In this document: positions 1-64,000 of the stretch, in pieces
Numbering within the stretch: the stretch's first letter is position 1
How the letters are laid out: every line of letters starts with the position of its first letter
Assembly (NCBI GenBank): GCA_010672825.2
Contig: JAAHFU020000003.1
Span: 868,001 to 932,000, forward strand
Direction: 5' to 3'
Source of the DNA: Leptolyngbya sp. SIO1E4
Lineage (GTDB): Bacteria > Cyanobacteriota > Cyanobacteriia > Phormidesmidales > Phormidesmidaceae
DNA length: 64,000 bases
Notes under the pieces: model-generated
What the model saw: the letters and a program-made list of their open reading frames with translations, nothing else
The model's database searches: none
Told to the model about the DNA's origin: nothing
Made by a program: the position numbers and the translations under genes

Positions 1-97
1 TCAATTCACGAGCCGACCAATACTCAACGTCGCCTTCTGAGTGCTTGAGATCTTCAAAAACAGCCTTGGCTTGTTCGGTAATACTAAGATTGCTCAT
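1..97 (-). CDS. DinD/BRO-type phage protein, N-terminal fragment
   Basis: Only the first 32 codons lie in the window; the gene runs off the left edge. It starts with MSNLSITEQAKAVF and contains EYWSAREL, the signature near the N-terminus of DinD/BRO-N-like phage proteins (EYWSAREL followed by a LGY-type stretch). The start codon overlaps the end of the upstream repressor gene by 14 nt, so the two are one leftward operon. Position beside a repressor suggests an antirepressor or damage-response role. This rests on a short motif. Confidence 0.5.
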   Translation of the reverse strand, partial: MSNLSITEQAKAVFEDLKHSEGDVEYWSAREL

Positions 98-377
98 TGT
101 GGTTCACCTCTTGGCCAGGGTTATAGTCGTCATCTTCAATGACGAGCAGATCATCTATGGAAATCTGCTGACCGGTTCGATGCGTCAACCACCGAGAAAG
201 CCTTACTAGGGTTTCCCAATTACCCCGCTCAGTACCCTTACGCATCGTTGTAATGCTCCTGGGATTCATTCCAAGTTCCTTGGCGGCGACTTCGATCGTG
301 ACGCCATCTGGCCAGAAGGAGCTTACATCAAGGGTTACTTTCACTGGGGCGGTTCCTAAAATCATGACCACCTCCAA
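84..377 (-). CDS. Cro/C1-type helix-turn-helix repressor
   Basis: A 97-residue protein. Residues 26-70 form an HTH_XRE-like unit (VAAKELGMNPRSITTMRKG followed by ETLVRLSRWL), ending with an acidic tail. It is transcribed away from the small-gene cassette that begins at 520. The gap between them holds a 15-bp inverted repeat overlapping a sigma70 promoter, which it probably binds. MILGTAPVKV, four codons in, is an alternative start. It differs in sequence from the repressors of the two homologous switch loci at 17,806 and 37,327. Confidence 0.7.
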   Translation of the reverse strand: MEVVMILGTAPVKVTLDVSSFWPDGVTIEVAAKELGMNPRSITTMRKGTERGNWETLVRLSRWLTHRTGQQISIDDLLVIEDDDYNPGQEVNHNEQS

Positions 378-447
378 AATTACAGGCGACTAGTCGGTTA
401 CTCAAGGTAGCCAGACTATCTGACTAGAATGATAACCCAAGATTTTA

Positions 448-490
448 GGTAGTCAACTACTTGACATCTTAAGTAGTTGACTACCATAAT
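448..490 (+). promoter_or_regulatory. cassette promoter with overlapping palindromic operator
   Basis: Arms GGTAGTCAACTACTT (448-462) and AAGTAGTTGACTACC (471-485) form a perfect 15-bp inverted repeat. A TTGACA -35 box (461-466) lies at the inner end of the left arm, and a CATAAT -10 box (485-490) follows 18 bp later at the edge of the right arm. A repressor bound here would block the promoter of the rightward cassette. More TGACTA-like half sites occur at about 390-425. Confidence 0.7.
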
Positions 491-519
491 AAGGCAAGCA
501 AGCAACCCACCTCACTGCT

Positions 520-753
520 ATGAAACTCACCTCTAACAGCCCTATCAATCAGCTTCGCCAAGCGATTTACGAGCGCTGCGGTGTGCTTCATTTCAGTCGG
601 GGTTATCGCTCCAAAAAGCTGCGCCAGGTCTGCCATCTCGCTAATGGCCTTGACCTACGCCGTAAAGCCGATGTGGTTTATCTGGCAGAGCGACTCAGCA
701 TCGTCGATCGCACTGTCATCCACGTTGATTTTGGAGTGCAAGTGGCTGCTTAA
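520..753 (+). CDS. cassette gene 1, small basic protein of unknown function
   Basis: A 77-residue protein not assigned to a family. It is rich in Arg/Lys in the first 50 residues (RGYRSKKLRQVCHL) and ends in a hydrophobic VDRTVIHVDFGVQVAA tail. A nearly identical copy is at 36,963-37,196; cassette copy 2 lacks it. It is the first gene after the regulated promoter, so probably an early phage gene. The basic N-terminus would suit nucleic-acid binding, but no fold is recognised. Confidence 0.6.
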   Translation: MKLTSNSPINQLRQAIYERCGVLHFSRGYRSKKLRQVCHLANGLDLRRKADVVYLAERLSIVDRTVIHVDFGVQVAA

Positions 754-847
754 AGCGGGCATCTACCAACCAAAAGAGGCGCTGCCACTGTCCGACCAAA
801 GACCAGCAACGCCTCCCTGCAAACCCTTCAGCAAAGGATTTGACCTT

Positions 848-1156
848 ATGTTAACCGAAGCTCCACCGATCACCGTCCTTACCCCTGCGACGGCTGCCCC
901 ATCCAGCCAACCCCGGTCGATTCTCACTGACGAGGATTTACTTTTCCTCTATGACCGCAAAGAGCTGCGTTGCCTAGGGGCAAATGACGCCCACTTCGGC
1001 GATCGCCCTCGCTATCCACTAAGCGTCGTCTACATGACGGGCTACCGCGATCGCCTGGAAGACATGGCGAAACGCAATATCCCCACCGGCACTCGGACAA
1101 ATCAACCGATGATCGCTTGGGGCGAAGGCTACCAGACGGTAGCTGAGCATTTCTGA
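848..1156 (+). CDS. cassette gene 2, conserved hypothetical
   Basis: A 102-residue protein starting MLTEAPPITVLTPATAAP. The N-terminal 30 residues are Pro/Thr/Ala-rich and probably disordered. The C-terminal part (LYDRKELRCLGANDAHFGD ... GTRTNQPMIAWGEGYQTV) is strongly conserved in the copies at 18,282 and 36,560. Relative to them it lacks one residue near LLFLYDRK (LLDFLYDRK in the others), an in-frame codon loss. Its TGA overlaps the ATG of the next microprotein. Function unknown. Confidence 0.65.
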   Translation: MLTEAPPITVLTPATAAPSSQPRSILTDEDLLFLYDRKELRCLGANDAHFGDRPRYPLSVVYMTGYRDRLEDMAKRNIPTGTRTNQPMIAWGEGYQTVAEHF

Positions 1157-1224
1157 TGAGTTGGCTGATTCAGGCGATCGCGACGATTACCGCGATCGCC
1201 TTTCTTTTATCGCTTCTGATGTAG
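1156..1224 (+). CDS. 22-residue membrane microprotein
   Basis: The product is MSWLIQAIATITAIAFLLSL followed by LM, almost wholly a hydrophobic helix. The ATG overlaps the stop of cassette gene 2 (TGATG), so translation is probably coupled. The same position in the other two cassettes encodes a 22-residue homologue (MSWLIQAAVVTVAISFLLAS then LM) with the same overlap. Length, start and hydrophobicity are kept despite substitutions, which argues for a real gene. A small phage membrane protein (antiholin-like or a modulator) is a guess. Confidence 0.7.
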   Translation: MSWLIQAIATITAIAFLLSLLM

Positions 1225-1233
1225 AGGACTGAC

Positions 1234-1524
1234 ATGCAAGAACTTTCGATCGCGCTACCCAAGGACGTTCCAACCCCTAAATATCAACTGTTTCAGTGGG
1301 TTCGCTATACCGCTAAACCTAGACCTGCTGAGGGCGTCATCACCGGCATGGGGTATATCAGCCCGGCTGTTGCCCTAGCAGAAGGGTTTGGTACCTGCGG
1401 CTGGCAATACGAGATCCGCCACGAAGCCGGTATCGGTAAGCCCTTAGAAGACCTGGTAGGCAAATGCTTCGAGGCTGAGATTGTTGAAGAATCCAACATC
1501 GAGGGAATGGATGATGACGCATGA
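1234..1524 (+). CDS. cassette gene 4, conserved hypothetical
   Basis: A 96-residue acidic protein with motifs TPKYQLFQWVRYT, GVITGMGYISPAVALAEGFG and a C-terminal IEEx-type acidic tail. The beta-rich N-terminal half (a short barrel with YxLFQxVRY and GxVTGxxYIS) resembles small SH3-like barrels, but no family is assigned. Copies are at 18,681-18,974 and 36,179-36,469. It overlaps the next gene by 11 nt. Confidence 0.65.
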   Translation: MQELSIALPKDVPTPKYQLFQWVRYTAKPRPAEGVITGMGYISPAVALAEGFGTCGWQYEIRHEAGIGKPLEDLVGKCFEAEIVEESNIEGMDDDA

Positions 1525-1702
1525 CGACCTGATCCCCCTCGATATGGCAGCAGGGCTGGAGGTTGGCTACCGAAAGCCCTATCGAGGCTGGGCACTGAAA
1601 CATGAACTCGATGTCAGTCATCCCCTCACCTGGGCAATGTTTCGCCACGAAATGCTCTACATCGCCAGTCTGATGCCCTATTCGTTGTTGGGGGATGACT
1701 AG
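1514..1702 (+). CDS. cassette gene 5, small hypothetical
   Basis: A 62-residue protein starting MTHDDLIPLDMAAGLEVG, with a conserved core YRGWALKHELD and MFRHEMLYIASLMPYSLLG. The start at 1514 is preferred over upstream in-frame codons because all three copies share sequence only from here and the ATG overlaps the previous stop. Copies are at 18,964 and 36,001. Function unknown. Confidence 0.6.
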   Translation: MTHDDLIPLDMAAGLEVGYRKPYRGWALKHELDVSHPLTWAMFRHEMLYIASLMPYSLLGDD

Positions 1703-1704
1703 CG

Positions 1705-2247
1705 ATGGCCACCACGGATCACTACACCCTCAACCGGCTACTAGAGCGCCTCAATAAACTCGAAGCGCGATCGCAACTTGGCTTTGGCCCTGCCCCAGTA
1801 ACCCGCACAATTCATTGCAAACGTCGGGAAGAGTGCCTTTGGTACTTCTGGAATGGCCCAGAAGGAGCAGAACCGATCGCTCATGAAGCCATCACCGGCT
1901 ATGCCCGTGAACTCAGGGTTTCGGCCAGCGAGTACAAAAACAAACCCACCTATCACCTGCAACTGGTGCTGGAGTGTCACAATCGCTCGTTTGTTTTGGA
2001 GGCGGGTGCAACCTCTGTGTTCTCCAAAGGGCTAATCCTGGCCCTGGCAGCGCTGACCCCTGAACAATTGCAATCCCCCATTACGGTCTGCCCTCAAGCC
2101 AGTCAGGACGAAGAAAAGGCATTGTTCTGTCGCCTCTATCAAGGTGCAGAGCTAATCCGAACCGTGTGGCCTAAAGAGGATGAATCCGCCGCGTTTCGGT
2201 TTCTTCTAGAGCGCGCCAAGACCAATGTTGCTGATGCCTGCAGGTGA
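1705..2247 (+). CDS. cassette gene 6, conserved 180-residue protein
   Basis: The largest cassette protein and the best conserved between copies (19,155-19,682 and 35,456-35,998). It begins with a short amphipathic segment (LLERLNKLEARSQLGF). A mixed alpha/beta core follows (TIHCKRREECLWYFWNG, ITGYARELRV, THLQL-type strand), then GATSVFSKGLILALAAL. Alternating strands and an FSKGLLxAL helix would fit a small nucleic-acid-binding fold such as an OB-like ssDNA-binding protein, but this is inference. No catalytic motif is visible. Confidence 0.65.
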   Translation: MATTDHYTLNRLLERLNKLEARSQLGFGPAPVTRTIHCKRREECLWYFWNGPEGAEPIAHEAITGYARELRVSASEYKNKPTYHLQLVLECHNRSFVLEAGATSVFSKGLILALAALTPEQLQSPITVCPQASQDEEKALFCRLYQGAELIRTVWPKEDESAAFRFLLERAKTNVADACR

Positions 2248-2258
2248 GGAGAAAGCCC

Positions 2259-2486
2259 ATGCCTGTTGTGACTTCAGTTTCTCTACAGGCGTGCATCACA
2301 TCTGTGGGGCCGGGACGCTGGCGACTTAGCCTTTGGGAACCGGCTCCTCTCACAGAGCACCGAATTAAACCCTTTCTTTTCAAGGTCAATGTCACCTTCT
2401 GCGATGCGAATGAACTCAGCGCGATCGCTTCCAGTTATGGCCTTGATGCAACCCAATTACTGCAGCCCTGGAGAGGCGAGTTATGA
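2259..2486 (+). CDS. cassette gene 7, small hypothetical
   Basis: A 75-residue protein starting MPVVTSVSLQACITSVGPGR. The ATG at 2259 has AGGAG eight bases upstream; a GTG at 2244 overlapping the previous stop is an alternative. The first half is beta-rich and the second contains CDANELSAIASSYGLDATQL. Copy 3 has a near-identical gene at 35,217; copy 2 carries an unrelated gene in this slot (19,753). Function unknown. Confidence 0.6.
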   Translation: MPVVTSVSLQACITSVGPGRWRLSLWEPAPLTEHRIKPFLFKVNVTFCDANELSAIASSYGLDATQLLQPWRGEL

Positions 2487-2773
2487 ACTATGACACTGCC
2501 CTCGAAGCCTTAGAAAGCCAAGCTGTAGCGCCCGATGAGCTGCAAGACGACATCGATCGCTTGGCTCGTATCCTGGTAGCCCTGATTCGACAGCTGCGCC
2601 CAGATCTGGCCCTTCTCTACGTTGACCATGACGAACCGATGATTGCTGACCTGCTGGCAGAGTTTGGTGAAGACGGGCTGATTGAAGAGTTAGTGGGACA
2701 AGGCCCGGCAATACTTACGGTGAGCAGGCGTAAAGCCCCCGTGTTTCAACCGGGGGATATAAGCGCGGGCTGA
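2483..2773 (+). CDS. cassette gene 8, C-terminus rewritten by IS insertion
   Basis: Homologous to 80-residue proteins at 34,978 and 19,965, which end ...SPAILTT and ...SPATLTT. Here the frame reads GPAILT and then enters the left end of the IS element, adding a foreign tail of about 16 residues (VSRRKAPVFQPG...). The native part is a predicted coiled-coil helix (ALEALESQAVAPDELQDDID), then RQLRPDLALLYVDHDE and LLAEFGEDGLIEELVG. The protein may still work because only the last residue or two changed. Confidence 0.65.
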   Translation: MNYDTALEALESQAVAPDELQDDIDRLARILVALIRQLRPDLALLYVDHDEPMIADLLAEFGEDGLIEELVGQGPAILTVSRRKAPVFQPGDISAG

Positions 2774-2779
2774 ATTGAT

Positions 2780-3184
2780 TCAGTCGTGGTGTGGATCGTT
2801 GATGTAGTTCAGGATTCGCTGAGTACTTATCTTGCCAGTGGTGTCGAATCCATACGAATGTGTCCACAAGCTAGGTAGCTTGCAAAGATGCGGAAACTCC
2901 TGTCTAAGCAGCCTGGACGAACGCCCTTTGAATGCCTTCACGACTTGCGAGATAGAGTGCTTTGGATCGTACTCAACCAGTAAATGAACATGATCCGAGG
3001 CTATCTCCAGAGCCTTAATGAACCAGCCTTTCTCTGCAGCCACATCCTGAAAAATGCTGGCGCAACGGCTTTTCAAGTCCTGGCGCTCGTGAAACACTCG
3101 TTTTCGTCTGCACGGAATCCAGATCAGGTGAACCGTCGCCAATCCGACTGCATGGCGATAATGCCTATACTCTGTTTCACTCAT
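2780..3184 (-). CDS. tnpA: IS200/IS605 Y1 transposase TnpA
   Basis: A 134-residue single-strand transposase. The HUH motif is SDHVHLLVEY near the middle; the candidate nucleophile Tyr is in ILNYIND close to the C-terminus. IPCRRKRVF at the start is typical of the family. The start at 3184 (MSETEYRHYRH) gives the usual Y1 length; an upstream ATG at 3238 would overlap the tnpB start region. It is divergent from tnpB. Confidence 0.88.
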   Translation of the reverse strand: MSETEYRHYRHAVGLATVHLIWIPCRRKRVFHERQDLKSRCASIFQDVAAEKGWFIKALEIASDHVHLLVEYDPKHSISQVVKAFKGRSSRLLRQEFPHLCKLPSLWTHSYGFDTTGKISTQRILNYINDPHHD

Positions 3185-3229
3185 TGTAGATATTGGCGTG
3201 CTGTCTACAGCGTTAGTATAATTGCACTC

Positions 3230-4417
3230 ATGAAGCAAGTTACGACTACGCTCAAACTAAAGTTTCTAGACCTCAATCGGGTCAAAGCTTTAGCGTTTGC
3301 CGATACTGCTGAGGCAGCGACTGAATTGGCCAATGAGCTGGTCAAGTTGCCGCTCAAAGAGCGCAAGCAATTGACCACGGCAAAGGTAGTGACGCCGCTC
3401 AAGTCGGCGCTATCGAATCAGGTGATTCGCATCCTGAGAGGTAGAGCAGGCAAACGTGTGAATGCTTTTAAGCGGTTTTGGCCTGAGGTCAATAATCAAA
3501 ACTGGAAGCTATGCAAGGTAGGTAAGACCTACTCTGTTAGCTTCCCCACGATTCAGGGTGATAAGCGAGTCCCGTTGGAAGTGGCAGATAGCCACTATGC
3601 AGCACAGCTAGACAGTGTTCTAGCTGGCGTTGGGACTCGGGGCACGCTCAAGCTGATGCAGCTCTCTGGTGTCTGGTATGCAGTGCTTTCAATCACTTGG
3701 GATGTTCCCGAAGTGGAGAGTACCGAGCGTATCGGCGTAGACCGGGGACAGAATCGTTTAGCCGTTGCCGTCACTGGAAAGGGTCGAGCTGTCTTCTTCG
3801 ACGGAGCTGAGGTGGTTCACCGTCGCCGCAGATTTCAGCGTCTACGGATGCAGTTGCAGAAGGCGGGCAAGTATCGAGCGGTGAAAAAGTTGGAGCGTCG
3901 GGAACGACGGTGGATGCGTGAGGTGAATCACACCATTAGCCGTCGTATCGTTCGCTTTGCCTACGCAGTGAATGCCGATGTCTGGGTAGAAGATTTGTCG
4001 GGTATTCGGCAAACCTCGAAGCAGCGTCGTAAAAACCGCTCTGACGCAGGAACGTCGCGGCACACCTGGGCCTACTACGACTTAGAGCAGAAGCTTGGCT
4101 ACAAGCTGGCGCTAACTGGTCGGTCAATGCATAAGCGGCCACCCAACTACACATCGAAGACCGATCACCGCAATGGCTTGATAGGCAAGCGTAATGGCCA
4201 TGCATTCACTGGGGCTGATGGCTACCAGTGCGATGCAGACTGGAACGCAGGCTTCAATCTGGCTAAGTGGGATGGGTTTTCGTGCGCCCTGGAGCTAAAA
4301 GAAGCTATGCCTGTAATGGGCTTAGTCGCTTCAGGGCGCGGGGTCTTTGACAGTCCCCTTAACTCCATGAATGCATTTCAGATGCAACAGCTAACGCTGT
4401 TTCCTGAAGTGAGCTAG
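3230..4417 (+). CDS. tnpB: TnpB RNA-guided nuclease, zinc-finger variant
   Basis: A 395-residue protein with RuvC-I GVDRGQNRLAVAV, RuvC-II Glu in VWVEDLSGIR and RuvC-III Asp in CDADWNAGFNLA. In canonical TnpB two CxxC pairs lie between RuvC-II and -III. Here that stretch reads YTSKTDHRNGLIGKRNG...YQCDAD with only one Cys, so the zinc ribbon is lost or replaced. The start at 3230 is 45 nt from the tnpA start. The protein would use a guide RNA from the element's right end. Confidence 0.85.
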   Translation: MKQVTTTLKLKFLDLNRVKALAFADTAEAATELANELVKLPLKERKQLTTAKVVTPLKSALSNQVIRILRGRAGKRVNAFKRFWPEVNNQNWKLCKVGKTYSVSFPTIQGDKRVPLEVADSHYAAQLDSVLAGVGTRGTLKLMQLSGVWYAVLSITWDVPEVESTERIGVDRGQNRLAVAVTGKGRAVFFDGAEVVHRRRRFQRLRMQLQKAGKYRAVKKLERRERRWMREVNHTISRRIVRFAYAVNADVWVEDLSGIRQTSKQRRKNRSDAGTSRHTWAYYDLEQKLGYKLALTGRSMHKRPPNYTSKTDHRNGLIGKRNGHAFTGADGYQCDADWNAGFNLAKWDGFSCALELKEAMPVMGLVASGRGVFDSPLNSMNAFQMQQLTLFPEVS

Positions 4418-4456
4418 ACAGGAGAATCCCCCACCATTTATGCGGGGGAGTGTCAA
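4320..4456 (+). ncRNA. probable TnpB right-end RNA (reRNA)
   Basis: Inferred by position. In IS605-family elements the TnpB guide RNA comes from the end of tnpB and the right end, with the guide in flanking DNA. The right-end hairpin (4428-4448) and the TCAA end lie here, and a guide would start at 4457. The 5' limit is arbitrary. Confidence 0.4.
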
Positions 4457-4914
4457 CTACCTATGTTTTTGGCATGGTCAGGGATGCTGCTCGTAATGTC
4501 AAAAAGGGTAGGGGGTCTATTCAAAAGGATGTGGCCTCAACCGTTCAGTGTGTTGAGGATCAAGTTTGGGTTACTCGTGATGGCGATCGCTTGGTTGTGC
4601 CAGAGGAACCAGAAGTCATTGAGCTTGGCACCTGGCCATCTGATGAATTGCCTCCTGTCTATGTTGAGGTTTGTGGCGTTCGCAATCCCTCAACTCGTGC
4701 TCGCAATGTTCGATATCGTGTGGCTTGTTCCCCTGGATGGCAGATTGAATTCTCGATTATTTGGGATGCTGCAGTTGTCTCAAGGTACGAGATGGAGCAA
4801 GTTGTCTCCCTGGGTGGCACATTAACTGGAATAGCTGATGGTCGAACAGCTGGTTATGGACGGTTCAAATTAGTTGATTGGCAAGTTTGTGATGACCTCA
4901 GCTCAGTCGCTTGA
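4457..4914 (+). pseudogene. RAMP/Cas7-like phage protein, 5'-truncated by IS
   Basis: The frame is open from the IS right end for about 150 codons. It aligns with the intact protein at 20,593-21,171 from that protein's middle onward (AARNVKKGRG here, GAKKHKLGQQ there). Both end in a glycine-rich loop plus GRF: LTGIADGRTAGYGRF here and LQVGVGTWRPRHGRF there. The N-terminal ~80 residues (LHNGR...NPLDP region) are missing, removed at the IS junction. A GTG at 4450 inside the IS end could start a truncated product. The fold call is inference from the loop. Confidence 0.55.
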
Positions 4915-5299
4915 ATCTCTTTATTGGCAAATTAAACATCGCCGCCGCTATGCAGCGCTAAAGCAGCTTCACCCAGGACATTGCAAGCGTCCTCCTGCTT
5001 GGCAATGGCAGCAACTAAGGCAACGAGTTTACGAGCTAGCTGATGGAATATGCCAATCTCCTGAGCAAAGCAGCCCTAAATCGTCTGGGCATTGCTTGGA
5101 CGCAGTTAGTTTAGATGTTGGCCATTGCGACCACATCATCCCGTTATCTAGTGGTGGACATAACCACATCAGCAACCTCCGCTGGCTATGCCCTGTGTGC
5201 CATGCTTGGCGAGAGGGAGAGAGCCACGCTAGCTTACGCAGTTGTTTGATTAAAAAGGGTGTAGTCCCTCATAACAATCAGCCTGCAACTTGGGTTTAG
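4892..5299 (+). CDS. HNH endonuclease
   Basis: A 135-residue protein with the HNH/zinc arrangement GHCDHIIPLSSGGHNHISNL followed by RWLCPVCHAW, giving the His-Asn-His core and CxxC. The N-terminus is basic (IKHRRRYAALKQLHPGHCKR). ATG 4892 overlaps the end of the truncated RAMP-like gene by 23 nt, so they are one transcription unit. In the second locus an HNH gene precedes the RAMP-like gene instead. The 5-nt-periodic array begins five bases after its stop. Phage HNH proteins often assist packaging; a role with the array is possible. Confidence 0.8.
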   Translation: MTSAQSLESLYWQIKHRRRYAALKQLHPGHCKRPPAWQWQQLRQRVYELADGICQSPEQSSPKSSGHCLDAVSLDVGHCDHIIPLSSGGHNHISNLRWLCPVCHAWREGESHASLRSCLIKKGVVPHNNQPATWV

Positions 5300-5304
5300 T
5301 ACGT

Positions 5305-5419
5305 GTCCGGTCGAGACCTGTTCTGGCGACTCCTGTCTTGTTGAGTCGAGTCCGGTCAAGTCTGGCCCTGTCAGGTTAAGTCACGCCCCGTTGAGTCGAG
5401 TCCGGTCAAGTCATGTTTG
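5305..5419 (+). repeat. 5-nt-periodic degenerate array (23 x GTYNN)
   Basis: Twenty-three consecutive pentamers in one register from 5305. Position 1 is G in 22, position 2 is T in 19, position 3 is a pyrimidine in all 23, and positions 4-5 vary. Examples in order from 5340: GTTGA, GTCGA, GTCCG, GTCAA, GTCTG. The block GTTGA-GTCGA-GTCCG-GTCAA occurs twice (5340 and 5390). No CDS fits. It sits between an HNH gene and a hairpin, as does the array at 21,211. Confidence 0.85.
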
Positions 5420-5420
5420 C

Positions 5421-5447
5421 AACCCCACACCTTTTAGGCGTGGGGTT
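5421..5447 (+). terminator. hairpin after pentamer array
   Basis: AACCCCAC (5421-5428) pairs with GTGGGGTT (5440-5447), with a possible inner CCT/AGG stem. The 3' side is followed by GTCATTTATTT, a weak T-rich run. It lies between convergent genes and would end the transcript carrying the array; it may also serve the leftward gene at 5453-6088. Confidence 0.7.
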
Positions 5448-5452
5448 GTCAT

Positions 5453-6088
5453 TTATTTCTCACCAGAATTCCGGTTAATGGCCCCGCGCATGGCCCTGAG
5501 TTTTTTGCGCTCACCCTTGCCCCAATCCTTGAATTCCGCTTCCCTTCTCTGTTTGGGGCTTTTTCTGAGCCAGCAAAGTTCTTCCATCACGGCCAGCATT
5601 TCCGCTGCTGGGCGAGAGGCAGCTATCTCGTAAGCCAGGTCAAGGTTGCCGTTGCAGTGGGTGGCGATCGCTGCAATCAGCGCAACCCGGTCGGTAAGGC
5701 CGCCTTTGCTATCCCCACTGGGATGCCTGGGCTTTGGCGGTTTGTTGAGGGTTTGCAAGGGCGCTTCAACAATGCGATCGCCCTCTATACGGCTGAAGAT
5801 GAGCCAGCTCATCTCACGCGGGGTTATCCAATCAAGGTCGATGCCGTTAAGCGTGAGAATGCGATCGCACAAATATCTGAAACGCTCATCTTGGCGGTAT
5901 AGCTCACCTACCGAGAGAGAGTCTGGGGCTTCACGCGCGATCGCGCGAATTTCCTCGAGGCGTTCCTCAAACTCGAAGATGCCGAGGACAGAACAGCCTG
6001 AAATGATGCGATACCGCCCGCCGCGCGATCTGAATTCCAATTCTCCAGAGCGCAGAAAGCGATAGTCGTAGGCTTCTCGGTTGGACAC
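5453..6088 (-). CDS. phage tail assembly chaperone-like protein
   Basis: A 211-residue protein with a globular N-terminal domain (YDYRFLRSGELEFRSRGG), a helical middle and a basic C-terminus (RKSPKQRREAEFKDWGKGER). It directly follows the major tail protein gene with a 9-nt gap, the usual place of tail assembly chaperones before the tape measure. No slippery site was confirmed, and the tape measure gene is absent: the operon stops here. Assignment is from position and general character. Confidence 0.45.
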   Translation of the reverse strand: MSNREAYDYRFLRSGELEFRSRGGRYRIISGCSVLGIFEFEERLEEIRAIAREAPDSLSVGELYRQDERFRYLCDRILTLNGIDLDWITPREMSWLIFSRIEGDRIVEAPLQTLNKPPKPRHPSGDSKGGLTDRVALIAAIATHCNGNLDLAYEIAASRPAAEMLAVMEELCWLRKSPKQRREAEFKDWGKGERKKLRAMRGAINRNSGEK

Positions 6089-6097
6089 CAGGCGCTC

Positions 6098-6898
6098 CTA
6101 TGCTGTGACGCCGGTATCGAAGTTGAAGATTTGATAGGGCTTCTCCCATCCGCTGGGCGTTTCAGCAGCGAAGTCAACTGAGAAGGTAGGCACATCGCCA
6201 GTGACTTCAAAATTAGGCCGACTCTGGCGGCTGAGCGAGGGGAAATAGATTCCCCAGTTTTCGGTGCTCTCGGGCGTATAGAGTTTGCCCCGGAAGCTGA
6301 TTTTGCCGTACTTGGTAGCAGCCCCAGGGCCACCGTAAGTCTCGATAGTGGTGTAAGTGGTGGGCACTACGTAAGAGATAGGGGCACCGGCGCGGCTAGC
6401 ATCGAAAACCAACTTATTGCCGGTTGTGTCTACCTGTACTTCGTCTGCATTGGCTGGTGCCGTTGCTGCATCGGTAGTGTGGGTCAAAGACCCTGGCTGG
6501 CCCCAAGAGCCAAAGCCGTTGACATAGGCTCTGATGAAGTTGAGATTGGCTGCAGTGATAGCAGCATCTGCAATCTCGAAAGGTGCAGCGGTTGGTACGT
6601 TTGCCGTTTTCAGGGTCGGCAGAATGAGTGAGGTTGCAGTCTTGGGAAATTCATCAATCGTGAATCCTAGCTGCGCCCAATCCAGGTATTGAGTGCTCAA
6701 GGTGAGTGTGTCGGTCACAGTGCCTTCTGCACTGGATTTCACTTTTCTGGAGCCACCAACCTGTGCCAGCGCTTCCAGGGCCTCAGCTTCAGAAGTGAAG
6801 TTGAAATCGAATATAAACAGTTCGATGGCCTTCTGTGCAGCCGCTCCACCCGCCAGGTTGAGGGTTTCCGCAAACGTATCGCCTAAGCCCTGCAGCAT
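6098..6898 (-). CDS. phage major tail protein
   Basis: A 266-residue beta-rich protein with Thr/Ala-rich strands (GTVTDTLTLSTQYLDW, LVFDASRAGAPISY, YGKISFRGKLYTPE). Size, composition and place between connector genes and the chaperone-like gene fit a tail-tube protein. It is separated from the rest of the leftward tail module (7827-12,997) by CRISPR array 1 and its leader, an interruption of what should be a contiguous operon. Family identity not proven. Confidence 0.5.
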   Translation of the reverse strand: MLQGLGDTFAETLNLAGGAAAQKAIELFIFDFNFTSEAEALEALAQVGGSRKVKSSAEGTVTDTLTLSTQYLDWAQLGFTIDEFPKTATSLILPTLKTANVPTAAPFEIADAAITAANLNFIRAYVNGFGSWGQPGSLTHTTDAATAPANADEVQVDTTGNKLVFDASRAGAPISYVVPTTYTTIETYGGPGAATKYGKISFRGKLYTPESTENWGIYFPSLSRQSRPNFEVTGDVPTFSVDFAAETPSGWEKPYQIFNFDTGVTA

Positions 6899-7005
6899 GG
6901 GATTCTCTCTCGCGATGGTTGGTCGCCGGGAGTGTTCCTATGGGTTGCGATCGCTGCAGAGGAGCGGTGACGTACTCCCTACGCAAGCTAGGAGTCTCCG
7001 TATCA

Positions 7006-7308
7006 GAATTCCAGCCAACAGTACGAATGTACGAAAACCGGCAAAATATTGCGAAATGATCCAATTTCAGGGATATGCCTATTCAGCGGCTAGGATGCGG
7101 GACAAAGCTTCCCCTTTCGTGGGGGTCTGCCGAACCTTGAAACCCGCATAACTTCGTCAACCCTGGCGAATCAATTGATACGTATAGGCTTCAGACGTTT
7201 TCCACAGGGGTTTATTGCCAGGAATTCTCAATAATTTCGGCTTCCGTTAGACCCCCGCGAAAATGGCTATCTCAACGCCTTATACAGCAAGCCTTCCAGA
7301 AGGCAGGG
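7006..7308 (+). promoter_or_regulatory. CRISPR leader 1
   Basis: About 303 bp abutting the first repeat of array 1. The same sequence, with scattered substitutions, is found inverted at 13,740-14,043 beside array 2. Homology starts at GAATTCCAGCCAAC and runs to the repeat, marking the full leader. The shared block includes ACGAATGTACGAAAACCGGC and, near the repeat, AGCCTTCCAGAAGGCAGG. It should hold the array promoter and integration signals. Confidence 0.75.
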
Positions 7309-7563
7309 GTTCAACACCCCATCACCCCGAAAGGGGACGGAAACGTGCCATGGAAAGTGACGCCTTCAAGTGTCACGGTAGGTTCAACACCCCATCACCC
7401 CGAAAGGGGACGGAAACGCCAGCTTGGTACATAGCGCCGAGTCCACCCGACATCGTTCAACACCCCATCACCCCGAAAGGGGACGGAAACCAGCCTCCAG
7501 TTTTGCTGGGGTGGCATAGTCAGTCGCGTTCAACACCCCATCACCCCGAAAGGGGACGGAAAC
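7309..7563 (+). CRISPR. CRISPR array 1: 4 repeats, 3 spacers
   Basis: Four identical 36-nt repeats start at 7309, 7382, 7455 and 7528. Each begins GTTCAACACCCCATC, contains the ACCCCGAAAGGGG hairpin and ends GACGGAAAC. The three spacers are 37 nt each (7345-7381, 7418-7454, 7491-7527). The repeat resembles the GTTCAACACCC...GGGGAC.GAAAC repeats of cyanobacterial type III arrays. Transcription is rightward from leader 1. No cas gene is in the window, so processing must depend on genes elsewhere. Confidence 0.95.
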
Positions 7564-7629
7564 CGCAGCTACCAACCCAAACTCGACAATATTTCAAGAG
7601 CCAAGCGAGAAAAGGCGTGAACTCGCATC

Positions 7630-7657
7630 CATTTTTTGCAAAAGAGCGCAAAAAATG
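7630..7657 (+). other. perfect hairpin downstream of CRISPR array 1
   Basis: CATTTTTTGC and GCAAAAAATG form a 10-bp perfect stem with an 8-nt loop, 67 bp past the last repeat and before a clear terminator. It may be the 3' part of the array transcript or a bidirectional terminator. Confidence 0.5.
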
Positions 7658-7685
7658 TGGCTTTGCCACTAGTCCGGACAAGCGA

Positions 7686-7721
7686 AAGGGAGCGGAATTA
7701 ACCCCGCTCCCTTTTGTGTTT
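7686..7721 (+). terminator. rho-independent terminator of CRISPR array 1 transcript
   Basis: A GGGAGCGG...CCGCTCCC stem with flanking A/T pairs, loop AATTAACC, then TTTTGTGTTTT. Orientation matches rightward transcription of array 1. The next gene (7827-8060) is leftward, so the hairpin separates convergent units. Confidence 0.75.
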
Positions 7722-7826
7722 TATTAAGTGAAAATCTAAGCCAGTTTTAGGCCAGCCCAAAAACTGGAATCTAGAACCCTTTGTTTACGGGGTTTCCGGA
7801 GGCTTGGTCATGTCCGCATAACGGAC

Positions 7827-8060
7827 TTACTCGGCCACCGTCTCCATCTCAGCCTCTTCTACCACCGTCTCCATCTCAGCGATCGCTGAGGCCGCCTTAA
7901 TCTTCCCCTGGCTCAGCAATGCTTTGGTGACAGGGTGCTCAGGGGGCAGAGAAACGAGATCGCCTGAATACACCATGCCTCCGAGGGCATTGAGGTTGAT
8001 GTCCGTGCAGGCAATATAATCCTGCTTTTCGATTTTCGGTTCGGTCTTGCGAGTCGGCAT
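7827..8060 (-). CDS. small phage protein, gp38/DUF2635-like
   Basis: A 77-residue protein with conserved-looking DYIACTDINLNALGGMVYSG and PPEHPVTKALLSQGKIK. The tail has a repeated acidic segment (AEMETVVEEAEMETVAE). It lies 18 bp after the Gp37-like gene, where Mu-like phages place a short ORF before the tail sheath or tube gene. The DUF2635 call is tentative. Confidence 0.45.
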   Translation of the reverse strand: MPTRKTEPKIEKQDYIACTDINLNALGGMVYSGDLVSLPPEHPVTKALLSQGKIKAASAIAEMETVVEEAEMETVAE

Positions 8061-8078
8061 AGGGAACTCCTGTTTGGT

Positions 8079-8516
8079 TTAACGACGCCCGCGAATCATC
8101 ACGGGAAAGGTAAATCCGACCTTGAATTCCCAGTCACTGTCCGTTCGACCTAGGAATTCAAAACCGCTGCCATAGCGCATTGCGCCACATTTGGGGGGCA
8201 TGAAGCCGAGTAAGTAGGCTTTGATTTCATTTTGCAAGGGTAGTAGGTCACCCTCGCTTCGTAATCCTCGCACCCGCCCAAAGATGTTTGCAGTGCGATT
8301 GACGACTTGGATGCGCCGGTCAGCGCCCATGCGCCCGGTGGGCTTCTCATCGAAACAGACTAGCGTCAGGATTCCTTTGCTAGTTGAATCCAGCAGCTCG
8401 CCGTATTCCTTCGGCTTTTCAGGCAGGGCATGGACAATCAGCCCTGTGTCTCGAAGTGGTGCGAGGCGATCGACGATCGCTTGTTCGATGGCTACTGAAT
8501 CGGGATTCTGCATCAC
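8079..8516 (-). CDS. Gp37/DUF1834-like tail completion protein
   Basis: A 145-residue protein: IEQAIVDRLAPLR at the start, a central ILTLVCFDEKPTGRMG segment, and FKVGFTFPVMIRGRR at the end. This matches the layout of the Mu gp37/DUF1834 family (helix, then strands with a terminal beta hairpin). It overlaps the upstream virion morphogenesis gene by 4 nt, as in Mu-like operons. It likely joins tail to head. Confidence 0.6.
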   Translation of the reverse strand: MMQNPDSVAIEQAIVDRLAPLRDTGLIVHALPEKPKEYGELLDSTSKGILTLVCFDEKPTGRMGADRRIQVVNRTANIFGRVRGLRSEGDLLPLQNEIKAYLLGFMPPKCGAMRYGSGFEFLGRTDSDWEFKVGFTFPVMIRGRR

Positions 8517-8944
8517 CCCTCCACATATCCGACCATAATCAATTCAATTGCATCGATATGCCGTTGACTGAAACCCATGTATCGCCGCTGCGGCATCTTT
8601 TCAGTGCCCAGCTGATGCCAGATACCATACTCTGCGCCTGCGGTTGTTTCCACGCTGGCCTGAGTATCGCTGGCTGGCCGCGCTGCAATGCCAGATACGA
8701 GGCTTGCAGTATCCCTAAGGATCACTAGTGGGGCCTTGCGCTTGCGCTTTTGCTCCAAGGTGCTTTGAGCTAGGGGCACCCATGGGTTGCCATCAGGGTC
8801 TTCCTGCTTCAGAAAGTTTTGTTTGACCTCACGCTCCATGTAGAGCGCCGCTTCATTGAGTGCGGGCCGCCAATTCCGCAGCCGATCTTCTGTGTCTGCC
8901 AGCACCCGCAGCACGCCGTCAGCCTCAGTTTCGATGTCAAACAT
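8513..8944 (-). CDS. phage virion morphogenesis protein (Mu gpG/tail completion S-like)
   Basis: A 143-residue protein with the family pattern FLKQEDPDGNPWVPLAQST, ILRDTASLVSGIA, YGIWHQLGTEKMPQRRYMGF. This corresponds to F..e.dPdG.pW.pl, a L...g.L..S segment and HQ.G...mP.R.flG of Phage_tail_S/Mu virion morphogenesis proteins. The start at 8944 (MFDIETEADG) is preferred; an in-frame ATG at 9004 would overlap the upstream gene. It acts in head-tail joining. Confidence 0.75.
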   Translation of the reverse strand: MFDIETEADGVLRVLADTEDRLRNWRPALNEAALYMEREVKQNFLKQEDPDGNPWVPLAQSTLEQKRKRKAPLVILRDTASLVSGIAARPASDTQASVETTAGAEYGIWHQLGTEKMPQRRYMGFSQRHIDAIELIMVGYVEG

Positions 8945-8975
8945 GGCTCTCCCGCTTGATGCGTCGGGAGAGTTC

Positions 8976-10895
8976 CTAGGCAGACGATTCAGCCCAGGCA
9001 ACACGGGCCTGGACGGTGCCCTTTAGCTTGGCCCCTAGCGCTTCTACCACCCCTGGCCAGGGTGATTGCACGACGGGACTGAGGATGAATTCACCCTCTA
9101 GGCCGTCGATGGTGACGATCGCTTTAGTGCCCGGCAGGATTGAAGCCGGTAGCGCAGGTGGATCAATGCAGCGCCCCTCTAAGGTGAGTTGGTGTAGCTC
9201 CGTTGCATCGTCACTCTGAAGCCGTGGCGATCGCTTTTCCACTAAGTAAGCTTTGACCACCAGCGCCTCAACAACAGCCACGGGGTTGCCCAGCTCGTTG
9301 ACCGTGCGATCGCCCGTGGGTACTTGAAACGTAAGGGTTGCATTGACAGGAAACGGGCTTGATACCGCTGTCTGTGGCGCCGCGATCGCTGCCAACCCAT
9401 CACCGACCGCAATCGCGATCGGACCCAACCGACGATCGATGGAACAAGCTGCTATGCCATCGGCAATGCTGGCGGCCTGGCCATCCAGCACCACTCCGGC
9501 TGAAATCACCACAGCGATCGCCACGCCATCGCCGACGGATGTACCACTGCCCAAGAGCGATCTCTTGACCGCAGCTTCAACAATGCCACCTGAGAAAGCG
9601 ATCGCGCGGGCCTCCAAAACTGCTTCGCTGGCAACCTCAACCACGCCGCTGGCGACAGCGATCGCCCCTCCATTCAACCCACGCGTAACGGCTACAATGC
9701 CCAAGCCATCAGCGATTGCAACAGCCTGGGAATTCAGGCTGAGGGCCCCGGATGCTTCAAGCGCCCCGTCGGAGATCGCGATCGCAGTGGCATTTAGACT
9801 GCGCCCTATCTCAGCGATCGCTACCCCGCCAGCGATCACGACCCCAGCGCCCTGCAGCAGGCGGGCCACTACTGAGACGGCAAAACCATCCCCCACCCCA
9901 ATGGCGATACCACCTAAGGCACGCGCCACGGTGCTGCTGACTTCACCGTCAGCGGCAGCGATCGCGGTGGCCTGCAACACCGCATCACTACTTGCAGTAA
10001 CTTCGCCAGCGGCGATAGCAATGGCGCTGCCAGTCAAAGCACGGGCGATCGCGGTGGCGACCATCCCATCACTAACAGCAATTCCTGGGCCATTGAGTCG
10101 GCGATCGCTTGTGCCAACCCCTAACCCATCCCCAGCCGAAACCGCAGCCCCGCCAACGTTGCGGGCAATGGTTTCTCCTGCAATGCCATCAGCGATCGCG
10201 GTGGCGCTTGGGGTCAGAGCGCGGGATGTGTTGCCGGTGGTAGCACCATCACCAATCGCGATCGCGGCGCCGTCTAGGGTTGTGTCAGCGCTTGGCGTCG
10301 CCACAACCCAGGCGATGAGCGCATCAAAAATATCGCCGCCCGCTGCAGTCAGCGATTCATTTAAGACGGTGAACGGGGCTCCCACACGCCGCGCTGGGGC
10401 GGTGAAGCTGTTCTCCATCAATGCCCCCACATCAAAGGCAAAGATAGTGATTTGAGTGGGATTCCCAGGGATTGAGGCGATATTGATTGCACTAGCAGCA
10501 GGGGTGCAATAGGTGATTCTGTCGCCATTGCCCTGGTGGATTTGGACGGTGCCGGAATAGCCCGCAGCAATAGGATGGCCAGGATCCAGGATCGTAATAT
10601 CTGGCTCATTGCCTGGCGTCAAAGATGTCGCCAAACAGTAATTCATCTCGTCATACGCGAATCCCTCGCACATGACGACCGGAACGGGGACATCCCGGAA
10701 CTTGGTATTGATGGCCCCAGAGCTACTGGACTCCGAGACCACAACAACATCATTTCCGATGGCATCGCCCGCACTAACAGCGTTGTCATCGACTAGCTGC
10801 ACGGTGTAGCCCAGTGCCTGAAGCCTGGCTACTAGCTCGTTGTCAGCATCGGAGGGATTAGTGACGCTTCCAGTGACATATAGCGCATCGGGCAC
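8976..10895 (-). CDS. repetitive phage structural protein with AIAxGDG repeats
   Basis: A 639-residue protein in three parts. Residues 1-205 look like an alpha/beta domain (MPDALYVTGSVTNPSDADNE, VVVVSESSSSG). Residues ~205-510 are about a dozen imperfect repeats of roughly 24-26 residues with the pattern AIAIxDGxxxxxxxRxLxGx. Residues 515-639 form a beta-rich tail (TLTFQVPTGDRTVNELG, PGTKAIVTIDGLEGEF). The C-terminal part resembles head-tail connector-type barrels and the repeats a fibrous beta segment, so this may fuse a fibre-like domain to a connector-like one. Family unknown. The opposite strand is open only because of repeat codon composition. Confidence 0.5.
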   Translation of the reverse strand: MPDALYVTGSVTNPSDADNELVARLQALGYTVQLVDDNAVSAGDAIGNDVVVVSESSSSGAINTKFRDVPVPVVMCEGFAYDEMNYCLATSLTPGNEPDITILDPGHPIAAGYSGTVQIHQGNGDRITYCTPAASAINIASIPGNPTQITIFAFDVGALMENSFTAPARRVGAPFTVLNESLTAAGGDIFDALIAWVVATPSADTTLDGAAIAIGDGATTGNTSRALTPSATAIADGIAGETIARNVGGAAVSAGDGLGVGTSDRRLNGPGIAVSDGMVATAIARALTGSAIAIAAGEVTASSDAVLQATAIAAADGEVSSTVARALGGIAIGVGDGFAVSVVARLLQGAGVVIAGGVAIAEIGRSLNATAIAISDGALEASGALSLNSQAVAIADGLGIVAVTRGLNGGAIAVASGVVEVASEAVLEARAIAFSGGIVEAAVKRSLLGSGTSVGDGVAIAVVISAGVVLDGQAASIADGIAACSIDRRLGPIAIAVGDGLAAIAAPQTAVSSPFPVNATLTFQVPTGDRTVNELGNPVAVVEALVVKAYLVEKRSPRLQSDDATELHQLTLEGRCIDPPALPASILPGTKAIVTIDGLEGEFILSPVVQSPWPGVVEALGAKLKGTVQARVAWAESSA

Positions 10896-10910
10896 GACAA
10901 GCCCCCTTCA

Positions 10911-11735
10911 CTAAGCCGCCGTGGGCTTAATGCGCATCAGTTCCTGGCCATTGGGGATATACACGTTATTGCCCGATTGCACGGGCTTTGAGGTGGGCAA
11001 AGGCGCTACGGCAATCAAATTGGTGCGCCCCGCTTCGTTCCAGACTGCGATCGCCGCAATGTTCGAAGTGGCATCACTAGTGGCCTGGATGAAATCGATC
11101 TGCGCCCCAGTCGACTTCACCGAATCGTTGGTACTGGTGACCGCATTGGGGAAGTTTGTGGCGTTATTCGCCACCGACACTTGGGCGTAAGACCCGTAGT
11201 CGGTCAGCGTTCCGCCTGACCCATCTGCAACGCTAGGGGCAGTGGAATAAGCGTCGAAGAAGAGATTCGCTGGGGGCGTGTAAACCGTGCCCCGAAAAAC
11301 ATGATTGAGCAGAGCCAGCTCAATGGCATTGCTGAAGCCGCTGGTGGTGTCGTCACCTAAGCGGACGTCCAATGTGGTGATCTCGATCGCATCGCCCACA
11401 CTTAATTGAATTGCTGTGGCGAAAGTGAGGGTATAAAGCAGGTTGGCCCCGTCATAGAGCCTCAGCTCGGTAATGTCGGCATCACCCGACAGTGAGTTAG
11501 GTGCTGGGAAAGTCGGCAGGCTGGTGGGAGAAATCACAGCCCTCCCGCTGCCATCGGTCGCTGCAGCATTCCAGGTACCAGTACCCACCGCGATTGTCTG
11601 GGCGCTGTAGCCGTCGTAGGCCGTCTGGGCACTGGCGTTCCAGAGCTGCACAGAAATATTGGTGGGGGGCGTGTAAGCAGTACCGCCGAACACCAGGTCG
11701 TTGAGATTGTTCGCCAGGAATGTAGAGATTGCCAT
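10911..11735 (-). CDS. phage tail fibre-like protein with duplicated domain
   Basis: A 274-residue protein with two related halves. The first begins FLANNLNDLVFGGTAYTPP, the second LALLNHVFRGTVYTPPANLF; both continue with GTG/GSGGT and strand-rich segments. Duplicated domains with (V)F(R/G)GT.YTPP are seen in phage fibre and virion-surface proteins. Start chosen at MAISTFLANN. It sits between two uncharacterised structural genes and the repetitive protein. Confidence 0.5.
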   Translation of the reverse strand: MAISTFLANNLNDLVFGGTAYTPPTNISVQLWNASAQTAYDGYSAQTIAVGTGTWNAAATDGSGRAVISPTSLPTFPAPNSLSGDADITELRLYDGANLLYTLTFATAIQLSVGDAIEITTLDVRLGDDTTSGFSNAIELALLNHVFRGTVYTPPANLFFDAYSTAPSVADGSGGTLTDYGSYAQVSVANNATNFPNAVTSTNDSVKSTGAQIDFIQATSDATSNIAAIAVWNEAGRTNLIAVAPLPTSKPVQSGNNVYIPNGQELMRIKPTAA

Positions 11736-11817
11736 GCGGCTTCGCGATCGCGTCGCCGGGAGCATTCCTACTGAGTCAGGGTTCGCTAGAATTCAGGCAC
11801 TATGAAACGCCAACATC

Positions 11818-11867
11818 AAAAACCCGCCGTGAGACACTCCTGAGACAGGTCAAAACGGCGGGTTTTT
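11818..11867. terminator. 13-bp perfect hairpin terminator
   Basis: AAAAACCCGCCGT (11818-11830) pairs perfectly with ACGGCGGGTTTTT (11855-11867) around a 24-nt loop that contains GAGACACTCCTGAGACA. Because A and T runs flank both sides it could stop transcription in either direction. It lies upstream of the fibre-like gene and downstream of the gene at 12,234. Confidence 0.65.
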
Positions 11868-12233
11868 AGCGTGAATAGCTGCCCCGTGAGGCAACTAATC
11901 ATTTACTTCAAAGGACTTGCTAACCTTGAAGAGAAAAGGCATTCCAGAAATTAGACAGCCATGAGACAGGGGAACGGCAAAATCAGGGTTTCAGCCAACT
12001 GGCACACACCCTAGTTGAGCTGTCTCAGGCCAAGACTTTAGTCCAGAAATTTCAAAACTGGCACACGGTATAAATACCCATAGACCAATGATGAGACAAG
12101 GGAACATTTCACCTGCGCAACAGAGGATCCAGGTGAATATTTTTAAGCGGATAAAAGATTTTATTGAGGCAATTATCGCGATCGTGCTCTTCGTCGTCAC
12201 GCCCCTCGAAGATGAAAAGTCGGATGAAAAACT
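11868..12233. other. 366-bp non-coding stretch with nested direct repeats
   Basis: No convincing gene; a 69-codon open frame here has no homologue-like features. It holds two pairs of direct repeats in nested order: ATGAGACAGGGGAAC (11,961) and ATGAGACAAGGGAAC (12,091) outside, AACTGGCACAC (11,997 and 12,056) inside. GAGACA also occurs in the loop of the hairpin just to the left. These could be protein-binding sites or a decayed duplication. Confidence 0.4.
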
Positions 12234-12635
12234 TTAGGGTCGCAGACAGGATCCAACCGACTGGCTGACTCGCCGCGTTACTGGCGGTGCTGCCGCCCCA
12301 TCACACTGCACACAGTCAAGAGCGACAGCCTCGAATCCTGCGGGCACCGTTAGCCCATTGGCTTGGTCGTAGCTGTACTGCAGGGCTAGTAACGACTCAA
12401 TGGGTGTAGCCAGCCCAGTGAACTTGGCCCCATCGGCTTCGCTGATGGCCTGCTGGGTTCTGTTTTGCTCTAACCACTTGGCGGCGGCGAAGAACGGCCT
12501 GAAATGAGTAGTACCCCCGCCGTCAGGAGCCGCGCTCATCTGCAGCAGCTCAGTTAGGTAGGTGTCGTCGGTTGCTGTTGCTCCGCTGCGCTCTTTGGCG
12601 CGGGCCAAGGCATCGGCTAGATCCGTATAGCTCAT
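12234..12635 (-). CDS. phage connector-region hypothetical
   Basis: A 133-residue, mostly helical protein (YTDLADALARAKERSG, TEADGAKFTGLATPIESLL) of the size of head-tail connector or neck proteins. Its start overlaps the end of the upstream gene by 4 nt. No family recognised. Because of position it is probably a neck or completion protein. Confidence 0.5.
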   Translation of the reverse strand: MSYTDLADALARAKERSGATATDDTYLTELLQMSAAPDGGGTTHFRPFFAAAKWLEQNRTQQAISEADGAKFTGLATPIESLLALQYSYDQANGLTVPAGFEAVALDCVQCDGAAAPPVTRRVSQSVGSCLRP

Positions 12636-12997
12636 ACCTCGCCCTCCAGGGCCTGGGCGATCGCGGTGGAAAACTCGGCCTCAATGATGCGCAGCAGACT
12701 GGAATCCCACCCATCGGGATGTTTCTCGACGCCCAAGCGATCTCCGATCTCCTTGATGGCCTTCCAGTCTCGTTTCCCCTCAGCATCATAGATGAGCTGA
12801 AGTTCTTCGAGGCGTTGTACCGCTGCCGCCATTGCGCCCTGGGCAGCCAGCGCCTCATCCTCCGTCTGGGCTTGAGCGGGGGATGAGGAAAAGCCAAGCG
12901 CGATCGCGAGGTCTTCAGGGATAAGCGTAGGACGACCAGCGGGGTAAACTTTGCCCCGCCAACCTAGCTCCCTGTCAGGAGTGTAAGGAATGGGCAT
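12632..12997 (-). CDS. phage hypothetical, first gene of leftward tail module
   Basis: A 121-residue protein: MPIPYTPDRELGWRGKVYPAG, a Gly/Pro-rich start, then a helical C-terminus (AAVQRLEELQLIYDAEGKRD, DRLGVEKHPDGWDSSLL). Only about 130 bp separate it from CRISPR array 2, so upstream head genes (capsid, scaffold, protease) are missing. Function not recognised. Confidence 0.5.
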   Translation of the reverse strand: MPIPYTPDRELGWRGKVYPAGRPTLIPEDLAIALGFSSSPAQAQTEDEALAAQGAMAAAVQRLEELQLIYDAEGKRDWKAIKEIGDRLGVEKHPDGWDSSLLRIIEAEFSTAIAQALEGEV

Positions 12998-13126
12998 TAA
13001 TCAGTCTCCCTAGGCAGCGATCGGGCCCAGAATTCGACTGCATGGATTATTCCCTAGAGCCACCCTCCTCACGGGGATTAAGTGATTGCGACGCTATTGG
13101 TTTATCTCTGCCCTCAAATCAGCACA

Positions 13127-13739
13127 GTTTCAATCCCCTTTCGGGGTGATGGGGTGTTGAACAAGCATCCGGCCTAGAGTCGATGCTGATTGCAGCGTGT
13201 TTCCGTCCCCTTTCGGGGTGATGGGGTGTTGAACCTGCAAGATATGCTGCGACGATGACATCCGGCCCTGCGTGTTTCCGTCCCCTTTCGGGGTGATGGG
13301 GTGTTGAACCTGAGGACCTGCCGCCAGCACACAATTACTGTGTGTTGTTTCCGTCCCCTTTCGGGGTGATGGGGTGTTGAACCTTTAGCCTTGCCATTAT
13401 CAATGAACTACATGAGGGTTTCCGTCCCCTTTCGGGGTGATGGGGTGTTGAACTTGCATTTGAAGGCTTCCTACAGAGGGAGGTGCCCAGTTTCCGTCCC
13501 CTTTCGGGGTGATGGGGTGTTGAACTGGAGGGAAAAGTATTTGCTCTCCATGGCTACTATGTTTCCGTCCCCTTTCGGGGTGATGGGGTGTTGAACGATG
13601 TGGGTCTCTGGCTCCACTGGTGCAGCCGGTGGGTTTCCGTCCCCTTTCGGGGTGATGGGGTGTTGAACCACGTTAGAAAATGCAGGCAAAACGGGAATAT
13701 TAGGTTTCCGTCCCCTTTCGGGGTGATGGGGTGTTGAAC
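13127..13739 (-). CRISPR. CRISPR array 2: 9 repeats, 8 spacers
   Basis: Nine 36-nt repeats start at 13127, 13199, 13274, 13347, 13418, 13490, 13561, 13633 and 13704, the same repeat as array 1 read on the other strand. Spacers are 35-39 nt. The repeat at 13127 has AA for CG near one end, the degeneracy expected of the leader-distal repeat, so the leader is on the right (13,740-14,043) and transcription is leftward. It converges on array 1 across the phage tail module. No cas genes nearby. Confidence 0.95.
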
Positions 13740-14043
13740 CCCTGCCTTCTGGAAGGCTTGCTGTACAAGGCGTTGAGATAGCCATTTTCGTGGGGGTCTA
13801 ACGGAAGCCGAAATTATTGAGAATTCCTGGCAACAAACCCCTGTGGAAAACGGCTGAAGCCTATACGTATCAACTGATTCGCCAGGGTTGACGAAGTTAT
13901 GCGGGTTTCAAGGTTCGGCAGACCCCCACGAAAGGGGAAGCTTTGTCCCGCATCCTAGCCGCTGAATAGGCATATCCCTGAAATTAGATCATTTCGCAAT
14001 ATTTTGCCGGTTTTCGTACATTCGTACTGTTGGCTGGAATTCC
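13740..14043 (-). promoter_or_regulatory. CRISPR leader 2
   Basis: An inverted, slightly diverged copy of leader 1 (7006-7308), directly next to the newest repeat of array 2. Homology ends at GGAATTCC near 14,043. Leader plus repeat form an inverted repeat of roughly 340 bp flanking the tail module. Confidence 0.75.
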
Positions 14044-14079
14044 AGGATTGCGCTTAGCCCCCTTCAACTAAGTTGCGTA

Positions 14080-14190
14080 GGGGTGCGACTCCAGTGATTC
14101 AAGGCTTTAATGGAGCTATCCAAAATAAAAGCGGTTACTAACTCTCCAGTCGGCAACCGCTTCATCTAATATCGTTAGCCCCATCTTAAC
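14080..14190 (+). promoter_or_regulatory. EAD-gene leader region with hairpin
   Basis: Upstream of the NB-ARC-TPR gene. CAAGGCTTTAATGGAGCTAT and AGCCCCATCTTAACGGATG match the regions before the EAD-NACHT (43,803) and EAD-TIR (44,644) genes, so promoter and leader were duplicated with the genes. AAGCGGTT (14129-14136) and AACCGCTT (14155-14162) form an 8-bp hairpin about 30 bp before the ATG, in the same place as the hairpins of the other EAD genes. Confidence 0.6.
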
Positions 14191-14192
14191 GG

Positions 14193-16919
14193 ATGTCTGA
14201 GCCCCTATCGTCTGACGAAAGGCTTGCCCTACTGCAAACCTTGAATCGATTGCCATCTTCTACTTTTGAGGAGATACGGTATGCCCTCGGGGCTCCCAGA
14301 GATGTTCTGCCAGGGGAGGTAGCGCCTCAAGGGAACCGAGGAGTAGCGTTGCTGGATTGGGCAACAGGGCCAACAGGATGTGGATTGCCTAAAGTACAAC
14401 AGGTTCTGAGGGATATCGTTGCTCGTTCCGAGACGACATCGCAATCAGACGAACCATCTCAGCAGGCTAAAGGCTCGTACTATGACCTCCGGGGGGCTAA
14501 TTTTGCCGGTGGCTTTGCTGAAACCGTGCACGGCAATCAGTTTGGCGGAACTCAGTTCAATGCGGCTCCTGAAACTGAAGAACCGACTTCCCAGGCCCAT
14601 TGGCTAGTTCCCTACCCCCAGAATCCTTTCTTCACGGGGCGAGAGAATTTACTTCAACAGATGCGAGCCACCCTCACTCAACAGAAACGGGCAGCTTTTC
14701 GGGGCTTAGGCGGTATCGGCAAAACCCAGACAGCAGTGGAGTATGTCTATCGCTATCAAAGCGAATACAAGCATATTTTCTGGGTCAGAGCAGAACCTGC
14801 AGAAGAGCTGCTCACGGGCTACACCCAGATTGCTCAAACCTTGCAATTACCGGGCTATGACCCGACTGATCGCCCTGCAGTGGTGGGGCTGGTCAATCGG
14901 TGGTTCGAGGCGAATGAGAGCTGGCTATTGGTTATCGATAATGCGGATGACCTGCGAGCCGTGCGATCGTATCTTCCCCTTCGAGGGGCTGGACATCTGC
15001 TGCTCACGACGCGGGCTCAGGCATTAGGAGATATCGCTCAACCGCTTGAGATAACGAAGATGGGAGCCGATGAAGGGGCACTGTTTTTGCTCAGGAGAGT
15101 GCGATTGTTGTCAGAAGATGCAGATCTCTCTGCAGCATCTGAGGCGGATTTGGGGGTGGCGAGAGCGATCGTGGAGGAAATGGATGGGTTACCCCTGGCT
15201 TTGGATCAGGCGGGTGCCTATATCGAAGAGCAATTCTTGACGCTGGAGGAATATCAAGAGCTATTTCAGGCTGAGAAAGCAGCGCTGCTTCAGGAAAGAG
15301 GTCAACTCGATCCAGATCATCCCAGCGTTACCGTCACCTTCAAATTGGCCTTTGAAAAAGTCGCTCAGCAGAATGCAGCAGCGGCTGACTTGCTCAGAGT
15401 GTGTGCGTTGCTGGCTCCCGATGAGATTCCTGAAGAGATCTTTAGTATTGGTTCAGCCAAGCTAGGAAAGCATTTAAGGCAGATTAGGCAATCTCAGTCG
15501 AAATTCATCAAAGTCATTTCTAATTTTGTAAGCGTCTTACATCGAAATAGGAGTGGTGAGGTTCAGGCAAACAACAAACTAACTTTATCCAAAGCGATTG
15601 CTGAGGCGGCCCGGTTTTCCTTGATTAGCCGTAATCCTCAGACCAAAACCTTAACCATTCATCGCCTGGTGCAAGAAGTGTTAAGGGCTGAGATGGATGA
15701 GGAGAGCCAGAAACAATGGGCGTCAGAGGTGATAGAAGCACTTGGAAGGGTGTTTCCTGATGTTGAGAAGTATGAAAATTGGGTTCAGTGCGATCGGGTG
15801 GCTGCCCATGCTCAGGCGGCTGCTCAACTCATGGCTGACTATGAACTGGCATCTGAAACCGCTGCGTGGCTGCTAGCTGCAACCGGCTACTACTTCAAAG
15901 AACAGGGACGCTATGAGGAAGCCGAACCCATCTACCTCCAAGCCTTGAAAATGAACCAGCAGCTCTTGGGTCAGCGCCATCCTCATGTCGCCATCAGTCT
16001 GAATAATCTCGCGGTACTCTACAAATCCCAAGGGCGCTATGAGGAAGCCGAACCCCTCTACCTCCAAGCCCTGGAAATGAGACAGCAGCTATTGGGAAAG
16101 AGCCATCCCCAGGTTGCTACCAGTCTGAATAATCTCGCGGTACTCTACAAATCCCAAGGGCGCTATGAGGAAGCCGAACCCCTCTACCTCCAAGCCCTGG
16201 AAATGAGACAGCAGCTATTGGGAAAGAGCCATCCCCAGGTTGCTACCAGTCTGAATAATCTCGCGTTGCTTTACGATTTCCAAGGGCGCTATGAGGAAGC
16301 CGAACCCCTCTACCTCCAAGCCCTGGAAATGAGACAGCAGCTGTTGGGCCAGCGCCATCCCCAGGTCGCTACCAGTCTGAATAATCTCGCGTTGCTCTAC
16401 AAATCCCAAGGGCGCTATGAGGAAGCCGAACCCCTCTACCTCCAAGCCCTGGAAATGTTCCAGCAGCTATTGGGAAAGAGCCATCCCGCTGTCGCCACCA
16501 GTCTGAATAATCTCGCGTTGCTCTACAAATCCCAAGGGCGCTATGAGGAAGCCGAACCCCTCTACCGCCAAGCCTTGGAAATGAGGCAGCAACTCTTGGG
16601 CCAGCGCCATCCTGAGGTCGCCACCAGTCTGAATAATCTGGCGAGTCTCTACCGAGACCAAGGGCGCTATGAGGAAGCCGAACCCCTCTACCGCCAAGCC
16701 CTGGAAATGAGACATCAGCTGTTGGGCCAGCGCCATCCTGAGGTCGCCACCAGTCTGAATAATCTGGCGAGTCTCTACCAGTCCCAAGGGCGCTATGAGG
16801 CAGCCGAACCCCTCTACCAACAAGCCTTGGCTATTTGTGAACAGATTCTAGGGCCAGAGCATCCTCATACTCAGGGCGTGAAAGGGAACCTTCAAAACCT
16901 CTTAGAAAAGAAAGGATAA
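14193..16919 (+). CDS. EAD-NB-ARC-TPR STAND immune-type protein
   Basis: A 908-residue protein. Residues 1-80 are an effector-associated-type domain (LLQTLNRLPSSTFEEIRYAL, GVALLDWATGPTGCGL) shared with the proteins at 39,254, 41,722 and 43,940. After a linker with a short pentapeptide-like stretch comes NB-ARC: P-loop GLGGIGKTQTAVEY, Walker B LLVIDNADD, sensor LLTTRAQAL and GLPLALDQAGAYI. The C-terminus has about eight 42-residue kinesin-light-chain TPRs (GRYEEAEPLYLQALEMRQQL type). TPRs would sense a ligand, NB-ARC would oligomerise, and the EAD would recruit a partner effector such as EAD-TIR. TPR-coding DNA is nearly identical between units, so repeat number can change. Confidence 0.85.
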   Translation: MSEPLSSDERLALLQTLNRLPSSTFEEIRYALGAPRDVLPGEVAPQGNRGVALLDWATGPTGCGLPKVQQVLRDIVARSETTSQSDEPSQQAKGSYYDLRGANFAGGFAETVHGNQFGGTQFNAAPETEEPTSQAHWLVPYPQNPFFTGRENLLQQMRATLTQQKRAAFRGLGGIGKTQTAVEYVYRYQSEYKHIFWVRAEPAEELLTGYTQIAQTLQLPGYDPTDRPAVVGLVNRWFEANESWLLVIDNADDLRAVRSYLPLRGAGHLLLTTRAQALGDIAQPLEITKMGADEGALFLLRRVRLLSEDADLSAASEADLGVARAIVEEMDGLPLALDQAGAYIEEQFLTLEEYQELFQAEKAALLQERGQLDPDHPSVTVTFKLAFEKVAQQNAAAADLLRVCALLAPDEIPEEIFSIGSAKLGKHLRQIRQSQSKFIKVISNFVSVLHRNRSGEVQANNKLTLSKAIAEAARFSLISRNPQTKTLTIHRLVQEVLRAEMDEESQKQWASEVIEALGRVFPDVEKYENWVQCDRVAAHAQAAAQLMADYELASETAAWLLAATGYYFKEQGRYEEAEPIYLQALKMNQQLLGQRHPHVAISLNNLAVLYKSQGRYEEAEPLYLQALEMRQQLLGKSHPQVATSLNNLAVLYKSQGRYEEAEPLYLQALEMRQQLLGKSHPQVATSLNNLALLYDFQGRYEEAEPLYLQALEMRQQLLGQRHPQVATSLNNLALLYKSQGRYEEAEPLYLQALEMFQQLLGKSHPAVATSLNNLALLYKSQGRYEEAEPLYRQALEMRQQLLGQRHPEVATSLNNLASLYRDQGRYEEAEPLYRQALEMRHQLLGQRHPEVATSLNNLASLYQSQGRYEAAEPLYQQALAICEQILGPEHPHTQGVKGNLQNLLEKKG

Positions 16920-16926
16920 GTTTGAC

Positions 16927-17688
16927 CTAAGCCCCTTCACCCAGATTGCGTTGCCTTTCGCCTTCCCCGCCATAAAAGTGATCATCCAGCCGCCGCATTA
17001 GCTCACGGGGTAGCTTTTTGGTCACATGCGCTGCGGGTTCTTCAATCCAGTCCTCATCCCGAATGCCGACCGACCTCAACCATTCCCGGCACTGTTGATT
17101 GGCTTTGCGGCCCTTACCAAACCCATAGCGCTTAGCTAGCTCAGTGATAGTGGCACCGTCGTAGCGTTCGCAGCGGCCATAGGCGTCTGTGATCACCGTC
17201 ACTGGTCGTTCCACTTCAACCACTGCTTCAGGTTTGCCGAAAGCTAGAGCGGGCAACCCTGGATTGATCAGGGCCAGCATCTGGGTGCTCACTGCCAAGC
17301 GTTCTCGGGTCTGGGCTAAAGCCAGCTCTAGTTTCAACTTCTCAATCTCATGTTGCTGGGCAGGAATAACCGTTTGAATGACCTGCTTAGCTGCTGAGAA
17401 GGCTTTGACCAGTTTCAACTTGCACTGAACTACTCGATCCGTGTTGCGGCTTAAAGTCATTACAAAGGTGGCTTGATCTTCCGTTAGCCAGGCGAAACGT
17501 GCTGGTTGACCTCGTCCTTTGATTTCTGCGATTTCAAATCGCAGTATTCCAAACCCGTTCTCTATCCGACTTTGGTACTTGTCGAGTGTTTTTACAAAGC
17601 TGCGATGTTCAATTCCTAGATCCTGAGCAATGAGCCGACTGTCAACGACTAGGGCATCGCCGTGCTGCACAACTGTAAGCTTAGACAT
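16927..17688 (-). CDS. Rha-family phage regulatory protein
   Basis: A 253-residue protein. The N-terminal ~100 residues match the phage Rha pattern: VDSRLIAQDLGIEHRSFVKT, FAWLTEDQATFVMTLSRNT, VQCKLKLVKAF. A coiled-coil (EIEKLKLELALAQTRERLA) links to a C-terminal DNA-binding-like domain (ITELAKRYGFGKGRKANQ ... CREWLRSVGI). Its last ~58 codons are duplicated as a remnant at 38,885. It is beside and co-directional with the XRE gene at 17,806, so probably an antirepressor-type regulator. Confidence 0.75.
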   Translation of the reverse strand: MSKLTVVQHGDALVVDSRLIAQDLGIEHRSFVKTLDKYQSRIENGFGILRFEIAEIKGRGQPARFAWLTEDQATFVMTLSRNTDRVVQCKLKLVKAFSAAKQVIQTVIPAQQHEIEKLKLELALAQTRERLAVSTQMLALINPGLPALAFGKPEAVVEVERPVTVITDAYGRCERYDGATITELAKRYGFGKGRKANQQCREWLRSVGIRDEDWIEEPAAHVTKKLPRELMRRLDDHFYGGEGERQRNLGEGA

Positions 17689-17805
17689 GGCTTCACCTAT
17701 GGCTTAACTGACTGGGTGGAGTAAAGGAGCGATCGCGGGGCCGTGGTAAGTGGCGCGATCGCTTCATGCTTTTCAAAGTGAAATTGCCGTGTGATGCCTT
17801 ACGAA

Positions 17806-18042
17806 CTAGGGCTCACCTGTCTCTTCAACTATTTCCGGGATGTAGCGAAGCAGATCCCCTGGTTGGCACTCCAGCACACGACAGAGCTTTTCCAGGGTTG
17901 TCCGATCCAATCGCGGGGGCATTTCGTAAGTATTTTTCAGCTTATTGACGGTAACAGGATGCAAATCGGCCAGTTCTGCAACTCGCCTGTAATCCATTTC
18001 CCTGTCGGCCATAACTGCTGCCAGCCGCCACTTGATCGGCAT
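17806..18042 (-). CDS. XRE/Cro-type repressor (switch locus 2)
   Basis: About 78 residues from MPIKWRLAAVMADREMDY. HTH: YRRVAELADLHPVTVNKLKN, then LEKLCRVLECQPGDLLRYIP, the YozG/Cro-C1 pattern. An ATG nine codons upstream (18,069) is possible. Divergent from cassette copy 2. Unlike the repressor at locus 1, it faces direct and inverted ATTAGTCGAAA sites. Confidence 0.8.
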   Translation of the reverse strand: MPIKWRLAAVMADREMDYRRVAELADLHPVTVNKLKNTYEMPPRLDRTTLEKLCRVLECQPGDLLRYIPEIVEETGEP

Positions 18043-18132
18043 TAAAGTCTCTTGAACTACTGCGTTCATAACTTTAACCCTTTTGATTAACTTAACCTAT
18101 TCGGCTAACTGGTTAAATATAACAGATAAAAT

Positions 18133-18175
18133 ATTAGTCGAAAAGATTGACATGATTAGTCGAAACGGCTAATAT
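18133..18175 (+). promoter_or_regulatory. cassette copy 2 promoter with ATTAGTCGAAA operators
   Basis: TTGACA (18147-18152), 17 bp, TAATAT (18170-18175): a near-consensus sigma70 promoter. Direct repeats of ATTAGTCGAAA start at 18133 and 18155, 22 bp (two turns) apart, and an inverted half site CGGCTAAT overlaps the -10. A TTCGGCTAAC half site lies further left at about 18,105. The XRE protein at 17,806 is the likely ligand. Confidence 0.75.
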
Positions 18176-18281
18176 TTTAATTGTCAGGGAGCACTACCCA
18201 ATCAAAAGGCACCGCCCCCAGTCCTCCTACAGACAGTTGCGGTGCCTCTGAAATCAACCCTTTAGCAAAGGATTTGACCTT

Positions 18282-18593
18282 ATGTTAACCGAAGCTCCAA
18301 CAATCGCTGTCCTTACCCCTACGACGGCTGTCCCATCCAGCCAAGCCGGATCGATTCTGACTGACGAGGATCTACTGGATTTCCTCTATGACCGCAAAGA
18401 GCTGCGCTGCTTAGCAGCATCCGATGCCTATTTCGGTGACCCGCATCGCTATCCGCGCAGCGAGACCTATATGGCGGGCTATCGCTGGCGGCAACAGGAC
18501 ATGGCTGCACGGCGCATTCCCACCGGCACTCGGACAAATCAACCGATGCTCTGTTGGGGCGAAAGCTACCAGACGGTAGCTGAGCATTTCTGA
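18282..18593 (+). CDS. cassette gene 2, copy 2
   Basis: A 103-residue homologue of the protein at 848-1156, keeping LLDFLYDRKELRCLAA and GTRTNQPMLCWGESYQTV. First gene of this copy, since gene 1 (520-753) is absent here. Its stop overlaps the microprotein ATG. Function unknown. Confidence 0.65.
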   Translation: MLTEAPTIAVLTPTTAVPSSQAGSILTDEDLLDFLYDRKELRCLAASDAYFGDPHRYPRSETYMAGYRWRQQDMAARRIPTGTRTNQPMLCWGESYQTVAEHF

Positions 18594-18661
18594 TGAGTTG
18601 GCTGATTCAGGCGGCTGTGGTGACAGTCGCCATTTCTTTTCTCCTCGCTTCATTGATGTGA
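18593..18661 (+). CDS. 22-residue membrane microprotein, copy 2
   Basis: MSWLIQAAVVTVAISFLLAS then LM; TGATG overlap with the upstream gene. Homologous to 1156-1224 (conserved MSWLIQA) and identical in protein to the copy at 36,492-36,560. Substitutions relative to copy 1 stay hydrophobic. Confidence 0.7.
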   Translation: MSWLIQAAVVTVAISFLLASLM

Positions 18662-18680
18662 CCGCTACAGAGGACTTGAC

Positions 18681-18974
18681 ATGCAAGAACTTTCGATCGC
18701 GCTACCCAAGGGCGTTCCAACGCCTAAATATCAACTGTTTCAACGGGTTCGATATACCTATGCCCAGCAATCCCCCCGAGAAGGCACTGTCACTGGGTTT
18801 GAATACATCAGCGCAGCTGCGGCCCTGGCAGAAGGATTTGGTAGCTATGGCTGGCAGTACAGCATCCGCCCAGAAGCTGGGGTGAACAAACCTTTAGAAG
18901 CGTTGGTGGGAGCAAGATTTGAGTCCGTCATCGTTGAGGAACCAAATATCGAGGGAGTGGCAAATGACGCATGA
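18681..18974 (+). CDS. cassette gene 4, copy 2
   Basis: A 97-residue homologue of 1234-1524 (MQELSIALPKGVPTPKYQLF) with several substitutions in the middle (RYTYAQQSPREGTVTGFEYI), so this copy is more diverged than copies 1 and 3 are from each other. It overlaps the next gene by 11 nt. Confidence 0.65.
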   Translation: MQELSIALPKGVPTPKYQLFQRVRYTYAQQSPREGTVTGFEYISAAAALAEGFGSYGWQYSIRPEAGVNKPLEALVGARFESVIVEEPNIEGVANDA

Positions 18975-19158
18975 TGACCTGATCCCCCTCGATATGGCTG
19001 CAGGGTTGGAGGCGGGCTACCAAAAGCCCTATCGTGGCTGGGCACTGAAACATGAACTTGACCTCAATCACCTGATCGCTTGGGAGATGTTTAGACACGA
19101 GATGCTCTACATCGCCAGTCTGATGCCCTACTCGTTGCTAGGAGGGGATGACGCATGA
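18964..19158 (+). CDS. cassette gene 5, copy 2
   Basis: A 64-residue homologue of 1514-1702 (MTHDDLIPLDMAAGLEAGYQ). ATG inside the end of the previous gene (GCATGATG). It ends in GGDDA and overlaps the next ATG by 4 nt. Confidence 0.6.
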   Translation: MTHDDLIPLDMAAGLEAGYQKPYRGWALKHELDLNHLIAWEMFRHEMLYIASLMPYSLLGGDDA

Positions 19159-19682
19159 TTACGACCGATCAACTACTGGAACGCCTCAATAAACTCGAAG
19201 CGCAATCCCAGCTCGGCTTCGGCCCTGCCCCCATCACCAGAACGATTCACTGTAAACGCCGGGAAGAGTGCCTCTGGTACTTCTGGAATGGCCCTGAGGG
19301 GGCAGAACCGATCGCTTATGAAGCCATCACCGGCTATGCCCGTGAGCTGCGCATTACGCAGGGTGAGTACAAAAACAAACCGACCTATCATCTGCAGTTG
19401 GTGCTGGAGTGTCACAATCGCTCGTTTGTTTTAGAGGCGGGTGCAACCTCTGTGTTCTCCAAGGGGCTAATCCTAGCCCTGGCAGCGCTTACCCCAGAGC
19501 AATTGCAACAACCGATTACGGTCTGCCCTCAAGCCAGTCAGGACGAAGAAAAGGCATTGTTCTGTCGCCTCTATCAAGGTGCAGAGCTAATCCGAACCGT
19601 GTGGCCTAAAGAGGATGAATCTGCGGCGTTTCGCTTCCTATTGGAGCAAGCCAAAACCAATGTCACCGATGCCCATCGATAA
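19155..19682 (+). CDS. cassette gene 6, copy 2
   Basis: A 175-residue homologue of 1705-2247, with a five-residue-shorter N-terminus (MITTDQLLERLNKLEAQSQL) but otherwise nearly identical, including the FSKGLILALAALTPEQL helix. See that entry for the fold discussion. Confidence 0.65.
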   Translation: MITTDQLLERLNKLEAQSQLGFGPAPITRTIHCKRREECLWYFWNGPEGAEPIAYEAITGYARELRITQGEYKNKPTYHLQLVLECHNRSFVLEAGATSVFSKGLILALAALTPEQLQQPITVCPQASQDEEKALFCRLYQGAELIRTVWPKEDESAAFRFLLEQAKTNVTDAHR

Positions 19683-19752
19683 CTGGGCCCGATCGCTGCC
19701 AGATATCAGTGTGTGTTCCTTCCTCTTTCCCCTCATCGAGGCTCAATGCCTT

Positions 19753-19998
19753 ATGGATGAAGCTATCCGAATCTATTTTGAAACCAGTAATCGCCTGGAT
19801 GAAATCAAGCTCAAAGCCAGCAATGTCCGTATAGGCGATATCGAAACCTTAGTACAGCAATTCAAAGAAACCATTACCCAAAGAGCGATTGCGGCTGAAG
19901 CACTGTCAGCCCATGAATCACCTGAGATCAGAGCCGCGATCAACGAATTGAGAGGACTTAAACCATGTGGAGTAGACAGCAATACGACGATGCCCTAG
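19753..19998 (+). CDS. small helical protein unique to cassette copy 2
   Basis: An 81-residue protein starting MDEAIRIYFETSNRLDEIKL, almost wholly helical and likely coiled coil (IETLVQQFKETITQRAIAAE). It takes the slot of gene 7 in copies 1 and 3 but is not similar to it. Overlaps the next gene by 34 nt. Function unknown. Confidence 0.55.
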   Translation: MDEAIRIYFETSNRLDEIKLKASNVRIGDIETLVQQFKETITQRAIAAEALSAHESPEIRAAINELRGLKPCGVDSNTTMP

Positions 19999-20231
19999 CG
20001 GCATTGGAAAGCAAGGCCACGGCCCAAGAAGACTTGGCCACCAACCTGGGAAATAGTGTGACTAGCCTGAGCTATGTCATGGCAGAGCTGGCGAGGCGAC
20101 TGCGCCCCGATTTGACATTGATGTATGCCGACCATGATGAGGCGATGGTCGCGGCTCTGCTGGCAGAGTTTGGCGAGGACGGACTGATTGAAGCGCTGAT
20201 TGGCTACAGCCCCGCAACGCTTACGACTTAA
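19965..20231 (+). CDS. cassette gene 8, copy 2
   Basis: An 88-residue homologue of 2483-2773, with an eight-residue insertion in the first helix and the shared end RRLRPDLTLMYADHDEAM ... FGEDGLIEALIGYSPATLTT. It shows the native C-terminus lost at the IS junction in copy 1. Confidence 0.65.
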   Translation: MWSRQQYDDALAALESKATAQEDLATNLGNSVTSLSYVMAELARRLRPDLTLMYADHDEAMVAALLAEFGEDGLIEALIGYSPATLTT

Positions 20232-20276
20232 GGTTTCTGGGGTGCTCTACATCAACCCCTTTCAGGAGCAATCACG

Positions 20277-20732
20277 GTGAATCCAGGCTATGACGCCTAT
20301 TTGAACTCTGAGGCATGGCAGCGCAAACGACAGCAGGTTTTAGAACGAGATGGCTGGCAATGCCGGTGCTGTGACGCGATCGCTCAGGGGCGCTACTCCA
20401 AAGCAGATCTGCAAGTCCATCACCGGCACTATGACCACTTTGGCAATGAACCGCTCGAAGACCTGACCACCCTTTGCCCGGAATGCCATGACGCCATTAC
20501 AGCCGTTCATCGCAGACGACGGTATAGCGCTAAGAATCTGCCTGATTTATGTGCTGAACCAACCCTTTCAAGGTCTATTGAGGTTACGAAATATGGCACT
20601 GAAGTATCAAACCTTTCGGTTGATGGGGCTTGCCCCGATCATCCTGCACAACGGACGAACAGCCAATCCATTGGATCCATGGGCAAAGGCTCTCAAAGCT
20701 ATCTCAAGCAAGCGTTCCAAGACAGATGCTGA
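20277..20732 (+). CDS. HNH endonuclease, 3' end overlapping RAMP-like gene
   Basis: GTG start. The HNH/zinc core is VLERDGWQCRCCDAIA, DLQVHHRHYDHFGNEPLEDL, TTLCPECHDAITAVHRRRR. The HNH fold should finish by about residue 85. The rest reads through into the next gene in another frame for 140 nt, an unusually long overlap, so the original stop may have been lost by mutation or frameshift. It is the locus-2 counterpart of the HNH at 4892, though the two are not close in sequence and the gene order relative to the RAMP-like gene is reversed. Confidence 0.75.
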   Translation: MNPGYDAYLNSEAWQRKRQQVLERDGWQCRCCDAIAQGRYSKADLQVHHRHYDHFGNEPLEDLTTLCPECHDAITAVHRRRRYSAKNLPDLCAEPTLSRSIEVTKYGTEVSNLSVDGACPDHPAQRTNSQSIGSMGKGSQSYLKQAFQDRC

Positions 20733-21171
20733 CTATAAAGAGATGGCCCGAATTGAATGGTATGCCAGCCTTTATCAGAACAAAGAAGGCCGCATCATAT
20801 TGCCTGCCATGATGATTGAGGCGGCCCTGGTAAATGGCGCGAAAAAGCATAAGTTGGGCCAACAAGCCAAAGCCGGTCTATTTGTTGAATCTCATACCCT
20901 GCTGGAGTTTGAGGGATGTGAGCTGACAGTAGATGCCCTTTGGGAACGGGGCGAGAATATTTTGACAGTGGCTTGTAATATTCAGCGTAACAAGGTGATG
21001 AGAACCCGCTTCATTGCTGAGGAGTGGGCTGCGAATGTGACCGTGACCTATGACGACGGCCTGTTTAATGCGGCTCGGGTGATTGATGTCATGGAGGTTG
21101 TAGGGCTGCAGGTGGGTGTGGGTACCTGGCGTCCCCGCCACGGGAGGTTTGATACGGAGCCTGCTGGCTAA
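20593..21171 (+). CDS. RAMP/Cas7-like phage protein of unknown function
   Basis: A 192-residue protein. MGLAPIILHNGRTANPLDPW begins a conserved phage pattern, then a Lys-rich KALKAISSKRSKTDADYKEM segment. A middle IEAALVNGAKKHKLGQQAKA follows, and the C-terminal glycine-rich loop LQVGVGTWRPRHGRF resembles the G-loop at the end of RAMP-fold (Cas5/6/7) proteins. Homologous to the truncated gene at 4457. It is followed after 39 bp by a 5-nt-periodic array and hairpin, as in locus 1. RNA binding is a hypothesis; the fold is inferred from motif layout. Confidence 0.55.
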   Translation: MALKYQTFRLMGLAPIILHNGRTANPLDPWAKALKAISSKRSKTDADYKEMARIEWYASLYQNKEGRIILPAMMIEAALVNGAKKHKLGQQAKAGLFVESHTLLEFEGCELTVDALWERGENILTVACNIQRNKVMRTRFIAEEWAANVTVTYDDGLFNAARVIDVMEVVGLQVGVGTWRPRHGRFDTEPAG

Positions 21172-21210
21172 AGCGCTTTTGACCTGGGCATGTCGTTAAA
21201 CGGCCTTGCG

Positions 21211-21285
21211 GTTAGGTCGAGTCGTGTTTGGTATGGCTAGGCATAGCCATGCTTGGTAAGGCCATGTGGTATCAGGTCTGGCTTT
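21211..21285 (+). repeat. 5-nt-periodic degenerate array (15 x GYNNN)
   Basis: Fifteen consecutive pentamers from 21211: GTTAG, GTCGA, GTCGT, GTTTG, GTATG, GCTAG, GCATA, GCCAT, GCTTG, GTAAG, GCCAT, GTGGT, ATCAG, GTCTG, GCTTT. Position 1 is G in 14 of 15 and position 2 a pyrimidine in all 15. Same register logic as the array at 5305 but different pentamers, so the period and GY are kept rather than the sequence. A strong hairpin follows within 10 bp. Confidence 0.8.
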
Positions 21286-21291
21286 CCAGTA

Positions 21292-21332
21292 GGAACCTTT
21301 ACGGTGTGAAAGCCGTGAAGGTTCCTTATTTT
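21292..21332 (+). terminator. strong hairpin terminator after pentamer array 2
   Basis: GGAACCTTTACGG (21292-21304) pairs with CCGTGAAGGTTCC (21313-21325), 13 bp with a single G-T wobble and an 8-nt loop, followed by TTATTTT. It closes the transcript carrying the RAMP-like gene and the array. Confidence 0.85.
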
Positions 21333-22713
21333 GGTTTCTCTGGAGAATCTCAAGTACTACCACGGAGACGCGTTCTCTTTTTGGGTAGGGCCAACCGTTC
21401 CTCAAAACGCCCCTGATTACGCCACAAAGATGGCGCATTTGGAGCGGGTATTCCAAAGCTGCAACATCATCAAAGAGTGCTGCAATAACTGGCGTGATGG
21501 CTTGATTTCAGAACCCTTTACCTGGTATCTCAAGGGCCAGGATGGGGAACGCGTTGACAGCGAAGCAGATACCACTGCAGCTGAGGTTGAAATCCAGCTA
21601 CAGCGCTGGATTGATTGGGTGAACCAGCAAGCCATTAATGCAGATCCGACCAGTACTCATTTCCAGCAATCCGATCCGTGGGCAGAATTTGTCCTCAGCC
21701 TAGGTGTATTGGGAGAGGGCGCTCTGCGGCTCTGGCAACCGGCCCGCTATGCCGATGCCGCTGATCCGATTCACCGCATTCACCTCCATGCGCCTAAAGC
21801 GGGCAGTGTGAAAATCAAGCGCAATACTGATGACGGCTTTATCGATGAAATCCGCTATTGCTATGGCAGTCATGGTGACGAAACCCATACCCTTGAGGGT
21901 GATATCGCCAAGGTCGCGATCCAGGGCTCTGAAGAACTGCTAGAAGTCGATAGTGGTGGACGCTGGTTGATTCAGCATGTAACAGGGTTGCCGCTGCTGA
22001 CGCGATCGGTCAAAAAGTTGCAGAACAGCATCAACCATTCTTTGACCATGAAGCTTCGCAATAATGAGGTTGCAGGCTTTAGAGAAAAAGTTTTTGCCAA
22101 TGCAGAGCTACCAGAGGCTGATATCGAGCGCGGCCCTGGTCGTGACCTCTACCTCTACGGTGTTCCTACCGGCGATGCTTCCAATCCTGGCTACACATCA
22201 GTTGGTATCCATGAGAGCCAACCCGTTGATAATGCCAGTCTGGTAGCGTCCGTCAGCCTTGACAGGACTCTTCTATACCTCGAATTTTGCCAAGGTCACC
22301 TGCTCAGTGCGGGCGATGGCTCCCTCTCTGGTGAAAGCCGTATTCAGATGCGATCGCAGTTTGAGCTGCATCTACGGGGCTGGAAACGACGAGTAGAAAG
22401 CGCGATCGCTAATATCCTCAATATCGTTCTCCGCATCCTGGGGTATGAAGGGTATGAGGCGGTGATCACGCTGCAACTTTGCACGGGCCGACTTTCCTCT
22501 GAGGAGCGCCAGGTCTATATCGCAGAGTACCAAGCGGGATTACTCAGCAAAGCAACCGCGATCGCGAAGCTGGGCTCTGTCAGTGATGTGGATGCAGAAT
22601 TAAGTTTAATTTCCGAGGAGCAGCAGGAAGAAAGTGCTGCCAGAGACCGAGATCCTACAATTCCGAGCAACTCGCTCACTAATCCGTTGGACAGGATGGA
22701 CGAGGCAGAATGA
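21331..22713 (+). CDS. phage portal protein
   Basis: About 460 residues. GPTVPQNAPDYATKMAHLER, SDPWAEFVLSLGVLGEGALR, FREKVFANAELPEADIERGP and RIQMRSQFELHLRGWKRRVE follow the pattern of SPP1/HK97-type portals, the dodecameric DNA gate to which terminase docks. The frame opens with TTG immediately after the terminator, with no obvious ribosome site. A leftward homologue (25,990-27,000) has 15-20 more N-terminal residues, so the true 5' end may be missing here. Terminase genes do not precede it. Confidence 0.75.
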   Translation: MVSLENLKYYHGDAFSFWVGPTVPQNAPDYATKMAHLERVFQSCNIIKECCNNWRDGLISEPFTWYLKGQDGERVDSEADTTAAEVEIQLQRWIDWVNQQAINADPTSTHFQQSDPWAEFVLSLGVLGEGALRLWQPARYADAADPIHRIHLHAPKAGSVKIKRNTDDGFIDEIRYCYGSHGDETHTLEGDIAKVAIQGSEELLEVDSGGRWLIQHVTGLPLLTRSVKKLQNSINHSLTMKLRNNEVAGFREKVFANAELPEADIERGPGRDLYLYGVPTGDASNPGYTSVGIHESQPVDNASLVASVSLDRTLLYLEFCQGHLLSAGDGSLSGESRIQMRSQFELHLRGWKRRVESAIANILNIVLRILGYEGYEAVITLQLCTGRLSSEERQVYIAEYQAGLLSKATAIAKLGSVSDVDAELSLISEEQQEESAARDRDPTIPSNSLTNPLDRMDEAE

Positions 22714-22757
22714 GCTGGTTATCTTTGATGCAGGCTGGGTCTGCAGGATAATCACTC

Positions 22758-25700
22758 ATGCAAGTTCTGAAAGGGTTTTGGCAGTTTCTCAACACTGATG
22801 TGCGAGAGATCCCTTGGGGAGAACTGGCTGAAAAAGGCATTGAAGCCGTCACTGCTACGAATGATTTGGGCGAAGCTTGGGAAGAACAAGCGCCCCATAT
22901 CAAAGCACTCACACCCTATCTGCAACAGGTAGAACCGTTTCTTACAACCCTGGATTCCCCGGTCACACAGCTGGCTATCTCTGGACTGCCCTTTGTTTCT
23001 ATCGGCATTGGGCTACTGAGGCTTTATGTCGGGCTATCCAAAACAGAACCCACCACCGAAAGCGCTGTCGTCATTGCTGCTCAATTGGCTTATTTGCAAA
23101 GCCTGGAAGCGCTACTGAGCAACCTGAATGATGAAACGCTGAAGGCCAAACTCAACCAAGTTTCGCTGAAAGCACTGGTCAAAAAACAGCTCACTCGTCT
23201 CGACACCCTAGAACTCAGCTCTACTGAATTAAAAGCGGTGACCAGCCGATTTCGAGAGTCCGTGCTGGCCACGCAGTTGGGGAATGCCTTGGCTGAGCAA
23301 TTACAACAAGCCGGTCTTGATGAGACAGAAACGCGCCGGTTGGTAGAGCAGGTCATTTGGGGTACCCATCGCTATCTGCATCAGGCGATCGCGGAGGCTG
23401 GAGAGAGTGTAGAACCACTGGCAGAGGTCTATCGCACGGGTGGACAACCGATACAAGACCGTTATGACAGTATTGCCACCTACTTGAATGAGGTCATTAC
23501 ACCGCTGCCTCAAGAACAGATCTTTGATGAACGTAACCCACTGATCCGCCTTCAAGACATCTATGTTCAACTCGACGTCCAACCGCTAACACAGGCGGGT
23601 GAAAGGCAAGAAGATACCAGTCCAATTAATAGCCATACCTGGGCCAGAGACCTACTTGAGCAACCTGAGGATAAACCCCGCAAGGTCATGTTTGTCGAAG
23701 GGGAAGCAGGGCGAGGTAAATCCGTTTTCTGTCGCATGTTGGCGGATTGGGTGCGGCGTGAAATGCCGTTTTCATACATTCCGCTGTTGATCCGGTTGCG
23801 TCACATTCGGACACTAGCCAATAACCTGACAGAGACCCTGGAAGACTGCCCTGACCTGGAGCAGGTTAAATTTGTTCGGGGAGATTCAGACTGGCTCGCA
23901 GATCGCAATACCCGGTTCTTAATCATCCTGGATGGGTTTGATGAACTGTTGTTAGAGGGGCGAGCCACTGGTGGATTGAAGGAATTTTTGCAGCAGGTCG
24001 CTGATTTTCAGGCTCGGAGCCACCATCAATGCTTGGTGACAGGAAGACCTTTGGCGCTGCAAGGCGTTGACCGGCTGATTACCCAAACCAAAAACCTGGA
24101 ACGGGCACGGCTTGAACCCTTGAGCGATAGCCTGCGAGAGCAGTGGCTAGAGAACTGGCAAGCCCTTTTTGAGGAAGCAGAGGTCACTCGGTTTCGGGAT
24201 TTCATCCAGGCTTGCCCCGATGAGATTGCTGACAAGCTGGCCCGAGAACCGCTGTTGATTTATCTATTGGCGCGGTTACACCGGGAAAGACGTCTCACCC
24301 GTGAAATGTTTGCTGACACTAGCGATCGGCAGATCCAAGCCAAGCTGCGAGTGTATCGGGAGTCTGTCAACTGGGTACTGGAGAAGCAACGGCAGGATCA
24401 AAACCTGCGACTGGCGGGCCTGGATGATCTGGAAGACCTGCGAGACGTGTTGCGAGAAGCGGCCCTCTGTGTGGTGCAGTCGGGCAATGAAACGGCCCGG
24501 TTGACGATGTTAAAAGACCGATTTCAAGATACCGCCAATCCAGTGGCAAAGTTCCTCAAACAATCGCAGCAAACCACGGGCCAATCAGACGACAAGGCGC
24601 TCAATAATCTACTCACCACGTTTTATCTCAAGCCTGGGGAGGGAGATAAGCGCGGGTCAGTGGAATTTGCCCACAAGAGCTTTGGTGAATACCTCTTTGC
24701 TGAACGGCTCAAAGCGGCTTTTGAAGCCTGGACAGAGATGGATCGCCGGGGAAAACGCCTGATTTTGGATGAGCGCACCGTAAACGAGCAAATCTATGAC
24801 CTGCTGGGTTATGGCGGCCTCAGCGTCGAAATCGTGGAGTACTTATTCGAGCTATTGCAGGAGAGTGATCTGGATCGAGTCAAGCTGTTTGAGCGCCTTC
24901 ACGAGTTTTATCAACGCTGGTGTGCGAAAGATTTTCTGAATCAGCGCCCCACAGAAAATTTGCCCCAGAAAAAGATGCTGCAGCTTACAGATCAGGAGAT
25001 CCTAACTGGCCTTACTCAGGTGGATGTGTTTGCTGGGCTCAACGTGCTGATTATGCTCTTTAAGCTACACGCAGCGGCTCAGCCTGATGGATACCCCCAT
25101 CTACCAGAAGATTCTCCCAAACCTGATATCTGGTTTCACCCTTGCAGTGAACCGGAAACAGACACGTTTGATTCAGGCCAACTGCTCAAAATCATTTACT
25201 ACGCAGACTCTTTAGGATTAGGAGTTTTCACTAGGATTGTTGGCCCGCACCTTTCAAGAGCCTACCTCAACAGCGCCGACCTCTCCAGTGCCTACCTCAA
25301 CAGCGCCAACCTCGCCAGTGCCAACCTCTCCAGCGCCTACCTCCCCAGCGCCTACCTCTACAGCGCCAACCTCGCCAGAGCCAACCTTTCCAGCGCCGAC
25401 CTCGCCAGCGCCATCCTCATCGTTGCCAACCTTTCCAGCGCCATCCTTTCCAGCGCCAACCTCGCCAGAGCCAACCTCGACAGCGCCAACCTCTCCAGCG
25501 CCGACCTCGACAGAGCTGGCCTCTACAACGCCAACCTCGACCACACCAACCTCGCCAGCGCCAACCTCGCCAGCGCCAGCCTCGCCAGCGCCTATCTCAC
25601 TGGCGCCAACCTCGCCAGCGCCAACCTCGCCAGCGCCAACCTCGCCAGCGCCTGCCTCTACAGCACCAATCTCGCCAGCGCCAACCTCGCCAGCGCCAAC

Positions 25701-26015
25701 CTCTCCAGCGCCTACCTCTACAGCACCAACTTTTCCAGCGCCAACCTCGCCAGCGCCGACCTCTACAGCGCCAATCTTGATGGGGCGATTCTGCTCAACA
25801 CAAATTTCCGTGAAGCCAAGAACTTCAATCGTCAGCAGTTAGAAGGCGATACCCCACCGTTAATTTGCAATGTGGCGCTGCCCTCAGAAGTTGAGGTTGA
25901 TGGAAATCGAGACTGCGATCGCTTACCGACTGTCTTGAGAAAAAGATATCCGGATGCGTTTGAAACGCTCGAAGCGGCTAAAGCGTATGTCAATAAGCGG
26001 CGGCAACAAGATTGA
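22758..26015 (+). CDS. NACHT NTPase with C-terminal pentapeptide repeats
   Basis: A 1085-residue STAND protein. Residues 1-300 are helical (EEQAPHIKALTPYLQQVEPF). NACHT follows: Walker A VEGEAGRGKSVFCRMLADW, Walker B FLIILDGFDELLLEG, with a helical/winged-helix arm to ~residue 790 including EFAHKSFGEYLFAERLKAAF. From ~830 to 1020 are pentapeptide repeats of A(N/D)L(A/S)S type forming a quadrilateral beta helix. Proteins of this build are predicted phage sensors. It lies between a rightward portal and a truncated leftward portal. Confidence 0.85.
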   Translation: MQVLKGFWQFLNTDVREIPWGELAEKGIEAVTATNDLGEAWEEQAPHIKALTPYLQQVEPFLTTLDSPVTQLAISGLPFVSIGIGLLRLYVGLSKTEPTTESAVVIAAQLAYLQSLEALLSNLNDETLKAKLNQVSLKALVKKQLTRLDTLELSSTELKAVTSRFRESVLATQLGNALAEQLQQAGLDETETRRLVEQVIWGTHRYLHQAIAEAGESVEPLAEVYRTGGQPIQDRYDSIATYLNEVITPLPQEQIFDERNPLIRLQDIYVQLDVQPLTQAGERQEDTSPINSHTWARDLLEQPEDKPRKVMFVEGEAGRGKSVFCRMLADWVRREMPFSYIPLLIRLRHIRTLANNLTETLEDCPDLEQVKFVRGDSDWLADRNTRFLIILDGFDELLLEGRATGGLKEFLQQVADFQARSHHQCLVTGRPLALQGVDRLITQTKNLERARLEPLSDSLREQWLENWQALFEEAEVTRFRDFIQACPDEIADKLAREPLLIYLLARLHRERRLTREMFADTSDRQIQAKLRVYRESVNWVLEKQRQDQNLRLAGLDDLEDLRDVLREAALCVVQSGNETARLTMLKDRFQDTANPVAKFLKQSQQTTGQSDDKALNNLLTTFYLKPGEGDKRGSVEFAHKSFGEYLFAERLKAAFEAWTEMDRRGKRLILDERTVNEQIYDLLGYGGLSVEIVEYLFELLQESDLDRVKLFERLHEFYQRWCAKDFLNQRPTENLPQKKMLQLTDQEILTGLTQVDVFAGLNVLIMLFKLHAAAQPDGYPHLPEDSPKPDIWFHPCSEPETDTFDSGQLLKIIYYADSLGLGVFTRIVGPHLSRAYLNSADLSSAYLNSANLASANLSSAYLPSAYLYSANLARANLSSADLASAILIVANLSSAILSSANLARANLDSANLSSADLDRAGLYNANLDHTNLASANLASASLASAYLTGANLASANLASANLASACLYSTNLASANLASANLSSAYLYSTNFSSANLASADLYSANLDGAILLNTNFREAKNFNRQQLEGDTPPLICNVALPSEVEVDGNRDCDRLPTVLRKRYPDAFETLEAAKAYVNKRRQQD

Positions 26016-27000
26016 AAACTCTTCTTCCCTCGATCGCCGCCCCAAGGCTTGCATTATCAACGGGCTCCGACTCATGGATAGTGACCGGCGCGTACTCGGG
26101 GCTGGAAGGATCGCCAGCCGGGACGCCGTAGAGGTACAGATCTCGCCCTGGCCCACGCTCTACGTCGCCCTCTGGTAGCTCTGCGTTGGCAAAAACCTTT
26201 TCCCTAAACCCTGCCACTTCACTGTTGCGCACCATCATGGTGAGGGCGTGATTTAGGGCATTCTGGAGCCGCTTAACCGAAGGCGTGAAGATACTTTCAC
26301 CGGCGGTGTATTGAATTAGCCAGCGCCCTCCAGAATCCACAGTCAGGGGGTCATCAGCTTCTGGGGTCGCGATCGCCACCACGTCGCCATCCATCGTCTG
26401 GGTTTCCTCGCCGCTGTGGTAGGTGTACCGAATCTCATCAATGAAGCCGTCGCTCTCGCTGCGATCGACCGTCACGGTGCCTGCCTTGGGGGCATGCAGG
26501 TGAATCCGATGAATCGGATCGTCAGCTTCGGCATAGCGGGCTGGTTGCCATAGCCGTAAAGCACCCTCGCCTGTAACTCCGAGGGATAGCACGAACTCTG
26601 CCCACGGATCAGATTGCTGGAAGTTGGTGCTCTTGGGGTCGGCATTGATGGCCTGTTGTTCTACCCAGTCCATCCAGCGCTGCAACTGTTGCTCCGCCTC
26701 TGCTGCGGTGGCATCAGACTCGGAATCAACGCGATCACCGTTTTGCCCCTTTAAGTACCAGTTGAAGGGCTCGCTGATGAGGCCATCGCGCCAATTGCAA
26801 GAGCACTCGCGAAGGATATTGGCGGACTGAAACACCCGCTCCAGATGCGCCATTTTTTCGGCGTAGTCGGGCGCGGTTTGGGGGACGGTGGGGCCAATCC
26901 AGGCATCAGGCCAAAACTCACCCCGGAAAAGCTTGATATTCTTCTGGGCGTCTCTACTGCGGCGGTAGGAATCCATGCGATCGCTCGCGTGCGGGCACAT
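25990..27000 (-). pseudogene. portal protein truncated at C-terminus
   Basis: Homologous to the portal at 21,331 from IGPTVPQTAPDYAEKMAHLE to HESEPVDNASLG (about 315 residues), then at ~26,045 it runs into the 3' end of the NACHT-pentapeptide gene and stops within 17 codons. The C-terminal third needed for the portal clip/wing is gone. In prophage order it follows terL (28,605), but a rightward pentapeptide gene sits between. Together with the other copy it forms an imperfect inverted pair around the NACHT gene. Confidence 0.8.
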
Positions 27001-27091
27001 GGAGGATTCCTATGCTGGAAGCCGGAAATCACTAATTTCGCTTGATGTTAAAAATGGCTGGATAGTCCCCTTTATCTGCATCAAGACTTAA

Positions 27092-28486
27092 ATGAATTTC
27101 CTACAAAAGCCCAAAAACTCAACAGAGGCAATTCGCGAGATCGCGGAGCGTCTTTATTTGAATCGTCAGGCAAGGGGAGAAGCGGGGGATGCAGAAAGTG
27201 ACTGGGCCAAAGCAGAGCGCATTGCCAAGAGTCCCATACGCAGCAGGCTATTCCATGTCCATCAGCGCTTTATATGGGTTGAAAAGCAAGCGATCGAGCC
27301 GACTGCGAGATGGGTAGAGCGAGCGGATTTGTTTCGCATTATTGAAAAGCTCAGCCCCACCATTGAAGCCCTGGGCGTGATCGCGATTCCATTAGTTTTG
27401 TTTTTTGCTGCTCAGAGCTATGAAGAACGCCTACTTCAGCGTGAACAAACTTATCAAGAGAATGTACGCCAGCAAGAGTTAGAGCGATCGCAGCAGCAAG
27501 CTGTAACCGATTACTTAAATCAGCTCTCTACCATTCTGCTGGATATGGAAGGCGATCTTGATGATTCGCAAAATGAAGGGCTCCGAACACTAACGACAGC
27601 AACTACCTTGACCCTGCTGCGTGACCCTAACTTAGATGGAAACCGCAAAGGACAGGTGATTGAGTTTCTTTCTCAGATGAACCTTGTGCAACGGGAATTC
27701 GTATACGGCCCACAACGCCCAGAAGATACAGTTCCTATTATTTCCCTCCGCACTGCCGACCTCAGCAGTGCCGACCTCCGCGGTACCGACCTCAGCAATG
27801 CCGACCTCAGCTTTGCCGACCTCAGCTTTGCCAACCTCCGCCGTGCCGACCTCTTCTTTGCCGACCTCAGCTTTGCCAACCTCCGCCGTGCCGACCTCTT
27901 CTTGGCCGACCTCAGCGATGCCGACCTCAGCGGTGCCGACCTCAGCGATGCCATCCTCCACAGTGCCGACCTCAGCAATGCCGACCTCTTCTTGGCCGAC
28001 CTCAGCGATGCCGACCTCAGCGATGCCAACCTCAGCGGTGCCGACCTCCGCTTTGCCGACCTCAGCGGTGCCGACCTCAGCGGTGCCAACCTCAGCAATG
28101 CCGACCTCTTCTTGGCCGACCTCAGCCTTGCCGACCTCCTCTTTGCCGACCTCAGCGGTGCCAACCTCAGCGGTGCCAACCTCAGCGGTGCCGACCTCAG
28201 CTTTGCCAACCTCCGCCGTGCCGACCTCTTCTTTGCCGACCTCAGCGGTGCCAACCTCAGCGGTGCCTTCCTCAGCGGTGCCAACCTCAGCGGTGCCGAC
28301 CTCCGCTTTGCCAACCTCCGCCGTGCCGACCTCCGCTTTGCCGACCTCAGCGGTGCCAACCTCAGCGGTGCCTTCCTCGGCGGTGCCGAATTTGCTGAGG
28401 CATATCTGTGCGAAACTCAATTACCTGAAGGGATTGACTTAGACCCTAATCGAGATTGTGGATGGTTTGAGGAGCTCTTTGAGTAG
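27092..28486 (+). CDS. membrane-anchored pentapeptide repeat protein
   Basis: A 464-residue protein. Residues 8-45 resemble DUF2934 (AIREIAERLYLNRQARGEAG ... DWAKAERIAKS). One transmembrane helix at ~residues 95-112 (ALGVIAIPLVLFFAAQSY) leads to a coiled coil (LLQREQTYQENVRQQELERS). Residues ~215-440 are about 45 pentapeptides, mostly ADLSG/ANLRR type, encoded by 15-nt units. Orientation is opposite to the terminase and portal genes it separates, so it is an acquired gene in the packaging operon. Function unknown; a membrane-tethered beta-helix scaffold. Confidence 0.8.
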   Translation: MNFLQKPKNSTEAIREIAERLYLNRQARGEAGDAESDWAKAERIAKSPIRSRLFHVHQRFIWVEKQAIEPTARWVERADLFRIIEKLSPTIEALGVIAIPLVLFFAAQSYEERLLQREQTYQENVRQQELERSQQQAVTDYLNQLSTILLDMEGDLDDSQNEGLRTLTTATTLTLLRDPNLDGNRKGQVIEFLSQMNLVQREFVYGPQRPEDTVPIISLRTADLSSADLRGTDLSNADLSFADLSFANLRRADLFFADLSFANLRRADLFLADLSDADLSGADLSDAILHSADLSNADLFLADLSDADLSDANLSGADLRFADLSGADLSGANLSNADLFLADLSLADLLFADLSGANLSGANLSGADLSFANLRRADLFFADLSGANLSGAFLSGANLSGADLRFANLRRADLRFADLSGANLSGAFLGGAEFAEAYLCETQLPEGIDLDPNRDCGWFEELFE

Positions 28487-28604
28487 CTGCGGCATGGTGC
28501 AACTACTCAACCGAAAAATAAGGGTTTCAGCCCTTTGTAGTACGCCAGATTACGCTGTTTTGGAAAACTGAAAGTCCAGAACTATGCCATAGCCTGTAGT
28601 ACGG

Positions 28605-29927
28605 CTACCAGTTTGACCTGATTTGTGCCCTGCGATCGCGCTTAAGACGAGGCTTAATGAGAGGTTGCAATGCATAGCGCAGTGAATCAATGAGGTGATT
28701 GTGCTTATCTACGATCGCGGCTAGCACCTCTTCTGTGAGGCGATCAATCTTGTAGCTGTAGAGCCGCGCCTCTTCTGCGGTGTGCTTGCAGCGAGGGTGG
28801 ATGACAATCTTTTCATAGCTGCGTAGATGCTCGATACCATCCTCAACCGAACCAGGCCACTTAGGGCAGGCGATCAGTCGAGGGATTGGGGGCACTTCTT
28901 CACCACGGCCCCGACGAACATGGCTAATGGATTCAGGGCGGCTATTGTCAGCGCGTACCTCGTAGCGATCGATGCCAGGAATGTCTCGGAGCCAGCGGCG
29001 GCTAACCTGGTCAAGTTCAAGCTTGTGGGCCAGGGATTCCCGCTCAACATAGAGCCTACGCCCACGCACCCAGCAGCGAACTGCAGCAGTGGGGTCAGAG
29101 GCAAAGCCCCAATCACCGCCATGGTAAGGGCCATCCCAATCTGCCCCTGGCTCAAAATCATCAACAATCCACTTGCCGCCCAGGATCTGAGCATCTGTGC
29201 GCTCTAACGGTTCTCCTTCCCAGATGTGAGCGTAGAGATCTGGGTCAGTGCGCTGCATCTCCCGGCGTTCTTCATCCAGCGTGGCGGGAAAGTGGGGGTT
29301 CAAATCCCAGTTGATGCGCTGGATATAACCATTGGCTTTGCCTTTAGTGATGAATTCCTCATAGATGGGGTCACTCTTCTCGTGGGGATTGAACGTAACC
29401 CAAATCTCTGAGCCCTCCTCACGAATCGTGGGCACCAATACCCGCCATGATTCAGCACTGATGGTCTGGGCTTCTTCGATCCAGCAATGGGTTAAGCCCG
29501 CCATCGACTTGATGCTTTGCACATTGCGGCGGATGCCCTTGAAGGTAAAGCTGGTGCCGTTTGCGCCGACGATCGCGGCTTCCTGAATTTCATAGAAATC
29601 CTCCAGCCCTAGCGCTTCAATGCGCTCTTTGAGCAGGTAATGAACCGAGTCCTTGATGCTGTTTTGGAACTCACGAGCACAGAGCACGCGGATTTTACGG
29701 CGTGCGCCCTCAATGAGTAAGGCATCAGCGGCTGCATAACTTTTGCCGCTGCCTCGTCCGCCGTATAGACACTTGTAGCGCTGAGGTTTGAGGAGTGGCT
29801 TTGCCCATTCAGAGAGGTCAGCGATCGCGGCATCGATGACCTCGGGTGGAACGGGTGGAGCCTCAGCCTTTAAGCCGAATTCATCCTCAACCGCCGATAC
29901 CAGCTCATCTAAGCGCTGCGACCCCAT
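28605..29927 (-). CDS. terL: phage terminase large subunit
   Basis: A 440-residue Terminase_3/6-type packaging motor. ATPase: Walker A LYGGRGSGKSYAAADAL, Walker B with HCWIEEAQTIS, coupling motif VTFNP. Nuclease: GGDWGFASDPTA, ADNSRPESI and DKHNHLIDSLRYAL supply acidic residues of the RNase H fold. The length is normal. The start overlaps the end of terS by 19 nt. With HU, integrase and switch genes to the right it defines a leftward prophage. Confidence 0.95.
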   Translation of the reverse strand: MGSQRLDELVSAVEDEFGLKAEAPPVPPEVIDAAIADLSEWAKPLLKPQRYKCLYGGRGSGKSYAAADALLIEGARRKIRVLCAREFQNSIKDSVHYLLKERIEALGLEDFYEIQEAAIVGANGTSFTFKGIRRNVQSIKSMAGLTHCWIEEAQTISAESWRVLVPTIREEGSEIWVTFNPHEKSDPIYEEFITKGKANGYIQRINWDLNPHFPATLDEERREMQRTDPDLYAHIWEGEPLERTDAQILGGKWIVDDFEPGADWDGPYHGGDWGFASDPTAAVRCWVRGRRLYVERESLAHKLELDQVSRRWLRDIPGIDRYEVRADNSRPESISHVRRGRGEEVPPIPRLIACPKWPGSVEDGIEHLRSYEKIVIHPRCKHTAEEARLYSYKIDRLTEEVLAAIVDKHNHLIDSLRYALQPLIKPRLKRDRRAQIRSNW

Positions 29928-30421
29928 CCGGCCTCCTTGAGCCGTGCAACCAGCTCATGGGGCGTGCGGTAGCGCGTCAGCAACTCTGCCAGGTATTCTT
30001 CATCCCCGACCGGCCGCAACTTATTGCGCTGTTCTAATAGCCGACAGAAACCATTCAGCGCCGCGCCATAGGACTGCACTGAGGTGGGGTTGCCTGCCTC
30101 GCGCCGAGCGATATCCAACATTTCATCGATCGCTCGTAGCTGCCCCGCCAAGGTGTCGTACTCACCGGCAGCGATCGCGGTTGGGGTACGAGGCTTTTCA
30201 CCGGAATGTCGGTCACGCGGGCGCTCAAAGGTGACAACCTTGGGTCGTTCCGGCTGGGGCAGGCCATCGCGCAGGGCCTCCCAGTCGTCGCCTGCTTCCT
30301 TGGCTGCCGCTATCCAACGCTGCACAGTGCGGCGCGCTACATCTAAGCGCCGCGCAATTTCGCTGATGGTGATGCCCTTGATTAAGAGCGCCTTGGCTTG
30401 CTCTCGCTTGTCCTGTGCCAT
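29909..30421 (-). CDS. terS: phage terminase small subunit
   Basis: A 170-residue protein. Residues 8-50 form a homeodomain-like HTH (ALLIKGITISEIARRLDVAR then RTVQRWIAAAK), followed by a helical region (AGQLRAIDEMLDIARREAGN) and RNKLRPVGDEEYLAEL. Immediately upstream of terL, as in many siphophages. It recognises the packaging site and delivers DNA to TerL. Confidence 0.8.
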   Translation of the reverse strand: MAQDKREQAKALLIKGITISEIARRLDVARRTVQRWIAAAKEAGDDWEALRDGLPQPERPKVVTFERPRDRHSGEKPRTPTAIAAGEYDTLAGQLRAIDEMLDIARREAGNPTSVQSYGAALNGFCRLLEQRNKLRPVGDEEYLAELLTRYRTPHELVARLKEAGWGRSA

Positions 30422-30694
30422 GCGCGATCGCTGTCAATGTCACAGGCAGAGTTCCTACAGGGCAAGGGTTTCAGCGTAGCCTGTCGCAATTTCTGTCACA
30501 GGTGCGACATGTTGGGGCATGCAGGGGCGGTGGGGGTGTTGTGGCGACCACCGCCAGCACTGGCACTGGCAAAAAGAAACCCCGCCCGGGTCAGGCGAGG
30601 TTAGCTGTTTCAAGAGAAGATAACTCGAACCGTTTGGAATCCCCGTCCTCCGCTTTAGCGCGGGGAGGAAAACGAACGGCGAATTTATTCGCCT

Positions 30695-31864
30695 TCAAAC
30701 TACGCATAATTTGTTAGACCTCCGAATGAGTTGAATCTGCTTGAGTCCGAACTGTCCAAGTCGCTTCCAATGCTGGTCGTAGACACTGACTTTCTTGGAC
30801 TTGGCAGTGTCAGTGAAGCCACCTACCCATCCCGTCAGTACTTGGCTTTTAGTCGTGACTTGCACTTTGTCGCCAGCACGGTAACCAAACGGCGTAATGG
30901 TGCCGCCCTTGCGTTTACGGATATTGCCTTTGCTGGGATTGTCGAAGTGCAGGGCACGACGAAAGTAAGCCGGTCTCGTGATAACTCGAAACGGCGCGAC
31001 TGTCACTGTTACATCACCTATCCAATCACGCCCGGTATCGACAGGAGCGTATCGGACAAACTGACTAGCCGCCAATGCAATGCCATCAACTGCGTGAGTT
31101 TCAGGCTTGGCATTGGACTTATTCTGTTTGTCCTTAATCAGTCCTAATTGCTTCCGAATCTGGCTAGTGCCGTTGCCGTCTTTTTGCCAGCCATGCCGAA
31201 TGACGACGGGGGCGAGCTTAGACAGTGCATCAACAGCTTTATACTGCGCTGCCATGACAGGGCTAAAGCCTTTTCCTGACTTCGCACTCTTGCGACCGCT
31301 AGTCAAATCTACGTCAGCTTTGACGACTTCGTAGACAATCGACACGACCGGAAACACCTTGCATAGTTCGGAGATAACGCGAATCTCCATTTGACGCGAT
31401 GCCCAAATGGACGGCGGCGTCTTGGATTGACGGCGATTGTTGAACCGCTTTTGACGATGCGCTCTCAGACGAAACGGCACCTTACGGTTAATTCGTCTAC
31501 CACGTCTAACCCGACGCTGCAGCGCCCGGCCCCGAACATTTTTAACGACTTTACCGTTCTTGATGACGGCAGCACCTAAACGCTCTTTAACTCGCTGAAA
31601 TGGCAAGACTAGGTGAGCCATATACAGTGTGAACTGAGCTGACTGCACTGCAATTCCTGAATAGGACTTGCCAGGGTCACAGCCTACGTGAATGGGTTGA
31701 ATAGCTCTGTCTGATGGTTTAGCGATCAGCCGAATATAGTAGATGCCAGCATCATTCCAGCGTCCTTCAGCCTTGCCGTCCCTGACCCAGCGCCGTGCAC
31801 GACTGGGTTTTGTTGGCATCAGCGGCGTTCCGGTGCTGTCGATGACTGGTACTCGTAGTTGCAT
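30695..31864 (-). CDS. isrB: IsrB, RNA-guided RuvC nickase of the IscB group
   Basis: A 389-residue protein. The N-terminal PLMP/RRXRR region is MQLRVPVIDSTGTPLMPTKP then SRARRWVRDGKA. RuvC-I is IHVGCDPGKSYSGIAV; an Arg-rich bridge helix follows (RALQRRVRRGRRINRKVPFR). RuvC-II Glu is in SIVYEVVKADV and RuvC-III in ETHAVDGIALAAS. No HNH insert (no CxxC or DHIxP) is present between RuvC-II and -III, so this is IsrB rather than IscB. IsrB proteins nick the non-target strand with an omega RNA. Catalytic residues look intact. Confidence 0.88.
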   Translation of the reverse strand: MQLRVPVIDSTGTPLMPTKPSRARRWVRDGKAEGRWNDAGIYYIRLIAKPSDRAIQPIHVGCDPGKSYSGIAVQSAQFTLYMAHLVLPFQRVKERLGAAVIKNGKVVKNVRGRALQRRVRRGRRINRKVPFRLRAHRQKRFNNRRQSKTPPSIWASRQMEIRVISELCKVFPVVSIVYEVVKADVDLTSGRKSAKSGKGFSPVMAAQYKAVDALSKLAPVVIRHGWQKDGNGTSQIRKQLGLIKDKQNKSNAKPETHAVDGIALAASQFVRYAPVDTGRDWIGDVTVTVAPFRVITRPAYFRRALHFDNPSKGNIRKRKGGTITPFGYRAGDKVQVTTKSQVLTGWVGGFTDTAKSKKVSVYDQHWKRLGQFGLKQIQLIRRSNKLCVV

Positions 31865-31865
31865 A

Positions 31866-32080
31866 GAAGATAATTCTCACTACGAAAGTTGTGTGTCCCT
31901 ATGCCCACGCTGCCAAGCATCTCTGGTCATTAGCCACGCCCTTTCTCAGAGGGCTTGTAGAGTGTCCGGGTTAGGGAAACGCCCAGACCTACGTAACTTG
32001 ACAGCGCTCACGGGCTAGTCACTCCTTAGTCACTGGCTGAGACCGGCAAGCCCCCGTTATTCAAACGGGGGTGTGTGACG
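31866..32080 (-). ncRNA. probable omega RNA of IsrB
   Basis: The ~215 bp upstream of isrB, read on the minus strand, has the layout of IscB/IsrB omega RNAs: a first stem CCCCCGTTTG...AACGGGGG, then segments rich in short stems (GCCCTCTGAGAAAGGGC), up to the start codon. In this family the RNA is 5' of the gene with the guide outside the element, which would put the guide at about 32,075-32,095. Boundaries are approximate. Confidence 0.65.
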
Positions 32081-32091
32081 ATTGAGTCTAG

Positions 32092-32123
32092 AGTCTAAGG
32101 CTACAGCAGTCTAAGGCTACAGC
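32092..32123 (-). repeat. 16-bp perfect tandem duplication
   Basis: AGTCTAAGGCTACAGC occurs twice back to back (32092-32107, 32108-32123) at the 3' end of the gene at 32,117 and just beside the IsrB element. The second unit includes the stop codon of that gene. Possibly a duplication linked to insertion, or replication slippage. Confidence 0.7.
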
Positions 32124-32341
32124 TTAGCTTTGAACTGCTCGTACTCTTCCTGAGTGATCTTGCCGTCGTTGAGCGCTTTCAGCAGCTCAGCGATCGCGGG
32201 GCCGTATTTAGAGACACGAATCACTTCGATTACTCTCTGGAGAACAACCAACGCGATCGCACTAGTGGGCACCAGCGACAGCACAATCTCGGGAGTTAGG
32301 CCAAAGGGCATAAGCGCCTCCTCAATCAGGTTGGACGCCAT
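32117..32341 (-). CDS. small membrane protein with SHOCT-like tail
   Basis: A 74-residue protein with a membrane segment (ALMPFGLTPEIVLSLVPTSA, IALVVLQRVIEVI) and a C-terminal LNDGKITQEEYEQFKAKL, the SHOCT pattern of an L..G.IT.EE...K.KL helix pair. Follows HU in the same direction. A holin-like or regulatory role is possible but unproven. Confidence 0.55.
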   Translation of the reverse strand: MASNLIEEALMPFGLTPEIVLSLVPTSAIALVVLQRVIEVIRVSKYGPAIAELLKALNDGKITQEEYEQFKAKL

Positions 32342-32349
32342 GAGGGTTC

Positions 32350-32631
32350 CTAGACCGCCGTCATCTCTTTGAATTGCTTGCCAGCAGAGAAGGCGGGCAC
32401 CTTCGTCGCTGGGATGACCATCGTTTCACCCGTTCTGGGATTACGACCTTCCCGCTCCTTGCGATCGCGGCGCTCAAAGGAGCCAAAACCCACCAGCGTC
32501 ACCTTATCGCCTTCAGAAACGGTTTCCATAATGGCGTCAATAGTGGCAGAAAGCACTGCATCCGCCTCCTTTTTGGTCACGCCTGATTTCTCGGCCACCT
32601 TATCAACCAACTCACCTTTATTCATATTCAA
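32350..32631 (-). CDS. hup: HU-family DNA-binding protein
   Basis: A 93-residue protein with full HU architecture: MNKGELVDKVAEKSGVTKKE, the GDKVTLVGFGSFERRDRKER beta region and the DNA-intercalating arm GRNPRTGETMVIPATKVPAF. It bends DNA non-specifically. In a prophage next to an integrase it may help recombination or packaging, though phage-borne HU also replaces host HU. High confidence. Confidence 0.95.
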   Translation of the reverse strand: MNMNKGELVDKVAEKSGVTKKEADAVLSATIDAIMETVSEGDKVTLVGFGSFERRDRKEREGRNPRTGETMVIPATKVPAFSAGKQFKEMTAV

Positions 32632-32747
32632 CCTGAAAACAACGACATAGCAGGCATTTCGCCTGTTTTAGCACGGGAGATCGGGGGTTTCAAGTCGAAA
32701 TAGTGAATCTGTGCCACTATGAGCGCAGTTAGTACGGAGCTACTGGA

Positions 32748-33044
32748 ATGGATATAAGCTTTGGAAAAACTGAGCCACCTACCGAAGCAAGCCCAAAAGA
32801 GCGGGCGATCGCGGCCATCAGGGCCGCTGAGATTCAGCTCGCCAAGACTGTGATCGATGTCGCTGATGCGATTGTCAGCGGCGAAGTCGATCCCTGCGCC
32901 TGTGTGTATATTCAGGCCGCTAGCGCCCAGTCCTGTCTGGATGGCATGAGGAATCACGTCAGCGGGAAGACCACTGAAGCTGATGGGCCAGGCATGGGCC
33001 TTGCCGATTTTCTTCGGCAGCTGCGGCGCGCCAGCAGTAACTAA
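32748..33044 (+). CDS. small phage hypothetical
   Basis: A 98-residue protein, mainly helical (ERAIAAIRAAEIQLAKTVID, VADAIVSGEVDPCACVYIQA, SCLDGMRNHVSGK). The only rightward gene in this part of the prophage, convergent with the integrase and followed by a terminator hairpin. No family recognised. Confidence 0.5.
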   Translation: MDISFGKTEPPTEASPKERAIAAIRAAEIQLAKTVIDVADAIVSGEVDPCACVYIQAASAQSCLDGMRNHVSGKTTEADGPGMGLADFLRQLRRASSN

Positions 33045-33063
33045 CCGTCATCAAACTTTCATT

Positions 33064-33097
33064 AGCCTCAGCGTTCTATGCGCTGGGGCTTTGTTTT
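33064..33097 (+). terminator. terminator between convergent genes
   Basis: AGCCTCAGCG...CGCTGGGGCT, a 10-bp stem with one G-T pair and loop TTCTATG, followed by TTGTTTT. It ends the gene at 32,748 and faces the integrase end at 33,100. Confidence 0.8.
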
Positions 33098-33099
33098 GG

Positions 33100-33936
33100 C
33101 TACAAGTTCAGGTAATCGCTCGCAGATTCCTCAGGGGAGCTGTGCAGATACTTGTCCGTCGTTTGGATGCTGGCATGGCCCAAGCTATCCCGAACAACAT
33201 GGATCGGCGCACCGGCCTCCAGACTATGACTGGCTGCACTATGACGGAGCCAATGTAGTGATGCCTCTGCAGGAGCCCCAGACTTGAGGACTGCTGCTTT
33301 CTTCACGTCATGGGCCTGGCGTGGCGCCAGACCAAAAACTCTGCCTTCATCTGATGCATCGCCTCGCAGCGCCTCTATCTCAGACCACACCACAGCAGGC
33401 ACCCGCACCGATCTCCACTTATCGCGCTTGCCCAGCAGCCTCACCACTGCGGTGCCATCAGGCTTAGGCGTAAAGTCTTTCCATAGAATTCCGCACACCT
33501 CAGAAATCCGGGCCCCGATCGCGTAAGTGAGTAGCAGTAATGCGCGATCGCGCCCTGGCTTTGCCGCTGCAATGATTGCCCGAACTTGCTGGGGGCTCAG
33601 GATGCGCTCATGCAAATTCTCATGAACCTTTGGCGACCGCAGTGCGATCGCGGGGTTGCGGGGGATGAACTCTTGCTCGTGAGCGAACTTCAGCAGCGAT
33701 CGGAGAGAGCTGATTTTTCGCTTAACACTACCCGCCCTGAGATGCAGTACCTCGATTAGATAGGTCTGATAGGACTGCAAACACCCTAGCGATATTGCCT
33801 CCAGGGGTGGATTGTCCCAGAAGTTCATAGCCTGTGTCACGTCACGCAGGTATGCGTCTTGTGTCCTTCTGGGGCGGCCATACAGCCACTGCTCAATTAT
33901 CTTGGTGTTACTAAGTTCTTTAGCTGATCCGCGCAT
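33100..33936 (-). CDS. int: tyrosine recombinase (prophage integrase, XerC/D type)
   Basis: A 278-residue protein. The SAM-like core-binding domain is residues 10-95. The catalytic set is Arg in GARISEVCGILW, Lys in GKRDKWRSV, HxLR in LHWLRHSAASH, His in LGHASIQTT and nucleophile Tyr in DKYLH. It lacks an arm-binding domain, as in short integrases. It is likely the integrase of the leftward prophage; its att site was not found. Confidence 0.9.
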   Translation of the reverse strand: MRGSAKELSNTKIIEQWLYGRPRRTQDAYLRDVTQAMNFWDNPPLEAISLGCLQSYQTYLIEVLHLRAGSVKRKISSLRSLLKFAHEQEFIPRNPAIALRSPKVHENLHERILSPQQVRAIIAAAKPGRDRALLLLTYAIGARISEVCGILWKDFTPKPDGTAVVRLLGKRDKWRSVRVPAVVWSEIEALRGDASDEGRVFGLAPRQAHDVKKAAVLKSGAPAEASLHWLRHSAASHSLEAGAPIHVVRDSLGHASIQTTDKYLHSSPEESASDYLNL

Positions 33937-33972
33937 GTCACAGACCCATAACTCTCGTTATAGGTCTTATTC

Positions 33973-34950
33973 CTACGGGCACAAATCAACAGCTTTTAAC
34001 GCATTTGTCAACTTGTCATGGAACTGTCTTAAGTTAGTCCGAAATACACAATCCGACTCCAAAGAGTCGGGGGTTTTCAGGCTCCAGATGCGAGAAGCAA
34101 CTTCATGAGGGATTTCAACCCCAATACACCCTTCCTCTGACATGATTTTCATGATTGCGCCCCCATCGTTCGTTGGGACAAGATGCCTCCACCTCAAGCG
34201 CAATGCCTCGGCACAGGTTAACCCGCTACACCAGAGGAACTCACACAAGATTGCATCTCTCGAAACCTTTAAACGAGACGGAGCACTCATAGCTCTATCC
34301 AATTGAGCACAGGTAGCGACAGGAACAGCCTTGCAGATTAAGTCATACAGATGTTTTTGGAACTTAGAGTCTCCAAAGTTGATGCGCGCTACACGACCAC
34401 TGAAGGCTATATGCAGGACAGGCCAAATATTTGGCCACTTTTCAGGATTAAATCTACCCACCTCTACCAGGACGCGCTCTGACAGTGTTCTATCTGGCCC
34501 AAAAACCAGGTCTGGATAAATCTTTGCAGCAACAGTTCCACACATTGAAGCCATCAGGGTGTAGTGAGTAGTACACCAGGCGTTCGGATATGCTCTCCGT
34601 AGTACAGGGGCAACCGAAAATCTCAACAAATCAACAATTACTCTATGTTCAGAGCCACCATTCTTGCCGCTAAGCTTTCCTTCCCCTCTGGCCGCGTAGA
34701 GCACCAAGGCATGAGACAGATCGTCAGACGAGCTACCTGGCAATCCCTTCACCTTTCTGACTCGAACTCCCAGTTTCTGTTCTCGAATTTCCTTAGCCCC
34801 AGGAAACTCATACTTAATCCATCGCTGGATGGTTCTGCGAGAAACGCCAGCAGCCTCAGCCAAACGAGAAACGTTTGACTCACCAGACTCATAGGCAGCA
34901 ACGACCTCCAACTTGGTTAATGGTTTTGTTCGTAGCTTTTTTCTGCTCAT
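33973..34950 (-). CDS. degenerate tyrosine-recombinase-like protein with N-terminal HTH
   Basis: A 325-residue protein. Residues 10-45 form an HTH (VVAAYESGESNVSRLAEAAG, VSRRTIQRWIKYE). The C-terminal half carries LWCSGLTCAEALRLRWRHL, aligning with the recombinase box-I pattern (TGLRISEALxLxW) but with Thr where the catalytic Arg should be. No HxxR box or nucleophile Tyr is seen before the stop. It may be a catalytically dead regulator or a decayed integrase. It sits between the true integrase and cassette copy 3. Confidence 0.5.
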   Translation of the reverse strand: MSRKKLRTKPLTKLEVVAAYESGESNVSRLAEAAGVSRRTIQRWIKYEFPGAKEIREQKLGVRVRKVKGLPGSSSDDLSHALVLYAARGEGKLSGKNGGSEHRVIVDLLRFSVAPVLRRAYPNAWCTTHYTLMASMCGTVAAKIYPDLVFGPDRTLSERVLVEVGRFNPEKWPNIWPVLHIAFSGRVARINFGDSKFQKHLYDLICKAVPVATCAQLDRAMSAPSRLKVSRDAILCEFLWCSGLTCAEALRLRWRHLVPTNDGGAIMKIMSEEGCIGVEIPHEVASRIWSLKTPDSLESDCVFRTNLRQFHDKLTNALKAVDLCP

Positions 34951-34977
34951 TAGTCAGTTTCTGTTTATCAGTGAAAT

Positions 34978-35220
34978 CTAAGTCGTAAGTATTGCCGGGC
35001 TTTGCCCGACCAACTCTTCAATCAGCCCATCTTCACCAAACTCTGCCAGCAGGTCAGCAATCATCGGCGCGTCGTGGTCAACGTAGATAAGGGCCAGATC
35101 TGGGCGCAGCTGTCGAATCAATTCAGCCAGGATGCGAGCCAAGCGATCGATGTCGTCTCGCAGTTCATCGGGCTCTGTTGCCTGGCTTTCTAAGGCTTCT
35201 AGGGCAGCGTCATAGTTCAT
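34978..35220 (-). CDS. cassette gene 8, copy 3
   Basis: An 80-residue protein starting MNYDAALEALESQATEPDEL and ending VGQSPAILTT. The intact reference for the copy disrupted at 2483. Last gene of cassette copy 3; overlaps gene 7 by 4 nt (ATGA). Confidence 0.65.
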   Translation of the reverse strand: MNYDAALEALESQATEPDELRDDIDRLARILAELIRQLRPDLALIYVDHDAPMIADLLAEFGEDGLIEELVGQSPAILTT

Positions 35221-35444
35221 AACTCGCCTCTCCAGGGCTGCAGTAATTGGGTTGCATCAAGGCCATAGAGCAACGAGATCGCGCTGAGTTCATTCGCATC
35301 GCAGAAGGTGACATTGACCTTGAAAAGAAAAGGTTTAATTCGGTGCTCTGTGAGGGGAGCCGGTTCCCAAAGGCTAAGTCGCCATCGTCCCGGCCCCACG
35401 GATGTGATGCACGCCTGTAGAGAAACTGAAGTCACAACAGGCAT
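35217..35444 (-). CDS. cassette gene 7, copy 3
   Basis: A 75-residue protein from MPVVTSVSLQACITSVGPGR, nearly identical to 2259-2486; differs near SAISLLYGLDATQL. Function unknown. Confidence 0.6.
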   Translation of the reverse strand: MPVVTSVSLQACITSVGPGRWRLSLWEPAPLTEHRIKPFLFKVNVTFCDANELSAISLLYGLDATQLLQPWRGEL

Positions 35445-35455
35445 GGGCTTTCTCC

Positions 35456-35998
35456 TCACCTACAGGCATCAGCAACATTGGTCTTGGCGCGTTCCAGCAA
35501 AAACCGAAACGCGGCGGATTCATCCTCTTTAGGCCATACGGTTCGGATTAGCTCTGCACCTTGATAGAGGCGACAGAACAATGCCTTTTCTTCGTCCTGG
35601 CTGGCTTGAGGGCAAACCGTAATGGGGGATTGCAATTGCTCTGGGGTCAGGGCTGCCAGGGCTAGAATCAACCCCTTCGAGAACACAGACGTGGCACCCG
35701 CTTCCAAAACAAACGAGCGATTGTGACACTCCAGCACCAGTTGCAGGTGATAGGTGGGTTTGTTTTTGTACTCACCCTGCGTAATGCGCAGCTCACGGGC
35801 ATAGCCGGTGATGGCCTCGTAAGCGATCGGTTCTGCCCCCTCAGGGCCATTCCAGAAATACCAGAGGCATTCTTCACGACGTTTGCAATGAATCGTGCGG
35901 GTTACTGGGGCAGGGCCAAAGCCAAGTTGCGATCGCGCTTCGAGTTTATTGAGACGCTCTAGTAGCTGGTTGAGGGTGTAGTGATCCGTGGTGGCCAT
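35456..35998 (-). CDS. cassette gene 6, copy 3
   Basis: A 180-residue protein nearly identical to 1705-2247. In the middle (ARELRITQGEYKNKP) it instead matches copy 2, so the copies form a mosaic, suggesting recombination between them. Confidence 0.65.
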   Translation of the reverse strand: MATTDHYTLNQLLERLNKLEARSQLGFGPAPVTRTIHCKRREECLWYFWNGPEGAEPIAYEAITGYARELRITQGEYKNKPTYHLQLVLECHNRSFVLEAGATSVFSKGLILALAALTPEQLQSPITVCPQASQDEEKALFCRLYQGAELIRTVWPKEDESAAFRFLLERAKTNVADACR

Positions 35999-36000
35999 CG

Positions 36001-36189
36001 CTAGTCGTCCCCCAACAACGAATAGGGCATGAGGCTGGCGATGTAGAGCATTTCGTGGCGAAACATTGCCCAGGCGAGGGGATGGCTGACATCGAGTTCA
36101 TGCTTTAAAGCCCAGCCACGATAGGGCTTTCGGTAGCCAACCTCCAGCCCTGCAACCATATCAAGGGGGATCAGGTCATCATGCGTCAT
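36001..36189 (-). CDS. cassette gene 5, copy 3
   Basis: A 62-residue protein from MTHDDLIPLDMVAGLEVGYR, the homologue of 1514-1702. ATG inside the end of gene 4. Function unknown. Confidence 0.6.
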   Translation of the reverse strand: MTHDDLIPLDMVAGLEVGYRKPYRGWALKHELDVSHPLAWAMFRHEMLYIASLMPYSLLGDD

Positions 36190-36469
36190 CATCCATTCCC
36201 TCGATGTTGGATTCTTCAACAATCTCAGCCTCAAAACACTTGCCTACCAGGTCTTCTAGGGGCTTACCGATACCAGCTTCGTGGCGGATCTCATATTGCC
36301 AGCCACAGGTACCAAACCCTTCCGCCAGAGCAACAGCCGGGCTGATATACCCCATGCCGGTGATGACGCCCTCAGCAGGTTTAGGTTTAGCGGTATAGCG
36401 AACCCACTGAAACAGTTGATATTTTGGGGTTGGGACATCCCCAGGTAGCGCGATGGAAAAAAGTTGCAT
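36179..36469 (-). CDS. cassette gene 4, copy 3
   Basis: A 96-residue protein, near-identical to 1234-1524 from PTPKYQLFQWVRYTAKP on, but starting MQLFSIALPGDVPTP instead of MQELSIALPKDVPTP. Function unknown. Confidence 0.65.
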   Translation of the reverse strand: MQLFSIALPGDVPTPKYQLFQWVRYTAKPKPAEGVITGMGYISPAVALAEGFGTCGWQYEIRHEAGIGKPLEDLVGKCFEAEIVEESNIEGMDDDA

Positions 36470-36491
36470 GTCACACAGTCCTCTGTAGCGG

Positions 36492-36560
36492 TCACATCAA
36501 TGAAGCGAGGAGAAAAGAAATGGCGACTGTCACCACAGCCGCCTGAATCAGCCAACTCAT
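36492..36560 (-). CDS. 22-residue membrane microprotein, copy 3
   Basis: MSWLIQAAVVTVAISFLLAS then LM, identical in protein to the copy at 18,593. The ATG overlaps the TGA of gene 2 as in the other copies. Confidence 0.7.
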   Translation of the reverse strand: MSWLIQAAVVTVAISFLLASLM

Positions 36561-36871
36561 CAGCTTTCGTCAGCAACGAGCTGATAGCTTTCGCCCCAAC
36601 AGAGCATCGGTTGATTTGTCCGAGTGCCAATGGGAATGCGCCGTGCAGCCATATCCTGTTGCCGCCAGCGGTAGCCCGCCATGTAGGTCTCACTGCGCGG
36701 ATAGCGAGGCGGATCACCAAAGTAGGCATCGGATGCTGCTAAGCAGCGCAGCTCTTTGCGGTCATAGAGGAAATCCAGTAGATCCTCGTCAGTCAGAATC
36801 GATCCGGTTTGGCTGGATGGGGCAGCCGTCGTAGGGGTAAGGACGGCGATCGGGGGAGCTTCGGTTAACAT
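36560..36871 (-). CDS. cassette gene 2, copy 3
   Basis: A 103-residue homologue of 848-1156. The C-terminus differs slightly: ...CWGESYQLVADES instead of ...SYQTVAEHF, from a small sequence change before the stop. It still overlaps the microprotein ATG. Confidence 0.65.
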   Translation of the reverse strand: MLTEAPPIAVLTPTTAAPSSQTGSILTDEDLLDFLYDRKELRCLAASDAYFGDPPRYPRSETYMAGYRWRQQDMAARRIPIGTRTNQPMLCWGESYQLVADES

Positions 36872-36962
36872 ATGGTCAAATCCTTAGCTAAGGGTTTGCA
36901 GGGAGGCGTTGCTGGTCTTTGGACGGAGTGGCAGCGCCTCTTTTGGTTGGTAGATGCCCGCT

Positions 36963-37196
36963 TTAAGCAGCCACTTGCACTCCAAAATCAACGTGGATGA
37001 CAGTGCGATCGACGATGCCGAGTCGCTCTGCCAGATAAACCACATCGGCTTTACGGCGTAGGTCAAGGCCATTAGCGAGATGGCAGACCTGGCGCAGCTT
37101 TTTGGAGCGATACCCTTTGCTGCAATGAAGCACACCGCAGCGCTCGTAAATCGCTTGGCGAAGCTGATTGATAGGGCTGTTAGAGGTGAGTTTCAT
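36963..37196 (-). CDS. cassette gene 1, copy 3
   Basis: A 77-residue protein nearly identical to 520-753 (GVLHCSKGYRSKKLRQV here, GVLHFSRGYRSKKLRQV there). First gene after the promoter at about 37,240. Function unknown. Confidence 0.6.
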   Translation of the reverse strand: MKLTSNSPINQLRQAIYERCGVLHCSKGYRSKKLRQVCHLANGLDLRRKADVVYLAERLGIVDRTVIHVDFGVQVAA

Positions 37197-37232
37197 AGCA
37201 GTGAGGTGGGTTGCTTTTGCTTATCTGTTAAT

Positions 37233-37261
37233 ACATTAGCGTCAGACGCTAATGTAGTCAA
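37233..37261 (-). promoter_or_regulatory. cassette copy 3 promoter with palindromic operator
   Basis: On the minus strand TTGACT (37261-37256), 17 bp, TAATGT (37238-37233). The spacer and -10 lie within an 11-bp perfect palindrome ACATTAGCGTC-A-GACGCTAATGT (37233-37255). A further TTAGCGTC half site is near 37,280. The XRE gene at 37,327 is divergent and likely binds here. The operator sequence differs from those of loci 1 and 2. Confidence 0.75.
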
Positions 37262-37326
37262 GCGTTAAGTGTTTACTTATTAGCGTCTTAAGTTAATATG
37301 TATGCGTACAGCGTTAAAGGGGGATA

Positions 37327-37713
37327 ATGATGGATGCAGACATTAGGCATTCCTTGATGCTTCGCTGGCGATTAAACGAAGTTATGGCGCGGTTGCGTAT
37401 CACCAACCAAGAATTGGGTGAGGCAATGGGTCGCCATGAGGTCTCCATCAGTCGCATGCGAAGCACAGACAGCATGCCTCGCCTAGATGGTGAGGCGTTA
37501 AATTTGCTCTGCAACGCCCTGACAGCGATCTCAAGGGATCGTGGTGTTATTGGGATGATTGGCCCGAACGACCTGTTTGAATATGTACCTGACGACGATT
37601 TAGCCAGGGCAAGCACAGATATTAACCCGTCTGTAAATGAGGTAGGGCAAAGTGAGGCGGGCGGCCAGAGTACCAATGACTTTGTCTCACTTACCTTTAA
37701 CGAGGCTGCATAG
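37327..37713 (+). CDS. XRE/Cro-type repressor (switch locus 3)
   Basis: About 128 residues. HTH at residues 18-75: MARLRITNQELGEAMGRHEV, SISRMRSTDSMPRLDGEALN, with LFEYVPDDD after it and an unstructured polar tail. Divergent from cassette copy 3. ATG codons at 37,327 and 37,330 are both possible. Confidence 0.8.
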   Translation: MMDADIRHSLMLRWRLNEVMARLRITNQELGEAMGRHEVSISRMRSTDSMPRLDGEALNLLCNALTAISRDRGVIGMIGPNDLFEYVPDDDLARASTDINPSVNEVGQSEAGGQSTNDFVSLTFNEAA

Positions 37714-37827
37714 ATAGCCTCAGAACCGTTAAAACGACGAAATCTTGACTGAGATCCATGTTTGTGTGCATGGGTCATGCCATAAATCAAGCGTCGATGG
37801 CAGTCGTCATCGACAAGTCACAGAAGC

Positions 37828-37857
37828 ACCCCTCGCGGCGTTGGAGCGCCCAGGGGT
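37828..37857 (+). terminator. hairpin between repressor and KilA-N gene
   Basis: ACCCCT...AGGGGT with an inner GGCG...CGCC stem, 25 bp before the KilA-N start. The T content after it is low (TGTAGTT), so it may be an attenuator or weak terminator rather than a full stop. Confidence 0.45.
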
Positions 37858-37881
37858 TGTAGTTCAGGCAGGTGAACCACC

Positions 37882-38652
37882 ATGAGTAACCCTACACTCA
37901 CCTTGCGCGAGTACAACGGAATCCAGATCCCTCAACGTCCCGATGGTTATATCAACGCCACCAAGATGTGTCAGGCGGGCGAAAAACTATGGGGAGACTT
38001 CTGGCGACTCAAGTCAACAAAGGAATATCTTGCGGCCCTAGATTCCGTTATGGGAATTCCCATAACGGTTGCTGTTACTGCGATTCAGGGTGGAGATCCA
38101 CGTCTTCAGGGCACCTGGATTCACCCTCGCTTAGCCTCTCGACTTGCCCAGTGGATCAGCCCTGAGTTTGCTGTCATTGTTGACGGATGGGTCATCAATA
38201 TCATGGAGGGCAAGCAGCCCACTGCAAATCAACCAACCGCCCCATCTCTCCCCAGTTCTGAAGAACGATTGAGAACGATTCGGTTCGGCATGGATCTCCT
38301 TCAAGAGCTGGGCGGCATTGACGACCGGACGCGTCTGGCCCTGCAAGACCTCACTCGCAATATCCTGCTAGAAGACAGGCTGAAACAGCCTGCTCTGCCT
38401 GGCGGAGAGCGGTTTGAGTGGAATATTTCTGACCGTTTAGTCCACCTCGGTTATCGGGCCAAAAGTGGCGACCTGACTAGGATTGGTAAAGTTGCGGCTC
38501 AGCTATATCGCACAAGACATGGAAAGAACCCGCCCAAGCGTGAGCAATATGTAGGCGGCACTACCCGAATGGTGAACTGCTACAGCAGCAATGATTTGGA
38601 TATTCTCGATGACGCCATTTCTGATGTCTTGGGAGCAGTTCAGCAGGCTTAA
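37882..38652 (+). CDS. KilA-N domain phage regulator
   Basis: A 256-residue protein. Residues 5-112 are a KilA-N domain: REYNGIQIPQRPDGYINATK, MCQAGEKLWGDFWRL, TWIHPRLASRLAQWISPEFA. The C-terminal half contains RLVHLGYRAKSGDLTRIGKV and EQYVGGTTRMVNCYS, as in phage antirepressors. It follows the XRE gene, holding the slot of the DinD-like gene in locus 1 and the Rha gene in locus 2. Confidence 0.85.
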   Translation: MSNPTLTLREYNGIQIPQRPDGYINATKMCQAGEKLWGDFWRLKSTKEYLAALDSVMGIPITVAVTAIQGGDPRLQGTWIHPRLASRLAQWISPEFAVIVDGWVINIMEGKQPTANQPTAPSLPSSEERLRTIRFGMDLLQELGGIDDRTRLALQDLTRNILLEDRLKQPALPGGERFEWNISDRLVHLGYRAKSGDLTRIGKVAAQLYRTRHGKNPPKREQYVGGTTRMVNCYSSNDLDILDDAISDVLGAVQQA

Positions 38653-38677
38653 CAACTCATTTATCAGAGAAATATCA

Positions 38678-38881
38678 ATGGAGTTAATAGAAGAAGCTAA
38701 ACGATTTGAGGCAGCTCAAAAGCGACTGGGCAAGACACTTTCCTCAGAGCAGTTGGAAGACTTCACAGTCATGCTAGAGGTGTATGCTTTTTCGATTGAA
38801 TTGCATGCACGCAATGCGCAATTGATTGCAAGTATGTATCGAGAGATTGAAGCTCTCCGTGACCACAGCCGCCTGCAATAA
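38678..38881 (+). CDS. small helical protein downstream of KilA-N
   Basis: A 67-residue protein starting MELIEEAKRFEAAQKRLGKT, wholly helical (VMLEVYAFSIELHARNAQLI). 25 bp after the KilA-N stop, so probably co-transcribed. No family recognised. Confidence 0.5.
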   Translation: MELIEEAKRFEAAQKRLGKTLSSEQLEDFTVMLEVYAFSIELHARNAQLIASMYREIEALRDHSRLQ

Positions 38882-38884
38882 CCC

Positions 38885-39067
38885 ACTCAAGCCAATCAAC
38901 ACTGCCGGGAATGGTTGAGGTCAGTTGGCATCCGAGATGAAGACTGGATTGAAGAGCCCGCTGCCCATATGACGAAGAAGTTACCCCGTGAGCTAATGCG
39001 GCAGTTGGATGATCACTTTTATGGAGGTGAAGGAGAAAGACAACGCAATCTGGGTGAAGGAGCTTAA
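38885..39067 (+). pseudogene. 3' remnant of a Rha-type gene
   Basis: An open stretch of about 58 codons without a start encodes ANQHCREWLRSVGIRDEDWI ... FYGGEGERQRNLGEGA. This matches the last residues of the Rha protein at 16,927-17,688. As at that locus, an EAD-NB-ARC-TPR gene ends convergently next to it, so the remnant and the TPR gene moved as a block. Confidence 0.8.
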
Positions 39068-41593
39068 GTTGTATCTAATCCTTTCTTTTCTAAGAGAATT
39101 TGAAGGTTGTCTTTCACCCTCTGAGTATAAGGATGCTCTGGCCCTAGAATCTGTTCAAAAAGAGTTAGGGCTTGGGTGTAGAGGGGTTCGGCTTCTTCAT
39201 AGCGCCCTTGGGCATCGTAGAGCCCCGCGAGATTATTCAGACTGAGAGCGACATCAGGAATCGGGATGGTGCTGGCCCAATAGTTGCTGTCGCATTTCCA
39301 GGGCTTGGGTGTAGAGGGGTTCGGCCTCCTCATAGCGCCCTTGGGCATCGTAGAGCCCCGCGAGATTATTCAGACTGAGAGCGACATCAGGATGGCGCTG
39401 GCCCAATAGTTGCTGTCGCATTTCCAGGGCTTGGGTTAAGAGGGGTTCTGCCTCCTCATAGCGCCCTTGACCGTAGTAGAGCGACGCGAGATTATTCAAA
39501 CTGCTGGCGACAGAGGGATGGCTTTGGCCCAAGAGCTGCTGGTTCATTTCCAGGGCTTGGGTGAGGAGGGGTTCTGCCTCCTCATAGCGCCCTTGACCGT
39601 AGTAGAGCGACGCGAGATTATTCAGACTGCTGGCGACAGAGGGATGGCTTTGGCCCAAGAGCTGCTGGTTCATTTCCAGGGCTTGTTGGTAGAGGGGTTC
39701 TGCCTCCTCATAGCGCCCTTGGGACTCGTAGAGCGCCGCGAGATTATTCAGACTGCTGGCGACAGAGGGATGGCTTTGGCCCAAGAGCTGCTGGTTCATT
39801 TCCAGGGCTTGGGTGAGGAGGGGTTCTGCCTCCTCATAGCGCCCTTGACCGTAGTAGAGCCCCGCGAGATTATTCAAACTGGTGGCGACAGAGGGATGGC
39901 TTTGGCCCAAGAGCTGCTGTCTCATTTCCAGGGCTTGGGTGAGGAGGGGTTCTGCCTCCTCATAGCGCCCTTGAGACTCGTAGAGCGCCGCGAGATTATT
40001 CAGGCTGCCAGCGACCTGGGGATGGCGCTGACCCAACAGCTGCTGGGACATTTCCAGGGCTTGGTTTAAGAGGGGTTCGGCTTCCTCATAGCGTCCCTGT
40101 TCTTTGAAGTAGTAGCCGGTTGCATTTAGTAGCCCCGTAGCGGTTTCAGATGCCAGTTCATAGTCAGTCATCAGTTGAGCGGCAGCCTGAGCATGGGCAG
40201 CCAACCGATCGCACTGCGGCCAATTTTCAAGCTCCTGAGGATCAGGAAACACCGTTGCAATAGCCTCTATCGCCCCGGATGCCCATTGCTTCTGGCTCTC
40301 CTCATCCATTTCAGCCCTTAACACCGCCTGCACCAGGCGATGGATGCTCAGCGTTTTGGCCTGGGAATTACGGCGAATCAACGAAAACCGAGCCGCTTCA
40401 GCAATGGCTTTCAATAAAGCTACTTTGCTCTGAGCTGCTGCATTCAGGGCTTCTCCCAAGATCCCATCACCAACGCTAAAAATCTCTTCAGGAATCTCAT
40501 CGGGAGCCAGAAACGCGCATACTCTGAGCAAATCAGCCACTGTTGCATTCTGCTGAGTCACTTTGTCAAAAGCCAATTTGAAGGTGACGGTAACGCTGGG
40601 ATGATCCGGATCAAGTTGACCTCTTTCTCTGAGAAGCTCGGCTTTCTCAGCCTGAAATAGCGCTTGATATTCCTCCAGCGTCAAGACTTGCTCTTCGATA
40701 TAGGCACCCGCTTGATCCAGAGCCAGAGGTAACCCATCCATTTCCGCCACGATCGCTCTCGCCACCCCCACATCCGCCTCAGAAGCATCAGTTAGCCCCG
40801 CATCTTCGGAGAGCACCTTGGATCGCCGTAATAGAAATAGTGCCCCCTCATCCACTCCCATCTTGGTCACTTCCAGGGATTGAGCGATATCTCCGAGTGC
40901 CTGAGCCCGTGTTGTGAGCAGCAGATGTCCAGCCCCTCGAAGGGGAAGATACTGTCGCACCGCTCGCAGGTCATCCGCATTATCGATAACCAATAACCAG
41001 CCCTCATTCGCTTCCAACCACCGATTGACCAGCCCCACGACTGCAGGGCGATCAGTCGGGTCATAGCCCGGTAATTGCAGGGTTTGAGCAATATTGCTGT
41101 AGCCGGTGAGTAGTTCTTCTGCCGGTTCTGCCTTAACCCAAAAAATATGCTGGTATTCGCTTTGATAGCGATAAACATATTCCACCGCTGTCTGAGTCTT
41201 ACCGATACCGCCTAAGCCCTGAAAAGCCGCTCGCGGCTGGCGAGTCAGAGTAACGTGCATCTGCTCAAGCAAATCCTCTCGCCCTGTGAAGAAAGGATTC
41301 CGGGGATAGGGAACCAACCAATGGGTATCGGCAGGAATCGCACCGGAGAGAGTGGTTTCGAGGTCAACATAATTTGAAAGGAGGTCGAGAAAAGCCCGCA
41401 GTCCCGATCCCGTTGAACTTTCCACCCATTCCATCAGGGCTTTAGTGCGAAGTCCTTGAGCTGCCTGCCCACCTGGAACAATACCAGGGGCAGGGTTTGA
41501 GGTAAAAACCAACTCCTCAAACTGAGCCTGTGGCAAACCATTGAGGCATTGAATCAGCTTTAGCCTGGCCTCAGACGACAGCGCATCATCCAT
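39064..41593 (-). pseudogene. EAD-NB-ARC-TPR protein, frameshifted in the last TPR
   Basis: Homologue of 14,193. EAD (LIQCLNGLPQAQFEELVFTS, ALMEWVESSTGSGL), P-loop GLGGIGKTQTAVEY, Walker B LLVIDNADD, GLPLALDQAGAYI, then about nine kinesin-light-chain TPRs. The frame runs from 41,593 to a stop at 39,254 after LLGQHHPDS. The final TPR and the LEKKG-type C-terminus continue in another frame to 39,064. The break coincides with extra bases at about 39,255-39,262 (CATCCCGATTCCTGATG where the other repeats read CATCCTGATG), a 7-nt insertion. The shortened 779-residue product is probably still folded. Confidence 0.8.
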
Positions 41594-41624
41594 GATTCAA
41601 AAAGGGATATCAACATCAAAACTC

Positions 41625-41660
41625 AGAAAAGCGATGTGGGCTTGGCAATGGCGCTTTTCT
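41625..41660 (-). promoter_or_regulatory. leader hairpin of EAD-NB-ARC-TPR gene
   Basis: AGAAAAGCG and CGCTTTTCT, a 9-bp perfect stem, about 35 bp upstream of the start. The loop on the coding strand includes TGCCAAGCCC, also found in the loops upstream of the genes at 43,803 and 44,644. Confidence 0.6.
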
Positions 41661-41721
41661 GGAATCAGAGCGTTATCAAAGACTTCAGTTATTACAGCAG
41701 AAATTCAGAAATTTGCCGCGA

Positions 41722-43803
41722 TCACCGTGAGGGAAAGCTGGGGAGTTCTCCGGTGGCAAAATGCTTGCGTAGCAGGTCATGCATGAATCGATAACGACCC
41801 CCGACGCGTTGAATGAAGCGATGCTGAGCCGCATGGTCAAGGAAGCGCACACAGTCCCAGGGAAAGCTGCCTTCTCGTGCCAATAGGAGGCGTAGCATGT
41901 AATGTTTAATCACTGCTGACAGCCCGACACTCAGCCCGACAATCAGCCCGAAAATCAGCCCGACACTCAGCCCGACACTCAGCCCGCCAATCAGTCCGCC
42001 AATCAGCCCGACACTCAGCCCGACACTCAGCCCGCCAATCAGCCCGAAAATCAGTCCGCCAATCAGCCCGACACTCAAGATGATTGCGAGAGAGGTGTGA
42101 AGGGATTTTCGAATGCCCTGGTTAGGGAAGTTCTTTTCTTCCAGGTTGACTCGTTCTAGCCCGCCCATCAGCCCGACAATCAGCCCGCCCATCAGCCCGC
42201 CCATCAGCCCGCCACTCAGCCCGAAAATCAGCCCGAAAATCAGCGCGCCAATCAGCCCGAAAATCAGCCCGAAAATCAGCCCGTTTCTCATTGACCAAAT
42301 TAGTCTATCACTGGGCTCAATTGTCCTATCCGACCCGCCATTCAGCCAGACAATCAGCGCGCCCATCAGCCCGACAATCAGCCCGACAATCGGCTCGCCA
42401 CTCAGCCCGAAAATCAGCCCGCCCATCAGCCCGACAATCAGCCCGACAATCAGCCAGACAATCAGCCTGTATAACCGTTGACGCACTGGCGACAACCAGG
42501 ATGGCTGCATCTCTTCAATCAAATATTCAGTCTTTCCTGCTTTCTCCATCTGCTGGGCCAGCCAGTTGAGGTAATGCAATGTTTTGGGCTGACTCGGAGC
42601 TTGCTGGGGAGGATAAGCGCCTTGAAACCTTGGATCGCTCAGTTGTTTTTCAATATAGGCATTGAATAACTCTGCTTCATTGCGAATGGGCCTGCCCTGA
42701 TAAGCCACGACCAGCATGGTGAGAAAGAGCGGTTGACGGCTGAGATCTAATAATTCCGGACTTGCCTCAATGTTCTCCCAGAGACTAAAGCGGTTCAAAT
42801 CCCTCAGATAGTCCTGCATCTGACCTGGGGTGAGGGGTTGGATGTAGAGGGCCCCCTCGAGCTGAAAAAGGTCAACTTGACCTTTTTCGTACTCTTCCCG
42901 ACGACAGCACACAACGGTATAGGGATAGGCCTGGTCTTCTAAGAACTTATTGATGGCAACTACACATTTCCGGTGATTTTCTAATCCCAGCTCATCTAAG
43001 CCGTCTAAGAGGGGAATAACCCATTCATCTTGAAGCCATTGCTGACTAATTTTTGGAGGGACTTTATAAATCGCCTGAATTTGCTCAATCAGCCATTGCT
43101 CAATGGATGTACCTGCTTCCCAGGCAGAGAGTTCAAAGACAATGGGAAGAGGTTCTCGTTCATCCTGCTCAGCTTGAGTGAGTAAGTCATAGGCAAGGGC
43201 AACCAGCTCTGTGGTTTTACCCGACCCTGGTTCTCCCAAAATCAGCAGCTTGCCTTGCACATCCCTGCGCTCCATTACCGTGAGGAGACTTTGAGTTGGT
43301 TCCAGCTTTGCCTCTGAGATTTCTGGTACACCCAAGGGGCGAAACACGCGATTAACCGGACTATAGGCCGATTCAGCAGGAGGCTGAGTGTCTTCTGGAA
43401 TCAACTCTAATTGGGGTTGTCCTACCCTCTGACGCTGTTCCTCCATCTGTAGATCAATCTTGACGAGGTGACGTAGCGAGTTTTTTAAGCGAAGCTCGAT
43501 ATCTCCTTGCAACCGTCGTAAGAGCTTTGTGCGAATGGTTTGAGATTGTTGAGTGACTGCATCAACAGGGACAGTCACAATCTCTTCTAAAACCTGTTCT
43601 AGCTTAGATAGCCCACACCCGACAGGGCTTTCTGCCCATTCCAACAACGCTACCCCTCGGCTCCCTTGAGGTGCTGCATCCCCTGGAAGGACACTTTGAG
43701 GAGCATTGAGAAGGTAACGCAACTCCTCAAACTTTGGAGGCGGCAACCCATTGAGGGTTCGCACCAAAGTACGCTTTTTGGAAAAGGATCGCGGCTCAGA
43801 CAT
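41722..43803 (-). CDS. EAD-NACHT protein with glycine-rich multi-pass membrane domain
   Basis: A 693-residue protein. Residues 1-75 are the shared EAD (LVRTLNGLPPPKFEELRYLL, GVALLEWAESPVGCGL). NACHT at ~180-430: Walker A LILGEPGSGKTTELVALAY, Walker B VIPLLDGLDEL, LYIQPLTPGQMQDYL. Residues ~445-635 are a hydrophobic stretch of GLIVGLxxGLIFGL four-residue units forming several membrane helices, encoded by 12-nt DNA repeats. The end is a helical domain (FLDHAAQHRFIQRVGGRYRF, HDLLRKHFA). It may be a membrane-disrupting effector or sensor partnering with EAD-TIR. Confidence 0.8.
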   Translation of the reverse strand: MSEPRSFSKKRTLVRTLNGLPPPKFEELRYLLNAPQSVLPGDAAPQGSRGVALLEWAESPVGCGLSKLEQVLEEIVTVPVDAVTQQSQTIRTKLLRRLQGDIELRLKNSLRHLVKIDLQMEEQRQRVGQPQLELIPEDTQPPAESAYSPVNRVFRPLGVPEISEAKLEPTQSLLTVMERRDVQGKLLILGEPGSGKTTELVALAYDLLTQAEQDEREPLPIVFELSAWEAGTSIEQWLIEQIQAIYKVPPKISQQWLQDEWVIPLLDGLDELGLENHRKCVVAINKFLEDQAYPYTVVCCRREEYEKGQVDLFQLEGALYIQPLTPGQMQDYLRDLNRFSLWENIEASPELLDLSRQPLFLTMLVVAYQGRPIRNEAELFNAYIEKQLSDPRFQGAYPPQQAPSQPKTLHYLNWLAQQMEKAGKTEYLIEEMQPSWLSPVRQRLYRLIVWLIVGLIVGLMGGLIFGLSGEPIVGLIVGLMGALIVWLNGGSDRTIEPSDRLIWSMRNGLIFGLIFGLIGALIFGLIFGLSGGLMGGLMGGLIVGLMGGLERVNLEEKNFPNQGIRKSLHTSLAIILSVGLIGGLIFGLIGGLSVGLSVGLIGGLIGGLSVGLSVGLIFGLIVGLSVGLSAVIKHYMLRLLLAREGSFPWDCVRFLDHAAQHRFIQRVGGRYRFMHDLLRKHFATGELPSFPSR

Positions 43804-43837
43804 CCGTTAAGATGGGGCTATCAACATCAAATTCCAG

Positions 43838-43876
43838 AAAAGCGATCGCGGGCTTGGCAGTTTAGCGATCGCTTTT
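43838..43876 (-). promoter_or_regulatory. leader hairpin of EAD-NACHT gene
   Basis: AAAAGCGATCGC and GCGATCGCTTTT, a 12-bp perfect stem built on two HIP1-type sites, about 35 bp upstream of the start. The loop carries TGCCAAGCCC (coding strand). Upstream lies CAAGGCTTTAATAGAGCTA, shared with the leaders at 14,100 and 44,740. Confidence 0.65.
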
Positions 43877-43939
43877 TGCTTGTGTAGCTCTATTAAAGCC
43901 TTGAATCACTGGAACCGCACCCTGGCAAGGTATTTGCCT

Positions 43940-44644
43940 TTATCCAAACTGGTGCTCGATCGCCTTCACTAAGCGTTCAAATCCATCTGGCTCAAAATAG
44001 TCGAGCCAGTGATAATCCTGGAAATTGATGCCGTATTCGTTCTGGCGTAGCTCTGGAATTTGGCAATCATCTAATCGCAGGGGGATCAAATAAATCGTTC
44101 CAGGCGGCTTGTCAGCCAATTCATTCAAGGCCATCCTGAACTCTCGTTGAACGTAGCTTTGCTTGGCAACCGAGAGCTTAGATAGACAGGCGATGAAAAT
44201 ATCACTCTCTCGGATGGCTTTAGGAATTTCATCACGCCAGTTCTGACCTGGAAGTAAATCTTTTTCGTCTAGCCAGGGTTGATATCCCTGCTGCTTCAGG
44301 CGGTCATACAAACCTATAACGACATCTTTATCTTCCTTGGCATGGGCCAGGAAAATGCGAATCGCCTGTGTGCCAGTCTTCTGAATTTCGACGGCAGGAA
44401 CTTCAATAGTGGCAGGTTCATAGGTTGCCAAAAGGTTGAGAACAGTACGGAGGCCACATCCTGTCGGACCGTCAGCCCATTCTAATAGGCTTACTGCGCG
44501 GCTGGTTTGAGGGGCCTGACGACCAGGCAAAATGCCGGAAGGAGGATTGAGATTAAAGACTATAGTTTCAAAAGTTGCGGGTGGCAGTCTGCTGAGGGTT
44601 TGTAGCAGAGTCCGTCTTTCTGTTGGTGATAATGAATCAGACAT
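43940..44644 (-). CDS. EAD-TIR effector-type protein
   Basis: About 234 residues from MSDSLSPTERRTLLQTLSRL. Residues 1-78 are the shared EAD (PPATFETIVFNLNPPSGILP, VSLLEWADGPTGCGL). Residues ~92-234 form a TIR domain: IRIFLAHAKEDKDVVIGLYD, YQPWLDEKDLLPGQNW, IRESDIFIACLSKLSV with the candidate catalytic Glu in YVQREFRMAL. TIR effectors of bacterial immunity cleave NAD+ or make signalling nucleotides. The EAD would dock it on the NB-ARC and NACHT proteins with the same domain. A TTG 11 codons upstream is less likely. Confidence 0.85.
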   Translation of the reverse strand: MSDSLSPTERRTLLQTLSRLPPATFETIVFNLNPPSGILPGRQAPQTSRAVSLLEWADGPTGCGLRTVLNLLATYEPATIEVPAVEIQKTGTQAIRIFLAHAKEDKDVVIGLYDRLKQQGYQPWLDEKDLLPGQNWRDEIPKAIRESDIFIACLSKLSVAKQSYVQREFRMALNELADKPPGTIYLIPLRLDDCQIPELRQNEYGINFQDYHWLDYFEPDGFERLVKAIEHQFG

Positions 44645-44675
44645 CGTTAAAATAAAGCCATCAACATCAAATTTC

Positions 44676-44716
44676 AAAAAGCGATCGCGGGCTTGGCAGT
44701 TTAGCGATCGCTTTTT
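44676..44716 (-). promoter_or_regulatory. leader hairpin of EAD-TIR gene
   Basis: AAAAAGCGATCGC and GCGATCGCTTTTT, a 13-bp perfect stem with a 15-nt loop containing TGCCAAGCCC (coding strand), 32 bp before the ATG. The T-run after it makes it terminator-like, so it could act as an attenuator. Confidence 0.65.
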
Positions 44717-45020
44717 GCTTTGATAGCTCCATTAAAGCCTTGAGTTGCTAGAACAGCATCCCTAGCAGCGGCACAATCTAGATAAACAGCAGGGCTAGCT
44801 AACTCTTAGGTTTCTACTGTTTCAGATATTCTCTAGCGAGAGAGGCAAAAATTGACGGGAATATTCCCTCCGCCTCGATCGCAGCAACTTCATACCAGCC
44901 AGCGAATTGTGTTGATTCTGTATTTTTTGCTCTGGTTCAGTATTTTTGCTAAACCAGAACACCTGATCGCTGGCTAGCGTGAAAGTGTGACGGTCGCGGT
45001 GACAATTTGCCGCGAAAAGG
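44717..45020. other. junction between EAD island and plasmid-like element
   Basis: No gene seen. The left part (to about 44,770) repeats the EAD leader (ATTAAAGCCTTGAG). The right part has AT-rich sequence ahead of the sigma-factor gene, including a CTGGTT...AACCAG hairpin near 44,930-44,960. An element boundary probably lies here, but no att core was identified. Confidence 0.35.
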
Positions 45021-45779
45021 ATGAAACCCAACAACGCCACAGAGAAATTTTTTAGTGAGGCGAAACGACAAAATTCGCTGCGCCTCTTTAAGGAATACAG
45101 ATCAAGACCGTCTTTGCGTCTTAGAGATCGGCTTGTCAGGGCAAATTGGGGCCTTGTCGAGAAGGAGTCACGGCGCTGGGCGCACCAGTGCAATGAGCCC
45201 TTCGAGGATCTATGCCAAGAGGGCAGCTTTGGACTAATCCGTGCCATTGAAGAATTTGAGCCCAGCAGCGGTAATGCCTTCAGCAGCTTTGCAATCCCCT
45301 GGATTCGAGGCGCAATTCAGCACTACCTACGCGATAAAGGCTGGGGAACGCTGCGGCCACCCCGGCGAGTGGTAGAGCTGTACGCCAAAGTCAAAGGTGC
45401 TCAGCGTCGCCTCATTGCGCTGGGCCGTGACTTGCCAGATGGACAGGTTGCGGCGGGCCTGGGCATCGACCCTGAAAAATGGCGGTTTGTAAAGGAAGCC
45501 CGAGAGCAGCCCGCTCCCATCAGCCTGGATGAATCACCCCTTGAGGTAGAGGCTGAGGTTTCTGGGGCTGAAGATTTTGGATGGGTATATGAGCACCTTC
45601 ATCGCTTGCCGCCTGCTACGCGGGCCTGCGTTGTTGAGCGCGTGTTTGGGTCGCTCAGCGTTGTTGAAATCGCGGAGCGGCGGCAATTGCCAGAGCCGGT
45701 AGTTAAAGGGCTCATTGCAAACGGACTCGCGGTAATGAAGACCTGGATCGAGGAGGATCGGCGCTATGAAGACGGTTGA
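45021..45779 (+). CDS. sigma-70 family RNA polymerase sigma factor
   Basis: A 252-residue protein. Region 2: LVRANWGLVEKESRRWAHQC, FEDLCQEGSFGLIRAIEEFE, NAFSSFAIPWIRGAIQHYLR, the core-binding and -10 recognition helices. A region 3-like stretch (LPDGQVAAGLGIDPEKW) and region 4 (LPPATRACVVERVFGSLSVV) follow. No sigma 1.1, so a group 3/4-like factor, perhaps directing element genes. Overlaps the next gene by 14 nt. Confidence 0.85.
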   Translation: MKPNNATEKFFSEAKRQNSLRLFKEYRSRPSLRLRDRLVRANWGLVEKESRRWAHQCNEPFEDLCQEGSFGLIRAIEEFEPSSGNAFSSFAIPWIRGAIQHYLRDKGWGTLRPPRRVVELYAKVKGAQRRLIALGRDLPDGQVAAGLGIDPEKWRFVKEAREQPAPISLDESPLEVEAEVSGAEDFGWVYEHLHRLPPATRACVVERVFGSLSVVEIAERRQLPEPVVKGLIANGLAVMKTWIEEDRRYEDG

Positions 45780-46473
45780 GGTGGAGGGAGTCACGGTTGA
45801 CCGGCTGAGTCAACTCGAAGGCGAAATCCAAGATGGACTGGAGATGGTCTATCGAGGGAGCGCCAAAATGCAGCGGGCGCTTGCCGAAATCAGAGGACAT
45901 CAGCTCTGGACAGAAGTAGTGGATCGCTTTGAACAGCCTGTCTATACGAGTTTCAAGCACTATGTCGAGGTGCGATGGCATCTCGACAGACAAACTGCAA
46001 ATAAGCACGCTCTGGCAGGAGTGGTCGCCAACGAGATGCTCTCCGCTGGTGTCTCCGAAGAAAGGCTGCCCAACAAAACCTCTCAGCTACTGGAATTGAA
46101 GCCAGTCAAGCCAGAGCAGCGCCTAGAGGTACTGGAAACCGCTGAAGAGATGGGTGGCGGCAAAGCAACGGCAGCGACTATCAGAGCGGTGGTTGGTGAA
46201 TCGTACCGAGTTACTGAAGAGGGCAACCCTCACCACGGCAAAACAATCAGGGTGGAAGAACTAAAGCCAGGTGGCATCGCGATCGGACCAGGCGGTTTTC
46301 CCTTCCTGCCGGGGGAGCTAGAGCCAGCCAACCCCGTAGAGAAAGCCGTAAAGGTGGCCAAGCCCACCCTGCGCGATAAGGCTTCGGCTTACCGTGCACT
46401 GCTATGCCGCGTATTGCAATACGAGATCCCGGCAGAGCTGCGAGCCGACATAGAAGCAGCCCTGGCGGATTGA
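45766..46473 (+). CDS. plasmid-type regulator sharing a domain with the protein at 60,845
   Basis: A 235-residue protein. Residues 12-140 align with residues 55-180 of the protein at 60,845 (ALAEIRGHQLW, FKHYVEVRWHL, AEEMGGGKATAATIRA versus EEKLWQLDGYESFEAYCNAR, REAGGGKPTAKAIREA). The shared helical domain resembles ParB/KorB-like HTH segments in cyanobacterial plasmids, but no family is certain. Co-transcribed with the sigma factor. Confidence 0.5.
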   Translation: MKTVEVEGVTVDRLSQLEGEIQDGLEMVYRGSAKMQRALAEIRGHQLWTEVVDRFEQPVYTSFKHYVEVRWHLDRQTANKHALAGVVANEMLSAGVSEERLPNKTSQLLELKPVKPEQRLEVLETAEEMGGGKATAATIRAVVGESYRVTEEGNPHHGKTIRVEELKPGGIAIGPGGFPFLPGELEPANPVEKAVKVAKPTLRDKASAYRALLCRVLQYEIPAELRADIEAALAD

Positions 46474-46509
46474 TAGGAATGCTCCGGTAGAGCTAATCCG
46501 GACTACCTT

Positions 46510-46824
46510 GTGGAACAGCATGCACTGACTCTTCAACCTGAAACGATGCCGGTCTATCCGGACGTGGGGGCGTGGGATGAACTCGGGTTGATTGGGGTTA
46601 TCGCCTTTTTACTGGTCAAGGAAGGGGCTTCCTGGTTTCGGGCCAAGGAAGCCGCCGAAGATCAATTAGTAGCAACATTAGTGGCCGACTTAAGAGCTAC
46701 CCAAAAAGACTTACTAGAAAAGCTATTTGAACTCCATAATCGCCAGCATGAAGATTTGACTGCTGTTCGATCGGAGCTGGAGGGAATCCGGGAGCAACTA
46801 GAAACTATGGCCCGCGATCGCTAG
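46510..46824 (+). CDS. small membrane protein with coiled coil
   Basis: A 104-residue protein, GTG start (MEQHALTLQPETMPVYPDVG). One membrane segment (ELGLIGVIAFLLVKEG), then a long coiled coil (RATQKDLLEKLFELHNRQHE, LTAVRSELEGIREQLETMA). This is the layout of phage holin-associated or spanin-like proteins; function not certain. Convergent with the lipoprotein gene, overlapping by 4 nt. Confidence 0.5.
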   Translation: MEQHALTLQPETMPVYPDVGAWDELGLIGVIAFLLVKEGASWFRAKEAAEDQLVATLVADLRATQKDLLEKLFELHNRQHEDLTAVRSELEGIREQLETMARDR

Positions 46825-47096
46825 GGTGCCGAATAGTCTGGAGTCGGTTTGTCGGTTGGACTCATCAACCCTTTTGGCGCTTCATGAATCTGTTCCATGA
46901 AGATCCCCTCAGGGCACCGGCCATGAACCTTATCCAGACTCCTGTTTGTGCCATCAGAACAAATTCCATCACTCAAGGGACTGGCCTGTTGCTCAGCTCT
47001 TGTTTTTTGAATCTCTGGAGAAACGGCATGAGTAAATGAGCAAGCGCTCAAACCTGTGATGATGAAGAGTAGAATTCCTGTGTATTTGTAATTCAC
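46821..47096 (-). CDS. small lipoprotein
   Basis: A 91-residue protein with a lipoprotein signal (KYTGILLFIITGLSACS, lipobox LSAC with Cys-19). The mature part has three further Cys (ICSDGTNRSLDKVHGRCPEG). Last gene of the leftward envelope cluster. Function unknown. Confidence 0.65.
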   Translation of the reverse strand: MNYKYTGILLFIITGLSACSFTHAVSPEIQKTRAEQQASPLSDGICSDGTNRSLDKVHGRCPEGIFMEQIHEAPKGLMSPTDKPTPDYSAP

Positions 47097-47123
47097 GAAG
47101 TGTTCAGCTCCTAAATTCTTTCT

Positions 47124-48374
47124 CTACTGGACTTGCTCCAAGACTTCGTTCACTCTGCGCTTTTGATCGGCCCGCACGTTCCCTATCGAATTACCCAGCC
47201 CAGGTGCCTCTAACTGCCCTGTCGCCGGGTTGATAAAGGCTTGAGAGCGCGCGTCGATGATTTCTTGCGGTGATGGGTCAGCAGTGGATAGCCTCATCAC
47301 AAAGTCGTCCCCGGCGAGTGGTGCCTGATTCCATAAATCGAGGGCGCTGGCCAGCGCAGCCTTAGATAAGGGTTGACCAAACTTGTCAACAGCTTTTTGT
47401 TGGATGCTTGATTCTGCGTTGCGCAGCCGTTCTATCTGTTTGGCGTCGGCTTCTTCCGGTGAGCTGGCCCCATGCTGATAGGAGAACGCGCCTATGTTCG
47501 ATGCACCATTACCCGGATCGATGTGACCAAAGTAAGCAGGGTTAGGGGTGCAATCATCACCCTTGGTACCCTCAGCATTGCCGATCGCACACGTCAATTC
47601 TTCATCAGAGAGTAGCGATTGAAACGGAACAGCGGCCTGGTCGATCTCCTTGAGAGTCTTCGGCGCCTGACCCGTCATGGCCCATTGCAGATAGCCTTTC
47701 TGCGGCTTCTGATAGTCACCCGTAACGCTGTCCATCTGCGACCAATGCAGGTGAGGCCCAGTGCTGCCCCCAGTGTTGCCAGTGGCGCCGATGACCGCGC
47801 CCCCATGGTGCAACCCGGTAATGCATTTCGATAGATGCATGGCTTGAAAGACGAGGCCCGGAATGTCTGGGCTGCTAATTTCGGCATACGTGCCCGCGCC
47901 CCCCGGCTGATTTTTGCAGTCTACTTTTACCCGTGATGAGCGCTTACCCGGGGCATGGATGGCGACCCCGGTTTCGGTGGGCAGGTCAACACCGTTGTGA
48001 AAACGCACGTCGCCATGGATGGGGTGAACGCGATCGCCATAGCCAGAGTTCACTTGATACCCGGCTATCTCGTCCCCCACCTCAACGGGTGCCAAGGCTT
48101 CTGGGGGCAGGATGCCGATTGCTTCCAAGGCAGGGGGTGCCTCGTAGACGGTAATTGGCCCCAGCTTGATTTCTCGCCCTTCGTGCAGGCTGACATCCAT
48201 TTGTTTGTTGAGGCCCGGTATCAGCATCGGTGTGGCCAACAATCCCACCAGGGAGATCGCCCCTAATTGGATAGCCCGTTCGTTGCGCTCCCGCCGCTGG
48301 CAGATATGCCATTGCAGATCGGGCGATAGCTGGTCAAAGTCAGGTTTTTGGGGTTTAGCGGTTGAGGTCAGCAC
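47124..48374 (-). CDS. M23-family metallopeptidase
   Basis: A 416-residue protein. A membrane anchor near residue 40 (LGAISLVGLLATPMLIPGL) is followed by LytM/M23: GYGDRVHPIHGDVRFHNGVD, QAMHLSKCI and TGPHLHW give the zinc ligands. The C-terminal ~180 residues (FGHIDPGNGASNIGAFSYQH, AALASALDLWNQAPLAGDDF) may be a lysozyme-like or cargo domain. It cuts peptidoglycan, as needed for DNA transfer or virion release. Downstream of a P-loop ATPase in the same operon. Confidence 0.85.
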   Translation of the reverse strand: MLTSTAKPQKPDFDQLSPDLQWHICQRRERNERAIQLGAISLVGLLATPMLIPGLNKQMDVSLHEGREIKLGPITVYEAPPALEAIGILPPEALAPVEVGDEIAGYQVNSGYGDRVHPIHGDVRFHNGVDLPTETGVAIHAPGKRSSRVKVDCKNQPGGAGTYAEISSPDIPGLVFQAMHLSKCITGLHHGGAVIGATGNTGGSTGPHLHWSQMDSVTGDYQKPQKGYLQWAMTGQAPKTLKEIDQAAVPFQSLLSDEELTCAIGNAEGTKGDDCTPNPAYFGHIDPGNGASNIGAFSYQHGASSPEEADAKQIERLRNAESSIQQKAVDKFGQPLSKAALASALDLWNQAPLAGDDFVMRLSTADPSPQEIIDARSQAFINPATGQLEAPGLGNSIGNVRADQKRRVNEVLEQVQ

Positions 48375-48762
48375 TCTTCACCTCCCCGTTCTCAAAAGTC
48401 ACGTCTACGGCTAACCCGGATTCGCTCACCCAGCGGTAGACCCCATTACCCAGAGCACAGGTAGGAGCCCCCAACTGGGCCAAAGCGAACGATTCAGACT
48501 TGCCTGTGATGATTGCCCTAGCCTCTTCCTGCACCCTGCTCAGCGTGTTCTCGCTGGTCAGCTTGTGGCAGGGCTGCAATAGGGGATTAGCGAGATTGAA
48601 ATCAGGCTGCTCTGCCCAACCATCACTCAGCTTTGAAATTTGAGATCGTGCCCAAAACATCGGGTTATAAAACCGCCCTTGCCCCGGCTCCAACGCATCC
48701 AACCAAAGGACAAAGGCGGTTAAAGGCACTAAGGCAATCAACAGCTTTGTCTTTCGCTTCAT
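48355..48762 (-). CDS. secreted BamE-like small protein
   Basis: A 135-residue protein with an N-terminal membrane segment (LLIALVPLTAFVLWLDAL) and a C-terminal QLGAPTCALGNGVYRWVSES then GLAVDVTFENGEV, like the SmpA/BamE fold pattern. Overlaps the M23 gene by 20 nt and the next upstream gene by 4 nt, so translation is coupled. Confidence 0.5.
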   Translation of the reverse strand: MKRKTKLLIALVPLTAFVLWLDALEPGQGRFYNPMFWARSQISKLSDGWAEQPDFNLANPLLQPCHKLTSENTLSRVQEEARAIITGKSESFALAQLGAPTCALGNGVYRWVSESGLAVDVTFENGEVKSADLNR

Positions 48763-49304
48763 TGGTCGTCCACCTTGACGGCCCGAATCTTGGGTGAAGT
48801 CTCGATGTCCTGGGTGACCTCGTCCTGACCCAGCATCACGTCATGAACATTTCCGGCAAGTCCTTGAGCCGGGCCAGCGATCGCGGCTGCCATATTGCAG
48901 CCAGCAACGACCGGGTTCCAGTTATCGCCAGAGCATTGAAGGACATCGCCACGGAGCATGTTTAGCGCACCCGATAAGCCGAAAAAGCCAAACCACAAAG
49001 ACGCCCCTGTGACGCCAACCGTTTGTAAGGGCTTATGCCGAAAAGCACTCAACCACGCTCTAACTGCCATTAGTGCGGCCATCTGATCGTCAGCAGTAGA
49101 AATCATGAAAATGGGCTTACGCTTTCCCGATGCATCAAAGTAGCCACCATCGCCAATATTTGAGCGGGGTGTATTTCGAGGACGCATTATTGATTGCTGC
49201 GAATGGCTATAGGGCACCATGCCTCCCGAGGGAGAAGCAATGGTTGTAACTTCAGCATCAATCACTTCACCATTTGGCTGGCCGCCTTGTCGAGGTCTAG
49301 GCAT
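48759..49304 (-). CDS. membrane protein of the envelope cluster
   Basis: A 181-residue protein. Polar, Pro/Arg-rich N-terminus (MPRPRQGGQPNGEVIDAEVT), one or two membrane segments (VGVTGASLWFGFFGLSGALN, ATIAGPAQ-like stretch), and two Cys around VLQCSGDNWNPVVAGC. Tight 1-nt stop/start overlap with the ATPase gene. No family recognised. Confidence 0.5.
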   Translation of the reverse strand: MPRPRQGGQPNGEVIDAEVTTIASPSGGMVPYSHSQQSIMRPRNTPRSNIGDGGYFDASGKRKPIFMISTADDQMAALMAVRAWLSAFRHKPLQTVGVTGASLWFGFFGLSGALNMLRGDVLQCSGDNWNPVVAGCNMAAAIAGPAQGLAGNVHDVMLGQDEVTQDIETSPKIRAVKVDDQ

Positions 49305-50608
49305 TATGAATACTCCTCAATAAATGTCTTAATTTTGTTGAAGAGGTTTTTGCCCTCTTCAAATTTTCGGCCCTTAAAACCAAGAGTGTCTTCGACAATT
49401 TGAGTCGATGTATCGCCCCGCACGAGAGCCTGACTTACAGCTAGCAGATCCCTCAGATCGACCCCTTCCGGAAGTTGGGAAGTCGCGGAAGTCAAAACCC
49501 GCTCAGCACCTGAACCACTTTCCCCGTATCGACTTCCGCGACTTCCGCGCCAACTTCCGCCAACTTCCCTGACTTCCGCCTGCCCAGGTACGTGATACTT
49601 CAGCATGGGCAACCATTCGTCATAAGCAGAGTGGTAGAAGACAGCCTTTTTAGGAGTTAACGACTGCCGATAAATGATGTCATCTTCAGGTAAAGGTACA
49701 CCGGCATAGGAACGGCTCAAGCTGTGCAAGTGTTCTTTGCTGGTCGGGGTTTCAATTGCCAATAAGTCAAATGGAGCGCGATCACCACCGGACAATCCAA
49801 CATCTTGCGCAAGCGGGCTTTGAGTGATGGCCCACAACGCGCGATCGCTGGTCTCTCCAGACGACATTTCCGTGATTAACTGAGAGATGAGAAAGTCCTT
49901 GTACCACCTCGGCAAGATGGCCTTTATTAAAGACAGCTCATCAATGATCAATACGGTCTTGACATCTTCTTCCCTTCCCTGTTTCCTCCACTCGCGAATA
50001 AGTCGTTCCATCTCTTGACAATGCTCGGCAGCTTCACTCTCAAGTCCGGCATAATCTTCGAGCATGAAGCCATGGTGGCGATCGCAAAGCTCCCAATAGG
50101 CATGCTCCTTGGGGTGATATTTGGGCTGAATTAGCCAGATAGATACCTCGGGTTGCTCTGCTTTGAGGCGTTGAATAGCTGCTGCCACTGCAATTCCTTT
50201 GCCTGTCCTGGGATTGCCAGTGATGAGTGTTGGGCGCAATCGGCGGGCAAGTACAGCCGACACATCCACGTAGCGCTCTGGAGCCGGTACACCAGCTGGG
50301 GCTTTGATAACTCGGCGCTCTGATACTTGAGATGTTTCAGTGCTGGCAAGCCCCTCTACTATTGGCGCTTGCCCTTCCACCAACTCTTTCCTAGCCCACC
50401 AGCCTAAGACGCCTAACCCTAATACCCCCAAAGAACCTGCTAGGAGTCGATTAGGGCGATACGAGGTGATTTCTACCCGCTCCCCATTGGCGAACGCGGC
50501 CAGGTCGTCGGCTGTGACATCAGTAAGCGTAGGACTAGAAATCGCAATTCCCAAAGAAGCAATTCCCAATCCCCCTGCAAGCGCCAGCCTCAAGCCTTGG
50601 TTAGTCAC
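49304..50608 (-). CDS. membrane-anchored P-loop ATPase (HerA/TraD-like)
   Basis: About 434 residues from a GTG at 50,608 preceded by GGGAGG; it overlaps the upstream gene by 8 nt. Two membrane helices (LALAGGLGIASLGIAISSPT, LLAGSLGVLGLGVLGWWARK), then Walker A TLITGNPRTGKGIAVAAAI, SIWLIQPKYHPKEHAYWELC and Walker B TVLIIDELSLI. It resembles coupling or packaging ATPases that pump DNA through membranes, or Zot-like proteins. C-terminus GSWRGSRGSRYGESGSG is unstructured. Confidence 0.6.
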   Translation of the reverse strand: MTNQGLRLALAGGLGIASLGIAISSPTLTDVTADDLAAFANGERVEITSYRPNRLLAGSLGVLGLGVLGWWARKELVEGQAPIVEGLASTETSQVSERRVIKAPAGVPAPERYVDVSAVLARRLRPTLITGNPRTGKGIAVAAAIQRLKAEQPEVSIWLIQPKYHPKEHAYWELCDRHHGFMLEDYAGLESEAAEHCQEMERLIREWRKQGREEDVKTVLIIDELSLIKAILPRWYKDFLISQLITEMSSGETSDRALWAITQSPLAQDVGLSGGDRAPFDLLAIETPTSKEHLHSLSRSYAGVPLPEDDIIYRQSLTPKKAVFYHSAYDEWLPMLKYHVPGQAEVREVGGSWRGSRGSRYGESGSGAERVLTSATSQLPEGVDLRDLLAVSQALVRGDTSTQIVEDTLGFKGRKFEEGKNLFNKIKTFIEEYS

Positions 50609-51248
50609 TTTGGTTGACCTCCCACGCCTTTGCCTCGGCAGATGCGCCTCGGTAGCGCTTATGAGATTGCAGCAGGTTGTCAATGGCCAGCTGAGACAGG
50701 TTTACTTCCGGCTCAGCTGGCATCGTGGAAGCTCTAGCTAATTCCACCGCCTCTACTCGATCCAAGGCCCGTAGCATGGTTTGCCAATCTCGATTGCTGC
50801 GGGCCTGCTCAATTTGTGCGATCGCATCCTGCTGGAATTGGTCAAGTGGACAGAAGACGCTTTGCCCGTAGCAGGGAGCATTAACGTCTATCACTTGCAC
50901 CTGCGCCTCTTGCAGATAACGCTGAGCTTCTTGGCTCAGCAGTTGCTGCTCAAAATCGTCTAGCTGAGCAGTGGACTGAAACAGAGTGTGACTATGAGAA
51001 TCATTTGCCCCAGCTACAATCGCGCTTTTGTCTAGCGCGGCCTCAGGTGCAGACTCATACACCTCAACCTCACGATGAGACGAAAACAGTGCAGTTCCTA
51101 CAGAGATCACCAACACCCCGCCAACAACACAGCCCACCATCAAACGAGGATTGCCAGTAAATTGCCGCCATCCGGTTCGTTTAAGCTCACCCCCAGGGAC
51201 AGCAAGGTTTAGGTCTAAGGCTTGCTTTGTTTTTTCTTCCTGCATCAT
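50601..51248 (-). CDS. bitopic membrane protein upstream of ATPase
   Basis: About 215 residues from MMQEEKTKQALDLNLAVPGG (ATG at 51,248 or 51,245). One membrane helix (RLMVGCVVGGVLVISVGTAL) leads to an extracytoplasmic coiled coil (FEQQLLSQEAQRYLQEAQVQ) with two Cys (CYGQSVFC). A VirB10/TraF-like tether for the ATPase is possible. No family recognised. Confidence 0.5.
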   Translation of the reverse strand: MMQEEKTKQALDLNLAVPGGELKRTGWRQFTGNPRLMVGCVVGGVLVISVGTALFSSHREVEVYESAPEAALDKSAIVAGANDSHSHTLFQSTAQLDDFEQQLLSQEAQRYLQEAQVQVIDVNAPCYGQSVFCPLDQFQQDAIAQIEQARSNRDWQTMLRALDRVEAVELARASTMPAEPEVNLSQLAIDNLLQSHKRYRGASAEAKAWEVNQSD

Positions 51249-51314
51249 CAAAACGTTCCTCTGAGAGAAGGGCGACCTTTCAAAAGGTCTGGGAATCAAG
51301 TGAGAGGTCAATAA

Positions 51315-51587
51315 TTAACCTTCGTCGAGATGAATGCTGCCGCAATCTAAGCGGTACTCATCGCGTTGAACGCGGTAGCCCATATCCACTTCGATTAAGG
51401 CCACCGGCAAATTGTCAAGCCAATAAATATCGATAATTACGCCTGGCCGCTGAACCGGTTCGTAGGTGTATGTCCAAGACCAAGACCAGTCATCGGATTT
51501 ATGAGCAGTAGGCTCAAGGCCATCAACTAAGACCTGATCTCCAATTTCAAAATCAAAGCCAGTTCCTTCTTCGGTCACGTAATACAT
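51315..51587 (-). CDS. small beta-rich hypothetical
   Basis: A 90-residue protein starting MYYVTEEGTGFDFEIGDQVL. Acidic, aromatic-rich strands (SDDWSWSWTYTYEPVQRPGV, DMGYRVQRDEYRLDCGSI). SH3-like barrels often look like this; no function assigned. Precedes the membrane/ATPase genes. Confidence 0.5.
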   Translation of the reverse strand: MYYVTEEGTGFDFEIGDQVLVDGLEPTAHKSDDWSWSWTYTYEPVQRPGVIIDIYWLDNLPVALIEVDMGYRVQRDEYRLDCGSIHLDEG

Positions 51588-51636
51588 GAGAATTTCCTCG
51601 GGTTTATGGTTGTTGCTTGCAATTGCAATCGGTGCG

Positions 51637-52416
51637 TCACAACAAACCCAGCTCGGCTAACAACTCACGACGAATGCGATCGCGCTCTTCAACTTCAGCT
51701 AAAATTCTGGATTTCTCTTCCAGGCGAATTCGTTCTAAGTCGGCAGCAGTAAGCTTTTGACGCGTCTCGGCTTCACCCTGCCGCCTTTGCTTCATTTCAG
51801 CCCAGCGAATCTCCATCGCCTTGGACTGTTCTTCGTTGTCCTGCTCACGGCGGGTTAATGCAGTTTGATACTCATTGGGCGAAACCTCCTGAGAAGGCAT
51901 CGAAGATAACGCGGGGCGCAAAACCTGCAAAACCCACTCAGCAGGGCCTAATCCCATATCACGACAGGCCGCCATATGAGCAAGTAGCTCCATGGCCAGC
52001 TCTGTGTATCTTCCGTTTTCAGCCCTCAGAGCACTTTCGTTTGCGATCTCTGAGTTAATCGCCTTCAGCCAGCGATTGCGAATAGTAGAGTCGTCCACCC
52101 CACATACTTCTGCGATCGCGGAGGCGCTGTACTCACCTTCAACACGATCTTTGGTGCAGACGATCTCCTGAACTTGCCCCATCCAAACAGGCAACTTGTC
52201 CTGATGTCCGGGTTCGTGTCCGGGTGTGTCCTGATTCATGTCCTGAACTCCGTCCTGATTTTGTCCGGCAGCGCCATCAACGTCTTCGCCAAACCCCCTT
52301 GAAGAGCGCTTACGGGCAGCTTTTTGGGATTTGTTCATCATCTGTCCTGAACCTTGTCCTGATTTAGTCCGGTTCGTGTCCGGATCCATGTCCGGATTTG
52401 ATTTTGAAGATAGCAC
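51637..52416 (-). CDS. putative DNA-binding protein with iteron-like 5' coding region
   Basis: A 259-residue protein. Residues 1-75 are low-complexity (Q/D/P/G/K), containing PGHEPGHQDK. Residues ~85-130 form an HTH-like segment (YSASAIAEVCGVDDSTIRNR). The C-terminus is a long charged coiled coil (RLEEKSRILAEVEERDRIRR). The N-terminal coding DNA holds two clusters of GTCCKG hexamers. Divergent from an RHH gene across an inverted repeat. An autoregulator or partition protein is possible. Confidence 0.5.
   Translation of the reverse strand: MLSSKSNPDMDPDTNRTKSGQGSGQMMNKSQKAARKRSSRGFGEDVDGAAGQNQDGVQDMNQDTPGHEPGHQDKLPVWMGQVQEIVCTKDRVEGEYSASAIAEVCGVDDSTIRNRWLKAINSEIANESALRAENGRYTELAMELLAHMAACRDMGLGPAEWVLQVLRPALSSMPSQEVSPNEYQTALTRREQDNEEQSKAMEIRWAEMKQRRQGEAETRQKLTAADLERIRLEEKSRILAEVEERDRIRRELLAELGLL
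52198..52395. repeat. two clusters of helically phased GTCCKG hexamers
   Basis: GTCC(T/G)G starts at 52198, 52206, 52218, 52228, 52240, 52252 and 52263, then at 52344, 52356, 52367, 52378 and 52390. Twelve sites with spacings of 10-12 bp (one of 8) within clusters, about one helical turn. Iteron-like, within the first codons of the gene 51,637-52,416. The spacing mixes 10, 11 and 12, so it is not a simple codon repeat. Confidence 0.7.
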
Positions 52417-52424
52417 AGCTAATC

Positions 52425-52454
52425 ACAAATGCAACGAATTTGCGATGCATTTGT
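52425..52454. promoter_or_regulatory. inverted repeat in divergent promoter region
   Basis: ACAAATGCA (52425-52433) and TGCATTTGT (52446-52454), a 9-bp perfect inverted repeat between the divergent genes at 51,637-52,416 and 52,502. An operator for either encoded regulator. Confidence 0.6.
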
Positions 52455-52501
52455 TTCTGCTTGGTTAAAATCGGCTACGTGGCGATAATTGGAGAAACTT
52501 T

Positions 52502-52729
52502 ATGGGCGATGCAATGGCAGCGGATCGGAACCAAGTAACCATCACGCTCAGCGATAAGGCAATGGAGGAATACACGCTGGTAGCTCAGTGGTTGGGGATG
52601 CCACGGAATACTCTCATCAGGCAGATAGTCGAAGAGCACCATCAAAGCCCTAGCTTTGGCAACTTGGTACGCCGCGCAAGGTCTGGAGGGCAATCGCCGG
52701 AAAGTTTGAAGTTCCCGATTGACGACTGA
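52502..52729 (+). CDS. ribbon-helix-helix-type regulator
   Basis: A 75-residue protein. VTITLSDKAMEEYTLVAQWL followed by GMPRNTLIRQIVEEH has the strand-helix-helix pattern of CopG-like proteins. The tail is polar. Sits next to an inverted repeat, its probable operator. Confidence 0.7.
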   Translation: MGDAMAADRNQVTITLSDKAMEEYTLVAQWLGMPRNTLIRQIVEEHHQSPSFGNLVRRARSGGQSPESLKFPIDD

Positions 52730-52730
52730 T

Positions 52731-52970
52731 TTAATCCTTTTTCGTCAAAAATTCCGCAATGCTTCGGTTGCGATCGCGCGGCTTAATCTGGGCTTTATGA
52801 AGTTGACTTGGATTGGCCTGTGTATTCTGTAATCTTTCTGTGAATGACACCTCAAAATGCGTGTCATCACTGATACGCATGATCCTAGTCACAATCTCAA
52901 CTATGTCGAGGCGGAAATATGCCCTTAAGAGGTCACAGACCCTAGGGGCTTCTACCGACGCCACGAACAT
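52731..52970 (-). CDS. small hypothetical
   Basis: A 79-residue protein from MFVASVEAPRVCDLLRAYFR; an upstream ATG at 53,054 would overlap the divergent gene by 66 nt. N-terminal half globular, C-terminal half basic (HKAQIKPRDRNRSIAEFL). Convergent with the RHH gene, 1 bp between stops. No family recognised. Confidence 0.45.
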   Translation of the reverse strand: MFVASVEAPRVCDLLRAYFRLDIVEIVTRIMRISDDTHFEVSFTERLQNTQANPSQLHKAQIKPRDRNRSIAEFLTKKD

Positions 52971-52988
52971 AAAAGCCAGGGGTGACAC

Positions 52989-53588
52989 ATGGACACACGC
53001 ATCCTTCAGTTCCCTATAAAAAACAAGACGGTTTACGTAAACTGCCAAAATCAATCTGAATATCGCCGTTACAGAGAACAGCTGCCAGAATTACTCGAAA
53101 GCGCTCGAAAGTGCGGCGCTAAGACCATTAGTTTTCGCGTAGGATCCAGAGTGAAGTGTGAGGTGCCTACCGGCCTGGGAAAGACTATGAGCGCTCTTGA
53201 GGCCGGCCCGCCCGGCGAGATGATGCCTGAGGTCATCCTCAGGGAGCTACTGCAAGCATCTGAAGAAGGGCGCAGTTTGTCTCTCGTCGAGATGGGCACT
53301 GACAGGCAAGTATTTTGCACGTCTCGCCACCAAAGGTTCTGTGGCGAGACGTGGGATGGCTGGATTGGACTAACTGCGCGGGATTACTTTTCCGACAACG
53401 AGTACACCCGATACATTGCTGAACTGACCTATCACGAAGCCGTTTCGCAGTTTTCGTACAGAGCTTTTCGTCTGGACACCCGTGAAGAGAGAATATTCAC
53501 CGTCAACGCCCGCATCATCACAGTTCCAAGTGGTCGGCGGTTTCGCTTAGTAGAAACTCTGTTTGATGAGGTCGTGCCAGCTATCTAG
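52989..53588 (+). CDS. PAS-domain-like small protein
   Basis: A 199-residue protein. Residues 115-195 read DGWIGLTARDYFSDNEYTRY, then VSQFSYRAFRLDTREERIF and RFRLVETLFDE, the PAS order of helices and antiparallel strands. The N-terminal part is alpha/beta (LPELLESARKCGAKTISFRV). It ends 4 nt into the convergent gene. Sensing ligand unknown; a regulator in the element's control region. Confidence 0.55.
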   Translation: MDTRILQFPIKNKTVYVNCQNQSEYRRYREQLPELLESARKCGAKTISFRVGSRVKCEVPTGLGKTMSALEAGPPGEMMPEVILRELLQASEEGRSLSLVEMGTDRQVFCTSRHQRFCGETWDGWIGLTARDYFSDNEYTRYIAELTYHEAVSQFSYRAFRLDTREERIFTVNARIITVPSGRRFRLVETLFDEVVPAI

Positions 53589-54205
53589 GCACGCGCTCCG
53601 TTTGACTCTTCTACGGCATCTTCCTCTGCTTCAGTCTCTTCAGAGTAAATGCCATAAACCTCAGCCAGATCTGCGACACTCCCGTACCATCCACCAATCT
53701 CTGCAAGTTCTATAAGGCTTTGTCGATAATCTTGGTGTGTGCCAACACCCCATCCACCAAGGGCGACTACCCGTTTAATACGCTCCAGCGGCAGGTCACA
53801 CTCTCGCGCGATATCCTCCAGCGTTTGCTCCATGCGATTAGCCTGCTGCAGGATGGCGGCAGATAAGGGTGGGCGCGGTTCGTCTTCAGTTACGCGTGGG
53901 GCTATGATGCCGCGCGCGATCGCCACAAACTCTGATCCTGTGAAGCAAGCGGCAGGATTTACCGTCTCCCTTTCTTCTAGCCAGTAGGACGCATCTAAAT
54001 CTGGGATCTTGATAAATGGTGCAACGCCTCGAATAGTCTCTTCTTTGACGTTCCTTTCAGTCTTCCAGGCATCATCGAGCGTGGGAAGCGTCGTCCGATC
54101 CAGTCGAGACAGCCTTGCCATGTCATTTCGAGAGCGATAGTACCGCTCATAGGTCTGTTTCATCAGCCGCGAGATTCGCTCTAATCCGCTTATTTCCCAA
54201 ATCAT
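53585..54205 (-). CDS. probable repressor of the plasmid-like element
   Basis: A 206-residue, largely helical protein (LERISRLMKQTYERYYRSRN, DLPLERIKRVVALGGWGVGT). Strongly acidic C-terminus (YSEETEAEEDAVEE). It diverges from the replication operon across a 28-bp palindrome, the usual place of a master regulator. No HTH is clear; the role is from context. Confidence 0.45.
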   Translation of the reverse strand: MIWEISGLERISRLMKQTYERYYRSRNDMARLSRLDRTTLPTLDDAWKTERNVKEETIRGVAPFIKIPDLDASYWLEERETVNPAACFTGSEFVAIARGIIAPRVTEDEPRPPLSAAILQQANRMEQTLEDIARECDLPLERIKRVVALGGWGVGTHQDYRQSLIELAEIGGWYGSVADLAEVYGIYSEETEAEEDAVEESNGARA

Positions 54206-54289
54206 GCCTTGCCACAGCGCTGCCTACAGTTTATGCGGCACCCGGCGACTTCACAAAAACACAACAGAAAAATGCTGGTCATTTTTGTA

Positions 54290-54317
54290 TTTGTCGATTA
54301 CGATCGTCATCGACAAA
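54290..54317. promoter_or_regulatory. 28-bp palindromic operator
   Basis: TTTGTCGAT (54290-54298) and ATCGACAAA (54309-54317) flank a central ACGATCGT palindrome, with one mismatched pair in 14. Located between the divergent genes at 53,585-54,205 and 54,345. Likely controls the rightward replication operon. Confidence 0.75.
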
Positions 54318-54344
54318 CATCACCGACATCTAACGGAGGCGCAG

Positions 54345-54527
54345 ATGACATCCCTAAGAAATCGGCAAATTCTTGTCGCCGGAGAAGTTCACGAAGCGTT
54401 GGCTGAATACGCCCATCAGTCGGGCGGCACATTGAAAGGTTTCACTTCAATCGCGATCGCTGAATGGCTTAGAGGGCAGGGCGTGGACATTGAATACCCC
54501 GCAAAAAAGCCCAAAGCGGCTGCTTAG
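54345..54527 (+). CDS. small RHH/Arc-like protein
   Basis: A 60-residue protein (MTSLRNRQILVAGEVHEALA, FTSIAIAEWLRGQGVDI) preceded by GGAGG. The strand-helix-helix look suggests an Arc/CopG-type regulator. First gene right of the palindrome, followed by a hairpin. Confidence 0.55.
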   Translation: MTSLRNRQILVAGEVHEALAEYAHQSGGTLKGFTSIAIAEWLRGQGVDIEYPAKKPKAAA

Positions 54528-54540
54528 TCACAAAACAAAA

Positions 54541-54567
54541 CCGCCCCCTTCCAGCGGAAGAGGGCGG
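54541..54567 (+). terminator. GC-rich hairpin after the first operon gene
   Basis: CCGCCCCCTTCC and GGAAGAGGGCGG, a 12-position stem with a central mismatch and loop AGC, preceded by AAAACA and followed by AGTTCC. Little T-run, so it may be an attenuator or processing site rather than a full terminator. Confidence 0.5.
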
Positions 54568-54590
54568 AGTTCCAATACATAGGTATCAGT

Positions 54591-54824
54591 ATGGCCAATA
54601 AGATAGCGCAACTTACCCCAGTCCGAACTCCCGTGACCCCTCACCAGCAAGCTCGCCTCCGCCAGATGCGGAAGCGCCTGGTGACTGAACAGGGGTTCTT
54701 GGAGCAAATGCAGACAGAAGAGCCACGCGGCGAGCTGGCCATGGCGATCGTCTCGTGTGCCGGGGTGCTGGACTCAATCGACAGGCTTGTTCCACCTCGA
54801 CGGACGGAGGGATGCGATGCCTAG
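54591..54824 (+). CDS. small hypothetical of the replication operon
   Basis: A 77-residue helical protein (PHQQARLRQMRKRLVTEQGF, GELAMAIVSCAGVLDSIDRL). Overlaps the next gene by 8 nt. No family recognised. Confidence 0.5.
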   Translation: MANKIAQLTPVRTPVTPHQQARLRQMRKRLVTEQGFLEQMQTEEPRGELAMAIVSCAGVLDSIDRLVPPRRTEGCDA

Positions 54825-55128
54825 GAAGAAAGGCCAGCAGGGGCCAACCATTCGCAGTCAGATCGCGGGTGCTCTCAGGAGCCCCAAAGCGCAAGCCGTC
54901 ATTCGCGCCCGATGCCAGAACTTTGGCCCTCAGTCGGCGCTGAGCCTGGCGCGATCGCTGGGCTTCAACACTACCCGCCCAGTTAAAGGCGGCTACACCC
55001 TGGACACGGCGCTTCTCAAGACCTTTGAAGAGGAGTTAGATCTCCTCGACCTGGGAATGGAGAAAGTGCCATCCAGGGATGACCCGCAAAAGTCTGCTTA
55101 CCGTATCGCAGTTGAGGAGGTCGCCTGA
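54817..55128 (+). CDS. small hypothetical of the replication operon
   Basis: A 103-residue protein from MPRKKGQQGPTIRSQIAGAL. Basic N-terminal half with RARCQNFGPQSALSLARSLG, which could be an HTH, and an acidic C-terminus. Its stop overlaps the next ATG (TGATG). Confidence 0.5.
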   Translation: MPRKKGQQGPTIRSQIAGALRSPKAQAVIRARCQNFGPQSALSLARSLGFNTTRPVKGGYTLDTALLKTFEEELDLLDLGMEKVPSRDDPQKSAYRIAVEEVA

Positions 55129-55598
55129 TGTCCGCTCATAGAGAGACTGTATTTCGGTGCGTGGCGCAGCTGCCTTTAGGGCAGGCCATCAGGATCCTCA
55201 ACCCCAATGGCTTCGAGCCGTTGGAGGTGGAAACAGCCCAAGGGGCTGAGTATTGCATGCTCTCGTACTCCGATGACGAGAGGAAGGTGATTTCCGAGGC
55301 CATAAATCACCCAAGCACCCCTGCCCCATCCCGTGATTCCTGGAAGGAAAACGGCTCACTTTGGCTCCCCATCGCTTGGTGCGAGGAGGTGCCCATGATG
55401 ATTGCGATTGAGTTACAAATCCCTGTCGAGCTGATGGATTCACTCCAGAAGCACCTGGAGCAATCGAGCAAGTCCATTGATCAGGTTGGGGTTCAAGCGA
55501 TCGCGCTGTACCTGATCCAAAACGGGAGCTACAACCCCGGAGTGAGCCGCATCTACTTCAACTCCCTGCTGGGCTGTCCAGGGGAGGTGGAAGCATGA
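55128..55598 (+). CDS. hypothetical of the replication operon
   Basis: A 156-residue protein. Residues 85-140 (MMIAIELQIPVELMDSLQKH, SKSIDQVGVQAIALYLIQNG) resemble a ribbon-helix-helix domain; the first half is unrelated. Overlaps the next gene by 4 nt. Confidence 0.5.
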   Translation: MSAHRETVFRCVAQLPLGQAIRILNPNGFEPLEVETAQGAEYCMLSYSDDERKVISEAINHPSTPAPSRDSWKENGSLWLPIAWCEEVPMMIAIELQIPVELMDSLQKHLEQSSKSIDQVGVQAIALYLIQNGSYNPGVSRIYFNSLLGCPGEVEA

Positions 55599-55978
55599 CG
55601 ACTATCACCGAAGTCGATCTAAGGGCTCTCCTCAAAGAGTGGTCGCAGATAGAGCCTCAGCGGTGTCAAGCGGACTCTCACGGTATCCATGTGCGGTTTG
55701 GGAGCTGCTGGCACGAACTTTCCCAGGGGAAAGCCTGGAATACAGAGCACGGCCAAGCATTGATTTTGGCTGCTGCTCAGGAAGCGATCGCGGCGGAGCA
55801 TCTACATTGCTTCGCCTCCTTCAACCCCAAGACCGGCAAATATCTAGCCGCGATCGGGGTTGAGGTTAGCGGTGTAGTGATGGCCCAGACAACCAGGGCG
55901 ACAACAGCTGCCGAGGCTCATCTGGGCGCGTACCTCCAATGCCTCAGGGTAAAGGAGGCGAATGGTGTTGACCGCTAA
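55595..55978 (+). CDS. hypothetical of the replication operon
   Basis: A 127-residue protein starting MTTITEVDLRALLKEWSQIE, alpha/beta (SFNPKTGKYLAAIGVEVSG). No family recognised. Overlaps the HNH-like gene by 17 nt. Confidence 0.5.
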   Translation: MTTITEVDLRALLKEWSQIEPQRCQADSHGIHVRFGSCWHELSQGKAWNTEHGQALILAAAQEAIAAEHLHCFASFNPKTGKYLAAIGVEVSGVVMAQTTRATTAAEAHLGAYLQCLRVKEANGVDR

Positions 55979-56279
55979 TCAGATCGCTGTCATCCAAGAC
56001 GCTGGCGGCGTTTGTCAGCACTGCCGCAAGCCTTGCCGTTACCCCTGGCAGCGCCTCAGCGAGTTTGTCGCCGAGCTGCAGTCGGGGGGGGCAGCCGGGC
56101 TTGCAGTGGATGCTCAACGGCACCCCCGACGCTATCTGATTCAGGCTGTCCACATCAATCGAGATCGCAGTTGCGATCGCCGGGAAAACCTGAAGCCATT
56201 GTGCATAAGTTGCGCGATGAGCTTCAGGGCTGTTACGCGGCGCAAGCCCGTATTTGGGGCGCGGCGCAAATATCTGTGA
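55962..56279 (+). CDS. HNH-like zinc protein
   Basis: A 105-residue protein. CQHCRKPCRYPW and CISCAMSF supply two Cys pairs, with YLIQAVHINRDRSCDRRENL between them like the beta-beta-alpha His-Asn part of HNH. The first catalytic His is not clear, so nuclease activity is uncertain. Immediately upstream of the replication gene. Confidence 0.55.
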   Translation: MVLTANQIAVIQDAGGVCQHCRKPCRYPWQRLSEFVAELQSGGAAGLAVDAQRHPRRYLIQAVHINRDRSCDRRENLKPLCISCAMSFRAVTRRKPVFGARRKYL

Positions 56280-56331
56280 TGTAAAGCCTCGTGCCATTTC
56301 GGCGTGGGGCTTGTTTCGTTTGGAGTTCCGT

Positions 56332-59300
56332 ATGACCGCTGCATTCCGTTACTTGAAGTCTCAGTGCCCAATCTGCCAGGGGCAGCGACGTGATTGCCGT
56401 CAATCCACTACAACAGAGGCGGTTCATTGTCGTGCCGATGTCATGCCCCCTCAAGGCTGGGAGCTTACGGGCATGGACACTCAGGGCTTCGCCATCTACG
56501 TACTGGGAGCCAAGGCCGCTAATCCAAGCTACTGGGCAGAGCGAGAGCGGCAGCGACAGATGCGAGAACAGCAAGCCAAAGCGGCGCTAGGCAAATTGCT
56601 CTCAGTGCCCTTGCGTGATCGCATGTTCCGCTCCATTGCCCGGTTTTCTGGATTGGCCAGCCGTCACCGCGAAGCGCTTCAAAGGCGATGTGACGATGCC
56701 GAAATTCCACACCGCACCATTGATTATTTGTGTAGCAAAAGCCTGCTATGGACATGGCAGCCGGGCGAAACGTTCCCTGGAGTGACCGCTGCATTGCCAG
56801 GGGTAAATCGCTGGGGAGAGCTGAGCAAAATCTATCAAGGCTTTGCCATTGGCATACCTGACGCAAATGGGCACATCCTAGGCGCACAAATTAAGCCCGA
56901 AACAGGTGACGGCTACCTCTGGCTTAGTTCTGCCAATCGAGATGGTAACGGCCCACAATTGCCCAATGGTGAGCTGCCAATGGGTGTCTACTGGCCCAGC
57001 AACCTACGCCATAGCGATCGCATTGGACTGGCTGAGGGGTATCTAAAGCCAGCGATCGCTGCCGAGCGTTTTGGCATTCCATTTCTGGGTGTATCAGGGG
57101 GACGCTTCCCGGCGCAGCAGTTTGAGCAAGCATTGCAGGTCATTCGAGGGCAGCTGCCTAAAGCCAAGCTGATACTTTTTCCTGATGCCGGTCAGCTCGA
57201 TGAGAAGCACAGCAACGTCCACGGCGCATGGCGTAGCCTCAAAACGCTTTGCGAAAAGCTGAAAGAACCCCTAGAAGCCGCTTGGTGGGGGCAAACCAAC
57301 AAAGCTGACGGCGACGTAGACGAAGCACGCAAGTTAACGATTCACGCAGCCAGGCTGATCACGCCGGAAGAGCTGCTGGATAAAGTCACGCAGTCCGGGC
57401 AAAACGCTTGGCAGAAGCGATGGGAAGCCCAAGTGGCGGCGGCATGGAACCGTACTCGCCGCTACACTGCGACCGAGGTGGTCAATACCCGCTTTGCTGA
57501 AGTGGAGCTGGGCGATGTCCTAAGCGCCGATATCCACGCGCTCAAATCCAGCATGGGTACGGGTAAAACCCAAGCGATCGCCCAACTTATGAAAGAAACC
57601 GATCTGGGTGTAGTCGCGATCGGCTCCAGAAACTCCCTGCTGCTGCAAAGCTGCGATCGCTGGGGTGGCTTTTATCACCTCCATAGTGACACTGCCTTTG
57701 GATTGACTGCGGATCCTCACTCTCGAATTGCCTGTTGCGTCGATAGCCTAATTCACTTTGGCGACAACCATTTTGAGGGGAAGATTGTCATCCTCGACGA
57801 AGTGCTGAGCATCGTAAAGCACGCGCTGCTTTCATCCACATTGAAAGACAAGCGCTCCAAAGTTCTCGCCAAGTTCGAGAAGGCCATCAAAACTGCAGCA
57901 GCCATCATTGCTTGGGATGGCAACAATGCTGACATCGCGATCAACTACCTAGCCGCATTGAGGGGAGACGGTTGCCGCGTCCGCAAAGTACTCAATGAGT
58001 GGTCAGCAGCCACGCTTGACGTGGAAATGGTGCGCGTGTTGGGGCAAAACGGCAACGTGTGGCCCTCGAACCATAGGCCCATCCTCACCAAGGTTGGGGA
58101 GGCCCTGCGGACAAACCGAGATTTAGGTAATGGCAAAGGGGTGGTGGTCATTGCCGACAGCCAGCGACTCTGTGAGGCACTGGATGATGCCTATACCGAG
58201 CAGGGCTTCAATGTACTGCGTGTCGATGCTAATACCAGCGGCGATGAAACCATCCGGCAATTCCTGAAAGGCCCTGACGAGTTTATTCCCGACACTCGCC
58301 CCGATTTGCTGGTCATGAGTCCCACGGCTGAGAGCGGCCTCGATATATCCACCAGGGACTACTTCAACCATGGGTTTGCGCTGTTTTTTGGTGAAATCGA
58401 CACTGCCACACAGATGCAGTTCATGCGAAGGGTACGGCATTGCCACGACTGGACTGTGTGGTGCGTTGAATACAAGGTCGGTGAAGACGCCGAGGGATCG
58501 AGATCACCCCTGGCCCGCAAAGTCGGCTCCCAGATTCTGGACTACCTGCAAGCCGATGTGGGAAATGCCCTCAAGGATGAGCCCAGCCACCTGGTAGACG
58601 AATTTCTGCAGCAGCTGAAAATCCAAAGCACTGGCATCCACTATCAGACCACGTTGCAATTCATGGCAGCGCGCAACTATGAATTGCAGCACGTCCGCGA
58701 ATGTCTTCAGCAAAGCCTTGAAGAAGCAGGCCATACCGTTCGTCTGGTAGATCTCGACGGCAGTGCTAAGTCAACCGACACTGAAGCCATCTCTGAAGCT
58801 AAAGAGCAAGGTGATATTCGCCACAGCGAAAAAACCCACGATGCACCAGAGATATCCATTAGTGAAGCGGCTCGCATTGCTAGCAGCTTTAGCAGTTCTC
58901 CTGAGCAACGCTACGCGGCTGAAAAAGCCATCCTCAAAAGTCGATTGCCAGGAATCGAGAATAGCTCTGCCTGGTCGCCTGAGTTTATTCGCGAAGTGCT
59001 GTTCAAGGATCGGGGGCTGATCAAGCGGCTAGAGCGCTACTGGATGCTCAAGCATCTTGAAGCAGCTCGTCAGCGTAGCAAGGAGATGTACCTCAAGGTA
59101 CTGGAATACGGCGGTTTTGCTCCAGATATCAAGAGCGATTTGCGGTTATTGCAAGCCCTCGATCATCTGGGCATTCACCAGCTCCCCGAAACACTGGAGC
59201 CCTACGACAACAATTCGCCGCATATCCAGCAGATCGCCGAAAAATGCAAGCGCTCGAAAAAGCTGCAGGCGGCCTTAGGGCGATCGCCAGGAAAGCTAAA

Positions 59301-59736
59301 GCCCTTGGATTGGGTGGGCAGGCTTTGTCGCATTGTCGGCATCTTCACCATCTCCCATCCAAAGCCGAGATCTCAGCGAGGGGAGGGGGGCGTTAGGAAC
59401 TATAGCTACCACTCGCCCGAATCCGATCCCATTTGCGCCGAAATCCTGAAATGCCTGGATCGACGCTTTGAAAAATACTTGCATCCGGAAATGGCTGAAA
59501 CGCCACCACAGCAACAGCCCACCCCGGATCACCTTCCGCTAAATACTAATCCTTTACCTAAGCGAGGTGATCCGCCTCAAAGCAAGACAGGTAGTGACGC
59601 TTACGGCTTTAACAAAAACGACATTGCAGAAGTAAGAGAAATGCGAGCGGCGCTGGTAGATGACGCCGATGCATTAGCTGAATTTCGTGAATCAATCCGA
59701 ATACATCAGCCCGGATTGTGGGAGGCCAGCGCGTGA
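56332..59736 (+). CDS. plasmid replication protein, CyRepA1 family
   Basis: About 1134 residues from MTAAFRYLKSQCPICQGQRR, with GGAG seven bases before the ATG. Residues 1-120 have a zinc-type CPIC region. Residues ~150-330 form a Toprim-like domain (GIPDANGHILGAQIKPETGD, SDRIGLAEGYLKPAIAAERF, LFPDAGQLDE). A helicase follows: Walker A KSSMGTGKTQAIAQL, Walker B GKIVILDEVLS, VMSPTAESGLDIS and QFMRRVRH as the Arg-finger region. Cyanobacterial CyRepA1 proteins have this primase/helicase order. It probably initiates replication of the element. Confidence 0.85.
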   Translation: MTAAFRYLKSQCPICQGQRRDCRQSTTTEAVHCRADVMPPQGWELTGMDTQGFAIYVLGAKAANPSYWAERERQRQMREQQAKAALGKLLSVPLRDRMFRSIARFSGLASRHREALQRRCDDAEIPHRTIDYLCSKSLLWTWQPGETFPGVTAALPGVNRWGELSKIYQGFAIGIPDANGHILGAQIKPETGDGYLWLSSANRDGNGPQLPNGELPMGVYWPSNLRHSDRIGLAEGYLKPAIAAERFGIPFLGVSGGRFPAQQFEQALQVIRGQLPKAKLILFPDAGQLDEKHSNVHGAWRSLKTLCEKLKEPLEAAWWGQTNKADGDVDEARKLTIHAARLITPEELLDKVTQSGQNAWQKRWEAQVAAAWNRTRRYTATEVVNTRFAEVELGDVLSADIHALKSSMGTGKTQAIAQLMKETDLGVVAIGSRNSLLLQSCDRWGGFYHLHSDTAFGLTADPHSRIACCVDSLIHFGDNHFEGKIVILDEVLSIVKHALLSSTLKDKRSKVLAKFEKAIKTAAAIIAWDGNNADIAINYLAALRGDGCRVRKVLNEWSAATLDVEMVRVLGQNGNVWPSNHRPILTKVGEALRTNRDLGNGKGVVVIADSQRLCEALDDAYTEQGFNVLRVDANTSGDETIRQFLKGPDEFIPDTRPDLLVMSPTAESGLDISTRDYFNHGFALFFGEIDTATQMQFMRRVRHCHDWTVWCVEYKVGEDAEGSRSPLARKVGSQILDYLQADVGNALKDEPSHLVDEFLQQLKIQSTGIHYQTTLQFMAARNYELQHVRECLQQSLEEAGHTVRLVDLDGSAKSTDTEAISEAKEQGDIRHSEKTHDAPEISISEAARIASSFSSSPEQRYAAEKAILKSRLPGIENSSAWSPEFIREVLFKDRGLIKRLERYWMLKHLEAARQRSKEMYLKVLEYGGFAPDIKSDLRLLQALDHLGIHQLPETLEPYDNNSPHIQQIAEKCKRSKKLQAALGRSPGKLKPLDWVGRLCRIVGIFTISHPKPRSQRGEGGVRNYSYHSPESDPICAEILKCLDRRFEKYLHPEMAETPPQQQPTPDHLPLNTNPLPKRGDPPQSKTGSDAYGFNKNDIAEVREMRAALVDDADALAEFRESIRIHQPGLWEASA

Positions 59737-59771
59737 CCCCTCGAACTGAAACTGAATTCCAAGGAGGACAC

Positions 59772-60095
59772 ATGAGTGAAGCACAGCCCTGGCAAACCAG
59801 GCAATATTCCAGCATGGAAGAAATGAAAGAGATCGCAGTCAGCATCGTTCCTGAATGGCTGGCTACCGATTTTGCGCGCGCGCTTGATGCGGATCAGATT
59901 CCTATTGACTGCGGCAATGCCCAGCTGCCTATGGATTGGCCTTATCCGATGCGGGCTGTTGAGTTCTATCCAGATGCCTTGGTCTGGGTGATGGCTCAAT
60001 GCAAAGGCATTGACGACACCAAATTAGCCATGGCCCTTTCCAATGCTATCCGAATGGTCGCTTTGGCTGCTATGACCGTGGAGGTGGCCCCGTGA
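59772..60095 (+). CDS. hypothetical downstream of CyRepA1
   Basis: A 107-residue protein from MSEAQPWQTRQYSSMEEMKE, with GGAGG seven bases upstream. Helical with FARALDADQIPIDCGNAQLP. Overlaps the next gene by 4 nt. No family recognised. Confidence 0.55.
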   Translation: MSEAQPWQTRQYSSMEEMKEIAVSIVPEWLATDFARALDADQIPIDCGNAQLPMDWPYPMRAVEFYPDALVWVMAQCKGIDDTKLAMALSNAIRMVALAAMTVEVAP

Positions 60096-60463
60096 GCCCC
60101 CTTCCTGGCTGGCTAACACCTGGCACCTTTGTCTCCGATGGCTCCACCATCTTCGCCGTAGATCGCGTTCAGCAAGCCAAGCCCCCCAACCGCAGCATTT
60201 CACTGCTGGCCGGTGATGGCAGCCGCTATCCCTTGCAGCAATGTCATCGGGCGAGCTTAGGGGATTTGATAAATGGTCAAAGGTTCATCGATCGCTTTGG
60301 CAAAGCCGTTTTCATGAGCCTGAAAGGCAATCTAGTGACCCTTTCCGATGGCAGCAAAACAGCGAAAGTACAGCTGTGGTTGGGGGGCATAGACGCAGCC
60401 GCCCTTAGCCTGGCCAGGGCATTTGAGGGTAGCGAGATCTTGGATGAGGAGGTGCTGTCGTGA
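60092..60463 (+). CDS. hypothetical of the replication operon
   Basis: A 123-residue beta-rich protein (TPGTFVSDGSTIFAVDRVQQ, GNLVTLSDGSKTAKVQLW), probably a small barrel. Coupled by overlaps at both ends. Confidence 0.5.
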   Translation: MSPLPGWLTPGTFVSDGSTIFAVDRVQQAKPPNRSISLLAGDGSRYPLQQCHRASLGDLINGQRFIDRFGKAVFMSLKGNLVTLSDGSKTAKVQLWLGGIDAAALSLARAFEGSEILDEEVLS

Positions 60464-60660
60464 ATGCGCCTTACCCTGCTGGCTACACCACAGCGCCATT
60501 GAGCTGTTCTACCTGCCTGTACTGGATGGGTGGCTATAGCGGCTCCGAGACTGCTCAATGCTGGCGTCATAACAGCACCACCAAAGCTGGGCACTCGTGT
60601 GGTGATTGGGAGCTATGGGTTGCAAAAGCTGAGGCAGAGGCAAGGGAGGTGCTGTCGTGA
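60460..60660 (+). CDS. small cysteine-rich protein
   Basis: A 66-residue protein with CSTCLYWMGG, CWRHNS and SCGDWELW, a four-Cys plus His pattern seen in small zinc-binding phage and plasmid proteins. Overlaps both neighbours by 4 nt (GTGA). Confidence 0.55.
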   Translation: MNAPYPAGYTTAPLSCSTCLYWMGGYSGSETAQCWRHNSTTKAGHSCGDWELWVAKAEAEAREVLS

Positions 60661-60842
60661 GTAGCGATCGCCTTCAAAACCAAGTCTTTGCCCTCCGGTC
60701 TGCATTGATTGCCTGCCTACGTTGCCAGCAATGGTTGCTCCAAAGCTGGGACGAGTTAACGCCAGAGGCGCGGCAGAAGGGAATGCAGCGCATCAGCACC
60801 CATCTGCGTGCACTCGAAAGCATCCGCCCTGAGAGGAATTAG
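60657..60842 (+). CDS. small helical hypothetical
   Basis: A 61-residue protein, GTG start (MSSDRLQNQVFALRSALIAC). Two helices around CLRCQQWLLQSWDEL. No family recognised. Confidence 0.5.
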   Translation: MSSDRLQNQVFALRSALIACLRCQQWLLQSWDELTPEARQKGMQRISTHLRALESIRPERN

Positions 60843-60844
60843 TT

Positions 60845-62071
60845 ATGACTAAAACCCTTACCAAAAGCGATCGCGCCGTTAAGGTGCCCCAAGCATCCTC
60901 TGAGGATGAGGTTGAGCCAACAGAAGATGGGCAGGAGATCGCTAAAGCAGAATCACCAATCGAGGTAGTTGACGCTGAGATCATTGAGGAGAAGCCGCGA
61001 GAGCGACTAAACCAACTCGAAGCACAGATTGAGCGCAGTAAAGCTGAGATATGGGCCGCTGCTTATGCAATCCGCGAAGAAAAACTGTGGCAGCTAGATG
61101 GCTACGAAAGCTTTGAGGCTTATTGCAATGCCCGGTGGGGATGGAAAAGCACCACGTCCCACGAAAATGCTTTGGCCGGGCAGGTGATGGCGAGTCTCAC
61201 CGGAATTCCGATTGAGGAATTGCCCGTCTCCACGTCAGCCATGAACGAGCTGAATAAAGTGCCAGAGCCGGAACGGGTAGAAGTGCTAGAGAAGGCTAGA
61301 GAAGCCGGTGGGGGCAAGCCTACAGCCAAGGCAATCAGAGAAGCCACAACCGCTGCCCAAGAAGATACAGATACACGACGAGGCTTGGATGATTACCTTG
61401 GCCTTGCCGAATTCCAATACAAGGAAGTTAACGGTGAAGCTAGCGCCAACGAGATTCTGAAGTTCGGCGAAACGTATTCTGGTGACACTCTCGCCAGAAA
61501 TAAAATACGAGGCTTTTTTGAGTGGAGTGGACGGCAATGGGTTTGCACCAGGGGCGCAGCCCTCGACGGGCCATTTGCAGGGCTGGAGGCAATCGGCATC
61601 GTCCCATCCGCCAATTGGAATCAGCCAACCCATGACTACGGCAACCAACCCGAGGGTATACGCTTCACTTACTGCGGCCAGGCTGTAAAACACAGACGGC
61701 ATGACTATGTTTTGACAGATGAGAAGCTAACCCTCGCAATCAAGCCGGATCGTCCCTCTGCAGACATATCTACAGCCATTACAGAGCCTCAGAGCCCCTT
61801 CGACGTGGGCGATGTTGTGGTGGATGACTATCGGCCCTTCACTCCACTGGTAATTGCCAAGGCAAGCGACACCCAGGCTTGCTGCTGGGGATACCTCGAT
61901 GAAATGTGGATCTCCTGGGATTCCCTGAAGCCCTGGCCTGCAGAGCACGGCGATCCAGGAATCAGTCTGGAAGCGATCGCCCAGTCTCGGCTTGAACAAC
62001 TGGTGCAGGTACTCGGAGCCAGTCAGGTTTCGAGGATGACCCTCAACCTTTGCAGCAAGGAGGGCTCATGA
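60845..62071 (+). CDS. regulator-like protein, paralogue of 45,766 plus C-terminal domains
   Basis: A 408-residue protein. Residues 55-180 share a domain with the protein at 45,766 (REKLW...FEAYCNARWGWKSTTSHE, REAGGGKPTAKAIREA). Residues ~185-300 form a mixed domain (LARNKIRGFFEWSGRQWVCT, GIRFTYCGQAVKHRRHDYVL), and the C-terminus is strand-rich (DVGDVVVDDYRPFTPLVIAK). A partition or copy-control role would fit the plasmid context but is inferred. Confidence 0.5.
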   Translation: MTKTLTKSDRAVKVPQASSEDEVEPTEDGQEIAKAESPIEVVDAEIIEEKPRERLNQLEAQIERSKAEIWAAAYAIREEKLWQLDGYESFEAYCNARWGWKSTTSHENALAGQVMASLTGIPIEELPVSTSAMNELNKVPEPERVEVLEKAREAGGGKPTAKAIREATTAAQEDTDTRRGLDDYLGLAEFQYKEVNGEASANEILKFGETYSGDTLARNKIRGFFEWSGRQWVCTRGAALDGPFAGLEAIGIVPSANWNQPTHDYGNQPEGIRFTYCGQAVKHRRHDYVLTDEKLTLAIKPDRPSADISTAITEPQSPFDVGDVVVDDYRPFTPLVIAKASDTQACCWGYLDEMWISWDSLKPWPAEHGDPGISLEAIAQSRLEQLVQVLGASQVSRMTLNLCSKEGS

Positions 62072-62187
62072 GTAAGCCCTACGCAAGACTCCGAAACCTG
62101 GCGGTGAAGCTGGGTTATGAGTTTCACCGCACCAACCGCAGGCAAGCGGCATCCCATAGCGATCAAGAACATCGAAGCAGAGATTAG
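62068..62187 (+). CDS. 39-residue HicA-like basic peptide
   Basis: Starts MSKPYARLRNLAVKLGYEFH then RTNRRQAASH. ATG overlaps the previous stop. The first 20 residues resemble the start of HicA-type or phage mRNA-binding proteins (LxxLGYEFxRTNxxxH), but it is too short for the whole fold. May be a decayed gene. Confidence 0.45.
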   Translation: MSKPYARLRNLAVKLGYEFHRTNRRQAASHSDQEHRSRD

Positions 62188-62199
62188 GAGACGGGCCAG

Positions 62200-62442
62200 A
62201 TGAATAGCACCAACTTGGCCAAGCAAATCGCCAGCTATATCCAGGCGCAACCAGAAGCCACAACCGAGCTACTGCAAGTGTTAGCGGCCCTGGCTGTGGC
62301 TCGGTTGAACGCAGAGGACTTACGTACCCTATCGAACCAGGTACCCGACCTCGACCCAATGGGCAACACCATCAGAGGCAGTCTGCGTTCCCTGGCAAGA
62401 GAGCGCGAATCCTTGAACAGCTACTCGTTGGGAGGAAAGTGA
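62200..62442 (+). CDS. small helical hypothetical
   Basis: An 80-residue protein (MNSTNLAKQIASYIQAQPEA, LLQVLAALAVARLNAEDLRT). Helical throughout; polar C-terminus with RGSLRSLARERESLNSYSLG. No family recognised. Confidence 0.5.
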   Translation: MNSTNLAKQIASYIQAQPEATTELLQVLAALAVARLNAEDLRTLSNQVPDLDPMGNTIRGSLRSLARERESLNSYSLGGK

Positions 62443-62443
62443 G

Positions 62444-62509
62444 ATGCCACTACTCAACGAACAAGACCTCAGGCGCACTCCAGCCATAGGTGATAGGGGG
62501 ATGGGGTAA
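62444..62509 (+). CDS. 21-codon open frame coupled to the next gene
   Basis: MPLLNEQDLRRTPAIGDRGM then G. Starts 1 bp after the previous stop with GGAGG upstream, and its TAA overlaps the ATG at 62,509 (TAATG). It could be a real peptide or a translational coupler for the excisionase-like gene. Confidence 0.4.
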   Translation: MPLLNEQDLRRTPAIGDRGMG

Positions 62510-62829
62510 TGAGCAAAAATCTTGAGGCCAAGATCAAGGCACTGGAAGTGCAAGTGAAACAGTTAACCCAAACCTGTAGGGCGCTAGGGTTGCCCGTATC
62601 TCCTTGGGTCAGTCCCCAGCAAGCGGCAACGTTGATGAGTGTGTCGCGATCTCGCATCACCAGCGAAATAGAAAAAGCTGAACATGCTCGCATTCAAGGG
62701 CTTAAATACGACCTACTTTGGGGGATTCACTACCGGAAAAACGGGTCTAACTGGCAGATTAGCCCTGTTGAGTTTGAGGCTGTCATCTTCCAACCTCCAG
62801 AGCAACGTCCCTGCATAGAAATGCCTTAA
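62509..62829 (+). CDS. excisionase-like HTH protein
   Basis: A 106-residue protein. Short coiled coil (LEAKIKALEVQVKQLTQTCR), then an HTH/MerR-like segment (PWVSPQQAATLMSVSRSRIT, SEIEKAEHARIQGLKYD) with the SPxQAATLMxVS pattern of excisionase-type HTHs, and a C-terminal wing (HYRKNGSNWQISPVEFEA). Convergent with the integrase, 5 bp between stops. Likely controls excision. Confidence 0.6.
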   Translation: MSKNLEAKIKALEVQVKQLTQTCRALGLPVSPWVSPQQAATLMSVSRSRITSEIEKAEHARIQGLKYDLLWGIHYRKNGSNWQISPVEFEAVIFQPPEQRPCIEMP

Positions 62830-62834
62830 ACCGA

Positions 62835-63914
62835 TCAGTAGTCACGATTAGCCCGTCTCCAGATAGCTTCATGTTGGAGCTGGTTGATCGCAGCATGGTA
62901 AGTTTCAGCATGCACAGCGACGCTGTGCCCCATCCAACGAGCCGCAATACTATCCGGAACACCCATCACAGCTGATCGAATTGCCCATGCATGACGCAAG
63001 GCATAAGGCTTATGAGGAATTTTCCGATTTTTCGCATTGCAGAGGTTTTGGTTAATTCTCTCTCCAATGCTCTGATTATCTCGCCCTTTAATTTTGATAT
63101 TGGGAAGGACAACCTCAGCTAAGTTGAAGCACGATCGCCATCTATTAGGCAAAGGCCAAACATCTCGCATTCCTGTTTTGGTCTCTTCCAAGATGGTGAT
63201 TTTGCCAGTTTCAGAAGCAATCTTGCTGGTATCGGCAATTCTAAATACCTCGTGAGGACGCAACCCGTAGGTAGCCAGCATGCCATAAACCCATTTCCAA
63301 CCAGGATTAGAGATGGATTCCCAAATGACTTCTATGTCGCTGTCAGCGGGGACGCTATCAGCAGTGACAGGCTTAGGTTTGTAATTGCCCCGAATATCAC
63401 TGAAATCAACGTTAATCCCTGCAAACTTAGCAACCTGCTTAAAGACCATGCAGTCGTTCTTTCGCTTCCAAGTGCTGGGCTTACTACGACTCAGGATATG
63501 GGTGATTAATAGTTCTTCAGTTAGGGGTTTGTTCGGCAAGGAATCCAACGGCTCCTCGTAGTTGGCACTGTAAGAGCTAGCCTGAACCGTTCCGGCCTTG
63601 ATTGTTCCAAACTCCTTTCCCCAAGCATCAGCTGTTTTTTCTCCAACCCCTGAACCTATCTTTTCCCAATCAGCCCACTTGAAACGATCCATGTTCAGAT
63701 CCGATTCGAGACGCTGAGCTTTAGCAAGAGCAACTTTTATCCCGTCAAGATTGGCAAATATTCCTAGTGCTACATAACGTTGCTTGTTGCCTCGACCCTC
63801 ACTCGGTTTCTTAGGCAAAGAGCCTCGTAGCGCTAGCTTGCGGCTCCGACGTTCAATCTTGATTCGGTTCAGCCCCCGGTTAGCCTTAGCGATCGCTCTA
63901 TCTACTCTGTCCAT
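62835..63914 (-). CDS. int: tyrosine integrase of the plasmid-like element
   Basis: A 359-residue protein. Basic N-terminus (RAIAKANRGLNRIKIERRSR), SAM-like region near 130-180. Catalytic: Arg in YGLRPHEVFRI, Lys in ETKTGMRDV, box II KPYALRHAWAIRS (Tyr replaces the usual first His), His in MGHSVAVHAETYHA with Tyr nucleophile in ETYH. This cyanobacterial integrase type often lies at one end of integrated elements. It marks the right end of the element starting near 45,000. Confidence 0.85.
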   Translation of the reverse strand: MDRVDRAIAKANRGLNRIKIERRSRKLALRGSLPKKPSEGRGNKQRYVALGIFANLDGIKVALAKAQRLESDLNMDRFKWADWEKIGSGVGEKTADAWGKEFGTIKAGTVQASSYSANYEEPLDSLPNKPLTEELLITHILSRSKPSTWKRKNDCMVFKQVAKFAGINVDFSDIRGNYKPKPVTADSVPADSDIEVIWESISNPGWKWVYGMLATYGLRPHEVFRIADTSKIASETGKITILEETKTGMRDVWPLPNRWRSCFNLAEVVLPNIKIKGRDNQSIGERINQNLCNAKNRKIPHKPYALRHAWAIRSAVMGVPDSIAARWMGHSVAVHAETYHAAINQLQHEAIWRRANRDY

Positions 63915-64000
63915 TAGCTCAAAACCTGATCTAATTTTGAGCTAATTTTCTACGCAATCACAGTGACTTTGCTATACAAAACTGACTTTATTGCTGTTGA

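Follow-up and report, generated by a model that had tools for sequence, protein, structure and literature searches.

The window analysed here, a stretch of 64,000 nt from one contig of the cyanobacterium Leptolyngbya sp. SIO1E4, contains two loci, A and B, at which a gene of the family named vipr below, an HNH-family gene, an array of tandem pentamers and a hairpin lie side by side (Table 1). At locus A, the vipr gene persists as a remnant: about 70 N-terminal residues are absent, including the first RRM strand of Vipr, and the place expected for them is occupied by an IS200/IS605-type element, whose end hairpins were located by eye near 2736-2757 and 4429-4450. A tblastn search with the open-frame N-termini of two orthologues (residues 1-72 and 1-82) yielded no significant match in the window. 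The remaining part matched the phage protein family phrog_4652 (E 3.9e-5) and a local phrog_4652 profile (E 1.1e-19), and shares 38-49% identity with longer ORFs of other cyanobacteria. The HNH accessory gene, the array and the hairpin have been retained, and tail-type ORFs surround the locus. Because vipr A is decapitated next to the insertion, locus A is probably not self-sufficient.

Table 1. Coordinates of the features at the VIPR loci; positions refer to the window, except for the third copy.
Feature	Position	Strand	Description
IS200/IS605-type element	2718-4456, ends approximate	+	ORFs, Pfam OrfB_IS605 and Cas12f1-like_TNB
TnpA of the element	2780-3238	-	ORF
TnpB of the element	within 2984-4417	+	ORF, Pfam
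vipr A, C-terminal remnant	4450-4914	+	orthologue residues ~69-212 left
HNH-family accessory gene (vap) of locus A	4874-5299	+	Pfam HNH, E 2.1e-8
vrRNA array A	5305-5419	+	23 GTY/NN pentamers
Predicted hairpin	about 5420-5449	+	3' tail of vrRNA A and/or terminator, -21.8 kcal/mol
Convergent phage ORF	5453-6088	-	tail-assembly-chaperone-like, judged from its position; array A has its best skip-1 match here (5605-5537, in frame)
HNH gene upstream of vipr B	20277-20732	+	overlaps vipr B with its C-terminal third, in a different frame
vipr B, intact	20593-21171	+	192 aa; PDB 36pp match, AF2 model, RAMP fold
vrRNA array B	21210-21284	+	15 units, mostly RGY/NN, directly behind vipr B
3' tail hairpin of vrRNA B	21292-21325	+	stem-loop of 34 nt, with a similar one in the third copy (L254)
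Third, decayed VIPR copy (C, L254)	C4:897307-897540		vipr fragment, GGA-type array, portal-gene piece

The initial annotation of this DNA, made from the sequence alone, had described array A as 23 pentamers in a single register, and our recount reproduced its base counts exactly: G at position 1 in 22 of 23 units, T at position 2 in 19 and a pyrimidine at position 3 in all of them. Positions 1-3 are thus kept and positions 4-5 are free. The array had a mean GTY score of 2.78 out of 3; the window averaged 0.99 (sd 0.17), and the best period-5 site of the opposite strand reached 1.91. Array A is by a wide margin the strongest site of this kind in the window. Information per position reached a mean of 0.86 bit at period 5 and at most about 0.18 at the other periods among 2-9, 11 and 12 nt. 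In the whole 8.2-Mb genome, no other site lies within two mismatches of eight GTYNN units; two further sites at exactly three mismatches (C1:1055865 and C4:620691) look by eye like repeats with longer units. The surroundings had also been described correctly, with an array that starts 5 bp behind the end of the HNH ORF at 5299 and terminates at a predicted hairpin. Neither a protein-coding nor a CRISPR model accounts for the array, as had been stated: a period of 5 fits no reading frame, the pentamers do not form a repeat-spacer arrangement, and no cas gene was found among the ORFs around 4450-5449 and 20277-21325, which were read, the main ones also being scanned. Rfam gave no matches in the window or in six array contigs, hence no hammerhead was seen there.

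We also considered the omega RNA of TnpB, since the element immediately upstream encodes TnpB and has a hairpin at its right end. Such an RNA would sit at the element's right end and overlap the tnpB 3' end. Here, the right end is near 4456, whereas array A begins beyond it and behind another ORF, and elsewhere such arrays track phrog_4652; this candidate was rejected.

The window holds other repeats as well. Two CRISPR-like arrays with the common repeat GTTTCCGTCCCCTTTCGGGGTGATGGGGTGTTGAAC (4 copies on one strand, 8-9 on the other, at a spacing of 71-75) are located among phage genes at 7309-7570 and 13127-13752; both (7309, 13198) are separate from the VIPR loci. Long in-phase repeats occur at 15904-16830, 25260-25774, 27754-28389 and 39167-40098, the units being either 126 nt (TPR-like, within an ORF of NTPase type) or 15 nt (pentapeptide-type) long.

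Locus B is intact at the vipr gene and is followed by a portal gene. Array B, of the GGY/NN type and directly behind the gene at 20,593, was absent from the initial annotation, which had taken the gene upstream of array A for a homologue of the 20,593 gene. This relationship holds at the level of profiles, as both proteins match phrog_4652 (E 2.9e-44 for Vipr B), but pairwise BLASTP returned nothing (E 45). The same plan of HNH gene, vipr, GGY/NN array and hairpin recurs at a locus with a vipr B orthologue (L252), where the HNH gene again lies upstream and the array has 22 units.

While our literature search for GTCNN-type repeats found nothing, a search of solved structures led to the identification of the protein: the phrog_4652 family profile matched PDB entry 36pp, 'SUSP1 Vipr protein', with an E-value of 3.5e-33, and Vipr B alone matched it with 5e-23. 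In agreement with the earlier proposal of a RAMP-like protein, the AlphaFold (AF2) model of Vipr B (pLDDT 94.7) has a predicted Cas7/Csm3-type fold, matching Csm3/Cas7 subunits with a Foldseek E-value of 2e-5 and a VIA Z of about 11, and by title the 50 listed structure matches of the model are entries of RAMP-containing CRISPR effectors. Like Vipr, Vipr B is a single-domain RAMP with an RRM core and a glycine-rich loop, of which vipr A retains the C-terminal part only; G171, G175, R180 and G184 are invariant.

Vipr is the protein of the Viral Interference Programmable Repeat (VIPR) system, reported on bioRxiv in April 2026, in which a phage-borne RAMP is combined with vrRNAs of GGY/NN pentamers carrying a structured tail (PMC13142463). 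Vipr binds the vrRNA and uses its NN letters to find dsDNA, skipping 1 nt between pairs; the system is deployed against competing phages (PMC13142463). Seven types are distinguished, SUSP1 representing type II; the SUSP1 vrRNA is expressed and co-purifies with Vipr, the SUSP1 Vipr homologue is guided to DNA, and characterised vrRNAs have 9-16 repeat units (PMC13142463). The system that the initial annotation had put forward as a candidate undescribed one was therefore already published, although in the literature searched VIPR rests on this one preprint. The central proposal of that annotation, that a RAMP-like phage protein acts together with a 5-nt-periodic RNA, is supported by the predicted fold, by the recurring adjacent arrays presented below and, by analogy, by the co-purification in SUSP1 (PMC13142463).

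An IMG/VR scan for eight GTYNN units returned at least 120 stretches, and many of the listed contigs carry several arrays of 10-40 units each between genes; in one of them, near-identical spacers separate arrays that differ in their NN letters. Before the family search, 39 of the listed contigs with long or multiple arrays were picked out by eye for their array length; 50 others, in which short runs predominate, were taken afterwards from the remaining contigs of the same scan, again according to array length. Among these listed contigs, phrog_4652 was found in 27 of the 39 array-rich ones and in 1 of the 50 controls (Fisher 1.8e-12, with contigs unthinned by lineage and related phages thus counted more than once), and the single positive control has four real arrays. 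An iterated profile seeded by the window protein and four phage proteins was used to place the gene beside the arrays: across 30 loci of the listed viral contigs, gene and nearest array are 0-1000 nt apart, with a median of 31 nt. No close relatives of the window proteins were detected in viral contigs by peptide patterns.

Altogether, 155 phage records encode phrog_4652, mostly Felixounavirus-like and mycobacterial phages. Four annotated phages (Medea1, MakoManhole, prophiBWHA-1 and wV8) have the strongest 5-periodic site of the stretch examined at a phrog_4652-phrog_5926 gene pair, with triplets of the GGY or GT type. Felix O1 matches 40% of the wV8 vipr stretch in three pieces, which suggests that this phage lacks the pair. 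In wV8 (L174), annotated 58-nt direct repeats (DR_4, 19762-19819 and 21155-21212) flank the vipr gene pair, beside or within array stretches. As for orientation, all GTY arrays are on the strand opposite to vipr in 11 viral loci (L093, L049, L115, L042, L111, L056, L078, L041, L074, L033 and L037) and on the vipr strand in 18 others.

These data bear on the idea that array A is functionless, be it a decaying microsatellite, a relic of coding repeats or a derivative of the IS200/IS605 element. The end of that element lies 0.85 kb upstream of the array, and pentapeptide-repeat genes with 15-nt periods are present in the window. On the other hand, keeping positions 1-3 and freeing positions 4-5 is unlike simple-repeat decay, many phages have similar arrays next to genes of a single protein family, and no reading frame explains the period. 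A coding or microsatellite origin was rejected on the constraint on positions 1-3 together with the phrog_4652 association, and we regard the idea as a whole as extremely improbable.

Within the cyanobacteria, the locus A family was found in 14 of 390 genomes of the same class, including its own genome. Of 18 cyanobacterial loci fetched, 17 have a homologue of the HNH gene of locus A adjoining vipr, and in most loci the strongest 5-periodic site is found in the interval separating the two genes. The Leptolyngbya genome itself carries three VIPR loci in its prophages, which have decayed to different degrees: A and B in the window and a third remnant, C, elsewhere. The early-gene modules preceding A and B (1-2719 and 17500-20225) are 73-81% identical in DNA over their matching parts, the module ahead of A (0.8-2.7 kb) having its counterpart ahead of B, and so the two loci lie in related prophage regions. 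Between arrays B and C, almost all NN letters differ, while the tail is kept: 26 of 34 columns of the stem-loop are identical.

A triplet with a 2-nt spacer is also the geometry recognised by TRAP, which binds NAG triplets with 2-nt spacers as an 11-mer ring. The arrays could accordingly be regulatory RNAs, bound by a ring or filament protein and controlling neighbouring genes with no DNA guiding involved, and the frequent distance of some tens of bases between array and vipr would be compatible with this. The triplets here are GTY or GGY. However, free NN variation beside a conserved tail is guide-like and not regulator-like, and the protein is of Cas7 type with a SUSP1 homologue that is guided to DNA (PMC13142463). 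We therefore consider a TRAP-like regulator very unlikely.

Taken together, we are highly confident that array A belongs to a prophage region of this cyanobacterium and encodes the guide RNA of a VIPR system. For SUSP1 and P. fulva, expression, binding of the RNA and the skip rule have been shown (PMC13142463), and by analogy we infer the same behaviour for the cyanobacterial copies. Array A would be transcribed as a vrRNA guide with the hairpin as its 3' tail; Vipr subunits lined up on the RNA would hold the constant GUY triplets, and the variable NN pairs would read dsDNA with one base skipped between pairs. Binding of Vipr would silence the target, on which the HNH accessory protein would also act, possibly by cutting it.

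Both loci share with SUSP1-type VIPR of type II a RAMP-type Vipr, adjacent pentanucleotide arrays (GTY/NN in 23 units at A, mostly RGY/NN in 15 units at B) with a constant triplet and hypervariable NN letters, a structured 3' tail and an accessory gene, here of the HNH family at both loci with a predicted action on DNA. The phage location is likewise shared, given the portal gene behind B and the tail-type ORFs around A. In contrast to SUSP1-like phages, in which a phrog_5926 protein is found beside vipr, the accessory is of the HNH family, and there is one array per locus. Locus A deviates further, in ways that speak against the VIPR reading: its truncated vipr, the GTY instead of GGY triplet, and 23 units compared to the characterised 9-16, a range that array B fits and that the L252 array exceeds as well. 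With the RAMPs of Class 1 CRISPR-Cas (Csm3/Cas7), the system has in common the fold, the glycine-rich loop and a filament on guide RNA with a short fixed period, which is 6 nt in Cas7. Here, in contrast, the units are 5 nt long with the triplet inside the guide itself, and a single RAMP occurs in a locus free of a repeat-spacer array and other cas genes. VIPR has been proposed to be a relative and possible ancestor of CRISPR or of its RAMPs.

We then looked for targets of the guides. Read as NNx codons with a 1-nt skip, array A shows similarity to a motif close to the C-terminal end of the product of ORF 5453-6088. The site matches 28 of 46 letters, is in frame and outscores every other site in the window over skips 0-3; a score of 28 was reached by 16 of 400 shuffled guides window-wide and by 2 of 5000 within this ORF. 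In nine homologues of this ORF, the homologous codons rank first in four, window copy included, and the summed score was reached by 25 of 1000 shuffles, or by 87 of 1000 once the window copy was left out. All these figures flatter the resemblance, as it was spotted by eye before testing. This is suggestive only, but array A may be directed against competing phages, with a tail gene homologous to ORF 5453-6088 as its target. Exact skip-1 patterns of 8-10 units of array A gave chance hits only in viral and genome contigs, no near-complete target turned up in any collection searched, and array B had no target in its own genome, which counts against the VIPR reading. An all-against-all comparison of 129 guides on 1.67 Mb of fetched loci found no targets and no excess at skip 1, so this comparison did not confirm the skip rule of the preprint (PMC13142463).

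Locus A would be either broken or dependent on another Vipr, and locus B intact. If array A were an orphan guide that an intact Vipr uses in trans, Vipr B from 15 kb away being one candidate, the locus would still be functional; the array has stayed regular and the HNH ORF open despite the decapitated vipr. A recent inactivation of vipr A would leave a regular array just as well. Moreover, Vipr A and B have no detectable pairwise similarity, their arrays differ in the triplets (GTY and GGY) and in the 3' hairpins, and cross-use of array A by Vipr B is therefore doubtful; we rate this reading as unlikely. Bolder still, and to our mind a long shot, is the combination in which the HNH-bearing cyanobacterial systems form a distinct branch that cuts its target and does not silence it, guide A reads, in rival phages, a conserved motif within a tail-assembly gene that is akin to the neighbouring one yet different enough to avoid self-targeting, and the array outlives its own vipr with the help of another Vipr in trans.

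The present analysis started from arrays in raw sequence, moved on to the protein and so rediscovered VIPR along a different path. The controlled association test over many phage contigs ties phrog_4652, and in several phages also phrog_5926, to VIPR. Cyanobacterial, HNH-bearing copies are documented here as well, among them those of a genome that carries three loci.

Follow-up and report, generated by a model that had tools for sequence, protein, structure and literature searches.

A VIPR locus with an upstream HNH gene in a degraded cyanobacterial prophage

VIPR was reported in 2026 as a noncontiguous, RNA-guided mode of DNA recognition that was proposed to be older than CRISPR, and the main text of the report describes it as a RAMP protein working with a vrRNA that consists of 9-16 YNNGG repeats (GGY/NN) and a structured tail (PMC13142463, bioRxiv 2026). 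In each repeat, the NN letters are those that pair with double-stranded DNA, one base being skipped from one pair of letters to the next, and this code was tested experimentally in the SUSP1 and Pseudomonas fulva systems (PMC13142463). Seven types are distinguished, mostly in phages and proviruses, in which VIPR acts as a phage weapon against rival phages, and the associated vap genes (vap1-6) include those of DNA-binding proteins, nucleases and helicases (PMC13142463). HNH, cyanobacteria and terminase are unmentioned in the main text of that report (PMC13142463).

Here, the window, that is, the whole 64,000-nucleotide stretch of DNA analysed, was found to hold a locus (locus 2) with the following parts:

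20277-20732, plus strand: HNH nuclease gene with a GTG start, whose first ~85 codons encode the HNH domain (PF01844, E 2.6e-4; PHROG 589 HNH, 2.7e-13)
20593-21171, plus strand: intact vipr gene, RAMP/Cas7-like, 192 aa (PHROG 4652, 2.9e-44; PDB 36pp_D; AF2 model)
21211-21285, plus strand: array 2, almost certainly the vrRNA guide region, 15 pentamers GYNNN (position 5: G 8, T 5, A 2)
21291-21326, plus strand: 15-bp hairpin, probable vrRNA 3′ tail and possibly a transcription terminator (z -6.0)

The 3′ end of the HNH gene overlaps the start of vipr by 140 nt in the +1 frame, and vipr itself is an intact 192-codon ORF with its own ribosome-binding-like GAGG and with the invariant residues of its clade. 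The parts list that the sequence-only reading had drawn up, an HNH gene, an intact gene for a RAMP-like protein, an array and a hairpin, holds, the upstream HNH being real by its PF01844 match. The setting is a degraded prophage, with a portal gene (PF05133) beginning at 21331, and the window as a whole has the look of three prophage remnants, nested or side by side, with recognised terminase genes (28605-30421, minus strand) confined to the third. Several side observations belong to this prophage region: one phage gene cassette occurs in three copies (1234-2773 and 18681-20231 on the plus strand, 34981-36729 on the minus strand); CRISPR-like direct repeats GTTTCCGTCCCCTTTCGGGGTGATGGGGTGTTGAAC with a period of about 73 lie in opposite orientation at 7310-7563 and 13195-13453, separate from the VIPR locus; and a 389-aa RRXRR protein (30695-31864, minus strand; PF14239, 1e-42), IsrB/IscB-like and with no HNH domain found in it, is encoded between fragments of small terminase and integrase genes.

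The identity of the RAMP-like protein carries the assignment of the locus. By phmmer, the window vipr product matched PDB 36pp_D, the SUSP1 Vipr, at 5e-23 as the sole solved chain, and a five-sequence profile reached 8.8e-90 against 36pp, a value inflated by the near-identical wV8 homologue that the profile contains. The AF2 model (45 sequences as input; pLDDT 94.6) has a RAMP fold with an RRM core and a glycine-rich loop, and the nearest solved folds found by Foldseek were type III Cas7/Csm3 subunits (Z 10-11, up to 11.1); 36pp was not among the Foldseek matches listed (library to April 2026), and the fold likeness is thus one to Csm3/Cas7. The glycine-rich G-loop GVGTWRPRHGRF lies near the C-terminus, and its glycines are invariant across 45 relatives. 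A Vipr model is absent from both Pfam and PADLOC. The earlier description of 20593-21171 as RAMP-like is therefore borne out by PHROG 4652, by 36pp and by the Csm3/Cas7 folds, and since this product is Vipr, locus 2 is a VIPR system. It is of an already known kind, and the testable VIPR features were found at locus 2, with the exception of a target for its own guide; that it is a phage-encoded VIPR system with array 2 as its guide RNA, in the full mechanism, is a reading in which we have high confidence.

Compared with the types described in the main text of the VIPR report (PMC13142463), the locus is like type II (SUSP1/Felixounavirus and a Pseudomonas fulva prophage) in its Vipr family, in its pentamers of G-Y plus two variable bases, in its structured 3′ tail and in its phage setting, and the window Vipr is 29-35% identical to those of the published SUSP1/Felixounavirus and P. 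fulva systems. However, type II has four vrRNAs, a pseudoknot tail and a DNA-binding vap1, whereas the window locus has one array, a plain 15-bp hairpin, an HNH gene that overlaps vipr and a first G that is less strictly kept (8/15). With types III-V it shares the presence of a nuclease gene in its operon; as far as the main-text description goes, types III and V are tied to defence islands, whereas the HNH-bearing loci related to the window occur in prophages and virus contigs and have guides that match rival phages. The class 1 backbone of Cas7/Csm3 resembles Vipr in its RAMP fold and in being a repeated RNA-binding subunit that breaks the pairing at regular intervals, but a VIPR locus is without the CRISPR repeat and the other cas genes of class 1 CRISPR-Cas, and its guide has a 5-nt instead of a 6-nt period with a noncontiguous code. 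Between 18.5 and 22.8 kb of the window, neither a CRISPR-type repeat nor a second RAMP was found, and the locus therefore does not belong to class 1 CRISPR-Cas.

Array 2 reads GTTAG GTCGA GTCGT GTTTG GTATG GCTAG GCATA GCCAT GCTTG GTAAG GCCAT GTGGT ATCAG GTCTG GCTTT. The counts given by the sequence-only reading were reproduced, with G at position 1 in 14 of the 15 units and a pyrimidine at position 2 in all 15 (a G1/Y2 score of 29/30); positions 3-4 are mixed, and position 5 is G in 8, T in 5, A in 2 and never C. The short length of the array (75 bp), and nothing else, speaks for a chance stretch of low-complexity, G/T-rich sequence. None of 5,000 dinucleotide shuffles attained the score, either of the 159-bp intergenic region (maximum 25) or of the array itself (maximum 24). 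Over the whole 64 kb and both strands, array 2 and array 1, which belongs to a second locus of the window (see below), are the only 75-nt stretches with at least 26/30. Their lag-5 autocorrelations, a check that had been proposed beforehand, are 0.46 for array 2 and 0.53 for array 1, each above all 2,000 of its shuffles, and in a log-odds scan they score 35.3 and 49.2, respectively, whereas 60 Markov shuffles of the window reached no more than 19.3; equal or higher scores within the window come only from genes of pentapeptide-repeat proteins, with their 15-bp codon repeats. These genes give the strongest period-5/15 signals of the window and are able to mimic pentamer arrays, and large NB-ARC/TPR-like and NACHT/pentapeptide-like proteins are encoded amid the prophage genes at 14193-16919, 22758-26015, 27092-28486 and 39254-41593.

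Relatives were collected by scans of GTDB (48 loci) and IMG/VR (309 stretches, 80 kept). A same-strand array of at least 10 pentamers is present at 119 of 133 Vipr loci, as compared with 27 on the opposite strand, so the period is not lacking in relatives, and the array placement is conserved in relatives from many phyla. Together with the shuffles, these relatives already refute the chance origin, which retains practically no probability. Over the loci, position 1 is G in 87%, position 2 is Y in 92% and position 5 is G in 91%, percentages that are partly ascertained because these three positions are the ones weighted by the array finder, while base use at positions 3-4 is close to even across hundreds of units, a flatness that is not ascertained. 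The earlier proposal of selection on the period is supported in its idea that the period is functional, but it was incomplete: a scaffold, GGY or a variant, is conserved in each pentamer, and the remaining letters vary because they are guide sequence under the VIPR code (PMC13142463). We read the scaffold of array 2 as DGY/NN, looser than the published GGY at position 5, which is G in about 90% of the clade's units (partly ascertained) against 8/15 here.

The hairpin had been described as a 13-bp stem with a T-rich tail 6 bp behind the array. The distance and the stem were confirmed, but the stem, which is perfect, has 15 bp (-26.9 kcal/mol, z -6.0), and the T-rich tail, TTATTTTGG, is present but weak. 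Counterparts of this hairpin occur at five related loci (L015, L018, L021, L024 and L027), and an Rfam search gave no match.

The nearest relative is a prophage locus of Leptolyngbya sp. ULC077bin1 (L015), with which the window Vipr pairs in a maximum-likelihood tree (100/98). Its parts follow one another as in the window, an HNH gene, vipr, 23 pentamers and a hairpin of 12 bp, with the same HNH/vipr overlap and a Vipr 59% identical, but the L015 locus differs from the window in its number of pentamers, in its strict GGY-like scaffold and in its guide letters. On the tree, the loci with an upstream HNH gene cluster, with 2 label changes as compared with 16 for shuffled labels and with none of 500 shuffles as low; the upstream HNH is an accessory gene (vap) specific to one Vipr clade. 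The HNH frame runs 86-287 nt, mostly about 100-150 nt, into vipr in the +1 frame at 35 of the 38 loci inspected. As overlaps of genes go, this one (L015, L016-L108) is of unusual length and regularity, and vipr itself is conserved in the other frame. A programmed frameshift that fuses HNH to Vipr is disfavoured, and simple coupling of the two genes is more likely, because vipr has its own GAGG-ATG start. In two further loci (L466, 1614-1750, plus strand; L370, 3997-4140, minus strand), pentamer arrays are followed by a conserved ~70-nt element, GACCCATTCC.TGGGTAGACTC...GTCGAACCGTGAACATTCCAAGTTCTCTCCGAGCTGGTGA, for which Rfam gave no match.

The published code was examined in the sister systems, where the arrays of relatives were decoded as letters 3-4 of each pentamer and the collected DNA was scanned with skips of 0, 1, 2 and 4. 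The best skip-1 match is that of the L089 guide to the large terminase gene (TerL) of virus L074, with nine consecutive units perfect and 23/24 over 12 units, and the skipped base falls at the wobble positions of the codons of VKRRYNRATMWD. In the first scan, which was unbiased, this guide (24/28) reached 10.61 in -log10 p, as compared with up to 9.45 for permutations of unit order, and was the only HNH-clade guide whose match clearly exceeded the permuted controls. Additionally, the first eight units of the L068 guide match the homologous TerL site of L064 (DRRTIWEQ) in 16/16 letters, and the L074 guide matches the gene 3′ of TerL in L290 (TIQWIEPAATD) in 21/22; as with L089, the skips of these two matches fall at wobble positions. 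In IMG/VR, the L089 core (18 fixed letters) gave 81 matches, 80 of them with the TerL motif, in frame and with the skip at the wobble position, and for 74 of the 81 the reading frame is open over 200 codons or more; the 16-letter core of L068 matched at least 120 stretches, with the TerL motif in 78 of the 80 analysed. These later IMG/VR matches have a conserved protein motif in common and do not count as independent of one another. The copies in the carriers themselves fit their guides worse, at 17/24 for L089 (VKRRYSRASIWS), 13/16 for L068 and 14/22 for L074 (TSVWIEPPSTD). When arrays with a match of at least 19/20 in another locus were counted over 10-unit windows, skip 1 gave 10, skip 0 and skip 2 gave 1 each and permuted guides gave 2; three of the ten skip-1 arrays are to be discounted, as they come from loci fetched by pattern. 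The L466 guide gave a match of 20-21/24, as compared with 19/24 for its own copy, and was left out of account because the match is weak. These results support that the published 1-nt-skip code holds in the HNH clade, and they suggest that the packaging genes of rival phages are the targets of its guides.

The same results bear on whether the array could instead be a cis-regulatory RNA, by which Vipr regulates itself at the 3′ end of its own mRNA or which serves termination or mRNA stability, with no guide role. Such a role would suit the place of the array between the vipr stop codon and a terminator-like hairpin, a placement common in the clade. However, up to several arrays are present at related loci, some of them 5′ of vipr (L013, L011, L031 and L033), a fixed RNA-binding element needs no such variety as is seen at positions 3-4, the sister guides decode to genes of rival phages, and the SUSP1 vrRNAs are described as free RNAs of ~100 nt (PMC13142463). 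We therefore consider a purely cis-regulatory array very improbable and retain the guide RNA reading.

The window holds a second locus (locus 1) with the following features:

2780-4417: IS200/IS605 element, with TnpA at 2780-3238 on the minus strand and TnpB within 2984-4417 on the plus strand (OrfB_IS605, Cas12f1-like TNB domains)
4450-4914, plus strand: vipr remnant of a second lineage, without about 70-80 N-terminal residues (PHROG 4652, 3.9e-5; alignment with intact L005 and L006)
4913-5299, plus strand: second HNH gene, of an unrelated lineage, 3′ of the vipr remnant (PF01844, 1.8e-8)
5305-5419, plus strand: array 1, 23 pentamers with the scaffold GTY/NN, position 3 always C or T
5419-5449, plus strand: hairpin behind array 1 (-21.8 kcal/mol, z -4.75)

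The IS element lies directly 5′ of the vipr remnant, where the missing 5′ part of vipr would be, and other cyanobacteria have intact proteins of 206-212 aa (L005, L006) to which the remnant can be aligned. The order vipr-then-HNH recurs in L005, L006, L014 and most of L143-L168, and position 3 is C or T in all 23 units of array 1 and in all 16 of L005. The two arrays of the window had been taken as independent, and rightly so: they are not copies of one element, because they belong to different Vipr lineages with different scaffolds, GTY/NN and DGY/NN, and their difference in sequence follows from lineage and guide content. A third vipr remnant was observed on contig C4 at about 897307-897540 (L002 1-3234, minus strand), beside a portal-gene remnant; it is 45% identical over the C-terminal 77 residues, its array is GGA/NN-like with G in 25/26 at positions 1-2 (Markov null maximum 21), and its hairpin resembles that of array 2. 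Therefore, the genome has three VIPR loci, each with a scaffold of its own (GTY/NN, DGY/NN and GGA/NN), and vipr is broken in two of them.

A target of the window arrays was sought widely. For array 2, a direct scan of the window and all loci with all skips and orders gave none; two 10-unit patterns with up to 3 mismatches gave one match in its own genome, which at 19/30 overall is a chance match; no target was found in 63 genomes of the order; 386 genomes of the phylum gave one match of 23/30 in a distant lineage, with about 1 expected; 388 genomes of the class gave 5 matches, fewer than the reversed-pattern control; and exact 8-unit cores gave 30, 47 and 22 matches in IMG/VR, which extend to at most 24/30. 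A target of array 1 was likewise not found, nor were targets of the L015 and L020 guides in their own genomes or in 111 genomes of the genus of L020.

These searches bear on activity, namely on whether the arrays are decaying VIPR relics without function in this strain, which would be compatible with their VIPR identity. The target of array 2 was not found in the genomes and IMG/VR scanned, the prophage is degraded, two of three vipr copies are truncated, one of them beside the IS605 element, and position 5 of array 2 is loosened (8/15 G). However, the window vipr is intact with the clade's invariant residues kept, the array 2 hairpin is perfect, and positions 1-2 are intact at 29/30, although random decay would strike all scaffold positions alike; we thus read the loosened position 5 as a looser scaffold. 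Loss of function is a possibility to be taken seriously, but we incline against it as the general account of the arrays; given the degraded prophage and the two truncated vipr copies, the system of locus 2 may nevertheless be out of use in this strain.

Based on the findings in this work and on the published VIPR systems, we propose how locus 2 could work as a VIPR system. The pentamer array would be transcribed into a vrRNA, the hairpin forming its 3′ tail, and the small RAMP protein Vipr would coat this transcript to form a ribonucleoprotein, with the G-Y scaffold of each pentamer held by one Vipr subunit at about 5 nt per subunit. The two variable bases after G-Y would pair with one strand of the DNA target, read as NN-skip-NN-skip, by which the complex could find genes of competing phages. 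The HNH protein from the overlapping gene would probably be brought in as the nuclease that nicks or cuts the target, or would at least assist the block, cleavage being suggested by its HNH domain; the window copy, if active, would act in this way.

For the clade as a whole, we put forward a further proposal that we hold only tentatively, as one that comes close to being balanced by doubt: the HNH-vipr clade could be a phage-borne VIPR type that cuts, and not only represses, rivals, with guides directed against codons that hardly vary in packaging genes (TerL and the next gene), where the skip code would defeat synonymous escape and amino-acid substitutions in the TerL of the carrier would protect it from its own guides, and HNH and Vipr might be translationally coupled through the conserved overlap of ~100-150 nt.

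In conclusion, this work, in which the locus was found from raw sequence through a period-5 array and a RAMP-like gene, adds a cyanobacterial case to VIPR and defines an HNH-bearing clade. What is new is the HNH accessory of one Vipr clade, the three VIPR loci and scaffolds in one genome, and the sister guides that match rival packaging genes. Through the sister systems, the 1-nt-skip code has been tested computationally and independently beyond SUSP1 and P. fulva, and phage packaging genes are indicated as targets, the guide agreeing less well with the copy of its own carrier. If HNH-vipr lies outside the published types, it would represent a new VIPR variant, phage-borne, nuclease-bearing and aimed at the packaging genes of rivals.
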